Part shown: in pieces, positions 1 to 64,000 of the stretch
Position numbering within the stretch: position 1 is the first letter of the stretch
Layout: every line of letters starts with the position of its first letter
Origin: Pseudopyrenochaeta lycopersici
Lineage: Eukaryota; Ascomycota; Dothideomycetes; Pleosporales; Pseudopyrenochaetaceae
DNA: 64,000 bases
Direction of reading: 5' to 3'
Assembly: GCA_003313425.1 (NCBI GenBank)
Contig: NHZP01000010.1
Span: forward strand, 1,364,001-1,428,000
Notes under the pieces: model-generated
Database searches by the model: none
Told to the model about the DNA's origin: nothing
What the model saw: the letters and a program-made list of their open reading frames with translations, nothing else
Position numbers and translations under genes: made by a program

Positions 1-154
1 TTACAAATAATAAATAATAATAATAGTTTTCTATATTCATCTTTAGTAAATAGAGTATATTTAGCCTTTTTTCTACTATAAGAAAGACTACTTAAATTAG
101 TTGAAAAACTACTATACGCTTCTAAATTACTATTATCTTCTATACTATCTAGAA

Positions 155-388
<234 letters not shown>

Positions 389-1098
389 CTTCTAGATTAT
401 CTAGTATATCTTTATGTTTTATGTAATAATGGTTTTTTAAATTAGAAGTATTAATAGGCTAATTTGTTATAGTACTATAAGTACAGCTAGTACAATTTAT
501 TTGTATTTTTCTATCTTCTCCTCTAATATAGTTAAGTAAAGTACGACTAAATAGTCTATTTTTAAAAATACTAGGACTGTTTTCTAGACTAGGTAGAATA
601 AAATTAGGAGAATTTATCTCTTCTTTTAAGTATCTTTTTCTTGCCATTTTTAATTAAAATATAAGATAAAAATATATTAAATAATATATATATTATAGAT
701 AGTATATAGAAGCTTAAAATAGTTAGTATAGTATAGAATATAGATAGTATAAAATATAATACTATAATAGAACTAATATTTTAAGTAAAATTTATAAAAT
801 CTAATTTAAAACTTACTTAATATAGCTAATATAATCTTTTTAAAATACTATAAAGCTAAATAGTAGATACTTATATAATAAAAACTATTAGGTCTTAAAT
901 AATTAAGACTAGTATAATTAATTCTCTTATAAATAGATATTTTTAAAAGTCTTCTTAGTAAATATTCTAGTTTTTACTTTTTTATATTTTTTTAGTAGAT
1001 AATAGTACCTCTATATATCTTATTTTTTTTACTATTATTACATGCTACTGAAATACTACTCCTCTTCTAATTAATTAAAAATGGATTTATATAATAAA

Positions 1099-1303
1099 CT
1101 AAAATAAAGAAGGTGGAGTAATTATTTATTTCTAATATACTAAAATAAAGAGGGTGGAGTGATTATTTATTTCTAATAAACTAAAATAAAGAGGGTGGAG
1201 TGATTATTTACTTCTAATAAACTAAAATAAAGAGGGTGGAGTGATTATTTACTTCTAATAAACTAAAGTAAAGAAGGTGGAGTAATTATTTACTTCTAAT
1301 AAA
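1099..1303. repeat. 41-bp minisatellite, five copies
   Basis: Five head-to-tail units start at 1099, 1140, 1181, 1222 and 1263, exactly 41 bp apart. Each contains the G-rich core AGGGTGGAGTGATTATTTA or a one-to-three-base variant (AAGGTGGAGTAATTATTTA). The cores stand out against the surrounding AT sequence, which has lost nearly all its G and C. First and last units share the A-containing variant. Confidence 0.95.
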
Positions 1304-2530
1304 CTAGTATTTTAAGTTAATATATAGTTAATATTAGTACTTAGCTAGCCTAAAAAAATATAGTTATAAAAGAAGGTAAAGATCTATAAGTAAGAAGCTC
1401 TTATCTCTATTTTTTTAAAGAGAAATAACTACTAAGTATCTACTACTTACTACTCTTATAACTATTACTTTTTAGCTTTTTAAAGCTAGATTACTTTATT
1501 TTTTTATAGCTATAATGGCTTCTACTCCTATTACTAAAAGCTATATTACCTTTACTTTTATTAATAATAGCTCTTTAGTTAGATCTACTAAGTTAGATTC
1601 TATTTTAAAAGCTATTATTAATAATATAATACTAGTAAATGATAATAATAGTGAATATCTTATAGAGTATTTAAATACTCTTAGGATTATATACTATATT
1701 AGTCGTTTAGACTATTATAATAAAACAGAAAAGCTAGCTTTTTTAAGTAAGTAACTTTATAAAACTTCTTTTATTATAATATTTAAATTTACTAATTATA
1801 CTTAGATTATTTAGAAGATAATCTTATAGATTTAGATACTTTCTACTTTTTTAAAAGAGAAGATAGTAATCTAGATCTAAATCTTCTAGAAATACTTAAT
1901 AATCTTACGGACTATTTAATTAATACTAGTCTTATTTTTAAAGATTTTAGTAAGTAATACTATTACTAGTATAGAATATATATATTATACTAATATATAC
2001 TAGATTTAATTAAGTACTTTACTAGTACTACTTATTATAGTTATAAAGAGATAAGCCGAAGAAAACAGCTAATAACTAGTAGTATATATACTACTTTTTA
2101 TAAAAAATATTTCTTTAGGAGTGATATCTTTTTCTTAGGTACTTTAAATTATTTTAATAATATATTTTACTTAAAGGAAGAAAAAGAAGCTTTTAATAAA
2201 ATTAAGTTAAAAGAAAGAGATTTATTTAAAGAGTTTATAGATTCTCCTTTAGAAGAAATAGCCTTTTTAAACAGTTTTATAGATAGCTAGTATTTTATTA
2301 GGACTAAGCTATATTATTATTAAGATTTTACTTAATATAATAAGTTAGATTTAGTAGTAATATAAAAATTAAGTAGTTTTTATAGTTTTATTAAAGTTAT
2401 ATATAATTAATTTTACAGTATATTATATATAAAGATAGTTTATATACCTACTATAATAAGCTATTAAATAAGTAGAAAGATATAATATATGTATTCTAAT
2501 TTTTATTTTTATTTACTATTTATAGTTTAC

Positions 2531-2715
2531 TAGTAATTACTATTATAGTAATTACTATTTTTTTTAAATAGTAATTACTAGTAATTACTATAATAGTAAT
2601 TACTATTTTGTTTACTATTTTACTATTAATAGTAATTACTATTTTTTGAAATAGTAATTACTATTAAAATAGTAATAGTAAACTAGTAAAATAGTAAAGT
2701 AAATAGTAATTACTA
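2531..2715. repeat. Array of the 12-bp palindrome TAGTAATTACTA
   Basis: The perfect palindrome TAGTAATTACTA occurs eight times, starting at 2531, 2546, 2569, 2579, 2594, 2630, 2652 and 2704, separated by T/A runs and partial copies. It can fold into many alternative hairpins and lies exactly at the junction between the AT isochore and normal DNA. Function unknown. Confidence 0.93.
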
Positions 2716-2719
2716 GTAA

Positions 2720-3768
2720 ATATCCATCACTGCTATAGCCATTGAGAGTCATCGCAGCTTCATCGGTCGCACTTCCAACACCCCTCGTGTCCACGATCGG
2801 AGCACAGGGCACTTCTGTATCTCTCGGCGTATTTCTCACAACCTCGCAACAGCGCTGCGAGTCGAGTTCGTATCTGCCGCAATTGCACCGGCGAGGTTGG
2901 AATAAGGTGCCTCGCGATGCTCCTTCTAGGAGCGCCAAGGGCTTTCCTTACCCCGATATGGAGCCCGCCCAGCTGCCTGATCGCAATCCGCGTCACCAAG
3001 CTGATCTGCTGCTTGGAAATTCCCCACACGATGGGGATATGGCTGTTGCGCTGCTGATCAAGGCGGTGCTTCCACGGGCGTCACCCGGTGCGATAGTGAT
3101 CGGGGCCCAGGAGACCATCGTGACTGAAGGTGACCTGGTCAGTGGAAGAATTCTCCCGATCCTGAGATGATCGGGAGGTTCCAGTTTGCTTATAACTTAG
3201 CCTAAACTGACCTAGGTCCTATGGCCATGGGTTCATTGCGCGTATACCGATACGCTCAAACTCAAGCACGCGCACAATCATCTAAGCTTAGACCCACCTA
3301 TGTCTCAAACTTATCTCAAGTACAGCATCCAGAGTCTTTTCAGAGCGTCAATATTTGTCATGCAGTTGAAGATGCTTGTCAGTCGCAGGATGAGAATGGG
3401 CTACTCTCAAAAGATGCGTTTGAGAAGTATTGGCTTTGGCGAAGGCCTTGTGCTGGGGTACAAGGGGATTGGAAAGGGGCTGTGACTAGAATGGCCGTAT
3501 GTAAACGGAGGTGAACAGCTTAAACTCTGTATGCGTATGGCTGGCATCGTAGCGTAGATGGTCGAAAGCAGTGAAATAAGGCACAAACACTCTCGACAGA
3601 TTAATGCAGTGCTGAGAAAATGAAGGCAGAAATGAAGGCAGTAGAAGCCGGAAAGATTTTGCTAGTTTGTCTCATGAGTCGCAAATAAGAATACTTGGGG
3701 TTTGAAACAGCAGTTCGCTGAATGCGTATTTTTCAATTTTTGATCTGCGTCATAGTGTGAACATCAGC
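2720..3768. other. Region with no recognisable gene; small hairpin
   Basis: GC-balanced DNA directly after the isochore. Open frames on + at 2742-3170 (142 codons) and 3221-3514 (97 codons), and one on the complement of 2760-3029, resemble no family I know and overlap one another, so none is called. A perfect 9-bp inverted repeat (CTCCCGATC ... GATCGGGAG, 7-nt loop) lies at 3153-3177. The region could be a gene fragment truncated at the isochore edge. Confidence 0.5.
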
Positions 3769-4759
3769 TCATTGATGACCTGTCCACATGACAGTATCAC
3801 AGTCTTTGTGCTTGAATGCGCCATCGCTCATCTCATACTCGTACTCGAGATCTGGCTGGAACTCCCAGTAGAGGCTCTCGGCGTCACTGGACATCTTGAA
3901 GGTGTAAGCAGCTGCATCGTCATCGACATAAATCTTAGGGATTCCGTTGGCTGCTGCTGCTTCAACCTTGAGCTGGACGTCGCAGGAGCGTTCCATGAGG
4001 GTGTAGAGGAAGGCGGCTTCGTCAACGGTACCCCCGACAGTCTGTGTTGTGTTAGTAGACGGCTGCGAGAGAGGAAGGTACTGTGGAGGCACGCACCAGC
4101 AAGCCATGATTTCTCAACACCATGCCTTTGCCCTTTGGCCCCAAAGCGGCAGCCAATCTCTGCCCCTCTTCCTCGCTAAACACGACGCCGCCAAAATCCT
4201 CGTACACAGCCTGCGCATCACCGTAGAAATAGCACACATCTTGATTAATCATCTCGAGCGGTCGGGCAAAAGCACTCCACGCCTTGCCTGCCTTGCCGTG
4301 GCAGTGGCAAGCAGCATTGACATCCGGCCGCGCCTTGTGTACTGCAGAGTGTATCAAGAAGCCTGCTGCGTTCGCTGGCCTGCTTGTATTTCCCCCCACA
4401 ACCTTCCCATCATAGTCAACCAGGACCATGTCGGAGGCTTTGAGCAGGCCAAAGTGCTTGCCAAGTGGGTTTGTCCAGAAGGTATGTGGGTTCTCTGGGT
4501 CGCGCACCGATATGTGACCGCTCATGCCCTCTGTCAAGCCGTGGCGAGCGAAGACGCGGAAGGCGCCTGCCATGTGGGAAAGGATCCAGGCGCGATGCTT
4601 GTCGAAGGAGGAAAAGAGCGGAATCCCGGGCAGGCACACTCCCTGCGAGATGGCTTGGAGTGGCGTTTTCTCTTTTGCCTGGTCATCTTGGGACCGCGGG
4701 ACGAGCTGCTTTGACTGCGGGACAAGAGCTGGCCCGGTTTGAATGGCCGACGGGGCCAT
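3769..4759 (-). CDS. Class II aldolase/adducin-domain protein
   Basis: Predicted 311-residue cytosolic protein of the class II aldolase/adducin family, metal-dependent enzymes that split or dehydrate sugar phosphates and related hydroxy-acids. Two exons, 4759-4097 and 4041-3769; the 55-bp intron has donor GTGCGT and acceptor CACAG and joins NHGLL to TVGGTVDEA in frame. The zinc-ligand pattern is present: HCH at residues 152-154 and a third His in NHG near 218; GHISVRDPE near residue 81 is also typical. The first 40 residues are poorly conserved and start at the first ATG. Fungal members are often annotated only as class II aldolase domain proteins and the substrate cannot be read from sequence. 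It is the first clear gene after the isochore. Confidence 0.88.
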
Positions 4760-5494
4760 GGTGCGCGTCGTGGGGTGTGTTTGACCTGGCTATATATATG
4801 TACACGTGCAAGAGGTTAGATGCAATTGGTTAGCAACGAGAGGTATGAATGCTTTCAATCACGACTAGTTTGTAGACACAGAGCTTATATGTGCGAGCGA
4901 CAGACGCTTAGTTACCATTGAGACCTTGATAGGGCGTGGTGGAGCAGTTGTAATGCACCACATGTCAACGTTGGGACGCTGCGGGGTACCGCCGTAGACG
5001 CGCTATTGCGCCACTCACCGTGATGCATTACAGATAATACGTTTAGGCGTTGCGAGCCGCTGCTCGACATTACCGTTGTTAACAAGAGTTTAACAATGTA
5101 ACTAGAATATCATAATGTCTTGGATTAATCAAACAGAAAGAACGTGGAGTAGCCCCTACGACTGTTGCATTCTCAAGGATTGTCATCAGGAACCTACCTA
5201 GGTATCATCTTGGTCACAATGCCTATGTGAATCGAACTTTTGCGTTACAGCAAAATCTTTCCAGCTGAACAAGACAAGTGCTTGAAACATGAATATATAT
5301 TGAGGAGGCTGTGATCAATGGCGGGGCAAAAAAGACAAGAACATTAGGCCATGTAACGAGTCTGGCGAATGCAAGGTTATCATTCAATCTTCCACAACGT
5401 TATATAACATGTCTTATCTAGATAATCCCGCTTACAGCTTTTAGTATTTTGCAACACGAGCCCGTTCGCATGGCTTGTCGTTGCCATGTCTGAG
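4760..5494. other. Intergenic, no gene seen
   Basis: Upstream of the aldolase-like gene and downstream of the P450, both on the minus strand. No conserved open frame, RNA gene or repeat was recognised; a promoter for the aldolase-like gene is expected near 4760-5000. Confidence 0.5.
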
Positions 5495-7194
5495 CTAATC
5501 GATAGCGACGCGAACCGAGATGGAGCCCTTCTTGGTCTGCACAACAATCATATCATGATCGTAAGATATATCCTCCACAGTAGTGTCCACAAGCTTCGCC
5601 CTTGGAATTACACAGAATGCCATGAGAGCTGCCATGATGTAAAGTTCGCAATAGGCCAGACTACAACTCGCGTTAGCTTTGACTACCCTCCACATGAACC
5701 TGACGACTCGCTGGGGTCGGCGGTTCTGCGGCGTGCATGACTTACTTTTCACCAATACAACTCCGACTCCCCTTTCCAAAAGCAATCAATTTCTTCTGTA
5801 GCTGGTAGTTTGGCTGCCCATCTGCAAGAAGCCATCGCTCGGGAATGAACTCGTCAGGGCTTGGGAACAATTCGGCGTTCCAATGATTGATCATCGAAGT
5901 CATGCCAATAGGTGTACCGCGCGGAATTACCCACTCAGTCTTGCCATCTGCGCTCTGATAGCGCAGATCTTCCTCCCGGGCGATCCTAGCCGACCTGTGC
6001 GAAACACCGGGCATCATCCGCAGACATTCTTGCAGGACCGCCCAGAAATAAGGGCACTTTTCAAGCTCGACCCACTTCATGGTCTGCGCGTTGAGGCCCA
6101 TGGTGGATAGGTCGGACATGAGACGCGTGTAGACAGAAGGTTTTGCGAGGACCCAGTATGTGAATACTGTAAGTATAGCCTAACGATTGAGTGGTCAGGA
6201 ATAGCAACTTATTGCTTTGCGGGCGGTAGTCACTTACTGCAGTAGTCTCCGTGCCTGCCAGCAAAAAGTTGAATCCTTCGCCATTGAAGCGGTACTTTTC
6301 CTCCTCTGACAGCGCTTTGGGATTACTTATCATCTCGGCAAAGACTCGTCCATTTTCAGGGTTTTTGAGGGCAGCCTGGATATATTGGGGGATCGTGACG
6401 TTCATCACTCTCATGACGGCCTTGATATCTTCGCCAAGATAGTCGGCCATGAAAGGCATGACCTGCGCCAATTTTCTAGCAAGAGCATTGTGCCTCATCA
6501 CATACGCGCTCTTGAAGAACGACTTGACCCAAGTCGCAAAGTTGGGCTCCCAACCCTCTTGTGTAACGAAGCCCATAGGCTCACCGAATGCGTACTGAGA
6601 CATGACGTCTGCAGTGAAGCAGTTGAATGCTTCCTTGACATCAAAGGTGCCCTTTCCAGCAGAAGCAAGCATCTTGTTCGCCGTCATCTGCGCAAAGTCA
6701 TGCACCTCGCCCTCCAATTTCAGCATCTGTTGGCGCGAGAAGAACTTGCTCAAGGGCGCCTTACGCGCGCGATGCAACTCATGATTCACCGTCGAGAATC
6801 CCGTTACCGAAACTGGTCCAGCACCACCAGTGTTCAACTGATGCTGCCACTTGTCGCGAACGCGTCCAGGGCCGGCGTAGATCTCGTCGGTAAAGGCAGG
6901 ATCGGAGCAGTGCAATTCATCGGGGTTGATCCTCACGATGGGCCCATACTTCTCGTGCATGCGTGCTATGACTTTCCCATACCGCCCGACTAACCACCAG
7001 TCGTAATAGGCTTCGTACAGATAGCTCGCGGCTGCAAGTTTCGGCCCGGGGAAATTTGATAGCGGGTGGAATGGCGAGATGTTGTAAATCGCAATGGAGA
7101 TTTTGTAGCCTATCCATAATGCGACAAACAATACGAGGCTGGAGAGGGAGATGGTGGACTTGAGGCCAGAATAGACGTCCGAATGAGACTCCAT
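5495..7194 (-). CDS. Cytochrome P450 monooxygenase
   Basis: Predicted 518-residue microsomal P450. Exons 7194-6238, 6179-5746 and 5660-5495; introns of 58 and 85 bp with GTAAGT donors. An N-terminal membrane anchor (about residues 14-36) is followed by the proline-rich hinge FPGPK. The I-helix AGTETT is at 313-318, the K-helix ExxR (ECLR) at 370-373, PERW at 432-435, and the heme loop FGKGSRSCIG with ligand Cys460. The split Asn464 restores the usual ENLAYCELY after the heme loop. The sequence resembles the trichodiene-oxygenase-like (CYP58-type) fungal group, but the substrate is unknown. The ATG at 7194 is preferred because it places the anchor at the N-terminus. It is divergent from the receptor gene at 8479. 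Confidence 0.93.
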
Positions 7195-8478
7195 GATGCG
7201 AAAATGTGCGCTCCAACGCTGCACAACTGTATCAGGAAATACAGCGCATGGAGATATTCCAGCGGGGCACTGGTACTGTATATACGTACGTGCCCTTGGC
7301 CATGATTCAGATTTGTTCCTCTACGCCAATCCCATTCTGTTCGGTGTCGCTGATATCCGCTGCCATTCCAAAAACGCTCAACTCCAACGGTATCACGTTT
7401 CTCGCCTACGGAACCCCCTTTTGACAGCAGACAAATTCTTATCCAGATGGTGTGATTCGTTCCTGGGAGCCTTAGGAAGCGGCAAGCCGCAGCCGCAGGC
7501 CGCATAGAATAGTGTCCATGTGGATCCCAAGGTGGAGCGCGGATTTGACCATAGCAGACGGACATATTGCCGCTAAGAGTAGTTCTCAAACGGCCTCGGA
7601 ACCCTGCTCCGGTAGTTTCCCAGGGTCTTCACGCATGGCATTCCACTTGCGCATGTGTAAAGAAATATGACGTTGCGAAATTATGAAAGAATTCCATCGC
7701 CCGCGCGGATTCTACTAAGGCGGCTGCGGCTTGAGTGTCAAGCAAATACGCGACTCGAATAGAAGGTAGATTATCCGGCAGAGTGGAACCGAGTACACAG
7801 AATTGGTGATGATAGTCGTTTTACTGGGATGATCACAACCTTTGGCCCTTGTACGTGCTTACATATCCTAGAACTTCAAGACTAGTCTTCTTAGCTTGGC
7901 CCACTTTCTTTCGGCATTTCCTGGCCTCTTCCACCATCAGTGAAGAATTTTCCGACCGTTCAAAGTCCTCGAACCAATCGCTGCTGGCAATTTCTCGATT
8001 CATGCCCGGCCGTTTGAGACAGCGGCATGGGACGTCCCACCGGGAGGCTACATCCGTCCCACCCTCATATCCAGTATCCATCATTGTGATTCTCGCCCCG
8101 TATTGCCCGACTCGTCCACAGCTGCTGAAGGATGGACTCGAATGGGACAGACACTTTATGCAACGCACAGTTGAGGTAATGATCCTACGAGTTCATGTTT
8201 CGGTTTGCCATTGGTAACATCCAAGAGAGGCTGTTTGGGCTCTACCTGAGGCTAGAGGCCCATAGTTCTTGGAATGGAAACCAAAGTCCGAGTTTGGGTG
8301 GCCAGAAGGAGTCAGCTCGGTTAGAACATTCCATCTTAACGTCCTTTTCGTTTTATCTCGCCTTAATACTCGTGTTCTTGTTTTTGTGTCTCCTCCAGCT
8401 CCACACCATTCCAGCCCTTCTTTTTCAACCTCACAGCATTGCCATCTGGCAATAGTTTCCCATCGTTAAGTATTCAAA
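7195..8478. other. Divergent intergenic region
   Basis: Lies between the starts of the P450 (minus) and the receptor (plus), so it should hold both promoters. Open frames here (for example the complement of 7110-7589 and of 7833-8168) show no family features. CT-rich stretches at about 8335-8470 precede the receptor ATG, as is common in fungal promoters. Confidence 0.5.
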
Positions 8479-9889
8479 ATGGTGTTGGAAACGCAGCAGT
8501 TACCCATGACGGACAGTGCCAGGGACTCCCTGATAGCCATGTCTGTGTTGTGGCTCTTCTTTGTGGCAGTTTTGGGCTTCCGTATTCGCGGACGACTTCG
8601 AGGACCAGGACTGGCACTTGACGACATATTGGCTATAGTTGCACTCGTGAGTATTACGAGCACCAGGTACATGAACTGCAAAGACTTACAGTGATGGGCA
8701 GGTTTTGTCAACTAGCACCATCGGCTTGAATGCTGCCGGTAAGAGTATCGCACCAATTCGGAGATCGAAGTAGCTGACTGAAGATCAGTATTCACAGCCG
8801 GTGTGGGCTACGACTTCGTCGAAACTTCTGATGCGTTTCCTAAATGTGAGTAGATTAAGCTCCACTGATCGCGATTCGAAGGATTGCTTGGCTAATGAAG
8901 ACATCAGTGGTCAACAACCTGCCATTCATCATGCAGGTGAGAGGTTACCACTCTTGCTCTCCCTACAAGTGACTGATTGTCGACGTTTCCAGATCACATT
9001 TGCTTTCACATTGATATACATCTGGTGTCTAGCCGCTCTGAAGCTCTCTCAGCTCGCCCTCTACCTACGCGTCTTCAACCGACAACTCAAGACACTCGTC
9101 TACCTTGTAGGCGCCATCATCATTGTCTGGGCAATCGTGTTCAATTTTGTTTTCCTCTTCATGTGCGACCCGATTGCGCAGCAGTGGACTATTATGCGAA
9201 TCGGACACTGCATGGACCAGATCCTCCTATTGAAGTGCCTGATCATATCGAATTTGGTAACAGATCTGCTCATTGTGGCGCTCCCAGTGAGATGTGTGTG
9301 GCGGCTGCAGATGAGGAAGACAGAAAAGTTCGCAGTGTTGGCGTGTTTTGGACTCGGATTGGCATGCGTCGTTATTAGCGTGGCGCGGTTTGTCCTGATT
9401 TACACCATCGGTACAGTTCCGCAATCCAAATCCAAATGGGCAGACGAAGTGTAGCTAACTCCATCCAGACCTTCTTGGCAACCTTACCGGCACATCGCTT
9501 ACGACTTTCATGCTCTGCACCGTTGAGCTCATGCTTGCGGGTCTCTGCATCAACATTCCCATGCTTCGACCTTTCTACCTTCAGTGGCGTGCGAAATACA
9601 AGTCTTCATCTTTGAGCAACACTGGACGGCAAAGTGCCGCAAAACTGTCGGGAACCGGTCAGTTAGGATCGAGCCAAGCTAGGCCGGGCCATTACACTCA
9701 ATGGATGGAATTGGTATGTCTGCTTTGTCATTCGGGCGTAAGACCAGGACTAACATTTATTAGCACGACAAAGACCTGTCGAATGTTACCGTCACTCACG
9801 ATGATGCGAGCTCTGAAAGGAAGCTAACGATGGACCAGCCGCATGACGCAATCCACGTCTCGAAAGACTGGCAGGTCACGCGAAACTGA
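8479..9889 (+). CDS. Rhodopsin-domain (PTH11-like) integral membrane protein
   Basis: Predicted 359-residue seven-helix plasma-membrane protein of the fungal rhodopsin/PTH11-like family, usually viewed as orphan receptors sensing surfaces or small molecules. Seven exons: 8479-8646, 8702-8738, 8789-8845, 8908-8936, 8993-9410, 9469-9713 and 9764-9889; all junctions are GT-AG and keep phase. Family marks are LDDILAIVAL after helix 1, the conserved C-M-D motif (GHCMDQILLLKC) in the second half, and QMRKTEKFAVL after a helix. The hydrophilic tail after about residue 290 carries Ser/Thr-rich sequence suited to phosphorylation. Ligand unknown. The neighbouring P450 and reductase may or may not be co-regulated. 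Confidence 0.88.
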
Positions 9890-10136
9890 GATTGAACGTC
9901 GGTAGCCGGAGTCTGGACAGCGCAAGAGCAAGAATAAGGCCGGCTATAAGATTGTGTACGACGTGGAAGCGGGGGCAGGTACAATAATATGATCGATAAT
10001 GAAGCCACGGGCTGGAAAATCTCATTGGTTCAATGCCAATTCTGTGGACCACGTCACTAACCAATAACAACATTCGTTTTACAAAGATGTATCAAGCAAA
10101 GCACTGATATTCATAAGCCTACGGATTATTTTTTAT

Positions 10137-11583
10137 CTATAGAACGACCTTGTTAGGTGCTTCCCTCTCCTCTGGTTCATCGAAGATGTTAATGCTCCAG
10201 CGGGGTTTGTCTGTGCAAGCCGTTAGCTCTGTGTCTCTGTACATATTGTCGCGCGTGAAGTTACTTACTTGCAGTGTATGGGACGTTGTATCGTCTCCTG
10301 CCTTGGTGTTCATCAGAGAACTTCTGAATAGCGGCAATATCCTCCTCGCTCAGCTCGATCTCCTTGAAGTTCTCGGCGATCCTAGCAGGAGTGACGGACT
10401 TGGGGATGACGGAATGGCCACCAACCTGGCTCCACGCCAGAATGACTTGGGCAGGTGTAGCTCCCTTCTTCTCGGCAATAGCCTTGACCTCGGGACGGGT
10501 GATGAGAAGTGGGATGTCGAAGAAGTTGTTGCCAAAAGCTGAGTAGGCGGTGATGTGGATATTCTTCTCCTTGGCGTAGGCGATGAGCTCCTTGCTAGGC
10601 AGAATAGGGTGACGCTCGATCTGATTGACGGCAGGCACGATGTCTGTCTCCTCAACCAGCGCCTTGAGGTTCTGGTAGGTGAAGTTGGATACACCCACGG
10701 AGCGGACCTTGCTCTTGGGCAGCTTGCTCACAGCCTTCCATGTCTCGCTGTTAGGGATGGAGTTGTCAATGTTGACTTCATTGGGGTCTGCAGTAGCAGG
10801 GAAGAGGTCCGAGTGAGGGTCCTTGCCTGGGCCAAAGTTGACGGGCCAGTGGATGAGGTACAAGTCGAGGTAGTCGAGCTCAAGCTCGGCAAGGGTATCA
10901 TCGAGAGCAGCCTCAACGTGGGCCGGGTCGTGCTGGGTGTTCCAGAGCTTCGAGGTGATGAAGATGTCCTCACGCTTGAGGCCTGGAATATCTGCAAAGG
11001 CACGCTTGATGCCCTGGGCGACTTCTTTCTGGTTCTCGTAGCTGTAATTGGCGGAAAAACTGGTTAGCTAGCTTGTTCGGGTGAAGGCGTTGGAGAAGAG
11101 GCCATAGCTCCTTGCCTCGGGCTCCACCGAGGGGTATCCTAGCTCAACCTCGACCAAAACTTTACATGAGGCCTCTTGCAGCTGCAGCGACGAGGAAAAT
11201 AGCGCGAGGGCTGGCATGCGCGGGGGTTTCGTGTACGTACATCTTTGCGAGGTCCTGTGAGGAGGAGTAATTGTCAGTCAATTTCCGTAGAAGAAAACGC
11301 GCACTCGAGCTCAGAGCACTGCCGCAGTGTGTAGAGACGGAACTGGTGCTTCAGGGTGTCCAATGTACTTACAAGGTGTCGGTATCCGATCTTCAGGGCT
11401 TCATAGACGCCATTGCCAACCTCACCGGGGGCGGCTTGCCAGGTACCATAGCCCAATTGACTGTCACACAAAGGCTTGTCAGCAAGGTGCTCAATCGACG
11501 TGTCGAGGGTGCAGTGCGTAGGGCATGGCAACGTACGGGATCTTGTGGCCAGTGTTGAGGGTGACGGTCTTGCCGGACGACAT
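10137..11583 (-). CDS. Aldo-keto reductase
   Basis: Predicted 331-residue NADPH-dependent aldo-keto reductase (TIM barrel, cytosolic) acting on aldehydes or ketones. Five exons: 11583-11537, 11460-11373, 11254-11241, 11041-10269 and 10210-10137. The third exon is only 14 nt, yet it restores the catalytic Asp and the reading frame. The catalytic tetrad is complete: Asp46 (HLDLAK), Tyr51, Lys81 (TSKLW) and His114 (LIHWP). Cofactor-side motifs include [17 protein letters not shown] and [10 protein letters not shown]. The C-terminus ends in a short basic/acidic tail. Similar enzymes include glycerol and xylose reductases; the physiological substrate is not clear. It converges with the receptor gene, leaving about 250 bp between stops. 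Confidence 0.92.
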
Positions 11584-13119
11584 TCTGAACGATGTGTAGA
11601 CGAAGTTGAAGGGGAGAAAAGAATTACGGGATTTGCAAGATCGAGGCCACGAAGGTGGCAGGGTTCTTCTTAAGTAATTCATCACAGCAGCGCTTAGCCC
11701 TTGAGCCGGCGAAATGGCATCATATGCCGTGCAGAAATTGTTCCATTGCGTGGGATATTCTGACACAAATAGCAAGGTACGGCCTAGCACAGGGTCCTGC
11801 ACTGCGGATGGCGGGATAATTGTTTACCTTCGCGATAGCGAGATGCCCCGCTGGCGTCATTTGGGGGTCTGTCGCCCAGCGGTGGGTGCTGTGGCGCGGG
11901 GCAGAGCTCGGTGGGAAAGCGACCGAAGGCCTCTCAACACAAGTGCGAGTCCGACATTTATGTCAACGTAAGGGCGCTAATCAGAGCCATCCAGTGTAGT
12001 TACGATAATGAAATGTAGGCCTTAATCGTGCACCAAGTATGTAGTAGGTCTTCTCACAGTTATCATTCAGAATTCTCGCACGTCAAGCTCTCCGAAGTGT
12101 GGAATCGAATTATCTTTCGCTTTGCACCAACATCCGCCAAATAAATATATTTCTGGTACTGAACATCCACCGTCCAGCATCGCGATGACAGCGTTCCTGT
12201 TCCGATTAAGCCGAGCTTTGTTGACCAGCTTGCAAGCAGACACGCAGACTTCTTTTGAATGGGAGGCCGATGTCTGACATTGACAGCAAATCCAAACGCT
12301 TCAAGCACATGCATGGTTGGCATCCTTCCCCAGAGCAAGAGTTTGGACTAGGAATCTGGCGGAAGAATTGCACTTTCTTGTCGACAGTCCCCGCGAATGC
12401 TCAAATCACTACTGTTCAAGAGGGGATTCTCTATTACACATAAATCCAGTGCAGTGTCTGCAGAATATAACAAAGAATCTAACATCCGGACTCACAATAT
12501 CTCAATCATGCTAAGAAGGGCGGCTGAGTCATAGTTCAATATGCGAACTCTACTGCCGAAGGCGAAAACTATTTATTGTGCCGACGTTGGGACAAGATAC
12601 GCAGGGTCTTGCTACGTTAGACCATACAAGATGACTTTAAACGCAACGCTTCTTGCGGGGTTGGCCTTGTTCGTATGTTTTCTACCCTTAAGCGTACTAA
12701 CACAGAGACTATAGACCAGTTCTCGGGCCTGGCTTATATTTCGTAAAGTCGTTGCTTCAATGGAACATACTAGTCAAGCCTAGAATAATAAGTCGACATT
12801 ACAACGGTGTGTAGTGTGATTCAAACCACTAAAACCCGTCACACTGATGTAGCAGCTTCGCAAATGTAACAGAGGCTTCATTCCAGGATTTACAGACTTT
12901 ATAGATTCCGTGATAAGCCTGCTGTTGCTCTTTTCGTCGAGCCACCTAGCCAGTAGAGGAACATGATTCTAACATGGAGTTAAACGGTCAATTCACTCAC
13001 AGAATTACTCCTGAAAGGGACATGAAGGTAGATGCAAAACGTAGGCACACAGACCGGTTTTATGCTCGTTGTGGATCCAAAAGATCCAAAAGTGAAAGAT
13101 GGTATCTAACATTACATTG
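11584..13119. other. Intergenic; possible tiny spliced frame
   Basis: Upstream of the aldo-keto reductase and downstream of the GT34-like gene. Nothing conserved was found. One oddity is an ATG at 12631 that opens a hydrophobic 14-codon exon ending at a GTATGT donor (12673), with an ACTAAC branch-like site and an acceptor at 12714, then 23 codons to a stop at 12781-12783. This 36-residue frame could be chance or the stub of a lost gene. Confidence 0.35.
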
Positions 13120-14655
13120 TCATTCCGAAACAAGTGCTCCTAATTTAATCGAATCATGCACCCTGGTATCCGTCCGTAACTCCGTTGAATTTGAATTATT
13201 TTCGCCCTCTCCATCGTTCACGTCCACGTACTCGTCTTCATCTTCGTCTTCGTCTTCGTCTTCGTCCTCGTTTTCGTTCTCATCTTCGTTTTCGTCCTGT
13301 TCCCACGCCTGCTTGCCCTTCGTTTCATCTTCCCATGCAACCTGAATGGGCTCCAACTCTTTTATGACAACCTCGTCCTGCTTGCTCAAGAGGCTCTTCT
13401 GTAGCACTTCGGCCACGGCTTGTACCACGGTTCCTGTACCGCCCGCGTGGACCTGGTCTTTTCCTAATGTGTAATGTCGAATGAAATTGCCGTTGCAATC
13501 CGAGACTCCAGCGTTCCCTATCGCTTCATTCTGCGACTTGAAATCTGGGTAGCCCATCGCATCGTCGCATGGAATTCCAACAATAGTCTTAGGTATTTTT
13601 CCAAAATCGTACCGGATGTACTCCGAGAAGGCGCGCTGCTCGTGGCTCCACTCCCCTTTCCACTGCGCACAACCAGGGTATCGTACTTCGGTTGTGCAAT
13701 TCCCCCATGCCTCGAGCATTTCAAAGGTAAGGTCGTTGTTCTGGGAAACGATGAAACCTCCGTTCAGGACAGGAACTCCTTTGCTATCGGTGCTTATCGA
13801 TTTGCCTGTCAAGTCAGCCGATACGCTAATTGTAATTCATGTGAGTACACACCATCCCTAAACTCTTCCGTGTCGTGGGGCAAGGCCATGGAAGTATGCT
13901 TGGCGATTCCCCAGCGATTAAACATCCATTCAAGAGGTACCTCTAAATGTGAAACGACTACATCCGCATCCATGGCAACAACAAATTGATAGTCAGGAAG
14001 AAGTTCCTTGAATATGTGAGGTCTGATCCAAGTGGGGTAGTGATCGGGCATGTTCAGCGCCTGGTAATATCTATACTCGTATCCGTGAATCATGGCGTAT
14101 AGGTAGTGATTGGCAATCGCATGTGATACAAGCCCGGTGCCGCTAGACTGAAGAGTCTCCCAGTCTAGTTTACCACCAGGGTCTAAGATTTGGTTGTCTC
14201 CAGTTGGCACACGTGTGTCAATATCGACAATGAGGAGCTTCTTTCCGAGGCGCTCCGTCCATGTTGATTCATTGCCATATGCACCAGAAAAGTATTTCCC
14301 CTTGGAATCACGGTAGTAGTGTTGGGTCGGATCGATTTTTATCGACTTGAAAAGGCTGGTGATCGCATCGCGCAGTTCCGATGGCTCGGAGGACTCGGAG
14401 GACTCGGAGGACTCGGAATGCTCAGATGGCTTAGAAATTGATTCTGAGGACCTGAACAAGGTTAGGAATAAGTTTCTTAAACTATGGTGGGATGTTGTAC
14501 GTATTGGATACCCTCAAAGCGCCTTCAGATGCGACTAACTCATTTGATCGTCGAATTGACCCGTTGAAATAAAGAGTAGACCATACAACAAAAAGAGCAA
14601 TGGCGACGAGGTAGTGACGTTGAGCACCCAACAACGTCTTTGGTTCTACCAACAT
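13120..14655 (-). CDS. GT34-like galactosyl/mannosyltransferase, type II membrane protein
   Basis: Predicted 479-residue Golgi glycosyltransferase resembling the GMA12/MNN10 (GT34) family, which transfers galactose or mannose from nucleotide sugars to glycans. Exons 14655-14501, 14451-13853 and 13805-13120, with introns of 49 and 47 bp. The first exon gives a short cytoplasmic N-terminus and a signal anchor (about residues 15-30). A Ser/Glu-rich stem follows, encoded by a 9-bp tandem repeat. Catalytic-domain marks are LLIVDIDTR, the DxD motif (DAD, about 213-215) that binds Mn/nucleotide sugar, and NGGFIVSQ followed by HEQRAF. The C-terminus continues into an unusual Asp/Glu run. Exon 1 was added because its reading phase fits only with the GTACAA donor; this is the least certain junction. 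Confidence 0.8.
13231..13305. repeat. TCTTCG-type hexanucleotide repeat inside CDS
   Basis: Imperfect TCGTCTTCG repetition which on the minus strand encodes the Glu/Asp-rich tail of the GT34-like protein. Such in-frame repeats change length easily without breaking the frame. Confidence 0.85.
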
Positions 14656-15944
14656 CTTGAAGAAATGAAATAAGAAAGAATGGCAAGGCGCTGCTCAAGA
14701 ATTCGGTCTTGGAGGGGACAAAAGAGCCATCACAACGACCCCTGGAGATGTTTATCTTTAGTATAAGCATCGGACCAACAGTGGCCCGCTAAGCTTCGGC
14801 CCCAAAGGGAGATTTAATGTTCGCGACTAGGCCCTTTTCACCCTTACTTTTCTGATCCAGCTTGTTGAAGGATTCACATCGAGACTGGATATGGAGCACG
14901 GACGGTTGGACGTCTTTCCAAGCACGGCAATTGGCTGTGAAACTGGCGATAAGTTCAATCCAGACGGGGCTTGGGCCGGGAAGCGGCGTCATTTTATTTA
15001 GTGGCTTAGATAAGTGCGGAATTTGACTAGGCGGCTTTTCAAGGCTCTGCTGAGGATTGATTCATTTTCGCGCTAATGACGCCGAGACACAACCACGGTT
15101 GAGATATTCTTTGCTTTGTCCAGCCGCGCCCCTAGACCAAGCTTTTCAGCGAGTGCGAGACCGCACTCTTCGAAGCACGAAATATGTGATAATGGTCGCA
15201 CCTGCTGCGGCTCTACTGCCGTACTTTGAAAGAGGCTTTGCTTCAACATTTTAGATTCAGGGTGTTATCGTGGAGTGTCCCCTCGTCAGCGCTGATACTC
15301 TATGGGACGCGATATTCAGGAGTGGGGTTTGGGCTAAGCCTACATAGTTTCACCCACAGATATCCGATAAGATTACAACAGCTCGATCCGCAAGAGTAGC
15401 TCGCATACGTACTTTGTGAGACCCGTGAACAGGCACGGCAGCAATGGCCAGGTGATCTACCTGTTGTTGGGCGTATCCAAGCCAGTGGTCGGACAACTCC
15501 ATCCGTCCTCAAATCCAGCAGATGTCCAGAATTCGACCTTCAATGGTACCTCTATACGCTCAAAGGATTGGCTTCACCTCCCCGGCTCTCGGTAGCGAGA
15601 AGATAAGTTGGGTAGAGCGCGACATTCTAAAGAATCCAGGTGGGGCTGGAGGCGCACCCTATCGTGGACTAAGCTTATGCCAAGGCCTAGACCGATTTAG
15701 CCCCGGGAGATCAGGAGCCCAGGATAATGCCTTCGACGCCACAGCTGAACACATCAATTTCCACCCCTTTTCGATTTTCGCACCCCAGGGATCGATAAGA
15801 CTGAAAATGCCCACGGAGCCTGGCAAGGGGAAACGGGGGATCTATGTCATTTGAGATCGGTGGGCCGGAGACGATGCCATCCTGACCTCAAACGGAGCGT
15901 AGCTTATGCGCATCTCCACGTTGCGATCTTCTTTATGAGGCACA
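14656..15944. other. Divergent intergenic region, no gene seen
   Basis: Between the starts of the GT34-like (minus) and GT31-like (plus) genes. Short open frames on both strands lack family features or splice partners. Promoters of both transferases should lie here. Confidence 0.5.
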
Positions 15945-16904
15945 ATGAACTTCGGCATTTCACGTCGCCATGGCATTGTTATATCCGTCACTGCGCTCTT
16001 TTCCACTCTGATATTGTTTTACCTGGTGGCGATCGACGGCATTCCACGCCAGATATCCAGACCGTTCACCAGCCATGCCCCGCACCCACAATGGCTGATT
16101 GCGACTATGAGCCCTGCGCACGGTATTCAGCGCCGCATGATAATTCGACAGACATGGCAGAAGTTATTTTCCAATCCATTACTTTGGACGACAAAATTCG
16201 TCATTTCGCGTGCCGCCAATCCAACATGGCAGGCCATCATTGATGCTGAGAACGAGACGTACGGGGATATCATACAGCTTACCCACTTAGAAGAAAACAG
16301 CCGCGTTGCCAACACGGTGAAGTCAATTGAGTTTTTCAAGTACCTGTCAAATATAGAGACGAATATGGAGAGAGGGCACACATTTTCGCCTGGGTCCCAC
16401 ACGATAAAGTGGAAGTTCGTGTCAAAGATTGACGATGATTCGTTTCTGGATGCGAAATCGTTCTATCAAGATTATCTTTTACCTTTGCAAGAAGGAAACA
16501 GAACGATCATTGCCCGTACCATCAATAAGCCAAACTACACCGTGCCAGGCGGTCAATTTTACACTATGACATCCGACATGGTGTCTCTGCTCGCAAATCT
16601 GCACAAGGAAAATCCAATATCGGACGAAGCCGAGGATGTGCTGGTTGGCCGCTTGTTATACGAAGCGAATATGGCCTGGTCGCACGTCGACTTGCCAAAT
16701 CCTATCGCATTCGACTACGAAGAGACGCAACTGCGTGAGGAAGGAAAGGGATTTGCGGCTGCGAATGCAGATCTGACCGGCTGGAGGCATGCTGTAGGTC
16801 CGGGAGCCATTAACCCGCATAAGATGAGGGACGACGAAACATATGTCAAAGTTGCAGCATGCTTTGATAGCGAGGGAGTTATAGTTGAGGTGGACAGACG
16901 CTGA
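15945..16904 (+). CDS. GT31-like beta-1,3-galactosyltransferase, type II membrane protein
   Basis: Single-exon gene for a 319-residue protein. A signal anchor (about residues 10-29) predicts a Golgi type II membrane enzyme. The luminal part shows the family order: WLIATMSPAHGIQRRMIIRQTW near the start, ENSRVANTVKSIEFFKY, the DxD-type metal site in KIDDDSF (Asp163-165), YTVPGGQFYTMT and the EDVLVG motif. Family members add galactose or N-acetylglucosamine in beta-1,3 linkage. The acceptor is unknown. The protein is short but complete, with N-glycosylation sequons such as NETY and NRTI. Two different Golgi transferases side by side and divergently transcribed suggest, without proof, a shared glycan role. 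Confidence 0.87.
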   Translation: MNFGISRRHGIVISVTALFSTLILFYLVAIDGIPRQISRPFTSHAPHPQWLIATMSPAHGIQRRMIIRQTWQKLFSNPLLWTTKFVISRAANPTWQAIIDAENETYGDIIQLTHLEENSRVANTVKSIEFFKYLSNIETNMERGHTFSPGSHTIKWKFVSKIDDDSFLDAKSFYQDYLLPLQEGNRTIIARTINKPNYTVPGGQFYTMTSDMVSLLANLHKENPISDEAEDVLVGRLLYEANMAWSHVDLPNPIAFDYEETQLREEGKGFAAANADLTGWRHAVGPGAINPHKMRDDETYVKVAACFDSEGVIVEVDRR

Positions 16905-18716
16905 AATCAACATGCCTACAAACAAATGCAACCGAAATTTAGACGACAAAGAATTGAAGGGAACTTCCCAAAATAGAAGAAACTATCTTTATGTTCCGTC
17001 TACGATACTTGGCTCATACCACTCAGCATCCGTTTCAGCAAGGGGTTAGTGACGAGGACGTGGTCTCCATGACCAAACTCCAATATATTCTCTAATCATT
17101 GTGTTCACTATAGGTACGAGAAAAGAGCTGTGGACCCCCCCATAGAGTTCCCTCGTCTGCAAACATCATCAAAGGAAGCGCCGAAACTGGGTCGAATGTC
17201 CGAAGGCCTGCTCGCTTGCTCGAAGTGCACAACACAGGAGAAGAACACATAAGCAGCTCGGAAGAGGTTGATGTCAACATACGGAAGGACCAGATCAGAA
17301 ATTGGTTGATACATGCAAACAAATGATTTTGAAATGTAGATGCGCTCCATATTTTCCATCGCTGATGATGGCGCTGCGCGTTCTACCGAGAGCTGGATTT
17401 GGTGTAGGATTTGGTTGTGTGCCGCCCAGACTCAAGAGCACGGAGCACTCGACCTCTGAAGGATTGAATGAACATGTTGTTTGTAGGGCACATGTACAGC
17501 ACCTTACAACAATGAAAACTTACATCGACTAGTCTATAAGCATGAGGCGTTACCACTAGCTTCATGGTATCGATTTGAGGTCACTAGTTTCGATGTAGAA
17601 GAGTCATCCAGGCTTTATAAACTGACAACGGAGGATAATATACTGCTATAGGGGCGTTCTCAACGTTGGAAAAGCGGATAGGACATGAGTAATCCAACTT
17701 TCAGATGAACAAGCATGCTGATGAGCTCCGTATTTATGCCGTCTCGTCCGATAATTGGCTTTATGAGTTCAGGAAGTCATATCCTGTGAATTGGGCAATG
17801 GCATTCAGCATATAAATATCCCCATGAAGCCAGACCGCGTCATTGATCTTGGAAGTTCAGGAAGGATACGCCATAATAGGATCATCGTCTCAATTGGCAG
17901 AGGACAGACGTTGCTGCAATCCTCATTGTGGAAGTAAAGAAAGATAGCCGACGTCGAGGATTGGGCAATATTATGTTAATATCTTTCCCAGTTCGCGGGG
18001 TTCTGAAACCGACCTACATGAGCATGAGTTCTCGTTATAATTGCTATTTCTCTCGGAATTCGTTAGAGCCAGAGGGTAGGTTTGGTTGAGAGCACTAAAA
18101 ATGTGAACACTAGAGCTATTAGCCTGTCGAAAGGCATATTGGTCAATCAACTCGCGGAACGACTAGCGCTGTATAGATGCTATCACTATTACTTTCTAAA
18201 CACTGTAGGTTTGAGTCATTATAGTTGTAGTGCAGTGACTATGTCCAGAAGTAGAATATGAAGCGAATGACTGTACGCGAAGACATTGATTCAGTCGCTC
18301 AGTGCTTGCCATTTGATCTTCAGAGACTGTAAACAATTGATTTGGGAAACCTGCCAGTTTTTCAAAGCTGTACAAAGGCGAAGAACAGAAGTTTCGGTCT
18401 CTGAGGACGTGACTGTGGGGGCCTCCTGCAGGCTGGCACAGTCGATTTGACGAATGAACCACTCAGTTCCGCCTTGAGACCGATTAGCGCTGACGGCTGT
18501 GTTCCGATGACACAGCTGCACCTCCGCCCACTATACAACAGCTGATTTGCCCAGCAGCCAAGCAGGTCCCAAGTTGCTGCGCAGACCACCAGGCTGGACA
18601 TCAATATTTGTTCACAATGTTGCTTTAGCTGCCAAACCATGACCATTACATATATTTCGCAAGCATCAAATTGAAAAGAAGTTTACGCCAACTTCGTCCT
18701 CCTTTCGCGACCCGGA
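16905..18716. other. Intergenic, no gene seen
   Basis: 1.8 kb between the GT31-like gene and the NLR gene. The open frames are short, overlap on both strands and have no recognisable motif. No tRNA or repeat was recognised. Confidence 0.5.
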
Positions 18717-21700
18717 ATGCCGCGCCGGCTGCGTCGCGATGACTACACTGTGGGATGGGTATGCGCCCTCTCCGTCGAGCTGGCGGCGGCGGAAGAGATG
18801 CTCGACGAGGAGCACGAAACGCCCCAATGCGACGCACATGACACGAACATCTACACATGCGGGCGAATCGGCGAACACAACGTTGTCATTGCTTGCTTGC
18901 CCGAAGGACAGAATGGCACGAACTCAGCTGCCGCAGTTGCTGTGCAGATGAAGTCGGCTTTCACCTCGACCCGGTTCGGTCTCATGGTCGGCATCGGAGG
19001 CGGCGTTCCTAGCAAGGAAGCTGACGTTCGGCTCGGGGACGTAGTAGTTAGTAAGCCATACACGGTGTACGGCGGAGTAGTGCAGTACGATTTTGGGGAG
19101 AGTACTTTGAGTGGGTTTAAGCGCACAGGATCACTCAATATGCCACCAACAATACTGCTCAGCGCTATTGCAAAATTGGAGGCTCAGCATATGAGAGGAA
19201 GAAGTAAAATTTTGGAATACCGGTCGAAGCTGGAAACCCTGCAGAAGTTTGGGCGCCAGGCTGCCGGCACAGATTTGCTCTTCGAAGCAGAATACCACCA
19301 CCGCGGAGGAGCAACATGTGAGCAATGCAGCGACAAGTACTTAGTAGCCCGCGAGGCACGAGAACGAGAGGTGATAGTGCACTACGGGACCATCGCGTCT
19401 AGTAATCAAGTAATGCGCGACGCCGTCCAGAGGGACAGCGTTAGCACGAGGCTTGGTGGCGTGCTTTGCTTCGAGATGGAGGCAGCGGGCTTGATGAACA
19501 GCTTTCCCTGCCTGGTGATCCGCGGCATCTGCGACTATGCGGACTCGCATAAGAACAAGAGGTGGCAAGCATATGCTGCTGGGACGGCTGCAGCGTACGC
19601 GAAAGAGGTGTTATCGGTCCTACCAGTGGTAGAACTAGCTGAAACATGCACCGCGGAAGAGGCCATCCGCAGAGTTTCCAGTAAGTGACGCGGCCATTTT
19701 TGACTTGTTCGTATGTCAATGCTAACACCCCACAAGAACATGATTCACAACTTCCTTCGAGCCCACCTACTAAGCGTAGAAAACTCACACCGTTTGAGAA
19801 TGCAGACATTGATATTCCAGTGAGTCAGTACTGCTTCCATGCAATATTTGGTCGTACCATTTTGCTTAGGTCGAATGCTAGCAGAACTTTCCTCTCGCAA
19901 ATAGAACACAAATAAAGCGAACAACTAGAGGTACAGCAAACGACAAAGCTCAATCCAGTGGACTGTAAGCATACTGATGATGTTATAGCTTCGGCACAAC
20001 TCTCACTTCAGGAACAGGGTAGGCTCTCTTTGATGAACCATGTAACGTGCCATTAACACATGTAGACTGTATCAGGTCACTCTCATTTCCGGAACAAGAC
20101 CATCGGTTTGATGACGTAGATACCGCAAGGGACACCTGCCAATGGCTCCTTGAAGATGCACATTATATAACCTGGATGAAAGAACACAGGGGGCTTTTCT
20201 GGATCAAAGGAAACCCTGGAGCAGGCAAGTCTGTGTTAATGAAGCATGCCATCAAAAAAATGTGGGAGAGTAGTCCTGACACTATTGTGGTTTCCTTTTT
20301 CTTCCACGGGCAAGGAACGCATTTGCAAAAGACCCCTTTAGGACTCTTCCGCGCTCTATTAAGCTCCACTCTCGATCATTTCCCAGAATATCTTGCCCAA
20401 CTTACTGCAAGGTTTGCAGAGAAGGAGAAACGCCATGGGAGCTACTTCGAAGACAGATGGAAGTGGACCGATAAAGAACTTCAAGATGCTCTATCTAATA
20501 TCCTGACGAAGGGAACACAAGGCCAGCCTGTCGTCATCTTTGTCGATGCGCTTGATGAATGCGGCGAACGTTCTGCAAAGGGCTTATTAGCGTACTTTAA
20601 AGACCTATCGAAGCAGGCGGAGCGCGAAAATGCGCAGTTCAAAATATGCTTCTCCTCCAGGCACTACCCTATCATTGGTCTTGACACAATTCCAATGGTA
20701 CTAGTTGAGGAACGTAATGATCAAGACATCCGCTGGTATACTCAAGAGCGACTAAGAGATATTCAGCCGAAGCTTAAGCGTCAACAAATTGAGAGCGAAA
20801 TTTTGTTAAAAGCGCAGGGTGGGTTTCAGTGGGTCTTCTTAGTCACTGAAACGATAATTGATGGAGACCTGGCAGGCGTTAAGATGGAGAAGCTGCTTGA
20901 AGAGCTCATATCCTGTCCCCATACCCTCAGCGAATTGTATGCAGCAATCCTTAATGACGTGCCGGGAGCCAAGCAGTGTCAGATGAGGAAAGTTTTTCAA
21001 TGGGTCCTGTTCGCTGAGAGACCCCTGTCTGCTCAAGAGCTTCGAGATGCGCTTGCTACAGATCAAGACATGAGTTGCTCATCTGTTTTTGAGCTTAGAG
21101 CTCACAAAGGTTGGTCTGATACACTAGCCGACTTTGAGAGGTACATTAAGCACATATCCAAAGGCTTAGTTCACTTTAAGAGCCGCGAGGTCTGGGAGAA
21201 ATACATACCTTCTGGGGAAGATTCAGATCGCGAGGCTCAACTCATCCACCAGTCCGTAGCTGATTACCTTCTGGATAAGTTTCTAAGTAACGGTCCGAAT
21301 GATCAACAAACATTCCCATCTCAAGCCGGAGCTGGTCATTTTCAGATATCGAGATCCTGTCTCAGGTACTTAACATTAAGGGAGATACTTGAAGAAGCCG
21401 AGCTACCGAGAGGCACTCTATCGTCAAAATTCCCCTTGGCACCATACATTGTGCAATATCTGTTCATGCACATTCAGAGAGTAGAGCGGGAAGGAATCAA
21501 GCAGTCTGATTTGCTCTCTGTTATTCAATGGGGGTCAAATTCTCTAACTATACAGAGACTAGCGAAGCTATGGAGGACATTAGACCCTGACAGCGTCCAC
21601 ACGCCTCTCGGATGGCCATTTATTGAAGCAACAGCATTGCATGTCTTAACAGCCTTTGGCTCAAGAAGTGCTGTCGATGTGTTCATCGAGACAAATGAAG

Positions 21701-24324
21701 ACAGAATTGATGGCAAAGACCCGGATGGAAACACGCCACTAATGCTTGCTATCAGGGAAGGCCATCAGGATATAGCCTTGGCGCTGCTGGATCGGTCCTC
21801 TGAGTACCAACTACAACACACCGAGGAAGAAAACAATGAAACCGATAGTGAACGCATAAACATAGGACGATTTGAAAATCGTATAGTGGATGTTAACGCC
21901 ATAAACAAGGATGGAGACATGGCGCTCGATATTGCCCTAGATCAGAAGGCTGAAGAAATCATCTTTAAGCTCATCGAAGCGGGCGCTAATCTACAGTACT
22001 TTGGACGAGAAACAGCCCTGGTTGCTTATGCTATAAGCAGTAGGAACATGAAGCTTATCAAAATATTAATTGAAAGAAAGCTGAATCTGGACGGCGCTAT
22101 TTATCTTGCGTTGAGCGGCCACTTCACTCAGCAAGACTGTGTTCTCGAGCATATTGTTTCGGAATTACTTAGAGCCGGAGCGAACACAGCGAGATCATTA
22201 GATTTTGGGCCAATACACCAGCCTGAATACCACAGCGAGGATGAGGAAGAGGATGGGAATGATGATATTTATGATGATGATATTTATGATGATGATGCAC
22301 TTATATTGGCCTCTAGAAAAGGTCTTACCTATGTGGTCGATCTCCTTCTGTCACACGGCTCATCGGCATCCATTAGCAATGAGATTGGAGACACTCCGCT
22401 GATAGTTGCTACAAAATACGGTCACAGTGAAGTTGTCCGATCTCTGCTTCGAAATGAGCCTTCATCAATTGGAATTCGTGATGAGCAGGACCGCACGGCC
22501 TTAAATATAGCAATTGAAGATGGCGACATACAACTAGCGAAGCTTCTGCTTGAAGAAGGGAGCTTTCCGACCCCAAGTCTGGTTCCACTAGATCTCATCT
22601 TTGAGTTTAGCAAGGAGGAAGTAGTCGAAATCATGAATCACATGCTACAGAAGGAGATTATCCATCCGGATACAGTACTTCGTACCGGAAAGGCTCTGCT
22701 CCACCATGCTGCAGAGATGGGTCATGAGACGGGGGTGAAGCTGCTGCTCAACACAAATAAGGTGGACGTCAACGCTGCAACATCTGTTGGCTGGACAGCG
22801 CTATTGTGCGCAGCAGACGACGGCCATGAGGCAGTAGTGAAGCTGCTGCTTGATACAAACCAGGTTGATGTTAACGCTGCAACATCTGATGGCTGGACAG
22901 CGCTATTGTGCGCAGCAGACGAAGGCCATGAGGCAGTAGTGAAGCTGCTGCTTGATACAAACCAGGTTGATGTTAACGCTGCAACATCTGATGGCTGGAC
23001 AGCGCTATTATGTGCAGTACAGAAAGGCCATGAGGCAGTAGTTAAGCTGCTGCTTGATACAAACCAGGTTGACGTCAACGCTGCAACATCTGAGGGCTGG
23101 ACACCGCTATTGCGCGCAGCAGAGAAAGGCCATGAGGCAGTAGTAAAGCTGCTGCTTGATACAAACCAGGTTGACGTCAACGCTGCAACATCTGAGGGCT
23201 GGACACCGCTATTGTGCGCAGCAGAGAAAGGCCATGAGGCAGTAGTGAAGCTGCCGCTTAATGCAGACAAGGTTAATGTTAACGCTACAATATTTGATGG
23301 CTGGACACCGCTATTGTGCGCAGCAGAGCGAGGCCACGAGGCAGTAGTGAAGCTACTGCTTGACACAGACAAGGTTGACGTTAACTCTAGAACATTTGAT
23401 GGCCGGACACCGCTGTTATGCGCAGCAGAGAAAGGCCATGAGGCAGCAGTGAAGCTACTGCTTAACGCAGAGAAGGTTGACGTTAATGCTGCGATATCTT
23501 ATGGCCGGACGCCGCTATTGTGCGCAGCAGAGAAAGGCCATGAGGCAGTAGTGAAGCTGCTGCTTAATGCAGACAAGGTTAATGTTAACGCTACAATATT
23601 TGATGGCTGGACACCGCTATTGTGCGCAGCAGAGCGAGGCCACGAGGCAGTAGTGAAGCTACTGCTTAATACAGACAAGGTTAACGTTAACGCTACAATA
23701 TTTAATGGCCGGACGCCGCTATTGTACGCAGCAGAGCGAGGCCACGAGGCAGTAGTGAAGCTACTGCTTGACACAAACAAGATTGACGTTAACTCTAGAA
23801 CATTTGATGGCCGGACACCGCTATTGTGCGCAGCAGAGAAAGGCCATGAGGCAGTAGTGAAGCTGCTGCTTAATGCAGACAAGGTTAATGTTAATACAAA
23901 GACTATTGACAGCTGGACACCGCTATTGTGCGCAGCAGACAACGGTCATGAGGCAGTAGTGAAGCTGCTGCTTAATACAGACAAGGTTGGCGTTAACTCT
24001 AGAACATTTGATGGCCGGACACCGCTATTATGCGCAGCAGAGAAAGGCCATGAGGCAGCAGTGAAGCTACTGCTTGACACAGACAAGGTTGACGTCAACG
24101 CTAGAACATTTGATGGCTGGACACCGCTATTGCGCGCAGCAGAGAAAGGCCACGAGGCAGTAGTTAAGCTGCTGGTTGATACAGGAAAGGTTGACTTGGA
24201 GGCCGAGACAACTAACAAATGGACACCGCTGCGGTGGGCAGAAGAGAGAGGCCATGTCGAAGTGATTAGGCTGCTACTCAACACAGGCAAGGTTGATCTT
24301 TGTAAGAAGAACACACCCAGCTAG
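18717..24324 (+). CDS. NLR-type STAND protein: nucleoside phosphorylase-NACHT-ankyrin
   Basis: Predicted 1793-residue intracellular sensor of the fungal NLR class linked to non-self recognition and programmed cell death. Exons 18717-19680, 19737-19819, 19885-19930, 19989-20018 and 20066-24324; the three small middle exons were joined by phase. Domain order: PNP/UDP phosphorylase-like domain (about 10-320; GIGGGVPS, CFEMEAAGLM), a linker with the nuclear-signal-like PPTKRRKL, then NACHT with Walker A GNPGAGKS (423-430) and Walker B IFVDALDE (about 532-539), a helical region with degenerate ankyrins (about 760-1270), and 15 near-identical 34-residue ankyrin repeats (1274-1783). In this family the N-terminal domain is the effector and the repeats bind the ligand. 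The repeats are the fast-evolving part; see the separate entry. It does not look like a pathway enzyme for either flank. Confidence 0.9.
22762..24291 (+). repeat. 15 tandem 102-bp ankyrin repeats
   Basis: Fifteen units of exactly 102 bp (34 residues), with consensus VDVN-x5-GWTPLLCAAEKGHEAVVKLLL-DT-x-K. Differences gather at three places: residues 5-10, 18-20 and 31-34 of each unit. Units 6 (23272) and 9 (23578) are identical for their first 90 bp; units 7, 11 and 13 share the SRTFDGRTPLL block. This points to unit shuffling by unequal exchange or gene conversion. The reverse strand is also open over long parts of the array, as a by-product. Confidence 0.97.
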
Positions 24325-24933
24325 ACACTACTATAATAGAATAGCACAGAATAGCTACGAGACTTAAGTTCAGCAGCTGGTTTATATAGTATAGTATACA
24401 GTTAAATACCGTTTTAGCTTGAGATATTAGTGCCTGACTACAGGTGGCCAGGAAAAGTACGCTTTGGGCTCGAATATCCAAAATTACAAGTTTGAAGCGA
24501 CCGACTTGAGTGTTCAGAAATGGCGTGGAGCCGTGGCCGATGAAAAAAGGTAGACTGCGTGTCGAGAAAGTAAGAATAGGGATGAATGAGTTGTTTTGAA
24601 TACTGAACATGTTGTGTATGGACGTCATTTCGTAAGAGGAACCGTGGAGAAGGTCGAAGAGCTGGTGTTGAATATTTCAAGTGAAGAGAGGATGGTCAGC
24701 GTGAAGACTAAGTTGTGAGCATACCTGAAGTAGTAAAGGCTCTGGATTTTGTGTCCTGCCACGACAAGTTTAGCTGACACTCGATCAACGCTCAAAACTG
24801 AAGCATAGCATATCACCCTACTGGACTTTGTCCGTGAAAGTATTTCCAATCTTGGATCTGCATGTAACATGCTTGTATTAATATTTTGCATTCGGTTCTA
24901 GACTAAAGTAGTACCCGCTGATCCAATGCACAA
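24325..24933. other. Convergent intergenic region
   Basis: Between the 3' ends of the NLR gene and the FAD oxidase gene. No coding or structural feature was recognised; it should contain both polyadenylation regions. Confidence 0.5.
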
Positions 24934-26669
24934 TCATGCAGCTGGCTTGATCGGGAACCATTGAGTGAATGCCCCAGTCGGGTCATACTGCTTTTTAAGC
25001 TGCCTTAACCTTGGGAAGCTGCTCCCATAAAGAGCTTCAGGCTCCTCGTCGCCATGCGCGAAATTGATGTATCTATATCACCCTGGTAAGTAGACTGCAT
25101 GAGCGCATGATGAAGAGAGTAAGACTTACGTTGGGTTGATCGTTGGCCTGGACGAGAAACTCCAGATACTCCTTACTTTCTGGCCAAACGCCAAAGCCTC
25201 AGCATCGAGACTTGCATCGTTGTACCATGGGATCACGATCGCTTGAGCGAATGCTTGGGTTCTCAGATTCTGGTTGAATGCGGCAGATCCAGCGGGTGCA
25301 GAGCGCGCCTTGGTGAGGTTGTAACGCTCAATGAGGACAGCGCTGTTCGGTCCTTTCTTCTGAAAATCCTTGTACAGATCCCAGATTCCGGGCCAGGCAG
25401 AGGCATTCATGTTGTTGATGGTAGTGCTATATGCTGGCTTGCGTTCTGCGCGTGAGCAGAATCCGATGTTAGCGTCATTCCAGTGTGTGTAGTCGGCAAT
25501 AGTAGAGCTATTGGAAGTAGGGCCGAGTGCATAGATGGGAGCGAAAGCCTTGAGTCCGTCGGCTTCGGTTCCCTTTCGGAGGAACCCAGTGACGAGGACT
25601 GCAGGCGTATTGTTTGCATCGCCGGAGTTGGTGAGCACCAAGTAGACGCGTTGAGTAGGAAGCAAAGGTAGGTCCTGGATGGCCTGTGCGACTTGGACAA
25701 GTTTGGATGGGTCGAAGAAGAGGTTGTTGATGAACGCGGTCCGGTCCAAGGCAGTGGCGGGCTGGGACTTGATGGTTGCGGAGAGAACAATGCCAAAGTT
25801 AGGTCCTGCTCCACGGAGGGCCCAGAAAAGATCAGGGTAGGATGTTGAAGACACCGTCACAACGTCGCCGGAGGCAAGGACGACACGCAGAGAGAGAACG
25901 TTGTCGACTCCGAAGCCAACTTCGCCCATGAGATTTCCTGATACACCGTTAGTCTACATACTCTAAGTGAAAACGAAGCAGGAGTGGAGTGGGAATACAA
26001 CAGGCAGAACGTACCATAAGCACCACCAAGAACAGCTCCAAGTGCACCAACGCAGTTGCAGTTTCCTGTGATTATCAGAGCACCGGCAGCGTCCGCGGCA
26101 GCGATCACGTCACCAATGGCTGCACCACCGCCGACAGTGGTCTGAGTCTTGTCGCTACTAACGGTAACGGCATTAAGACCAGCCAAATTGATCAGAACAC
26201 CGTAGCTGCCCAGGTTGAACGTCGTTGACCAGCCGATGCCACCATTCTGGGCCAAGAATGGAACCCCAAGCTTGGCAAGGTACTTTACCTATAAATACTC
26301 AGCGATCATTCTCTCAACAGTAGTCGTGGCAATGACAGACAATATAGAGTCTGGGACCCATGACAGAAGACACCTTTCCATGAAGCGGACTAAGGAAAGC
26401 GGACTTACTACTAGTGCAACATCTTTTTCAGTGCCAATATTTACAACAACCCTGGGAAGGGGAGCACCGAACGTGCTCCATCTGGCCTTCAGATCAATGG
26501 TGATAGACGTGCTTCTCGAGACCAAGCCCTCAAGATCCTCTGCAAGCGAAACAGAAGACGCCGGTGACAGCAAGACACTCAGATCATCTGCAAGATCTGG
26601 CGCAGGGGATCTGACAGCCAAGGCTGAGACGGCTGCAATAAGCAGTTGCGACAAAAAGAAAGCCCGCAT
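24934..26669 (-). CDS. Secreted FAD-dependent oxidase, berberine-bridge (BBE)-like
   Basis: Predicted 493-residue secreted flavoprotein with a cleavable signal peptide (MRAFFLSQLLIAAVSALA). Exons 26669-26409, 26288-26015, 25937-25130 and 25072-24934; introns 120, 77 and 57 bp. The FAD-binding PCMH fold is clear: VTVSSDKTQTTVGGGAAIGDV, GNCNCVGALGAVLGGAYG and GFGVDNVLSLRVVL. The C-terminal BBE motif ends in YINFAHGDEEPEALYG and the terminal PRLRQLKKQYDP. Such enzymes oxidise sugars, alcohols or secondary metabolites and often bind FAD through a His and a Cys. Here the usual GGH position reads GGI (Ile105), while cysteines 164 and 166 remain near the cysteinyl site. Pathway enzyme or extracellular carbohydrate oxidase are both possible; its link to the cluster downstream is unproven. 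Confidence 0.9.
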
Positions 26670-28544
26670 GATGCACGATGAAAATTGAAGGTGTCGTACC
26701 AGTGTCGCGGTACCCTGGCTGGCACACGTGGGGATGGGCAGCTTAAAAGCTCCTGCCACGGTAGTTGCGGCGGTGAGGCTAGCCTGGGTGAAGCAACATG
26801 CATCTGAGAAGGATGGTGATTGGGATGACGACTCAGTCAAGGAACCGACACAATGGATGGAACGCGGCAAGTGTATTAGCAGGCTAATGTTCTGCCGTGG
26901 TTGCGGAAGGTGCTGGCAAACGAGTGTACAATGGTCCGCCACTTTCGCCCAATACTGCGGGACTAGTGCCGGGAATCGCCAGGTACTCCAGGTATTCGGC
27001 CCGCGGTTTATGCCGCACCTGCATGAGCGGACATTAGCACCAATTTGATGAGGGTCTGATTACCACTATCCAATACCAATACGCATCGAGCCCCAGTGTC
27101 CTCGCTGGCGTCCCCTCAAATGTGGCGCGAAATTACCCCGACGTCTGCACGTGGCGTATCTTCTTCGAGGCTTGACGGGGAAGCGGCCAACGACCGTTCC
27201 GTGCTTTCCACATAACGTTAGCGGGGTCTTCGCTTCAAAGCGAGCTAACTACGATTAGAGAAAAAGCAAACATTTGACAAATAAGCTTGCCCTGGATTGT
27301 TGACTCTGCAAGTCGTTTGCGTGTGTTGAATTGATTTCAAGGTCTGGCGAAGCCTGAGAACTATGTGTGCGCTATCAGTCATACCTATTGGACGTACATA
27401 GACTTCGTTATCTTCAAAGGTTCAAATTCTCCCTGGACCGCGCATGCCGAGCTTGAGGCAAGTACGACCTGTTTAAGGGTCAATGCAGGAACATTCCATA
27501 GTGGTCGCTACCGATACGCTGACGCGGCAGTCTCCAGTGACATTCCCGTTCCCAATCTTCTGTGCGTCCCACCCTAACCCGTCGCTTCGAAAACCGATTG
27601 GCTACTCCGACAGGCATTGATTGCACAGATAACGATGTTAAACGTCGCTTAGTGGGACAAACGCCGGCAAAACCACATCAGAATGGTTTTGCGATAATTT
27701 GGACCATCTCACTCTATTCAGCCCAACATGCCGGTTAACGTTGAGACAATGGAAACCCGCGAATGCCTGCAATAGCCAGAGCTGCCAACAATGAAGTGAT
27801 CGACAACTTAATTACCTCGTTAGCTGGGAAAGGGTCCGGGGTCCAGCTAGCGGCAGACCGGACGAGAAATCAACGAGTCGATGACCTGATTGTCAACAAC
27901 TCGCCCCACAGCCGGTATCTGTTCCGCTTTTCTGCTGCGCAAAGACCTACCACAACATCTTAATACCCCCTTGCAGCACATTATCACCTGCAGCAGCGAG
28001 AGATGCTCAGACCCAGTACGTTACATGTTCGAGACCCCAAAATCGATATAATCAAATTGTACTCGCCCAAACGAGTTCCTAGAATTATTTTAGACCATTG
28101 TGAATTCATCGCAAACTCATCATACTGAAGAGACGCCCTGACAAAAGGATGCTCTGAGAAAGCTCCTCGGCGGCTCTTCGGACTCTAAGCACGTTCAGGA
28201 GAGACAAAGCTGAAGTGGTTGTAGCTGCCGCATATAGTCCTGCTATACCGACAGCTCATGGTACGATATCCAGACTGAAAAGTCGGGTAGACCTGGAAGG
28301 CCCGAAACATGCGCGGCCTAGGATACTTTGCAGAAAGCTCTCCGTTGCTAGTCGCATTTCTTGCAATGGTTCCCTGTAGTGACATTAGATCACCGACGAA
28401 GCTCCGAAGCGGCTATCTGCGAGAGAACGGGAGGGACGGTATGATCATAAACCCACAATTTCGTCTGCGTTCTGGATGCTTAGCTCATGCCATTCTTTTT
28501 ACCTCTTTCGCAGACGACCCTTTAGCGTCGCACAATAGCCAATC
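26670..28544. other. Divergent intergenic region, no gene seen
   Basis: 1.9 kb between the starts of the FAD oxidase and the second receptor. No conserved frame or RNA gene was recognised. A T-arm-like GGTTCAAATTCTCC at about 27420 is not accompanied by the rest of a tRNA. Confidence 0.5.
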
Positions 28545-29973
28545 ATGGCGCTCATGAGCCACTACTATACGAAGAGTATGATGGTAAGCTTAGCCATCGC
28601 CTTCTTAATTCTTCCATGTGTCTTTGTTTGCATGCGAATATGGGCAAAGATCTTAGTGAAAAGGCTTGCCTGGGATGATTACTTGACCGTAGCTGCGCTT
28701 GTAAGTTGATCCTCACTTTTCCCACTTTTCGCCTTGATCTGCTTGCTAACGAACCTGCCACACAGGCTGTATCGGTGACATGTTGCGCATTACAACTAGC
28801 AAGTTAGTTTGCACATGCTCTTTGCTGAAAAGTCTACTAATGCTGTGTGCAGCGGCGATCCATGGCCACCTAGGCTCACACCAAGTTGTCGATGAAAATG
28901 GGAATGCAGTTATGGACGATCCAGGCCTAATATTCTTTGAGCAGGTATGAACCCGTCATACCACGGCCCCATCCTTGTATTCCCCGTCAACCACCATCAC
29001 CCCCAAGTCTATTGCTATGTTGGCTTGCTAACCTCTATGATAGACCAAATTCGCCATCAACATGATATCCATTCTCGGCCTAGGACTTGTCAAGTGTTCT
29101 ATCCTTGTCTTGTACAAGAATATCTTCAACGTGCCCAAGTTCCGAATCGTCGTCTATTGGGCGCTGGGCTTTGTAATATGCTGGACGATTGCATTCTTCT
29201 TCAGCCACCTATTCACGTGCTATCCCATCACGGTCTTCATCGAGCCGTACTATGGTAATAGCTGTGTGGAGACTGTGCCCATGTTCATGAGCCTTTTAGT
29301 GGGTAGTCCACGTCCAAATCATAGCTGATGTACTGATTGGAGATATAGTTTACCGACGTTTTTGCGGACCTCGTCATTTTTGTCCTCCCAATTCCCATGG
29401 TTTTCTCTCTGAAACTCAACCTGCAAAAACAACTCGCAGTAATTGGCATGTTCATGTTAGGCGCATCGTGAGTTTAATTCTTCTACACCACAAACCCTCC
29501 GTCTGAGCCATCACTGAACGATCCGTAGGGTATGTGCTATCAGCATAACCCGTGTCGTGGCCACCTTTGCCATCGCCGAAGAATACGTTAAGCATCCAAA
29601 TGATGTGATCTACTATACCGCGCCCGTATTTTTCTGGACAAACATTGAGCTCAGTCTCGCAATCGTATGCGCATGTCTCCCGACGTTGCGACCAATTTGG
29701 TTACATTTCTACCCCAGACAAGGAACTCGAACAGGCTACGTTTCCTATGGTTATGGGAGTTCGGGGCACGCTGGGACGAAGAAGTCGAGTTACGGATCCG
29801 GTTTAAAAAGCAATGGAAGAAAAAGGACGCCATATGAAGAAATTGATGAAGTAGAATTGACAAGGCAAGAGAGAAGCTTACCACCTAGCGTGGCGGTAGG
29901 GAGCGAGGACCTGAGTATTAATCAAGAGCATGGGATTGTGAAGGAGGTCACGATACATCAGACACTAGGATAA
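28545..29973 (+). CDS. Rhodopsin-domain (PTH11-like) integral membrane protein
   Basis: Predicted 367-residue seven-helix plasma-membrane protein of the same family as the gene at 8479 but clearly diverged. Six exons: 28545-28700, 28766-28802, 28853-28944, 29044-29298, 29349-29467 and 29529-29973. The exon 4 donor is the less usual GTGGGT, chosen because it is the one that keeps phase with FTDVFADLVIF. Family marks: RLAWDDYLTVAAL after helix 1, the conserved cysteine in HLFTCYPI, NSCVETVPMF, DLVIFVLPIPMVFSLKL and ITRVVATF. The long polar tail (from about 270) is Ser/Gly- and charge-rich. Probable orphan receptor; ligand unknown. Its introns 1-3 sit at positions comparable to those of the 8479 gene, supporting common ancestry. 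Confidence 0.87.
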
Positions 29974-31144
29974 GAGCGAGGAGATTTTTTGTAAGTCAGG
30001 GCACTCTAATTTTATAGGCATGTAACTAAACTGATTATAGCGAAGATTCGAGGAAAATCCTAGCCACCTCTACGAATTTTTTCACGATATCTTGATGCGC
30101 ATAGCACAACAAACACGAGCTACCGCAATTCGACCAGAACTCCACGAGCAAGGACCCTTTTACTCATCTTCATATTCCCAATAGTCTCCGGATGGTTTCA
30201 TCTCAGCAAACTGCAGGCTTCCGCAAATCAGCCACTGGTCCTTTTCCCAGCCCAAAGCATGCAGTACGTAATGTGTTGTATTACGCACAAGCGACAGAAA
30301 GAGGGATTATCTCTCAAGCAAACTTTCTCTGTAGCTGCCCCGCTTGCTCATTGATTGAAGACGTACAATCTCTTTGGAGAGCACGAGGCGCACACGTATA
30401 CATGAGATGCAAGTTCTCGGTGTGTATATGCAAAGCGCAAAATCTCAACCCTAACTAGTATCATCCATCTTTGAAGTCTGTCCGGCAATGGAAAACGAGC
30501 GGCACGGGACCCTGCTTTTGTCCAACCTTGCGACTGGAAATAAGGAAACTAGCCCTAGCATTGATGGAGCTCTTCGATCTACAACAGGTCAGAATGACGG
30601 ATTGCACAATCACGGCTACCGAGATGAAGGGTACCGGTGGAGCCTTGGACATCGTTTCAGATTCATCAGAGCTCGGCAACAACTTGTTGTATGCTCTTCT
30701 CCTTGAGACAGGGGACTTATATATTAACTTCAAAATATCAAAATTATATACCTACTCATCTTAAAAGTACTTTGATTTACCACGCCCTACGTATCTTGTA
30801 GGTAGAATCTGTCGCTTAGAAGCAAAGCATTATACAGCTTGTAGCTTCGTTCTGGTATGTCCAAGAGGAATTTTTGACGGCTACTAAAACCCGCACCTCT
30901 ATTCCACACAGTTTACTTAGTCTATTTTGCAGTTTCTTTACATATATTTTTCTGCATTGCAGTGCTTGTAAGTTATGCCATGTGCCAAGTGTTTTTTTAG
31001 ATAATAAAAGCATTACTGAGGTTTCTCCTGTCATATGTATCATCCAATGATAATAGAATTATTATACCCCGTTTTATGTTGAGATTGACTTACAATGTTT
31101 TAAGCATTGTTATCGCAAGATTTTAAACTGGTGTCTGATGGTTT
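29974..31144. other. Convergent intergenic region, no gene seen
   Basis: Lies between the 3' ends of the receptor and the second P450. Short frames at about 30192-30458 and 30471-30764 have no family marks. This gap may be the left border of the metabolite cluster. Confidence 0.45.
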
Positions 31145-33088
31145 CTAGACTTTCTCCTGGTTAGGCTGAGCCGCTCTCCTTGTCTCCCACTGTACCATAA
31201 CATTATGCAGCCGCGTCACAAAAGTGGACTCGATACTCCTCTCTCTCCAAGGCTCCGTGAACTTGAATTCTAGATTCATCATCAAAAGTGGAATGGCTTT
31301 GGTAAAGATTGCCTCTGCCAAATCTATCGTACTATTTATTAGCAATGATTGGAAAAGTTGAAACTAGAGTAAACGTACATTGCCCCGGACACGACCGTAC
31401 ACCATTTCCGAAGAACATGCTACTTGCCTCTACGTCTCATCAGTACGTGATCTCATTAAGAGTACCAGAAGTTCTTACCAGCAGCTTTGAGCTGCTCTGG
31501 GGAGAATTCTAGCCATCGTTCTGGCCGGAAAACATCGGCATCTTCACCATAAAGAGACTTGTCGCGGCCAAGAACCCAGGGGTTTACTCCTACTGTAGTC
31601 TACAGTCTTGATCAGTTTGCGTCCCTACTTCGATTACAGATTAAAACTCACGCCAGCAGGTAGCCAGTGTCCTTCGAGCTCGACGCCATCTTTGGGAACA
31701 ACTCTTGCTAGTGGATGTGCAAATGGGGGATGCAGTCTTTTGCTTTCGCTTAAACACGCGTTAAGGTATGGCAAAGACTCAATGTCTTTTAACTTGGGGA
31801 TTGGGTTCAGCGCTCTAGCTGCCCTCGCATCGTCAATCTCTCTCTGAATCTTTTCTTGGCAGCCCGGGTGGCTTATTACAAAACTAATAAACGTGCTAAT
31901 AGTTATGCCAATCGTCTCAACACCAGCGTTAAAACCCGAGATGCACATATCTTTAATCCAGTTGTTTTTCAAGGCGGGCTTCTCCGCTTGGATTTGGAAG
32001 AGTTTATCAGCAATAGTGTTTATATGTGAAGGTCGCCCAGTCTTTGCGATACGCTCATTAACTTCGTTCGCCGCAAGCTGTTATATCAAAGGTCAGAAAA
32101 CTCTTAAAGGACTTGCTGTAAGTACATTGCAGAGCTCACTGACCTGGTATATGCTAATTTTCTGCTTCTGTGGCGTAGCCTTGGGTTTAGGCCTACTCAT
32201 ATCTAGTCGTATATCTGGGAAAAATGATGACAAGCGCTTATACTTGGGAAGAATAGCGTGAATGTACCAAAGTCGTGTGCGGTGGACCAAAGGTAAATAA
32301 CCAACCCAATGCATATACAGCCATAGCTGGTGACCGAATGCAATCGCTCCGCAGTCAGCATTAGCTTCGACGAATCCCAAAGATTTTCCAAAAGTTGCCA
32401 TCTGGACGCAGTCTAACAAAATGAATCAGTTTAGATTCTGAAGAGTTTCAGTAACCACCTACCGGAAGCAAAGTAAGCAAAGAATGTATCGATGTTCACA
32501 CTCATACCAGCACGTTTTGCCATGATCATAATATTCTTTTCCAGGATCTCATCAATATTGCCTTCCACCTCCTTCATGAAACTGGCTGTATAAGCTGCTC
32601 CTATGAGCCGTCTCTGGAATCTGTATTTCTCCATGTTAAGCTCGGGAAGGAGGTCAAGATGGTCACTGCCGGACCACCCGCAATCATCTGTTGCAGAGTA
32701 CCAGGCTCCTTTAGTAAATTTGCTTGCAGCTCCTAGGCCACCAATGGAATTAGTACTGTTGCTCTCGCGCAGCCGGGGTCGACTCACCATAGATTATCTT
32801 CTTGGACTGCGGACTGGAGACAAGCACCTCGTTCGGGGCAACCCGAACAATTGGGCCGTACTTCCTGTGTAAAGCTAAATCGACAAGTGGCCTTTGAAGC
32901 CGACGTTGTTGCAGAACAATCCAGATCTGGGAAATGCTTGCCAGAAATGGGCCAGGTATGCGTCGGAGAGGGGTTACTTCTCGGTTGAAAAGAAGATACA
33001 AAAGACATGAAGCGATAAAAAATACTCCTAGAGACATGATACCGGTAGGAAACCCAACGATGGATACTGCACGGTCTACTGAAGCCAT
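31145..33088 (-). CDS. Cytochrome P450 monooxygenase
   Basis: Predicted 538-residue microsomal P450 in seven exons: 33088-32788, 32732-32463, 32412-32144, 32077-31652, 31599-31479, 31429-31379 and 31323-31145, with six introns of 49-66 bp. Every junction keeps phase, so the gene appears intact. It has an N-terminal anchor (about 16-35) and RRIPGPF hinge, I-helix AGVET (331-335), ExxR as ESKR (391-394), RPERW (about 447-451) and heme loop [11 protein letters not shown] with ligand Cys476. Overall it resembles pisatin-demethylase/benzoate-hydroxylase-like fungal P450s often found in metabolite clusters; substrate unknown. The ATG at 33088 is used; the frame stays open upstream without another ATG. 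Confidence 0.9.
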
Positions 33089-33764
33089 CTTAGAGGTGGT
33101 CTGCGTAGTTGACTCAAAATCAACTGAAATCAAAAGCAGCCAGATTTACAGCATCTAGGCAATGCCCAACTATATCATTATCGTTGTCTAAGATTGCTAA
33201 AAGGAGACAGGACTATTCCTCACGGCTGGCTCATATTCGGAGTGATCCCGCTTCGGTGTTCGTCCATCTCGCGTGGCTGAAATAATGTTGCCTGAGGCTG
33301 CTGTCGGGAGTTTACACTCAGACCCCGCATTCTCGGACAATTCCTGGCACGCTTCACCCGTCAATTACACTGGCACTGCATTCATTGTATAGCGTATCAC
33401 TCTAAGCAATAACGAAAATAGTCTGATATTCTTAGCTGCAAACTCCGCGCTTCCGCCATCGTCTGAAAATGACCGACCACGATGCTTTTACTTTTGCTAA
33501 TGCCTCCAAAAGCTGCACCCGCTGCAGACCGCGTGATTTGAGCCCCGGACTCCGTTCTACATGTTCAACCAGATCGGATCGAGTGGTTAACCACGACGGA
33601 TCATTTTCAACAAGCTACATCGATTCTCTGAGCACCATCAATAAGTATTTGACATGAAGAACTCACACATAAGAGCAAAGAGAGACAGAGGTAGTGCCAA
33701 CTAACCAGAAAATCAACTAAAACCTGTCTTTATCCAGCCACAAAGCCCTTTATTAAATATCAAA
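33089..33764. other. Divergent promoter region
   Basis: Lies between the starts of the second P450 and the NTF2-like gene and must carry both promoters. No gene seen. No full TCG-N5-CGA site was found by eye. Confidence 0.5.
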
Positions 33765-34313
33765 ATGCCTGCCCCTGCCGAAGTCCAAGCCGCTACCATC
33801 AACGAGTTCATTGAAGGGTGGAAGACAAAGAACCCTGACGCTTGGACAACCAATTGGACAGATGACTGCACGAACACTATCTTGCCCTTCTCTATGAACC
33901 ACCCGGGGTGGTCAAAAGACGACGTCCGCAACGTGCACCTGCCTAGGCTTTTCACTACCTTGTCGAACTGGCAGGTTTGTTTTCTCCTTGTATAAGTGTT
34001 CAAAATGAGAACTTACTCTGAATAGTTGAACGTCTACGATGTGATTCATGATGTCGCCAAGGGCAAAGCCTGCATCTACGCAACTTCTCGAGCGGACACG
34101 CCTTTTGGCGACTTTAAGTGGACTAACGAGTACGCTGCTTTCCTCACCCTGACTGAGGACGGAAAGCAGGTCAAAAAGATCGAGGAGATGGTTGACACAG
34201 CTTTCTTTGCGGAAATGGCGAAGCAAGGTGCTGCTCATGCTGCAGCGCAGAAGGAAAAGGCTGAAGCTTCTGCTTCGAAGGATGGGCCTTCCGCCCAGGC
34301 AGTCAAAGTTTAA
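33765..34313 (+). CDS. NTF2/SnoaL-like small protein
   Basis: Predicted 165-residue cytosolic protein from exons 33765-33974 and 34026-34313 (51-bp intron; the second exon starts with Leu, not Met). The sequence FIEGWKTKNPDAWTTNWTDDCTNTILPF followed by a strand-rich half (YDVIHDVAKGKACIYATSRADTPFGDFKWTNEYAAFLTL) fits the NTF2-like/SnoaL fold. Members act as polyketide cyclases, dehydratases or isomerases in aromatic-metabolite clusters. The Ala/Lys-rich C-terminal tail (from about 140) is probably disordered. Catalytic residues cannot be assigned with confidence. Divergent from the P450. Confidence 0.75.
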
Positions 34314-35281
34314 GCGCACACGTGTAGGAGCTTAGAAAGCTCAAAACTGCCTCGATAGTATCTACGCGCCTTTTCGTTGGTGTATTTAGCCAAGCTATCA
34401 AGTAGATACAAAAAACAGACTTCCCCCCCAATTGATCAGCCTACACCATAAAAGTAACCTAACACCATGTCCTCTTCTCGTTACTTCGAACATTTTTCTA
34501 TTTAATTTGCCACGAGATTTGGAGGATGTCTTTCTGGCCAGTAAGGAAACACTCTCTTTACATCTAAAATTATTTTCTAGTCTCATCCGGCTTGTTTGGA
34601 CCGTTCCGTTTCCAACCTCGACGTGTCCGGCTTATATCCAATAATTGGCACGTTCTACTGAACTGACTAACAAAGCAAATATCACGGACCTGTGTACTGC
34701 TTCGCAACGACTTATCGCGGGCAAAAGTGATGTTTGTACGTCTCCTACGAACTGATAGGCGGCACCATGCAAAATCCCATATTGACGATTTGGGCTACAT
34801 GACTTGAGCTACGGATTTTACCCAAACGCATAAAAGTAAACACCTTCTTTCCATATGGTGCTTTCATGGATTAGATTCCAACCCTTGAAATGCAGAAACC
34901 ATAAGCGAGAAGTAAATATTACCCCTAAGTAGGGTTTTCATGACGCACGTCAAGAGGTAGGATTGAATAAGTACAACAACCCGATGGTGTACCAAAGTTG
35001 AGCAAATCCTGAACAAAGAGAACGCTCCTTCATATATGAAATGGCCTAAGAGGTCTAACCCCGAGATATGATAGTCATATTTTGAGACTATACGGTAGTA
35101 TTCCCACAAGAAGCTCAATCCAACCCAATTACTCGATTCAGCGTTGAGGGCTCACCTCCCGTCCACCACATTACAATGTACACTATGTTAATGACCAATA
35201 TATTGTTTTTTAGCAGCTCTAAGTGTAAAACTCATATCTAGAATCGTGTTGAAGACGGTTTAAAGCTTATATATGTATAAA
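34314..35281. other. Convergent intergenic region
   Basis: Between the 3' ends of the NTF2-like gene and the acyltransferase. Slightly AT-rich; no coding potential beyond short frames. Confidence 0.5.
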
Positions 35282-36739
35282 TTATCCTCTCACCTCAACA
35301 CTCCTGAAATCGAAAAACTTCTTAATATCTGGGTCCTCCAAAAGCATATTAATCGCATGAGTTTCAATTGGAAGCATAACCTCGATCCCTCCATCTCCAG
35401 CTTTGTAACCCTTGTGTGGCGGATACAAGATGATCATATTCTCCACTACAGTATTGTAGAGACATCTGTAAGCCACCGGCTGACCGACCCCAAAATCATT
35501 GTCACATAGCTTGGAATTCCTCCAATCGGTAGTCGTAAATGACATTGGTGGGAGAGAGTCAAGAGGCATATCTAGCTTAGATTTGTCCCGGATAGGCGCT
35601 ACTTTTGCCATCGTCTCATCCAAAGTATGTTGGCCGACGCTGTGGGTGATGGCTCGAATAAAGGCTGCTATCTGAGGCAAAGGTGCATCAGAAATCACCT
35701 CTGTCAGGTTGAGAGGGTTTTCTTGATGCATCGATAGCCCCGCCGCTAAGACATTGCCTTGATACCTTGCTGAGATATTTGGTGTACCTGGGCAGAACTT
35801 AGTTTCATATCTTAATCCGGGCGTAGTTGCGAACGACTTACATCGGTTTCGCATATTGATTGGCTCACCAAATATTGCCGGTGACAGCATATCTGGCTTG
35901 TATATCCTCTCCCGGATTCTCATTAAAACCCTCCAAAGTAGAGCTATCACCGCATCATACGTCGAGATCCAAGTACCATCCAAAGGCGTTGCAAGTTGTT
36001 TCAAGGCCCTAGACTTGCTAGGCGCGAGGTGAAATAATAACCACGAGCAGGGTAACCAGTCTGGGTGCCGTTTTGGCCTTGGCGGGGGATCAATTTGGTC
36101 GTCCACCGCGATATTTGGGGCAATAAAACGAGAACGCTCCATGAAAGATTCATTCCAACTAGGACTTGGCGTACGGTTTACGAATGAGTAGCAGTTCTCC
36201 GCTATTTGTCGGACTAAGCTGGTAGTGCCAGTCATATCTAGAGCAAAGTGGTGTACATGTGCGGTGAAGATGTACCCATTCCTGATAAAGTTGAGTTGAA
36301 ATCCAACCAAGATAGGACTATCATCCGGACATCGAGAGCCCGGTATTCCCTCAATCCCCAGGATTCCGTGATCTCCCAGGCTTGCAAGCGTAAAGTCAGC
36401 TCTTTCGAGGTCGTCGTACGAAGGGTAGTCGTCTGAGGGACTGTTCATCCACTGAACGACGAATTCAACAGTACTGTGAGCTTTCTTGACGATCGAGTAA
36501 TCCCCATGTGTGTTTTTCTGGATTGTTCCAACCAGATGCCGGCATTGTCGCAATGTTGCCTCAATGCCATGCTTGAATGCCTCAACAACAGCTGTTTCGC
36601 CTACACCATCTTGTTTGAAAATAATTGCGTAGGTGTTATAATTCGGAGGGACCACCATGTCCAGAACGGAGAGACGGAACCATTCTTCCTCAGAAGTCTG
36701 GAGATTTAGTGGAAGACGAAATGTTTGTTTTCTACGCAT
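35282..36739 (-). CDS. HXXXD-type acyltransferase
   Basis: Single-exon gene for a 485-residue cytosolic acyltransferase of the transferase family (PF02458, BAHD/trichothecene 3-O-acetyltransferase-like). It moves an acyl group from acyl-CoA to a hydroxyl or amine. The catalytic HHxxxD motif is present as HVHHFALDMTG (about 173-183), and the structural DFGWG-type motif as DNDFGVGQP near residue 418. Two pseudo-symmetrical halves of normal length are seen, with no sign of decay. In this setting it probably decorates the cluster product, with the acyl donor perhaps made by the acyl-CoA synthetase at the right edge (inference). Confidence 0.9.
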   Translation of the reverse strand: MRRKQTFRLPLNLQTSEEEWFRLSVLDMVVPPNYNTYAIIFKQDGVGETAVVEAFKHGIEATLRQCRHLVGTIQKNTHGDYSIVKKAHSTVEFVVQWMNSPSDDYPSYDDLERADFTLASLGDHGILGIEGIPGSRCPDDSPILVGFQLNFIRNGYIFTAHVHHFALDMTGTTSLVRQIAENCYSFVNRTPSPSWNESFMERSRFIAPNIAVDDQIDPPPRPKRHPDWLPCSWLLFHLAPSKSRALKQLATPLDGTWISTYDAVIALLWRVLMRIRERIYKPDMLSPAIFGEPINMRNRCKSFATTPGLRYETKFCPGTPNISARYQGNVLAAGLSMHQENPLNLTEVISDAPLPQIAAFIRAITHSVGQHTLDETMAKVAPIRDKSKLDMPLDSLPPMSFTTTDWRNSKLCDNDFGVGQPVAYRCLYNTVVENMIILYPPHKGYKAGDGGIEVMLPIETHAINMLLEDPDIKKFFDFRSVEVRG

Positions 36740-37107
36740 ATTGATTATTTGATAGTTCGCAATGTTCCTTGATACGCCTGTTGATCTTGTTGCTTTGCGG
36801 TTACATGCTTGCAGTCTCTATCAATTAGCTTTCATGCGGTCGGGATATCGCCATTGCGTACGGGATATTTTCCCCGGTAGTAAATGTTGGGTTGTGCTCG
36901 TCTAAACGTGTTCGGAACTCGGGCCATTATAGGCTGCCACCGCGTAGTACCAAGTCGGAATTTTAATTCAACGAAACGTACAGAACAGTTTAGAAGCCGG
37001 GCACGCCATTTTTTAGTTCCATATAATTTATCGTAAGCTTCCAGAACATTGTTTTAATCACACTCGAACTCCTAGAATCCAGTGCTAGACCTCAATATCC
37101 TACAAAC
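36740..37107. promoter_or_regulatory. Bidirectional promoter of acyltransferase and SDR
   Basis: 368 bp between divergent starts. Contains TCGGAACTCGG at 36912-36922, one base away from the AflR-type palindrome TCG-N5-CGA and very close to the TCGGAACCCGA sites at 43933 and 47233. Regulation by the local AflR-like protein is an inference. Confidence 0.4.
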
Positions 37108-38014
37108 ATGTCGCCAGTCTCACCACTTGTCCTGATCCTTGGCGCCGGTCCTAATATTGGTGCTAATGTTGCAGAGCAATTTGGTGCACAAGGCTACAAG
37201 GTCGTGTTGTCTTCGAGGAAGCAGCAAGAGAGTAGCAACCCTTCCTACTCTTACGTACATGGCGACCTAGCGGACCCCAAGTCAGTTGTCGATATTTTTG
37301 CACGAGTTCGTGAACTTCACGGAGAACCGAGTGTTGTGGTATACAACGGTAATTTATGTTTCTATTCAAGTCCTTTCAAATAGACTTCTAACATATGAGT
37401 AGCGGGTGCAGTATCCTATTCCCCCAAGGAGAACACATTCAATATCGACCTGGAAACTTTTGAATCCGACCTCAACATCAACACAACGAGCGTGTTCGTG
37501 GCTATCAAGGAAACTTTGAAGTCTTTTGCATCCCCCTCTCTTTCCGCTCAGGCTTCTAAGACCTTTATATACACGTATGTTGTCGCCCAATCTTTCTTTT
37601 CGACCCAACTCTCCACTCTTGATGTTTATAATGTGAAAAGAACTGACTCTTCATTGTTTTAGTGGAAATGCTATGAATTTCGCCTCATTTGACGGGCTGC
37701 TTACTTTGGGGCTTGGAAAGAGTGCCTCTGCGCACATGATACAATCTGCTGCTGCAGCCTTTTCGGAAAAAGGCTACAAGTCAGTTCTCTTTTGAATACC
37801 TGGAAAACTGTCCTCTAACTCTTCCAGGTTCTACTACGCGGATCAGAGACAGCCTGATGGAAAACTCTGTGGGAAAGGTATTAGTGGCCATTCCCATGGA
37901 AAATTCTACGTTCATCTCGCAGGGGGTGAAAAACAGGGACCTTGGTTGCAGACATTTGTGAAAGGGGAGGGTTATACTGAATTTCCCGTTGGGACTAATG
38001 TTACATTTGGTTGA
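37108..38014 (+). CDS. Atypical short-chain dehydrogenase/reductase
   Basis: Predicted 238-residue Rossmann-fold protein. Exons 37108-37348, 37403-37574, 37663-37779 and 37828-38014. The nucleotide-binding glycine motif is GAGPNIGANVAEQF near the N-terminus, with YNAGAVS as the NNAG-like strand. The usual catalytic YxxxK is not intact: the aligned segment reads LGLGKSASAHM, with Leu where Tyr is expected, and the active-site Ser is also unclear. I recall related fungal proteins with the same LGxGKSA pattern, so this may be a distinct non-classical subfamily and not a recent loss. Could be a reductase with a changed mechanism, or a binding/regulatory protein. The gene is divergent from the acyltransferase. 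Confidence 0.8.
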
Positions 38015-39674
38015 TGGACCATTGGTTACCTTAAGCAAAGCCTATTGACTTAAAATGATCTCATGAAGCTCCCTGGTAGTGTAAGACAATGAAATGTTGA
38101 TTTGATGATTCTATTTTATGGGTCGCGTTACGTAAGAATGTTCGGTATGAGTGTGCAAGTGGTTTAACAAAAGCCAATAGCACAGCACTACGTCAAAGGT
38201 ATTTAGTTACCAAGCCTAAATGCCAACTTGAGGAACTGCGCAGTAATTTCTATAACCAATCTTCATATATAATCAACTGGTAGAAGCATACTGCTACTAA
38301 GATAACGTACATAACGTACGAGCGGCGCATGCAAACGAACGGCGCACCACGCCAAATTTGGACGACGCATAAACTTCTATTAAGTATAGCACAATCTGTT
38401 TAAGATTGGCAATGTTCGTTTAAAGCGAAAGTTACTATCATAATCTTAGCTCTTGATCGCGATTAAATTTAGACTAAAACAAATGCAAAGTTGGTGCGGT
38501 GCGCCGTTCGCTTGCATGCGCCGCTCGTACGTTACCACTACTTTTACTTTGTTTAAAGCTGCCAACTTAGCTTACTTGAGTTCTATCATCGATTGAGCAT
38601 AATTAAATATATGTAGTATACTACTCAATTGATGGCTAGTTACATAATGTTTCATCCTGTTTTCAAAGGATACCTAATGTAGAAGTTCCGTAGGAAATGA
38701 CTAAAACCTAAGAAAAGACTATACCTAAAAGTTCTTTAGTTTTATACAAGTCAGAATACCAGAGCAACACTTAGTTTACCCAATTTTACTATACTAAGTT
38801 AAGTTGCTATACTAAAGGTCTCAAGTACGTGCTATGAATGCTAATATCTTACCAAGTCACTGCAATTACTGTTATACTACTGCTTATATTTAGCTTAAAG
38901 ACATAGATATTGCTTGGATTTTTAAAGTCATGTAGAACAAATAGATTAGAAAACTTACAATATGTAGTTGGGTAGTAGTACCTATGAATATACTTTACAA
39001 GCTTGAGTACAAAAAATAGAGTGGACTATAATTAAATGGCCAATTCTGATACTATCAAGTATGGAATCAAAAGAGTTCTTGCATTATAAGAATAAAGATA
39101 CGTGCTTTAAGTCGTTTCTAGTAGAATTGTGAACAATGCAAAGCTGCAGTAGCACAATTGCCGGTTCGATCGTAAACATGGATTTCGGAACGCGTAGCAA
39201 CAAAAAGGTCCGATAATTCCTCGGTAAGACTTGTTTTTATGCCTACCCGAGACATTGCGCTACAACACAATTGGTGTATTCCAGTTTCGGGGAATCAATA
39301 ATAGTTCGACCATCAAACCACTTCGGTAGGAAGGAATACCAATAGAAAATGATTTCATCGCTCATTCATCTTAAAATACTGCGCGAGAGCGTTTACAACC
39401 AATAGTGTGAAGCGGGTCATTTTGTCTAATGTTGTGTTCGGAGACTTCCTAAATCGCCTTTCGTCCCGGAATTTGACGCCGAACTTCATGTCGGCAGGTC
39501 AGTGAAATTATTATGTCCGATAAGACACAAGTCGCTATTCAAACGTCGTAGTCTTCAAAATTTCTGCCTATGGAAATAAAGGATAAGTACTGATCAAATC
39601 AACTAAACTTAGATCCAAACGAATCTTCTCACGGCTTCGTTTCCATTTTCCTACAACCCGTGGGACCGCTCAAT
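38015..39674. other. AT-leaning intergenic region containing a MITE
   Basis: 1.66 kb upstream of the fusion gene. Holds the inverted-repeat element listed separately at 38312-38534. The stretch 38560-39120 is AT-rich and without open frames, possibly another decayed repeat. A near-match to the AflR-type site, TCGGAACGCGT, is at 39185-39195. Confidence 0.55.
38312..38534. mobile_element. MITE-like element with 49-bp terminal inverted repeats
   Basis: The left end starting TAACGTACGAGCGGCGCATG and the reverse complement of the right end match at 45 of 49 positions, and enclose about 125 bp of AT-rich, non-coding sequence. The TA at both outer edges fits Tc1/mariner-type TA target duplication. 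A 9-bp direct repeat (ATAACGTAC, 38302-38310 and 38311-38319) abuts the left end. The GC-rich ends contrast with the AT-rich middle. No transposase is encoded, so it is non-autonomous. Confidence 0.8.
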
Positions 39675-42600
39675 ATGTCGACTTCAACTACTACCACAAC
39701 TGTACTTGAAAAAAACAAGGAGGTCGAGACACCATTTACCAGCGGTGCTCGCAGGAGTGGCAGCAGTGTACAGTTTTGGCAGTCATATGTTCAGTCTCGT
39801 CCAGCGCCAACGGAAGATTTTTTCCAGGTCATATATGATTATCATCGAAGGTAAGATTTATCGCTGCTCCTGGTCTGAATATTGTCAAAGAACCCATGCT
39901 GCAGAGGTTTTTCGTACGATAGGCACATGAATTTTGTAACAGCATTCTGATTACCTTAAAAAGAATCGACTGACTCGGTGATCTCATAATCTAGTCATGG
40001 TGATAGCCGCACCGACATTGCCCACGACGTAGGAACTGGGCCCGGTAACATTGCTGCGAAGCTCGCTACTCATTTCAATCATGTGGTGGGATCAGATATC
40101 AATGAATCCGTGCTCGATGCAGCCCCATACCTAGTACCCAGCGAAGTGCTTGAGCGTATGACTTTTGTCCATTCTCCGGCAGAGGCTCTAGCGCAGAAAA
40201 CACCCGCACAAGTTGGTGGCCAAGCAACAACAGATCTGATCACTGTCAGCGAATGCATGCCTTTGTTGGACGAAACTACATCACTGAAGGCCTTCCAAAA
40301 GCTTTTACGCCCGGGGGGTACGTTGGCGATCTACTTCTATGGTCCGGCGGTTTTTGTGGATGGTAATGCAGATAATTGCAATGCTGTGTATGACCGGATC
40401 GCGACACGAATTTGCACCTTCAACCAGCCTATGAAGAACACACCAGGCTTTCCTTTCCATCTCCGCGCTGCAGAGGCTTTGATCAGCGAAATGGACAACA
40501 TTCCCATGCCTGCAGAGGATTGGGAGAACGTGGAACGGCACAAGTGGAACTGTGACTACCCCTTACTATTCAATAGTAAGGCTGGGTTTGACTTCGATTT
40601 CTCTCCAGTTGACCGAAGAACAAAGGACGAAATGACGAAGGAAGTCATCGATCGCAACTTTTGGGGTGTAGAGTGGGATATCAATAATGTCAAGTCGTAC
40701 CTGGACTCGCTTTATCCAAATTACCGTCATAAGGCAGGTGCGCGGTATGCTGAACTGGAAGACATGTTCGGTGAGCTTCATGCAGCCATGGGCAAAGAGA
40801 AGAGAAAGGTTACATTTCCTATTGTACTGATTCTAGCGACTAAAAAGGACGGATCCGAATTGCCTAAGGCCAACCAGGTCCAGATCTCCCCAGGCCATCT
40901 CGGCCTCGGACGTATTAGTGAGAGCCCACCTGGATCCATCGAGAAAGCAAACCAGCTACTCCAAAAGAATCACGATGAGTTTCATATCTTCTGGAGAGAC
41001 CTGAATGGCCATAACCACATGGCACATTCTATCTTGACCACATTTGCCCTTAGCGCGAGCCCATCTGAGCTGCAGCGTGCATACGATGACGGCGTCGGCG
41101 TCCAACGTCCCATGCCGGACCTCGATATCGAAGCCGTCAAGAGTCTCTCTGATGATAAGAACCTCACGGCAATCTTTGGTGAACTCCCGCAATATACCAA
41201 TACCCTTGAATTTTTTAGACAACAAATTGACTTGTTCGGGTGGAGGGCAATCCTACATAAGTACTGCTTCAGCCGCACCCCAATCGCGGATACCATACTT
41301 GCTCGCATGTACGAAGGAGCTCATCATCCATTCATCCATCTCGGTTTGGCGGTGGAGTTCCAATTACCTAGCATCCTCGCCGAAGCTCTCGCACAAGCTG
41401 TGTGCCATCCATACTCAGGCATTCCGGACTGCCTTTTACAGACGGATGTGGAAGCTCGCGAACTGGAAAATGGAACACCTCATAAGCCCCTTTTGGAGCT
41501 ATATAAGGAAGCGCGGGCAAGCAAATCGATCTTGCAGGGCGCGCGCTGGGAAGATGGACCTTTCAAGATGAGAGACGGCACCCTTGGGCGGTCAAAGGCC
41601 GATATCACGTCTCTTGCCGCCCAGTATCGTGTTCGGCCATCCGAATTAGAACTGCGCGCAGCGGAAGTGATTAACTGCTCGGCCTACGTTGCGGGCGGGG
41701 CACAACGTGCCAACAAGTCACCTAAGATTGACTTCTTCCATATGCACAACGTGACCAGCTCCATTTTTTTGACCGTCTTAGTTCAGGACCCATGGATCAG
41801 CCTAGAGAATAAAGTACGAATGGTGGAATGGAAGGCCCGAACTGACCTTCTATGGTATGCCGCTTGTGGTTGTGCCGAGTTCGACATTCAAGAGGTCAAC
41901 AACTACCAAGCCGGCCCAAGCTCTGGTATGGGATGGAGCGAACTCTACCACGCCGTCAATATGATGCACGATGACGGACATGTGGCCAAGTTTGTACGTG
42001 CGCTCAAGAGCGCTGAAGACATCTGCAAGCAATTTGAACAACAGGACCCTGAGGCGTTCCAAATGAAAGGAGACGCATGGATCCAACTTGCACGCATGTC
42101 TTATGATACAACCCTTGGCCTTGCCCCGGAAATCAAGTGGGTGCCAGGAGCGGGTTTCAACCAAGCATGGGAGGCTGCGCAAGTCCCTCCCCGAGCGGCG
42201 GCAGCTGTAGTGGCACCACCACCACCGAAACCTCGGGTCTTCCCTTCCCTAACTAAGAAATACCATAAGACTGCCTACGAGCAAATAGATCCCAGTCTTC
42301 CTGCTTTGTCTGCGGTGGGCAAAAACATTGTTGTTACAGGTGGCGGTACTGGCATTGGTGCTGCGACTGCCTTGGCGTTCGCTCAGGCTGGAGCTGCAAG
42401 CATCAACATTCTCGGTCGGAGAACCGAGCTTCTGGAAGAAACCCGAAGCCACATAGTATCCCTAGTCCCAAGTGCCCAAGTCCATGTTTATGGCACGGAT
42501 GCAACTGATAAGGATGCAGTCAACGCCACATTCCAAGCCATCAATCGACTTGTTGGCGAGATTCATGTTCTAGTGAATAACCACGGCTATAAGCCAAAGG

Positions 42601-43170
42601 TGGCACCCAAGAACAGCGCCATCAAGGATATCGATGTCGACGAGTGGTGGAAATGTTTTGAAGTCAACATTAAGGGTGCTTTCAATATCACCCAAGCATT
42701 CCTGCGTTACAACTCCCCAGATGCAGTGGTTGTCTACGTGACCACTGCGTTATCTCACTTTGACGGCTTCCCCAACAGTTCATCCTACAGTTCGAGTAAG
42801 GCTGGCGGTGTGAGAGTTTTCAGTACTCTTCAAGCTGAACATCCTGAGCTGAGAGTCGTGTGCTTACATCCAGGAGTCGTCAACACGGGTGTGGTCCGGG
42901 ATGCAAAGGTTGCGGGAATGGCAGACGATGGTGAGTTTTGGTACTTTTATCAACCGACAGAGCCAGTATTCTGACGTTCTTTTCACAGTATCTCTCCCAG
43001 CAGGTATCATGGTCTGGCTTGCTAGTCCTGAGGCAGCTTTTCTAAAGGGTAAGTACATTTGGGCCAACTGGGATGTGTCGGAGATGAAGGAAAGAGCGGA
43101 AGAAATAGCCAAAAGCGATCTTTTGACTATGAAATTAGGGGGATGGCCATTCCCTTACAAGTCTGCTTAA
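39675..43170 (+). CDS. Trifunctional fusion: methyltransferase - questin-oxidase-like - SDR
   Basis: Predicted 1097-residue protein; exons 39675-39850, 39995-42930 and 42989-43170. Residues about 30-360 form a SAM-dependent methyltransferase (motif I VGTGPGN at 71-77, acidic SDIN after the next strand, LLRPGGTLAIYFYG). Residues about 372-789 are a questin-oxidase-like domain (DUF4243; LLQKNHDEFHIFW, FSRTPIAD, GAHHPFIHLGLAVEFQ, AEALAQA), the family of AflY and the Baeyer-Villiger-type enzymes that open anthraquinone rings. A Pro/Ala-rich linker (about 790-812) leads to a classical SDR with TGGGTGIG at 840 and catalytic YxxxK at 990-994. The first two domains and most of the third share one 2.9-kb exon without a stop, so a gene-joining error is unlikely. 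Inferred role: successive steps on an aromatic polyketide. Confidence 0.9.
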
Positions 43171-44071
43171 AGGACATAACATCCATCGCGTTAAAAACAA
43201 TTATGTGCGCTTGCTTAATTGATTCATATATTTGCAATTACTCTAAGCTGCCCTACATTTTGCGTAGATTCTGTATCCTCTTACGCAAGGGTTTGGTCGG
43301 AGGTTAAAGCCCACAATCACGAAAAACAATGTTGAATCTATGGATGGCGTCTGTTGTCTCGTATGGAGAAGGACTCTAATAAACGGGTTCTTTTGTAACT
43401 TCGATGACACCCTAATCGCTGGCAGCGCTGAGGTAAACGTCTCACACTACTTCGGTAAAACTTCTCTATCTACGCCTTTCGCACACGTGACAGGCCCGAG
43501 TTTCCTTTAATCGTAGCAGGCTTAACGCAGCCCAAGTCAGTGTGATGAAGTTAATCATGGTGTAGGCCTGTCTGGATACACTAAAGCTAATGAAAGCCAA
43601 TGAACGCGAAAATGGATTTGAGACACCCACAGAAGTCATTGCGCGAGTCAGACCCAAACTTAGGGCAGGCGATCCAAAGACCCTGCAGATCGGATGCACC
43701 AACAAATGCATTGATAGTTAGGGTCCCCTGCTTAGGTTTTACCGTCCTGTATCCGGCTGCTCTGTCATGCAGTCAGCCGACGGAATAGGTGAGCTCTCCG
43801 GCGTTGTTCCGCAGTATCTCGCATAAGCGGGCTAGTGCGCGCATTGAAATTTTATTATCCGTGAAATCGACGGAAGTCCGCAATGTCCGATCAACTCTAG
43901 GAAATAGAAAAATTGTCCGCGTTTTTGAATAGTCGGAACCCGAGCAGGGACGGCATCTTATCGACGAGATCAAACGGCAAGGAGACACCATGACAAACGT
44001 GCTTCTTTGATTGAACTTTATGGGGCTCCTCTTGCTGATCAGTATCGACTCGAGATAGTCCCAATGAAGCT
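43171..44071. other. Intergenic region upstream of the second SDR
   Basis: No gene recognised; short frames at about 43466-43991 lack family features. The promoter of the SDR at 44072 with an exact TCG-N5-CGA site lies near the right end. Confidence 0.5.
43933..43943. promoter_or_regulatory. Candidate AflR-type site TCGGAACCCGA
   Basis: Exact match to TCG-N5-CGA, the site bound by AflR in aflatoxin clusters, 129 bp before the SDR start at 44072. The full 12-mer TCGGAACCCGAG recurs upstream of the FAD monooxygenase. A single TCG-N5-CGA is common by chance; the shared inner bases give it more weight. Confidence 0.4.
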
Positions 44072-45046
44072 ATGGGATTCTTCTACAGTCAGTTTTTTGT
44101 GCAGTTGCCCTACCCTACCGGTTCATACACTGGAAAGACGGTTATCATTACCGGCAGCAATGTCGGTCTTGGCAAAGAAGCAGCAAGACACTTTGTCCGC
44201 ATGGGCGCCAGCAAAGTCATCCTCGCGGTCCGCAGCCTAGAGAAAGGAGCTGCGGCTCAGCTTGATATTGAGGCTACGACTCACCGCTCGAGTGATGTCC
44301 TTCAAGTATGGAAGCTCGATATGGCTTCCTACGCCAGTGTCCAGGAATTCAGCGCCCGTGTCGAGGCCCAACTGGTTCGTGTTGACATTTTCATTGCCAA
44401 CGCCGGGATCGCGCCAGCCAAATACACCACGTTCGAGGATAACGAAGCAAGCATCACAGTCAACGTTGTTTCGACACTTCTACTGGCAGCTCTGATTTTA
44501 CCCAAAATGAAAGCCACTGCTGCCACATTTGGCACACGACCAACGCTCACGATTACATCGTCCGACGTCCATGGCCACACAACATTTCCTCAAAAATCTG
44601 CTCCAGACGGCGAAATACTTATCACGGTGAATGATAAACATACTGCAGAGAAGCAGTGGGATGACCAGTACCCAATCTCAAAACTACTTGAAGTGTTTGC
44701 AGTCCGCTCCATTGCTGAATTATACGGATCTTCAACATATCCCGTGACAATTAACACAGTCAATCCGGGACTGTGTCACTCTGAACTTGGGCGTGATTTT
44801 GGGATTGGATTTTGGTTAATCAAACTCATTCTGGCACGGTCAACTGAGGTCGGAAGCCGCACGTTGGTGCATGCTGCATCTGCGGGTCCTGAATCACATG
44901 GTCAGTATCTTTCAGACTGCAAGATTGCTGCGCCTGCTCCTTTTGTTACAAGTGACGAAGGGAAACGTGCGCAAGACCGTGTATGGGATGAACTGGTGAA
45001 AAAGCTTGAAGTCATTAGGCCGGGAGTATCGAAAAACTTCAAGTGA
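44072..45046 (+). CDS. Short-chain dehydrogenase/reductase, retinol-dehydrogenase-like
   Basis: Single-exon gene for a 324-residue NAD(P)-dependent oxidoreductase. Complete motif set: cofactor glycine motif TGSNVGLG near residue 27, IANAGIA, active-site region TITSSDVHGH and catalytic YPISK. VNPGLCHSEL after the active site is also typical. It resembles fungal retinol-dehydrogenase or WW-oxidoreductase-like SDRs that act on ketones or alcohols, including cluster intermediates. The first 18 residues are hydrophobic-aromatic but too short to call a membrane anchor. The in-frame ATG at 44072 is used. It converges with the FAD monooxygenase. Confidence 0.9.
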   Translation: MGFFYSQFFVQLPYPTGSYTGKTVIITGSNVGLGKEAARHFVRMGASKVILAVRSLEKGAAAQLDIEATTHRSSDVLQVWKLDMASYASVQEFSARVEAQLVRVDIFIANAGIAPAKYTTFEDNEASITVNVVSTLLLAALILPKMKATAATFGTRPTLTITSSDVHGHTTFPQKSAPDGEILITVNDKHTAEKQWDDQYPISKLLEVFAVRSIAELYGSSTYPVTINTVNPGLCHSELGRDFGIGFWLIKLILARSTEVGSRTLVHAASAGPESHGQYLSDCKIAAPAPFVTSDEGKRAQDRVWDELVKKLEVIRPGVSKNFK

Positions 45047-45415
45047 GTTACCAGGAAATGGTCAGGGCGCTCAAAGTGCCACAAGCTACGTAGATTCGCT
45101 AAGGGTTGCGCCACATATCATATCCGATGTTACCGCTTATTTTATTGCACGTGATATCATTGAAGCTTGATCAGATATAGGGGCTTAGCAATGCACCTGA
45201 GCTGCACAAGCTTCGCTCTATCTACTCACAGTCCTACTAGCTACAAGCTATACCCATGTCACGTTTCGTACTTGAACCACAGTATCTTTCCTCGAAGAAG
45301 TGATTTTCGTTGCTGTAGAAATAAAATAGGAAGAAGTTAAGTTCTTCATGAACTTCTAAATACGCACCTATTTGATTTGAAGTATAGCATCTAGTCAGAA
45401 CTAAATATGTACCCG
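45047..45415. other. Convergent intergenic region
   Basis: 369 bp between two 3' ends. Contains a run of T/A-rich sequence suitable for polyadenylation on both strands; nothing else seen. Confidence 0.5.
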
Positions 45416-47051
45416 TTACGACCAATCACCGTCCAATAAGTCCTCCACGCGCTTCCCCGCCGCAATGTCGCGATATACCTCTTCAATTGTCCACGGTACA
45501 AACTTGTGGCCTGATGGATAGTTCGTATTGCGGAACGGTTCGCCAGCGACAAGATGTGCAAAGGCCTGGCTATACTTTTCATACGCATACTGTTCGGGAT
45601 CGTGGCTCCAGACCCATTTTGGAAAGCGTGTCTTTACCTTGACGGGATCTTTCCAGATCGCATCCCAGTTGGTTTCGGTCTTGAGCTGTGAATTGACAAA
45701 AGTCATCTTTTGAGCGCAACTAATACGCTCGTACCGTAGCAGGTTATAGATTTTGGTGGCTAATGGTGCGTGACGGGTCCCGCCACTGAGCTCCAGGCAC
45801 GTCGCTAGCGTGATTGCATCCTCTAGCGCCTGCGTAGCGCCGTTCCCTGACGTAGGAGTAAAGCTGTGAGCGCTATCACCGACTTGAACGACATGTCCAC
45901 CAGCAGAGGTCCATTCTCGACGTAGATTGCGCCAAAGTAGCGGCCAATGGACGATACCTTCCTTTGGCGCCGTGCTGATCAATGCAGGAATAGCAGGGTC
46001 CCAGTCTGGCGCCCTTAATAATGCCTTTAGAACATCTTCCACGCTGGTGTCAGGTTCCCACGACTCGGTTGGAGCAGTGCCTTCTGTATCACGGGGCGTG
46101 AAACCCCAGCCTACAATCTCATCGGAGATGAAAATTCCGATATACATCCCGGGCCCCAGCCAATACTCCCACATTGCTGGTGAGTCGCCCCAGCGCTTTC
46201 GCACAAGCTCATTCTTCATGGCCATTTCTCGTGGATAGGAGATGCGGTATATCGACATACCACTGGACTTTGGCGGCGTGTGCTCGCCGAAGATGAGAAT
46301 TTCGGAGCTAGACCTGAGCCCGTCGGCAGCGACAACAATGTCAGCAACCTGGATCTCTCCGGTCTCGAGCAGAACTCCGCCTTTTCCAGCAACCTTGTCT
46401 TCGAAGTAGCGGCTGACACGTTTGCCGTAGTCTACTTTTAAACCAAGTTTGGCCACTTGACGGAGCAGCATTCGGTAGAATCTTTGGCGCACCTGTGCCG
46501 GCGCTACAAATTTTGGGCCCTTGCGTGTATGTAGATGCTCAGGTTCGTTAAAGTTGGGCACTGTTGGCCCATAGATATGCTCTCCGCTGTGCTTCTCATA
46601 AGTCACGCCAGCGTTGACTTGTTCGTCTTCGAGGTCACGCATCAGGTCCGGCCAGTGGCGGAAAACTGAAACAGCCGATGGTTGGATGACAATAATATCT
46701 CCTGTAACACAGTATTCAGTCACCAAATGGCGGCTCTGGGGTTAATGCGGGAGGATAGATACCAGAGTACACCGGGCCGTCACTACGCTCAAGAATGCCC
46801 ACAATGTTGTGACCTTTTCGCCAACATTCCAATGTGGCCATCAAACCGCCCATCCCAGCACCAACGATGAGGATATCAATACCCGTGGCTGGGTGGCGAT
46901 TTGGCAATCGCGCATGTGTGGATGATTCATTAGCGTCGAAATTTGCTTTTGTTCCGTTCGTGTCATTCCTTTTCTTCGTCATCCACGAGTTGGGATCAAA
47001 TTCATGCTTGTCGCCTGTAATATTAATACCGAAATGCATTCCTGGAGCCAT
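45416..47051 (-). CDS. FAD-dependent aromatic monooxygenase
   Basis: Predicted 524-residue flavoprotein hydroxylase of the salicylate-hydroxylase-like (PF01494) family; uses NAD(P)H and O2 to hydroxylate aromatic or polyketide rings. Exons 47051-46763 and 46701-45416 (61-bp intron). The Rossmann motif GAGMGG is at 64-69, after a 57-residue polar extension that is longer than usual. The DG motif (VAADGLRS, about 219-227) and the GD motif GDSAHSFTPTSGNGATQALEDA (about 371-392) are intact. The ATG at 47051 (MAPGMHF) is preferred over one at 47144, which would add 31 residues. A candidate AflR-type site lies 182 bp upstream. Likely an oxidative tailoring enzyme of the cluster. Confidence 0.9.
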
Positions 47052-47635
47052 ATTGGAACTTTGACGGGAAAGATCGATTGCGGCAAATGAGAAGCAATAT
47101 TTTAATTGTAATTGAGACGCGCTATACGCATATATTAATGCCATTCATGGCGCGTTTGATACGATTGGTCTTAACTTCGCGAACTAGTTTATCATCTAGC
47201 ACGTGATCTGAGCTGGAATAGCCCGATACCATTCGGAACCCGAGAACAGCATGATGTAACAGAGTTGAATGAAATCAACGGTGACCTGCAGATCTTTTCG
47301 AAACAATGCGAAGCACTATGAGGAGACTGGCATGAAAATTGCTCTCAGCCTGCATACCGGTTGCTGCTCCATGTCGACAAATCTGTACTCATGCAAGGAT
47401 CCGGAAACATTTACGCATGATGAATCACATGATTCAGAGAAAATTCAATGTGAGTGGACTATCTCCTCATAGTTCTATACAATGGAGGAACCATGCTAGC
47501 TCTATGCGATGCCACATGCCCTTTGGTTTTGCTACGGGTTCGATGGACAGATTTCTAAGATTTTCTTTCCGAAAAGATTCATCTCAGCCTATCCGCCTAC
47601 ACTCCAAATTTCATAGCGAGAGGAAAGGAATTGCT
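47052..47635. other. Promoter region of the FAD monooxygenase
   Basis: 584 bp between the monooxygenase start and the 3' end of the hemerythrin-like gene, both on the minus strand. No gene seen; holds the TCGGAACCCGA site listed separately. Confidence 0.5.
47233..47243. promoter_or_regulatory. Candidate AflR-type site TCGGAACCCGA
   Basis: Exact TCG-N5-CGA match 182 bp upstream of the FAD monooxygenase start. It shares the 12-mer TCGGAACCCGAG with the site at 43933, upstream of the neighbouring SDR. Candidate target of the AflR-like regulator. Confidence 0.4.
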
Positions 47636-48498
47636 TCAAGGTGAAACTTTATTCTGCAGGTCCTCCTGCTGCAAGAAATGCAGCGGTCTCGGTGTGCCCC
47701 ACATATCACAAGGATTGAACCTCCACACACTTTTGTGCTTCCTCGCAAACCAATACTTGACTACAAAATTCATAATCCCTGGCGCGGGTGGGAACTTGTG
47801 TTGACCGCCTTCAAATCCCTTGTCGATGCACCCAAAAGCCAACGGGAACATCTCATCGAAACTCCCGACATCATTGATGTGTTTTTCTGCTTTCGCCCAT
47901 AAAGCCTTGAGGTCCTTGTCTGGGATATCTTTGAGCGCAAGGATAGTAGATATCTCATCGCTAAGATGTTTGTACAATGGTTTCGCGAATGAATCGATGA
48001 TACCTTGGAATTCACTACATGAATGTTTGTCAGGGGCCGTTGATGTGCAGTATTCATTCAGTTGCTTCAATCCGTCGTGAAATGCTGCATGTTGTTCCTG
48101 GTTGATGGACATGATATTCGAGTTTCCTGTGTAGGCGACCAGCCCTGGAAAAAGGTGTTCCTCTTCCCCGTCGTGATGGGCTTTGATACACGCAATCAGG
48201 GCCTTGGTGTAGAAGAACATATCGGCAATGTCAGATGGCGTCTTTACGTATGGCGCTTGAAGGTAGATGCTGTTCAGGCCGCGGATAAGAAGATTGTGGA
48301 CATGGCACATATCAGTGGCCATGAAAACGGAAAAATGTGAGTTCTGGAGAAAGAAAGCAAATTATCGTGTCAAAAGCTTTGCCAGATGAATAATGCTCAA
48401 GGGATACCCACTATGTCCTGCCCTTCGCCTTGTGGACTTGTAAGTATAGGCCATGGTTTGTCTGCCCACACTTTGGGAATTGCGCTTGTTGTACTCAT
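47636..48498 (-). CDS. Hemerythrin-like (HHE) domain protein
   Basis: Predicted 264-residue protein with a hemerythrin HHE cation-binding domain, a four-helix bundle that can hold a di-iron centre. Exons 48498-48412 and 48343-47636. The short first exon (KVWADKPWPIL) is typical of fungal family members and fits in phase through the GTGGGT donor. Candidate metal ligands are the His in CHVHN, HHDGEEEH, the His pair in EQHAAFHDG, and HLSDE. Fungal members are common next to metabolite genes, but their job is unclear: oxygen or iron binding, or an unrecognised oxidase. The C-terminal part contains a hydrophobic-basic segment but no clear membrane helix. It is divergent from the MFS gene. Confidence 0.87.
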
Positions 48499-49432
48499 GG
48501 TGAAATGAAAATACGATGTTTAAAGATAAGATAGATGGAATCGCATCGATTGACCTTCGAATATAAGAGAGCAATTTGACGTCGGCACACGTTCGCCTGG
48601 GGTAATGACGAAAATATCCATTTGAGCGATAAGGTAAAATACTCGCGTATTTATTCGGGCCTAAGAATTACCAAGTACACTTATGTACCGTGGCCGGGCT
48701 CGCGACGGGAAGCATTTTGGTTCCAGATCACGTGTTTACCCGCATTCTGAGCGAATGACCGATAGGCGGATTGTAGCAGCCGCCATTGTAAGGTCATGGA
48801 CCTCAACCGCGGCGTTGGCGGATGGAGCATAATGTATGCCCACAATCTGCATACCTAATTTTGATCATCATAAAATGTGTGGCAAGGCGGGAATGAAGGT
48901 TAGCGAGACGGGTTACAGGGCGACCGACGGTGACAATGGTTGTAAGGAGGGAGCCGTAATGTGAGACCGTCTTGGCGTTCTCGGAAGCCGTGTCTGCTTT
49001 GGGCACCTTGGTTTGATTCACAACATCACTGAATGATCTATCCGTACGGTATTTGAAATGGTATTTGGAATTAAATCTTAGAAATTGAGTTGTACCTTGT
49101 TAGCTTTTGTGTCCACGTTGATTGTGAATTACTACTGACGACGGGACTTGGGGCCACGTGATGTGACGGTCCGTGCAGACGGTCTTTAACAGAGTCCGTC
49201 AAGTCACGTGAAGCGGACTTCCCATGCACCGACAAAGATCTTTCGTAGATCTTGGTTAGATTTAAGGTTTGACGAGTGTGAGAGCCTCGCCATTCATATA
49301 CCAGCTTGCCCACTGTCCTTTTCCTTCAAATTGTAGATATCGCTCGCAACTGATAGCACACCAACCACTACACTAAAGAAGATATCGAAGCCTTCCTCTC
49401 ACTGCACCGTTCGATTTCTCGCCAGGCACACG
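48499..49432. promoter_or_regulatory. Divergent promoter, hemerythrin-like / MFS
   Basis: 934 bp with no gene seen. Contains palindrome-like CACGTGA sequences (for example about 49156-49162 and 49205-49211) and a near AflR-type match TCGGAAGCCGT at 48981. Assignment as a regulatory region rests only on the divergent layout. Confidence 0.4.
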
Positions 49433-51379
49433 ATGGCCACCCAACTTTCGGCGCAACATGGCGCCACCACTCCGCCGTTGGAGGCAGCATCGAGTGAAAA
49501 ATCTTCTCATGATACCCATGATTTGGTTGGCAACTCCGATCCAGAAAAGGCGTCTGATTCAGACAAGGCCGAAGAAACATTTCAAAAGCAACCAATCACG
49601 ACCATAGTGCTTTTGACTACCACCTCCTCGATGGCCTTGTTCTTGATTGCTTTAGACAGAACCATCATCACTACAGTAAGAAAAAATGGCGGGATTCGCG
49701 AAATGATATCATTAACTGAGCTCTACCAGGCCATTCCTGTCATTACAGACGAATTTCATTCTCTTCCTGATATTGGCTGGTATGCAAGTGCATATTTAAT
49801 GACATGCGGCGCATTCCAACTCATGTTCGGAAAAATATACTCCATGTACAGCGTCAAATTGGTTCTACTCCTGAGCATCTTTCTATTTGAAGTTGGCTCT
49901 GCCATCTGCGGTGCTGCCCCTAATTCCATCGCATTCATCATTGGAAGAGCAGTCGCAGGAATTGGTGCGGCTGGTATCCTCGCCGGATCTGTAAGCGCGC
50001 CATTGTTTGTTATCTGGACTATATTCTAATCCAGTTCATTAGGTTGTCACTATCACCCGTATTGTTCCGCTCAAGAATCAACCAGCTATGAATGGACTAT
50101 TAGGCGCCATATTTGGAGTCGCTATAATCCTGGGACCCTTGATTGGTGGCGCGCTCACTTCAAATACCACGTGGCGATGGTGCTTCTATCTCAACCTGCC
50201 CGTCGGTGGAGTGGTCATGGTTGTCCGGGCGTTTACTATCAAGGTTCCCAACTCAAAACCTCCCAACCTTTCAGCAACAGGAAAGTTGTTGCAACTGGAC
50301 CCTCTGGGCGCCTTGTGCCTTGTACCTGGTGTGATATGCTTGGTACTAGCACTTCAGTGGGGAGGCCAAGCGTATGCGGTGAGTTTCCTCTGACTGAAAT
50401 AAAAGACCTCAAGTATTGACAGCATCTAGTGGAATAGCGGCCGTGTTATTGCATTGCTGGTTGTCATGTCACTTCTACTTCTCTCCTTCATTGCTGTCCA
50501 AATATTGACCCCAAAGACGGCAATGGTCCCTCCTCGGCTATTCAGGCAGCGCAGTGTTGTTGCTGGTCTCTGGCAAATGTTTTTTGTCGGTGCTGGCATG
50601 TATGTCATCAGTAAGTAGAGAATCCACTGATATATGCTGAGATCTTGTCGCTAATCAACTTAATAGTCTACTATCTTCCCGTCTGGTTCCAAGGTATCAA
50701 AGGCGACAGTGCGGTGAAAGCCGGCATCAAGCTTCTTCCTCTGATGTTGTCGATGCTTGTCGCATCAATTCTCTTCGGGGGCGTCGTTCAGAAGCTTGGC
50801 TACTACACGCCTGTCGGTATCATTGGTGCGGCCATTATGGCCATTGGAGCTGGACTTCTCATTCTATTCGAGGTCGACACTGGCCACGCAAAGTGGATCG
50901 GATACCAAGTCGTATTCGGCTTTGGTATGGGTCTTGCTATGCAAACGCCAACTATCGCGATCCAGACTGTTCTGCCATCACGAGATGTTCCCCTTGGAAT
51001 GGCCTTGTTGTTTTTCGGTCAGCTCGTAGGTGGAGCGATTGGCGTTCCAATTGCAACGACCATTATGAATAACCAGCTACTAAAGAACCTTGCCGGAGTA
51101 CCTGGATTCGACAGGTCGCTTGTTATCTCTGGCGGTGTGACACAGTTAATTAGCTCAGTGCCTGCAGAGCTCAAGCCGGCGGTTCTCAAGGCATACAACG
51201 CAGCGCTTCAAGATGCGTTTAAAGTTGGGACCATCCTCACGGCTTTGGCCTTTCTCGGTGTAGTTTGCCTGGAGTGGAAGAGCACGCGCGAAGGCTCTGC
51301 CGAAGAGGCTAAAGAAGAAGCCCCAGTTGATGAAGAGAAGGATCGCGGAGTTGTCGAGACGAGTTTGACAACGTTCTAA
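49433..51379 (+). CDS. MFS drug/metabolite exporter, DHA2-type (14 TM)
   Basis: Predicted 577-residue plasma- or vesicle-membrane transporter of the major facilitator superfamily, drug:H+ antiporter group. Five exons: 49433-49675, 49730-49990, 50043-50378, 50430-50610 and 50667-51379. A polar N-terminus of about 55 residues precedes helix 1. The family motif D1-like [12 protein letters not shown] follows helix 1, and the antiporter-type [12 protein letters not shown] and GPLIGGAL blocks are present. About 14 hydrophobic segments can be counted. The C-terminus is rich in Glu/Lys. Cluster-encoded members usually export the product or protect the producer; the substrate is inferred only from its neighbours. 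Confidence 0.92.
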
Positions 51380-52997
51380 CAACATTTTGCCAATACATTT
51401 GGTTTAGAGAGGTACAATTTTAACATGCATCTAGGATTGGGATTTCCTTTCTTTCTTGGCATGGGAGTTCTGCATAGGATTAATAGAGAAGTAAGTTGGA
51501 TGACAAAACCTTTATCTTATCTCCGCTCTACGCGATCTTGTATTATATACCTTTTTCTTTTCCTCGCAATATCAATAGGTACCTCTCGACGTTATTGTAG
51601 TTCGTAGGAGTCAACAAGACGAATCTTAGAAAAAGACGTGATTTTGAGGAAGCAGTATTCACCCCGTATCATGACCTGTCGAGATAACTGATTACCCAAT
51701 ACGCATTATATCCTATGCAATTGGCTGTCACTTAGCTTAGGAGATAGGATTTCGATATTGTTATGTCCGGCTCCTAGATAAGGCAGCCAGTCAAGATGAA
51801 CATGTTATTTGGTAGCATCAGGCGGTCTTGACATCAAAATAGATTTCTATACCAGATTCACATTACTGAACCTGTTTTTATGGTGACATTACTAAAGCAT
51901 TCCCTTTACGTCAAGTCTACAAGACCTAAAATACATTGATTAGGATATCACACCTCAGGCGGCAGAGCCCTACAAACAGACAATAATAAAACGTCTTCAC
52001 GGATCATAATCCTACGGATGATTTGTCTACGGGCAATTACGCTTGCGTCCGGGTAATATTGGTTTCGTTGCCCGATATGTGGAGTGATGAAAACACTTCG
52101 CACATGCTGTTAATGTTTTCAGCCTGAATGCAAGAGTGCCCCGAGACCCCGGCGCGCATTTACATTAACACACCAACCAGATTAACTAAGCGAGGTACGG
52201 AGGTGCATGTTTACTTTCGATCGTATGAGATTTGAGATGTCCCCCCCACCAAATGCATCGCCGATGACGCGTTCTACATTGTTTATCCTAAAACAGCATC
52301 TATATGACATGATCTTTAGTCAAAAAGCGGTGATCCCTTTTTATCTATCTAACATCTATTTTCTTACTCATTCGCTAAACTAATGTAGATCTAGATCGAT
52401 GTTACCACTATCCCAGAAGGGACTAGTCTACAAAGACAGTTCAGTTCCCCTGTATAGCGGCTAGGCAGTTCCTGGGTGCGGAACGATAGAAGTGACATTC
52501 CGTCATCATTTCTGTCGGATCCGGGGCCTTATACGGGAGTAGTCCACACTAGCTCCTATCTTGACTGACTCCAGTAAGGTTTGCTAATTTCTTAGTCACA
52601 GGTACGAAAGCAGAATCTGGGCGATGGAAGCGGAAGTGGTTTCCGTAGCCGTTGAGGGATGTAAGGGTCGGGTCAAAGCTTTAGACTTGTCAGCGGCATC
52701 TTGGCTTGCGCCGCAGTCATGAAGACACACCAAGATTTGTCTAGTCTCTCTCGGCATATGCTTATAACGGGTAATGGGGCTCGGCATATGCTTGTAGCAG
52801 GTAGTTGCGTTGCGTCCGTGGTGACACCCATGCTCCCTTTCCCACATGGTTGATCCTGGCACATTTCCTTTTCGGGTAGATATTACGTGAGCGCCGTTTG
52901 TCCCAGAGAACGACGTAATCAGAGAAATCAGACGAGGGAACGGAGAGTATATCGGAGTCATTGATTCGCGGAGACGTTCGAGCTACTCTAATCTCTA
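51380..52997. other. Convergent intergenic region with a 30-bp duplication
   Basis: 1.6 kb between the 3' ends of the MFS and AflR-like genes. No convincing gene. An imperfect 30-bp tandem duplication beginning CTCGGCATATGCTT occurs at 52750-52809, just downstream of the AflR-like stop. Confidence 0.5.
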
Positions 52998-54524
52998 TCA
53001 TGTTCCGGACAAAGTTCTGACAATGTTCTCGCACAGCTCATGCAAGTGATAGCTCAAGTTACTCGCAAGGCTCTGGCCTAGATTCGACGGGCTGGAAGAA
53101 TTGAACGCTGGCCCCTCGAGCAACAGATTCTCCGTAATAGGAGACACAAGTTTAGTCGAGGAATTGGAAGTGCTTTGTTTTTCTTCCACCGCTGTGAGCC
53201 GCTGCGTCAAGAGATTTAGAGTGCGTCGAACGCTATATAAACTCGATAGGACGATCTGGCAAACGATGCGGTCTTCGTAGTCTATATCCATATCATATTC
53301 TTGCATAGTTGATTGCAAGGGACGGCGTACAATGGGTGGTTTCTGTCCCAGGGAGCTGGCAGGTGTGATGGAATCCGAGTCATCCAAGACGTGTTCTTTC
53401 GGGGTGTGTGGTGCCGCATTTGCGCAAGCAGTATACCACCCGAGCATCTTGAACATGACCAGGGCGACGGTAATGAGCAATACAGAGTTTCGAGAGCAAG
53501 GGCAGTTCAGAATCTTGTCAATTTCGTCGAGCGCCGCTTGGTTCTGAGCCATGACGCCTTCGAAACTCGTGGACGTGGGGGCATGATTCTTCTCTCCATC
53601 TTGCGTGCATGATGCACCACTCCATTGAGGCGTCAATTGGTCTAAATGCGACAAGCAACGAGCAAGGCAGCCGCCCGAAGAGTGCCTATTGAGCGACGAT
53701 GGGGAGCTTGGCAAAGCGCAATTTTTGATCGCTGGAACATCTGATGTCGACCCGAAAGCACTGTTCGCCGCATCGGTGACTGCAAACCAATTAATCGAAT
53801 CTGCTGGGGATGCTGCCGTGCGTTGACTGCCAGAGGGGATGGGAGTCTCAATATTGATGATATTGCCTCCAGTGAGACTGATGTTGGATACATCCTGTAT
53901 TGATTCTGTAGCTTTATCGAAAAGCTGCATTCCATTGGCATCGTTACCAATAGTAGAGTGAAAGAGAAACGAATCCCAGTTGAATGTGCGGTTGTCATCA
54001 AACAAACTGGGCGTTGGTGAAGCAGTCAATAGCTGTGAGAGAGGCTGAGTCAAGGTTGGAATCGAAGAGGCAAGATCGTCCTTATCCACTGCCGATGTCG
54101 ACATGCTATCGGAAAGGCATGCATACGCTGGGAAGGACCAGTCAAAGGTCTGGTGGGACATGCTCGGTGGAGGTGTGAAGATACCTGATGTGTCGGTCAT
54201 GTCGTTTGGCCAGCCAGCATTTGAGGACTCAGACGACGGACAAGCACTCGCTGCACTCGTCGGAACAGAGATGGGTGGATTGGATCCGCCTTCCACTTGC
54301 GTTGAGGGAGTCTCCTGCCGTTGCTTGTTTTTCGAAGGTCGACCGGCTCGCTTGGTTGCAATGTAGACACACGTTATGTCTCGTCTCTCACAGCGCGAAC
54401 AGGTAGGCCTCTCTTTGGTGCAGCCGATCTTGGAATCGGCACATGCTTTGCAGCTGCTCCGCATCTTGGGAGGGCCGGTAGCATCGCTCGTACGTGGCTT
54501 CGAGTTCAAAGATTTGGGCGGCAT
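52998..54524 (-). CDS. AflR-like Zn2Cys6 transcription factor
   Basis: Single-exon gene for a 508-residue nuclear regulator. The Zn2Cys6 binuclear cluster lies near the N-terminus with spacing C-x2-C-x6-C-x6-C-x2-C-x6-C (SCKACADSKIGC through DITC), preceded and followed by basic residues. The C-terminal half has the AflR-domain signature CSRNSVLLITVALVMFKMLG with downstream helices (DRIVCQIVLSSLYSVRR). AflR binds TCG-N5-CGA and switches on aflatoxin-type clusters. The middle is Ser/Thr/Pro-rich and poorly conserved. The ATG at 54524 (MPPKSL) is the first in frame. It is divergent from the AflS-like gene, the same head-to-head layout as in aflatoxin and sterigmatocystin clusters. Confidence 0.92.
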   Translation of the reverse strand: MPPKSLNSKPRTSDATGPPKMRSSCKACADSKIGCTKERPTCSRCERRDITCVYIATKRAGRPSKNKQRQETPSTQVEGGSNPPISVPTSAASACPSSESSNAGWPNDMTDTSGIFTPPPSMSHQTFDWSFPAYACLSDSMSTSAVDKDDLASSIPTLTQPLSQLLTASPTPSLFDDNRTFNWDSFLFHSTIGNDANGMQLFDKATESIQDVSNISLTGGNIINIETPIPSGSQRTAASPADSINWFAVTDAANSAFGSTSDVPAIKNCALPSSPSSLNRHSSGGCLARCLSHLDQLTPQWSGASCTQDGEKNHAPTSTSFEGVMAQNQAALDEIDKILNCPCSRNSVLLITVALVMFKMLGWYTACANAAPHTPKEHVLDDSDSITPASSLGQKPPIVRRPLQSTMQEYDMDIDYEDRIVCQIVLSSLYSVRRTLNLLTQRLTAVEEKQSTSNSSTKLVSPITENLLLEGPAFNSSSPSNLGQSLASNLSYHLHELCENIVRTLSGT

Positions 54525-55181
54525 ATCGTATGAGCACAAGGGAGGGATGCAACAGAGATTGAGGGACCTGTAAGGCTAGACCGCACGTCTGATGTACTTA
54601 AGCTTTTGACTGCCCAGATGTTCACTCAGCAGCCAATCCCGCTAAGCGTTAGGAAGCCTTTGAAGAAAACCTTATTGCTTGGAATGGCCGTCTTCCGTGC
54701 TTAGAGATTGCTGGGGAATTCCTTCAAATGTAGCACTATGCAGGCTGACGCTGGTACTGCGTTCTTACTGCGTTGGAGGCGCTGAACCCAGCAGACTTAG
54801 CGCCAATAAAGCGACGTAGATAATTGGGCCCGACGAAACGGCTTGTGGACAACCCCGTTATCTATGCGCTCTGGATCCTGCGGCGTTATCACGGCGAGCA
54901 TTACTTGCGCAGTCGGCTGAGCAAGTGGCTCATCGAAGCGGGGAGGGCTTGAGGGCGTACGGGCCGCTTCGGGGTGGCTTCGGATGAATGCATCTAGGGC
55001 GCGCACTGCAAAAGCCAAACTGCCCGGCACAAACCTGTTCGGTTTGCTAAGCTAGGATCGAAAACGCCACTGAAAAGGGCGAGCATTGCCCGACCTGTTC
55101 TTATAAGCATCTCTTGATTACATCAAACTGCACCCCCACGTCCATCAGCCTCGCAGCCAGAAGAGCATCTTTGTTCGAGTC
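54525..55181. promoter_or_regulatory. Shared AflR-like / AflS-like promoter
   Basis: 657 bp between the divergent starts of the two regulators. No gene seen. By layout it should drive both. I found no exact TCG-N5-CGA site here. Confidence 0.55.
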
Positions 55182-56395
55182 ATGAGTGAAGAAGCCGCAG
55201 ATGTCGTGCAGCACCTAGCCCAGCAGGTTGGTGAAGGCAGCCGTATGAGCTATCATTAGCGCGCCGGACTAATGGGAATCGACAGGCTCAACTTTTGGCC
55301 TCTTTACATTGGCTGAGCAGTCTCCAAGTGCTCGCAAGCATTCCGCTCTCACAAACAGTTCCTGTCCAAGATGTAGCCGATGTTTCTGGCGTGCCGTATC
55401 AACAACTACTTCGTTTGATCCGGACGACGGCAACAGCAGGGTTCTTGCAGGAGCCGCAGCCGGGGCTTGTTCGACATAGCGCGCTCTCAGCGCAGTTTGT
55501 CAAGAAGCCTTTCCTTACTGATGCGGTCGCTTTCTTGAGCGACACGGCCCTCCCTGCAGCTCTGCAGATGGTGACGGCCACACGACACGGGATCCAGCTG
55601 CCAAACAGCAAACAATGCGAGCTTAACCTGGAAACTCAATCGGAGCTGTCGCTGAGCGCCAGATGCAAACGATGTCCAAAACTGAAACGGCAGGTGGCGG
55701 CCTATGACCGGTTGCGCCAAAATGCTTTTGATGACAGCGTGACTGAGATTCTGTCCCGGCTCGACTGGACCAGCTTGGGCGACGCGACTGTAGTTCAGGT
55801 AGGCCATTGTCTGACCCAAGGATAGCCATAATTTTACTTATCCCTGCATGAATAGGTGGGCGCGCGTTCCACCGCAACAGCCCGCACATTACTAGCCCAA
55901 CATCCCGGTCTCCACTTCATCATACAGATGACGGAAAAGGACGGGCCCGACGCGCTGAAACAGCCCGACTCTCGGATCAACGTGCAATTCCGAGCGCGTG
56001 GAGAGAGCCAGCGTTTCAAGGCTGCTCAGGTTTTCATTCTCTACTTGGGAGGGGCCTCGCTCTGCAGCGCGCGCGAAGAGGTTGCAGCCGAAATTGCTGC
56101 AGAGATGCGAATTCACTTTGGCGTGCTCCGTGCCAACAGTAAGGCAAGACTGCTGCTAGTAGCAGAGCTGTTGCCTGATCCAGACCAGGCAGAGAGCAGG
56201 ATTGAGGCGGCGGCGCGGTCTCACGATCTTTTCCTGATGCAATTGGCAAACGGAGGACTCTTGGACATGGCCCGGCTACAGGAACTGCTTTTGGACGTGG
56301 ATGGTGCTGGTGGGAGCTTTGCGGTCGTGAACCAGGTGTTCTCTCGGCAGGGGCCCACGGTGGTTTTGCAAGTGAGGATTGCGGAGAGCATGTAG
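55182..56395 (+). CDS. AflS (AflJ)-like cluster co-regulator
   Basis: Predicted 365-residue protein with an O-methyltransferase-like fold that in aflatoxin clusters partners AflR and raises its activity, without methyltransferase activity being required. Exons 55182-55226, 55286-55798 and 55856-56395. Exon 1 (MSEEAADVVQHLAQQ) was added because exon 2 starts mid-family at AQLLASLHWLSSLQVLASIPL and lacks an ATG. Typical blocks are VPVQDVADVSGVPYQQLLRLIRTTATAGFL, FDDSVTEILSRLDW and a Rossmann-like second half (VGARSTATARTLLAQHP). The SAM-binding glycine motif is degenerate (VGARSTATA). The N-terminus is shorter than in many homologues, so an extra upstream exon is possible. Confidence 0.85.
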
Positions 56396-56620
56396 TGAGT
56401 GTTGTACGATAAGACTCCAATCTAGACGGGCGCCAGTGCTCTTTTTGTCTGGCCAATTAATGGTGACGTCAATTGCGCGGTGAGAGTGGCCCCCGTTGCC
56501 CTTCTGTCGGGGCGGGCTCGTGCAGTTCCGCCAAGGCACAGGTACCATGGCCGTGCGCCAGCGACACTGACGACTCGGCCAAACATAATCGCCTTGACCC
56601 TCGACTGTCGACTGTCGACC

Positions 56621-58990
56621 ATGTCGACGTTCGCGGCCGCCTCCCACGCTTGCGCCTCCGCTCCCGCTCCCGCTCCCGCCTCCGCCCCCGTCTCGGCGCC
56701 TGCCTCGGCCTTCTCCTTGGCGTCTGAATCTCCACAACCGCAACCACAGCCAGCGGCGCCGTCCAAGCCCAGGCGGCTGCTGGCGTGTGTCCTGTGCCAG
56801 CAGCGCAAAGTCAAGTGCGATCACAACTACCCCTGCGCCACTTGCGTCAAGGCCCGCGTGCAATGCGTACAGGTGACACAGGCCCCCCGCCGGCGGAGAC
56901 GACAGTTCCCTGAGAAAGAACTGCTTGTGCGTCTTCGTCAGTATGAGGATCTCCTGCGCCAGCACAACATCAGATTCGAGCCGCTGCACCCCAACTCGAT
57001 TTCGGGTGAAGACAAGCAATCCCCCGCTTCTGCAGGGAAGGGCTCGTGCGATTCAGAAGATGAGGACCAGGCAAAGAGCACCGCGGGTGCCATTGGTCGT
57101 GCTCCGTCTGGCACAAACACACCCACCACCGAGAGAACCAAGGTGGAGGCCAAGCGTATGTTTCACGTGATGCGCGAAGAGGTCCGCGACCGCGATAAAG
57201 AGGACTCTTCCGACGACGAGGTACAGCCCATTGTCTTCAAGAAGGCGTGGGACGAAGCGATCGGCAACAACGACCACCTTCTGTTTGGCTGGCCACAGAC
57301 GGCAGTCGCCATGTACACGCTGCATCCTCAGCCAGTCCAGGTATTTCAGCTGTGGCAACTGTACCTCGACAATGTCAACCCGCTGCTGAAGGTCACACAC
57401 ACGCCGAGTCTGCAAGGCCGCATCATAGAAGCCGCAGGAAACGTCTTGGACATCAAGCCCGATCTAGAGGCGCTCATGTTTGCCATCTACTGCACAGCCG
57501 TCTCAAGCCTCAGCGATGACACCTGTCGGGCCATGTTTGCCTCGCCCAAGTCGCATCTCTTGGCGGCATATCAGCTTGGCTGCCAACAAGCTCTGGTGAA
57601 CAGTCGCTTCCTGCGCTACACCAGCCGTGACTGCCTGACTGCACTCTATCTTTATTTGGTACGTCCATTGGCTCCATGTGCTTGCGCTGTCTGATAGCGC
57701 TAGGTCTCCATCAGGCCCAACACCACTCCAGAATCGTTATCGGCAATGCTTGGCGTTGCCGTCCGTATTGCGCAGCGCATGGGCATACACAACGAAGCCA
57801 TCCTAGCCAAATCCACTCCTCTCGAGGCTGAGATCAGCCGGAGGCTTTGGTGGTCGCTCATCCTTTTCGATACGCGCATTGGTGAAATGGCCGATTTCCA
57901 AGCGACAACTTTACTTCCCATGTGGGACTGCAGCGTTCTCCTCAACGTTAATGACTCAGACCTCCGACATGATATGAAAGAGCCTCCCCAGGTCCAAGGC
58001 AAGTCAACTGATGCGCTTTTCGCCGTTGTGCGTAGTGAGCTTGGCGATTTTGTTCGCCACACCAAGTTTCATCTTGGTTACTACGATCCATCCTTGAAAC
58101 CCACAGATGGACACGTACAGGATGGCGGCGAGAATGAAGGTGGGGAGACGGATCGCTTCGAAAAGGCAGTCGAGGCCAAATACCTCAATTTTTGTGACCC
58201 AGACAACCCACTTCACTATATGACCATCTGGACAGCCCGGGGAGACATTGCCAAATTTCGCCTCATGGAACACCATTCTCAATATGCAGGTTCACCCTTA
58301 CATCAGGCTGAGACTCAACGGGAAGCCGCCCTCTCGTACGCACTCAGCATGCTTGAATGCAACACGAAGCTTGTGACCTCTCCTCTGACAAAAGGATTCA
58401 TCTGGATGATTCAGTCTCACTTCCCTTTCATTGGTTACATCCAAACAGTTCAATATCTGAAATGGCGACCGATGAGTCCCAAAGCCACGGCGGCTTGGCA
58501 AATCATGAGCGACAATTACCATGCAAATGGCGATTTGCTATCTGTGAGATCTCGCTTCTTTGAGATATTGGCCAGTTTTGTTCTCCAGGCGTCGGATGCA
58601 CGGGAGGCTGCGTTCAATGAGTCTGCATCTCCATCAGAGACGCCGCAGATTGTGTTGTCAGTCAGACAGCGATTAGCGCAGATGGCGCCAAATGTGCAAA
58701 CACTCAGCGGTCGGCAGCTACACGAGACCATGGACACTTCGAACGAGTTCTTCACGTCTGATGCTATGAGTAGCCATGTTTACAACCCCACTCATTCTAT
58801 GGGCATGCACGATGACTATGCGCTCTCGGGGTTAGAGACACGTGGCGATTTGCCCACACTGTCTCTCCAAGATATTCAGATGGACTATGTCGACTGGTCT
58901 GCGATAAATTGGGACATGGGGAATGCTTCTATCAGCGGAGCAGGTGCGCCCAGAAGCCAGGAGCAACAATTGCAGCATCATCAGCACTGA
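56621..58990 (+). CDS. Zn2Cys6 transcription factor with fungal_trans domain
   Basis: Predicted 774-residue nuclear regulator. Exons 56621-57658 and 57704-58990 (45-bp intron). The N-terminal 45 residues are an Ala/Pro/Ser low-complexity stretch. The binuclear zinc cluster ACVLCQQRKVKCDHNYPCATC follows, with a basic RRRRR linker and a coiled segment (ELLVRLRQYEDLLRQH). The fungal-specific middle domain (PF04082-like) covers about 270-560, with QLWQLYLDNVNPLLKVTH and the ISRRLWWSLILFDTR signature. The C-terminus is Gln/His-rich. It follows the AflS-like gene by 225 bp on the same strand. It is a second pathway-specific regulator candidate; such factors also occur outside clusters. The ATG at 56621 is the first true ATG of the frame. 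Confidence 0.9.
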
Positions 58991-59586
58991 AGGAGTAGAG
59001 GATTAAACCATGTATGATACATCAGCCAGCTATACACAACTATTCAAACTTAGTAATTATGTTCCAGAGGTATTGCCACTACCCTCCAGCCGCTCGAAGC
59101 TGGAAGTAGTCCGGATTATCTAAGCTAAGGCATTCTATCCCGTTTTTAGCTGTAATAGCACCCCGCATGATTGTATGGACCTTCATCTATGGTTCAAGTC
59201 TAGTCTCAAGCACACTCTGTTAGCAGACAAGGCTGCCCTGTATCGCGGTCCCACTGAGCTTTCTGGTACTTCCGAGACCTCGGAATCCGAGCCTCAGGAA
59301 TTATGTCAGCTTGAGCTGACCACCAATAGCTGCGAAACGCTCTCCATCGCCGTGCTCGGCCAATTCTGACCAAACATCCGACGACACAAGCTTCTTTCTC
59401 CCTTACCGGCTTGGAGCAACACGGCTGAACAAAAAAAAAGTCATATGTTTTGGGAGACCAGAAGATTTGTCAAAACCCGATGCCTACATAGAGGTATATA
59501 GGTGATCATTTTAGACACTGACACAGACCATAGACGCATGCTCAATAAGTTATTGCGAATTTGTTACCACACCCTTTGTTCCTAAA
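58991..59586. other. Intergenic, promoter of NmrA-like gene
   Basis: About 600 bp between two + strand genes. No coding feature. Contains the palindrome TCGGAATCCGA listed separately. Confidence 0.5.
59280..59290. promoter_or_regulatory. Candidate AflR-type site TCGGAATCCGA
   Basis: Palindromic match to TCG-N5-CGA, 297 bp upstream of the NmrA-like gene. Its half-site TCGGA is the same as in the sites at 36912, 43933 and 47233. Confidence 0.35.
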
Positions 59587-60649
59587 ATGTCTCCAAGGTT
59601 GATCACTGTTTTTGGCGCAACCGGAGCCCAAGGAAGCGGCGTTATTAATACTGTCCTAGCCGTTCCAACGTTAAAAGACAAGTACACCTTGAGGGCAGTG
59701 ACTCGCGACACAGAGAGCGCCAAATCGCAAGCTCTCAGGCAGAGAGGTGTGGAGCTAGTCAAGGGCGACTTGAACGATGTCGAATCTCTCAAGGCCGCTG
59801 TCAAGGGTTCATACGGCGTCTTCGGCATGACCGACTTCTGGTCTGTCCACTCGCAAGAAATTGAAATGCAGCAGGGCAAGAATCTCTTCGAGGCCTGCAA
59901 GGCTCAGGGTGTTCGTCATTATGTGTGGTCGTCTCTGCCTCATGCGCTTAAATTGACCAATGGAGCCCTTACGCAGCTCCCTTACTTCGACGGGAAAGCA
60001 ATAGTGGAAGAGTACATTGAGGCAAATAAGGGTGATATGATTGCTTCCTACTTCTGGCCTGGTAAGAGTCGTAGCCTGAAATGTCCTGTGTTCATGGTTC
60101 CGGAGCGCTAACTATTTCTACTCAGCCATGTTCTTCAGCTTCATTGAGAACCTCATCCGCGGCGGTCAAGACGGAGCTCCGCATCTGACTCTACCCGTCT
60201 CTTCCGAGAACTCGCTCTGGCCATTCATCGATCCTCCCAGCGACGGTGGCAAGTTCATCATGGGCCTCTTTGAAGCTGGCGAAAAGAGCAACGGCGCGCA
60301 AGTTCATGCCGTTAGCGCTTGGACCACGCCCAAAGAGCTAGTTGCGGCACTCAGCAAAGAAGCCGGAAAGGAGGTTGCTCTCAGACTCATCCCTGCAGAT
60401 GTGTTCGCGAAGGACTTCCCGGACAATATTACAGGCCAATTGACCGAGACGCTGCTCATGGCCATTGAGAACGGTGTGTACGGCAAGGGCGAGGACAAAA
60501 ATCAAGCTGAGCATGACAAGTGGCTGGTTGGAGGAGGGGGCAAGAAAGCTACACTTCAAGGGTGGGTTCATGAGAACGGGCCGTGGTCTTTTGAGACGAA
60601 GAGTTTCTTCGATGTCTTGGCGGCTCAGAAGGCAGCGCAGATTCCGTAG
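59587..60649 (+). CDS. NmrA-like NAD(P)-binding oxidoreductase
   Basis: Predicted 332-residue extended/atypical SDR of the NmrA family. Exons 59587-60061 and 60126-60649 (64-bp intron). N-terminal NAD(P) motif GATGAQGSGV, then VTRD, VKGDLNDVESL, GVRHYVWSSLPH. NmrA proteins range from redox-sensing regulators that bind NAD(P) without catalysis to enzymes such as AflX of the aflatoxin pathway. The Tyr/Lys catalytic pair of classical SDRs is not evident, which is normal here. In an AflR/AflS cluster with an AflY-type domain, an AflX-like part in anthraquinone-to-xanthone conversion is a reasonable guess. It converges with the second NmrA-like gene. Confidence 0.88.
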
Positions 60650-61150
60650 AGTGTGCAACATGGCCCGTGAAGATTGATTTTATTTAATAACATGATATGT
60701 TTTCCAATTAAACATTACGAGATCGCCATCATGACAAAGTTTGTGGCTGTTCTTGATATGTCAGCGCGGCAAGCATGAATGACAAAACATCTCTTCGTGA
60801 TATCATGATCTTGACTCGCCCAAATATGAGAGACGCTAGTAAGATCCTACTAGATGTTGTTTATATTTCTCGTGCTCAACATCATGTTGCCATTAAAAGT
60901 TTGAGTTGCAGTTTTAGATCAACCATATCTCGGGATATTTCTCTGAATGTTGAGGCTTTGTCCAGGTTCAGAGAAACGCAGATTCTGAAGATTGGCATGT
61001 AATTATATTCTTGAATCTATATCATTTTATCACTCCCTTAAGTCTTCGGACGATATACCTCCACAAATGTCACACCAAAGTTGTTGTGGTAGAAGCGGAA
61101 AAAATTGCGTATGTCAATTCCAACTCATATTCATTGGCGGTATCATATAT
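60650..61150. other. Convergent intergenic region
   Basis: 500 bp between the 3' ends of the two NmrA-like genes. AT-leaning; no gene seen. Confidence 0.5.
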
Positions 61151-61945
61151 CTAGGAGGGCCCAGTAGAAGGCAAATACGGATGCATGAAAGGGAAGTAGT
61201 GTCTCAGCAATCCCACCAAAATGCACTTTGGCGTTCCAGGAGGAAACCGAGCCCCGCCATTCCTATTTACGACACTTACATTCTTCATATCGTAGATCCC
61301 TTCCTTGCTATCTGCGGCCTCAATCATAGCAGCAGCCAGGTCCAGGTACGAAATAAAACTCTCTTCGTGGTCTAGACTGAGTTTGTGTCCACGCTGGATA
61401 TCTACTGACAGACCCCCAGGCTTGATAAAGATTGTCGAAACCCAGTCTTGTTGTGCCCGGAGGAAATTTTCTGCCACTCTTAGATCGTGATAGACGTTGG
61501 ATGCGGCGGTGAGCATAATGGGGCGGAACCACCATGGCATTTTGCGGGCTAGGTGGTCGTCGATCGTTGCTGAAGATAGAAGGACTAGTTTCGGCATTCG
61601 CAGAGTTCCAGGCGCCGATTCAGCTTTCAACCTCTCCAGGGCGCTGATGACAGTCTTGGCTTGGTCTTGACCCAGACGGCAACCGGGAATATTGTCGTTG
61701 GATGTGACGACCATGAAGACGGCACTGCAATCCTTGATGCACGAAACCATCATATCGACATCGAGGATGCTGCCTTCATACACTTTGACCTTCTTGCTTT
61801 CATTTATCTGGGGCAGCAGGCGGACCAACTTGTCCTTGTTTCGGCAATAAGCATTGATCCCGGCTGTGGTATTTGACGCAAGAAGGTTCTCGATGAGTGC
61901 GGTGCCACAGTTTCCGGTCGAGCCCAATACTGCGTAGGTGGACAT
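61151..61945 (-). CDS. NmrA/isoflavone-reductase-like NAD(P)-binding protein
   Basis: Single-exon gene for a 264-residue protein with the N-terminal nucleotide motif [20 protein letters not shown], the FMVVTSNDN strand and [11 protein letters not shown]. It belongs to the NmrA/isoflavone-reductase-like group but is not a close copy of the gene at 59587. AflX (OrdB) of the aflatoxin pathway is a protein of this general type; whether this is its counterpart needs a phylogeny. The ATG at 61945 places the glycine motif at the expected distance; the frame is open a little further upstream but without ATG. The C-terminal segment ([25 protein letters not shown]) resembles family tails. Confidence 0.85.
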
Positions 61946-62295
61946 GGTGAGTGTATCTGTAGTGTTTTGAAGGGAGATAGTATTCAAAGATTGGGTACAT
62001 GGCCAAAACTTTGTGACATTCCACTGATAAGAGCATGACTATAGTGTTGCGTGAAAAGTCCCCGCTGATAGATTCCTCGGGCCTTTTCTGCTCAACGCAC
62101 GAAAAGTCGGATAATTCCCGCGTCAATGGTCCGAATTCACCACTACTCTCCTCCCTTCGTACAACAAGGAGCAAATCATAATCCTGGTGTGCTGTCTTGG
62201 CTTGCGGCAGATGAACCAGATATCTCGGCACAAGGAAGCATATTCTAGAGCGCGAATCGGCTCTATTCTGGCGAATGAAGACAAAAAAATCAGAT
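61946..62295. other. Intergenic, promoter of the second NmrA-like gene
   Basis: 350 bp between the NmrA-like start and the 3' end of the acyl-CoA synthetase gene, both minus strand. Nothing else seen. Confidence 0.5.
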
Positions 62296-64000
62296 TTATT
62301 CGGTCAAGCTACTTAGATATTGGGCAACAGCTTCTTGGACACTGCACTTCACGATTTTTAACGTTCGATTGACTGGAAAATCGGATAGTCCGAGTTCTTC
62401 CAACTCCAACACTGCATCCAGCGCATATCGTTTCCCCAAGCAATTGTCAATGTGCTGAATGATACTCTCCTCCGTCTTAGAATTCAGTCTCTTGACCACT
62501 GCATACGTCGCTTCTCCAAGCTGCGCGTGTGGAATTCCGACTACGCATGTCTATACACGATATATTGTTAGTCTACGACAGGTTATAGCTTACGAGTATC
62601 GAGAGAGGAGAATTCACCTGGGCATTTAGAAATTGTTCAACCAGGCTTTCCAGTGGACCAGGCATAATATCAACGCCGGCACGTATTATCTTGTCTTTAC
62701 TGCGGCCCAATATGTAGATTATCCCATTGCGATCCATGATAGCTGTGTCTCCCGTTACGAACCACCTGCCCTCGGCATCATTGTAAAATGAAGTCTCGGA
62801 TTCGCCTCCCAGATAGTGGTGAATGATGCTAGAACTGCGTATGTGCATCTCACCCTGCTCGCCCGTTGTAACCGTACTTTGTTTCTCGGCATTCCATAAC
62901 CGTACTGTAGATCCTGGAGCTACCGTACCAATTGGGCATGTCTCCCCCAGAAATGGTATTTTGGACACTGGCAAGTCAAAGAATGGCCATCTGAATGCAG
63001 CAACGCCCTCAGACATTCCGTGATGCGTGCATATCCGTGCTTGAGGAAACAGAGTAGCACACTTGACGAGAACAGACTTGTTCACGGCGTCCCCTCCAAT
63101 TTGAATCGTCCGGACCGAGTTCAAATTGATGTGTGGCCGAGATTCAATCTGATCAGCTATCATATGCACCATTGAGGGAGAGAGAACGACAAATGTCGCA
63201 CCAAATGTGCCAATCGCTTCTATTGTGTCGTCAATGTGGAAACTGCGCCCAGGCATCAGAACAGTGCCACCTGTGCTCCACGTCTGTAAGATCTGCGTTG
63301 GCGCAATCGCCCGAGAGCTGTGCGCCTGCTGAAGTGCTCGGTAGGAGTTTTGTTCATTTAGTAGCCATGACCAAGACTTAAGGAAGTGCGTTTGGCCGCC
63401 CACACGTAGCGGACAACCCTTCGGCTTTCCCGATGTCCCAGAGGTGAAGAGAATCGAATGAATGCGGTGATCGTTGTCTTCTCTAGCTTGCTCAAGCAAG
63501 AATCCGGAATTCTCCTCCGAGAAGTCTGCGTCTGCAAATGTCGAAAGTGGCCACCACTCGCTTCCTGGGAAGGTTCCTTCTAGTATAATGCCAAAGGGAC
63601 GCGCAAGGCGAAGCTCTTCAACCGCTATGTCTACCGTGACTGCGCCGGCTAGGCCAGGAACCACAATGATTGAGGGCTTGAGAGAATGGAGCACATCTCG
63701 AAGACTTTTGTGTGAATCTGCCGCCAAAATGGATGGATCGATACAAGTCATTGTTAGTTTCATCAAGACGCAAGTCCATAGGAGTATGCAGAACTCGCCA
63801 CCATTCGGGATGCAGACAAGAATGGTTGAACCCGATTTGAGCCCCCTTTTTGTCCAATCAGTTACTAATCGTTGGGATGTCATCAATAACTCCATATATG
63901 TGATTGATAGGCAATCCTTCGTTATCGGCCTCGTTTTCAGATCAGATGGCCAGTTGGACGAGTCATCGCTTCTGAGTAGTTGTGAAAGATGTCCTGCAGA
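62296..64000 (-). CDS. Acyl-CoA synthetase / AMP-dependent ligase (5' end beyond window)
   Basis: Partial gene: the frame is open to the window edge, so the start lies past 64000. Visible part is 545 residues in two exons, 64000-62618 and 62550-62296 (67-bp intron, phase 0). Adenylation core motifs are present: SILFTSGTSGKPKG (A3), HHGMSEG (A5), RWFVTGD (A7), GRSKDKIIRAGVDIMPGPLE (A8), and the C-terminal Lys in NRTLKIVK (A10). The family activates carboxylic acids with ATP to acyl-adenylates and usually passes them to CoA. No carrier-protein or reductase domain follows the C-terminus, so this is a stand-alone ligase. It may supply the acyltransferase at 35282 or a starter unit for an unseen polyketide synthase (inference). 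It shows the cluster extends to the right. Confidence 0.9.

What the first reader, a model, noticed from the sequence alone, without database searches (positions are those of the whole stretch)
39675..43170. Three-enzyme fusion: methyltransferase, questin-oxidase-like and SDR in one protein
Seen: one 2.9-kb exon without a stop joins a complete SAM methyltransferase, a complete DUF4243 (questin-oxidase-like) domain and, after a Pro/Ala linker, a classical SDR with an intact YxxxK. Known: DUF4243 proteins such as AflY and the questin oxidases are separate proteins in the clusters I know and open anthraquinone rings in a Baeyer-Villiger-like way. Inferred: the fused order suggests reduction, ring opening and O-methylation on one polypeptide, with channelling of unstable intermediates. 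I know of no described enzyme with this architecture.
Basis: partly seen in the sequence, partly recalled or inferred. Interest (0 to 1): 0.88.

Follow-up and report, generated by a model that had tools for sequence, protein, structure and literature searches.

The report
Three-enzyme anthraquinone ring-opening fusion protein
A fungal gene joins three pathway enzymes, a methyltransferase, an anthraquinone ring-opening dioxygenase and a reductase, into one protein that other fungi also carry, which suggests that a fragile step in making xanthone-type compounds is carried out by one assembled machine.

Summary
One three-exon gene (39675-43170, +) encodes 1,097 aa: SAM methyltransferase, PF14027 'questin oxidase' domain, Pro/Ala linker, classical SDR. 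Twelve of 30 relatives listed carry all three domains; the three named ones are two Pleosporales and one Leotiomycete. Twelve more have methyltransferase and PF14027 only, one in reversed order.

The Baeyer-Villiger reading is outdated: PF14027 enzymes are ring-cleaving dioxygenases acting on anthraquinone hydroquinones (PMC9890505). Putative metal-site residues are kept in 24 of 24 aligned fusions. The gene lies in an emodin-family cluster: TE-less NR-PKS, metallo-beta-lactamase TE, EthD, anthrone oxygenase, AflR, NmrA reductase, NsrQ-like cyclase.

Most likely the middle domain opens the ring, the methyltransferase esterifies the released carboxyl (nearest fold: yeast trans-aconitate methyltransferase) and the SDR does an NADPH ketoreduction; all substrates are inferred. 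Elsewhere the dioxygenase is fused to an NmrA reductase, an NsrQ-like domain or, reversed, the methyltransferase: a recurrent fusion hub.

Nine searches of an open-access library turned up no report of such fusions. New variant of a known kind.

The parts
39675..39850 (+). Exon 1: ATG and residues 1-58 (plus 2 bases of codon 59), N-terminus of the methyltransferase
   Evidence: GT at 39851, AG at 39993-39994; frame closed without splicing
39851..39994 (+). Intron 1, 144 bp
   Evidence: GTAAGA...CTAG
39995..42930 (+). Exon 2, 2,936 bp: rest of methyltransferase, dioxygenase domain, linker, most of SDR
42931..42988 (+). Intron 2, 58 bp, position apparently conserved in relatives
   Evidence: GTGAGT...ACAG; 9 of 9 unnamed three-domain rows lose homology here
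42989..43170 (+). Exon 3: SDR C-terminus and stop
   Evidence: matches the C-termini of P0001, P0002, P0005
40026..40331 (+). SAM-binding methyltransferase core (residues 70-171 of a ~345-aa domain)
   Evidence: Methyltransf_25/12/11; motif DVGTGPG; PtaI (P0195) is 58% identical over the searched stretch
41010..42005 (+). PF14027 ring-cleaving dioxygenase domain (residues 398-729); putative metal ligands H403, H503, H643, H721, K724
   Evidence: 312.8 bits; AflY 8yxs 466.6 bits, BTG13 7y3w 390.2 bits; residues conserved
42180..42236 (+). Pro/Ala-rich linker (residues 788-806)
   Evidence: sequence; in the model of the relative P0001 residues 798-809 have pLDDT below 50
42321..42902 (+). Classical SDR domain (residues 835-1028, continuing into exon 3): TGGGTGIG, GRR, N950, T976, Y990, K994
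   Evidence: adh_short 123.6 bits; conservation
33765..34313 (+). NsrQ-like SnoaL-type xanthone cyclase/isomerase gene, two exons (exon ends approximate)
   Evidence: tblastn with the P0125 C-terminus, E 1.6e-26; PDB NsrQ 7f0o E 1.3e-35
31634..33145 (-). Cytochrome P450 gene (pieces)
   Evidence: PF00067 on 31634-32080; 32750-33145 has no Pfam match, assigned to the same gene by eye
35282..36817 (-). Acyltransferase (PF02458)
37027..37383 (+). First exon of a separate SDR gene (end of gene not determined)
   Evidence: adh_short 27.0 bits, cut-off 26.6
44039..45046 (+). Separate SDR gene
   Evidence: adh_short 78.3 bits
45416..46741 (-). FAD-dependent monooxygenase (main exon)
   Evidence: PF01494
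47636..48361 (-). Hemerythrin-like protein
   Evidence: PF01814
49337..51379 (+). MFS transporter (pieces)
   Evidence: PF07690 in both large open stretches
52998..54575 (-). AflR-like regulator (Zn2Cys6 + PF08493)
55235..56395 (+). Possible AflS-like coactivator (two ORFs)
   Evidence: by eye only; no Pfam match
59515..60649 (+). NmrA-family protein (two exons)
   Evidence: PF05368
61151..62038 (-). NAD_binding_10/NmrA reductase, candidate anthraquinone-hydroquinone reductase
   Evidence: PF13460; 64% identical over 230 aa to the NmrA part of the Aspergillus rambellii NmrA-dioxygenase fusion P0026; MdpK is listed with the same Pfam family in PMC5635595 (passage)
62573..64000 (-). AMP-binding (acyl-CoA synthetase-like) gene, running past the window end
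   Evidence: PF00501

Best explanation
A genuine trifunctional tailoring enzyme of an emodin-family (probably xanthone-forming) gene cluster. Shown: three conserved domains with most catalytic motifs intact on one chain; the middle one belongs to the AflY/BTG13/GedK ring-cleaving dioxygenase family and keeps the putative metal ligands; the cluster encodes the enzymes expected to make emodin (TE-less NR-PKS, metallo-beta-lactamase TE, EthD, anthrone oxygenase), an NmrA reductase and an NsrQ-like cyclase. Inferred mechanism: emodin (or a derivative) is reduced to its hydroquinone, most likely by the separate NmrA reductase at 61151-62038; the dioxygenase domain cleaves the central ring with O2, giving a benzophenone with a free carboxylate; the methyltransferase domain methylates that carboxylate; the FAD monooxygenase and NsrQ-like cyclase act next; and the SDR domain, tethered by a flexible Pro/Ala linker, performs an NADPH ketoreduction of the type done by NsrO in blennolide formation. 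Fusion would keep unstable intermediates with the enzymes that consume them.
Against: PMC9890505 assigns PtaI, the closest named relative of the methyltransferase domain, to phenol methylation (emodin to physcion), by elimination, which contradicts the carboxyl assignment. The SDR's function is not fixed by homology: its near relatives (52-65% identical) are a fusion fragment and three unnamed SDRs, then similarity falls to 38-45% (120 of 491 rows shown); NsrO/DmxR3 were not among the names printed. The SDR's catalytic Ser position is Thr or, by the strict 13-residue spacing, Ala. Two other SDR genes in the cluster could do the ketoreduction. None of the four scytalone-dehydratase (MdpB-family) matches found in the genome is on this contig, so the route is probably not the chrysophanol route of known tetrahydroxanthones. 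No transcript, protein or metabolite data. pTM 0.63, and pLDDT averages 53 at residues 391-400, next to the metal site, so the model fixes neither domain arrangement nor that loop.
Confidence: 0.42

Rival explanations
1. The SDR domain is the hydroquinone-forming anthraquinone reductase, so that one chain performs reduction, ring cleavage and methylation in order (the first reader's order, with a dioxygenase in place of a Baeyer-Villiger enzyme).
For: The dioxygenase needs a reduced substrate. Reductases are fused to this dioxygenase at least twice in other fungi (NmrA type, P0025 and P0026/P0027). The SDR carries the GRR motif usual for NADPH use (recalled) and N, Y and K of the tetrad.
Against: A separate NmrA reductase of the kind fused to the dioxygenase elsewhere is in the cluster. 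No anthrol or naphthol reductase is named among the SDR's best 60 of 475 PDB hits. Twelve two-domain proteins lack a fused SDR.
Confidence: 0.3
2. The methyltransferase domain is a phenol O-methyltransferase acting before cleavage (emodin to a physcion-type ether), not a carboxyl methyltransferase.
For: PtaI (58% identical) is assigned to emodin-to-physcion methylation in PMC9890505 because PtaH, not PtaI, resembles GedG/TpcM.
Against: That assignment is by elimination. The closest fold, by a clear margin, is a carboxyl methyltransferase. The family is fused to or beside the enzyme that creates the carboxylate, in both orders.
Confidence: 0.35
3. Gene-model or assembly artefact: neighbouring genes wrongly joined.
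For: No transcript evidence. One close relative (P0013, Neocucurbitaria cava) is annotated without the SDR.
Against: A continuous 2.9-kb open frame joins all three domains. Twelve relatives keep the same fused order at 68-91% identity over the covered part.
Confidence: 0.03
4. The SDR is a passenger with little or no activity, kept as a scaffold or stabiliser.
For: Catalytic Ser position is Thr in 10 of 13 rows, or Ala in 12 of 13 if the strict 13-residue spacing to Tyr counts.
Against: Cofactor glycines, Asn950, Tyr990 and Lys994 are kept in 13 of 13 rows; Ser is present at 976 in 3.
Confidence: 0.08

Closest known systems
AflY / BTG13 / GedK / PtaJ / MdpL ring-cleaving dioxygenases (PF14027)
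   Same: Central domain: 466.6 bits to AflY 8yxs, 390.2 bits to BTG13; 54% to PtaJ, 49% to DmxR6; putative metal ligands kept
   Different: AflY, BTG13, PtaJ and DmxR6 are single-domain proteins of about 445-460 aa; here the domain is the middle of a 1,097-aa chain
PtaI methyltransferase (pestheic acid cluster)
   Same: 58% identity over the searched stretch, similar length; ptaI/ptaJ carry consecutive locus tags (PFICI_10834/10835)
   Different: Separate gene in P. fici; fused N-terminally here
Two-domain methyltransferase-dioxygenase proteins (Metarhizium 'HypA', Sodiomyces, Lecanicillium, Lachnellula)
   Same: Same first two domains in the same order; one clade with the three-domain proteins (SH-aLRT 100)
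   Different: No SDR; no characterisation found
NmrA-dioxygenase fusions (Delitschia P0025, Aspergillus P0026/P0027)
   Same: A reductase fused to the same dioxygenase
   Different: NmrA-type reductase at the N-terminus, no methyltransferase; outside the methyltransferase-dioxygenase clade, in two places on the tree
Neosartorin/blennolide pathway (NsrF, NsrG, NsrK, NsrQ, NsrO)
   Same: Set of functions: ring cleavage, methyl ester, FAD hydroxylation, NsrQ cyclase, SDR (PMC9890505, passages); NsrQ-like gene in the window
   Different: Separate proteins there; that pathway also lists deoxygenation enzymes, and no scytalone-dehydratase match lies on this contig
Halogenase/O-methyltransferase 'bifunctional protein' of griseofulvin-type group V clusters
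   Same: A fused pair of tailoring enzymes in a group V NR-PKS cluster (figure legend of PMC4591646)
   Different: Other enzyme families; no ring-cleaving dioxygenase

Membership tests
PF14027 ring-cleaving dioxygenase | Full-length match to the family profile | tested here: met
   312.8 bits against a cut-off of 27, profile 2-340 of 340
PF14027 ring-cleaving dioxygenase | Metal-site residues of BTG13 (four His and carboxylated Lys377; the role is recalled, positions computed) | tested here: met
   K377 falls on the conserved DDGHxxK lysine; equivalents of H58, H158, H296, H374, K377 present in 24 of 24 aligned fused rows. Which His are ligands was not verified, and PMC9890505 calls GedK cofactor-free
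PF14027 ring-cleaving dioxygenase | Cleavage of an anthraquinone hydroquinone | not testable with these tools
   needs enzyme assay
PtaI-type class I SAM methyltransferase | SAM motif and family-level identity | tested here: met
   DVGTGPG, SDIN; 58% to PtaI; groups with the standalone family on the tree
Carboxyl methyltransferase (Tmt1-like) | Methyl ester formation on a carboxylate | not testable with these tools
Classical SDR | TGxxxGxG and N-S-Y-K tetrad | tested here: inconclusive
   fold-family match met (adh_short 123.6 bits) and glycines, N, Y, K kept; the Ser position is Thr at spacing 14 or Ala at spacing 13
MdpC/AflM-type anthrol reductase | Close similarity to known members | tested here: inconclusive
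   best PDB hits are generic SDRs at 67 bits or less; no anthrol or naphthol reductase among the 60 of 475 shown
Group V (emodin-family) NR-PKS cluster | TE-less NR-PKS with separate metallo-beta-lactamase TE, anthrone oxygenase, EthD, AflR | tested here: met
   SAT, KS, AT, ACP then stop; Lactamase_B; Anthrone_oxy; EthD; AflR. The PT region was seen by eye only
Tetrahydroxanthone (neosartorin-type) cluster | NsrQ-like cyclase | tested here: met
   E 1.3e-35 to 7f0o
Tetrahydroxanthone (neosartorin-type) cluster | MdpB/NsrI dehydratase (scytalone dehydratase family) in the cluster | tested here: not met
   four matches in the genome, none on contig C10; so not filed as a member

The most novel reading that the evidence does not exclude
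The anthraquinone ring-cleaving dioxygenase is a fusion hub around which fungi repeatedly assemble a metabolon. In this lineage a three-enzyme machine (methyltransferase-dioxygenase-SDR) was built stepwise and performs consecutive steps on one chain without releasing the hydroquinone or the ring-opened acid, with the PtaI-type domain being a carboxyl methyltransferase, contrary to PtaI's current assignment.
Probability: 0.3. Interest if true: 0.72.

Novelty: new variant of a known kind. Interest (0 to 1): 0.52.

Why it matters
Ring cleavage of anthraquinones is the branch point to grisandienes, diphenyl ethers and xanthones (PMC9890505). The 1988 'questin oxygenase' activity was lost on fractionation and returned when fractions were recombined (same source), so how the reduced intermediate is handed over is open. 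Natural fusions of the dioxygenase with candidate neighbouring enzymes offer single-gene systems in which channelling can be measured. They also give a direct test of a methyltransferase assignment (PtaI) that rests on elimination, and they suggest which enzymes act next to each other.

Tried and rejected
Baeyer-Villiger mechanism: rejected as outdated. Gene-model artefact: rejected on conservation. MdpC/AflM identity of the SDR: not supported, inconclusive. GedG/TpcM carboxyl methyltransferases, NsrO and GedF could not be compared, as their sequences were not retrieved. Relatives' genomic neighbourhoods were not fetched (genome contigs holds bacteria and archaea; metagenome scans are capped at 0 and were not asked for), so co-location rests on equal printed contig lengths and locus tags. 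Short equal lengths can coincide: the SDR row P0264 and the dioxygenase row P0142 share 2,766 and I do not count them; the pair P0125/P0211 (3,644) carries the same doubt. The C-terminus of P0125 had no Pfam match and was recognised only by the PDB sequence search. Structure models were made for P0001 and P0158, not for the window protein. Literature searches; no report of a two- or three-domain PF14027 fusion among what I saw. One search was too broad to be useful. Of the papers listed I opened seven, seeing passages of each and one whole section of PMC9890505; the others were seen as listings only. Trees are 'quick' ones with SH-aLRT only. The methyltransferase tree is less clean than the dioxygenase tree: the three-domain label needs 3 changes and the two-domain label 5, against 2 and 3. 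On it the standalone rows P0157 and P0189 fall among the fused rows and P0149 at their base, and the two-domain pair P0019/P0021 falls by the three-domain proteins, so later splits, gene-call fragments and wrong placement cannot be told apart.
Full report
What is there. The stretch 39675-43170 (+) holds one gene of three exons (39675-39850, 39995-42930, 42989-43170), with GT-AG introns of 144 and 58 bp, encoding 1,097 aa. Both introns are needed: the unspliced frame of exon 1 stops just inside intron 1, and that of exon 2 stops at 42972. Pfam finds a class I methyltransferase (70-171), PF14027 'questin oxidase-like' (398-729; 312.8 bits) and adh_short (835-1028; 123.6 bits).

More than chance. 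A protein search listed 30 relatives. Twelve (P0001-P0012) carry all three domains in the same order, 12 (P0013-P0024) carry methyltransferase and PF14027 only (P0024 in reversed order), 3 (P0025-P0027) carry an NmrA-type reductase fused to PF14027, and 3 (P0028-P0030) have no PF14027 domain. Three of the twelve bear organism names: Phaeosphaeriaceae sp. PMI808 (91%) and Neocucurbitaria sp. VM-36 (87%), both Pleosporales, and Stipitochalara longipes (73%), Leotiomycetes. The other nine bear none and are presumably metagenomic. In 9 of 9 of these, homology ends at the intron-2 position, so the intron looks conserved. The three-domain order therefore exists in two classes of fungi and is not an assembly accident. 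The three named entries are called 'hypothetical protein' or bear a model name. The window's genome (62.7 Mb, 188 contigs) is most likely a Pleosporalean fungus, by its nearest relatives; this was not tested further.

The central domain. The best solved relatives are AflY (8yxs, 466.6 bits), BTG13 (7y3w, 390.2 bits) and PaD, deposited as 'Hydroquinone Dioxygenase' (8z4q, 192.8 bits). The review PMC9890505 (passages and parts of its table; section 3.1 in full) states that ring cleavage is not a Baeyer-Villiger reaction: an NADPH-dependent reductase (GedF) makes the hydroquinone and GedK, called a cofactor-free dioxygenase there, cleaves it. The agnestin paper PMC6335632 (passages) likewise makes AgnL4, the MdpK/GedF relative, the reductase that forms the hydroquinone. 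[quoted passage not shown] that its iron is held by four histidines and carboxylated Lys377 is recalled. In my numbering of the BTG13 chain Lys377 is the lysine of the DDGHxxK motif, which is K724 here. That lysine and the equivalents of H58, H158, H296 and H374 (H403, H503, H643, H721) are present in 13 of 13 three-domain rows (window included) and 11 of 11 two-domain rows; the reversed fusion P0024 was left out of this alignment. Two neighbouring positions vary once each (T646 and H717, 12 of 13 three-domain rows).

The SDR domain. TGGGTGIG glycines, GRR arginine, Asn950, Tyr990 and Lys994 are kept in 13 of 13 rows. The catalytic Ser position is unusual: T976, 14 residues before the Tyr, is T in 10 and S in 3 rows, and the residue at the standard spacing of 13 is Ala in 12 of 13 rows; only P0005, with a loop one residue shorter, has Ser at 13. 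Outside the fusions, the nearest relatives are three apparently standalone, unnamed SDRs (P0201, P0216, P0219; 54-57% over the domain), then similarity drops to 38-45%. A further hint at a partner comes from PMC11149221 (passages): in another fungus an SDR 67% like NsrO (g5687) and a DUF4243 protein 59% like NsrF (g5688) bear consecutive gene numbers, with an NsrQ-like gene in the cluster. The substrate of this SDR is unknown.

Evolution. On the dioxygenase tree (77 rows) the methyltransferase-dioxygenase proteins form one clade (25 rows, SH-aLRT 100), with the three-domain proteins in a nested clade (15 rows, 99). That nested clade also holds P0013, which lacks the SDR, and P0031, probably a gene-call fragment. 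The permuted fusion P0024, the NmrA fusions (two places) and P0125 (dioxygenase followed by a domain matching NsrQ, E 1.3e-34) lie outside it. The SDR tree puts all fused SDRs together (94), with the three standalone ones as nearest relatives (98). The methyltransferase tree agrees in outline only (99 for a 27-row set holding the 24 same-order fused rows and 3 standalone ones). So the methyltransferase and dioxygenase were probably joined at least twice, in both orders, and the SDR was added later.

The cluster. To the right of the window the same contig has a TE-less NR-PKS (SAT, KS, AT, ACP, then stop; product-template region by eye), a divergent metallo-beta-lactamase TE, an anthrone oxygenase and an EthD match (C10:1429359-1429700). 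In the window lie an AflR-like regulator, FAD monooxygenase, hemerythrin-like protein, acyltransferase, two further SDRs, MFS transporter, AMP-binding protein, P450, a NAD_binding_10/NmrA protein 64% identical to the NmrA part of a dioxygenase fusion, and an NsrQ-like cyclase at 33765-34313. MdpK, the reductase of the monodictyphenone cluster, is listed with the same Pfam family NAD_binding_10 (PMC5635595, passage). None of four scytalone-dehydratase matches is on this contig, so the substrate is probably an emodin-type rather than a chrysophanol-type hydroquinone. The hemerythrin, SDR and acetyltransferase set resembles genes listed only for the cryptosporioptide cluster in PMC9890505 (table).

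How it most likely works. Emodin-type hydroquinone, made by the NmrA reductase, is cleaved by the middle domain; the methyltransferase esterifies the new carboxyl; the SDR reduces a ketone formed later with the FAD monooxygenase and NsrQ-like cyclase. Shown: domains, motifs, cluster content, conservation. Inferred: all substrates, the order of steps, channelling. In the model of P0001 (pLDDT 89.0, pTM 0.63) the stretch between methyltransferase and dioxygenase (341-370) averages 81-94 while the dioxygenase-SDR linker is disordered (798-809 below 50); residues 391-400, by the metal site, average only 53. This would suit a close pair with a tethered third enzyme; the arrangement itself is not established.

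Novelty. The parts are known enzyme families and the pathway logic is known; the three-domain architecture and the hub behaviour of the dioxygenase were not found in print in the searches (open-access library only). In the main texts of PMC9890505 and PMC4591646 the word 'fusion' does not occur, nor 'fused' in the latter, although a figure legend of the latter lists a halogenase/O-methyltransferase bifunctional protein. The passages on DUF4243 in PMC5635595, PMC11149221 and PMC5640708 mention no fusion with another enzyme. A new variant of a known kind.

Noticed in passing
   Followed up: partly
   Followed up: partly
P0028, Chaetothyriales sp. CBS 135597: An annotated protein appears to run together the end of a metallo-beta-lactamase TE, an AflR-like regulator and a PtaI-like methyltransferase, probably a merged gene model that shows gene order.
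   Followed up: partly
G000 contigs C123, C129, C137, C147, C171, C79 and others: Ketosynthase matches with equal or nearly equal scores on many small contigs: an amplified PKS or unmerged copies in the assembly.
   Followed up: no
window 18675-24324 (+): A nucleoside-phosphorylase-like ORF followed by a 1,433-aa ORF with an NPHP3_N domain and many ankyrin repeats, like a fungal NLR-type receptor (recalled).
   Followed up: partly
window 3-458 (-): Very long asparagine run in an open frame at the left edge.
   Followed up: no
G000:C22:88698-91159: A second PF14027 gene lies beside a scytalone-dehydratase-like match, so the genome may have another ring-cleavage cluster.
   Followed up: no
L009, right of the PKS: Stop-ridden, retroelement-like sequence follows the PKS and may mark the cluster's right edge (by eye).
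   Followed up: no
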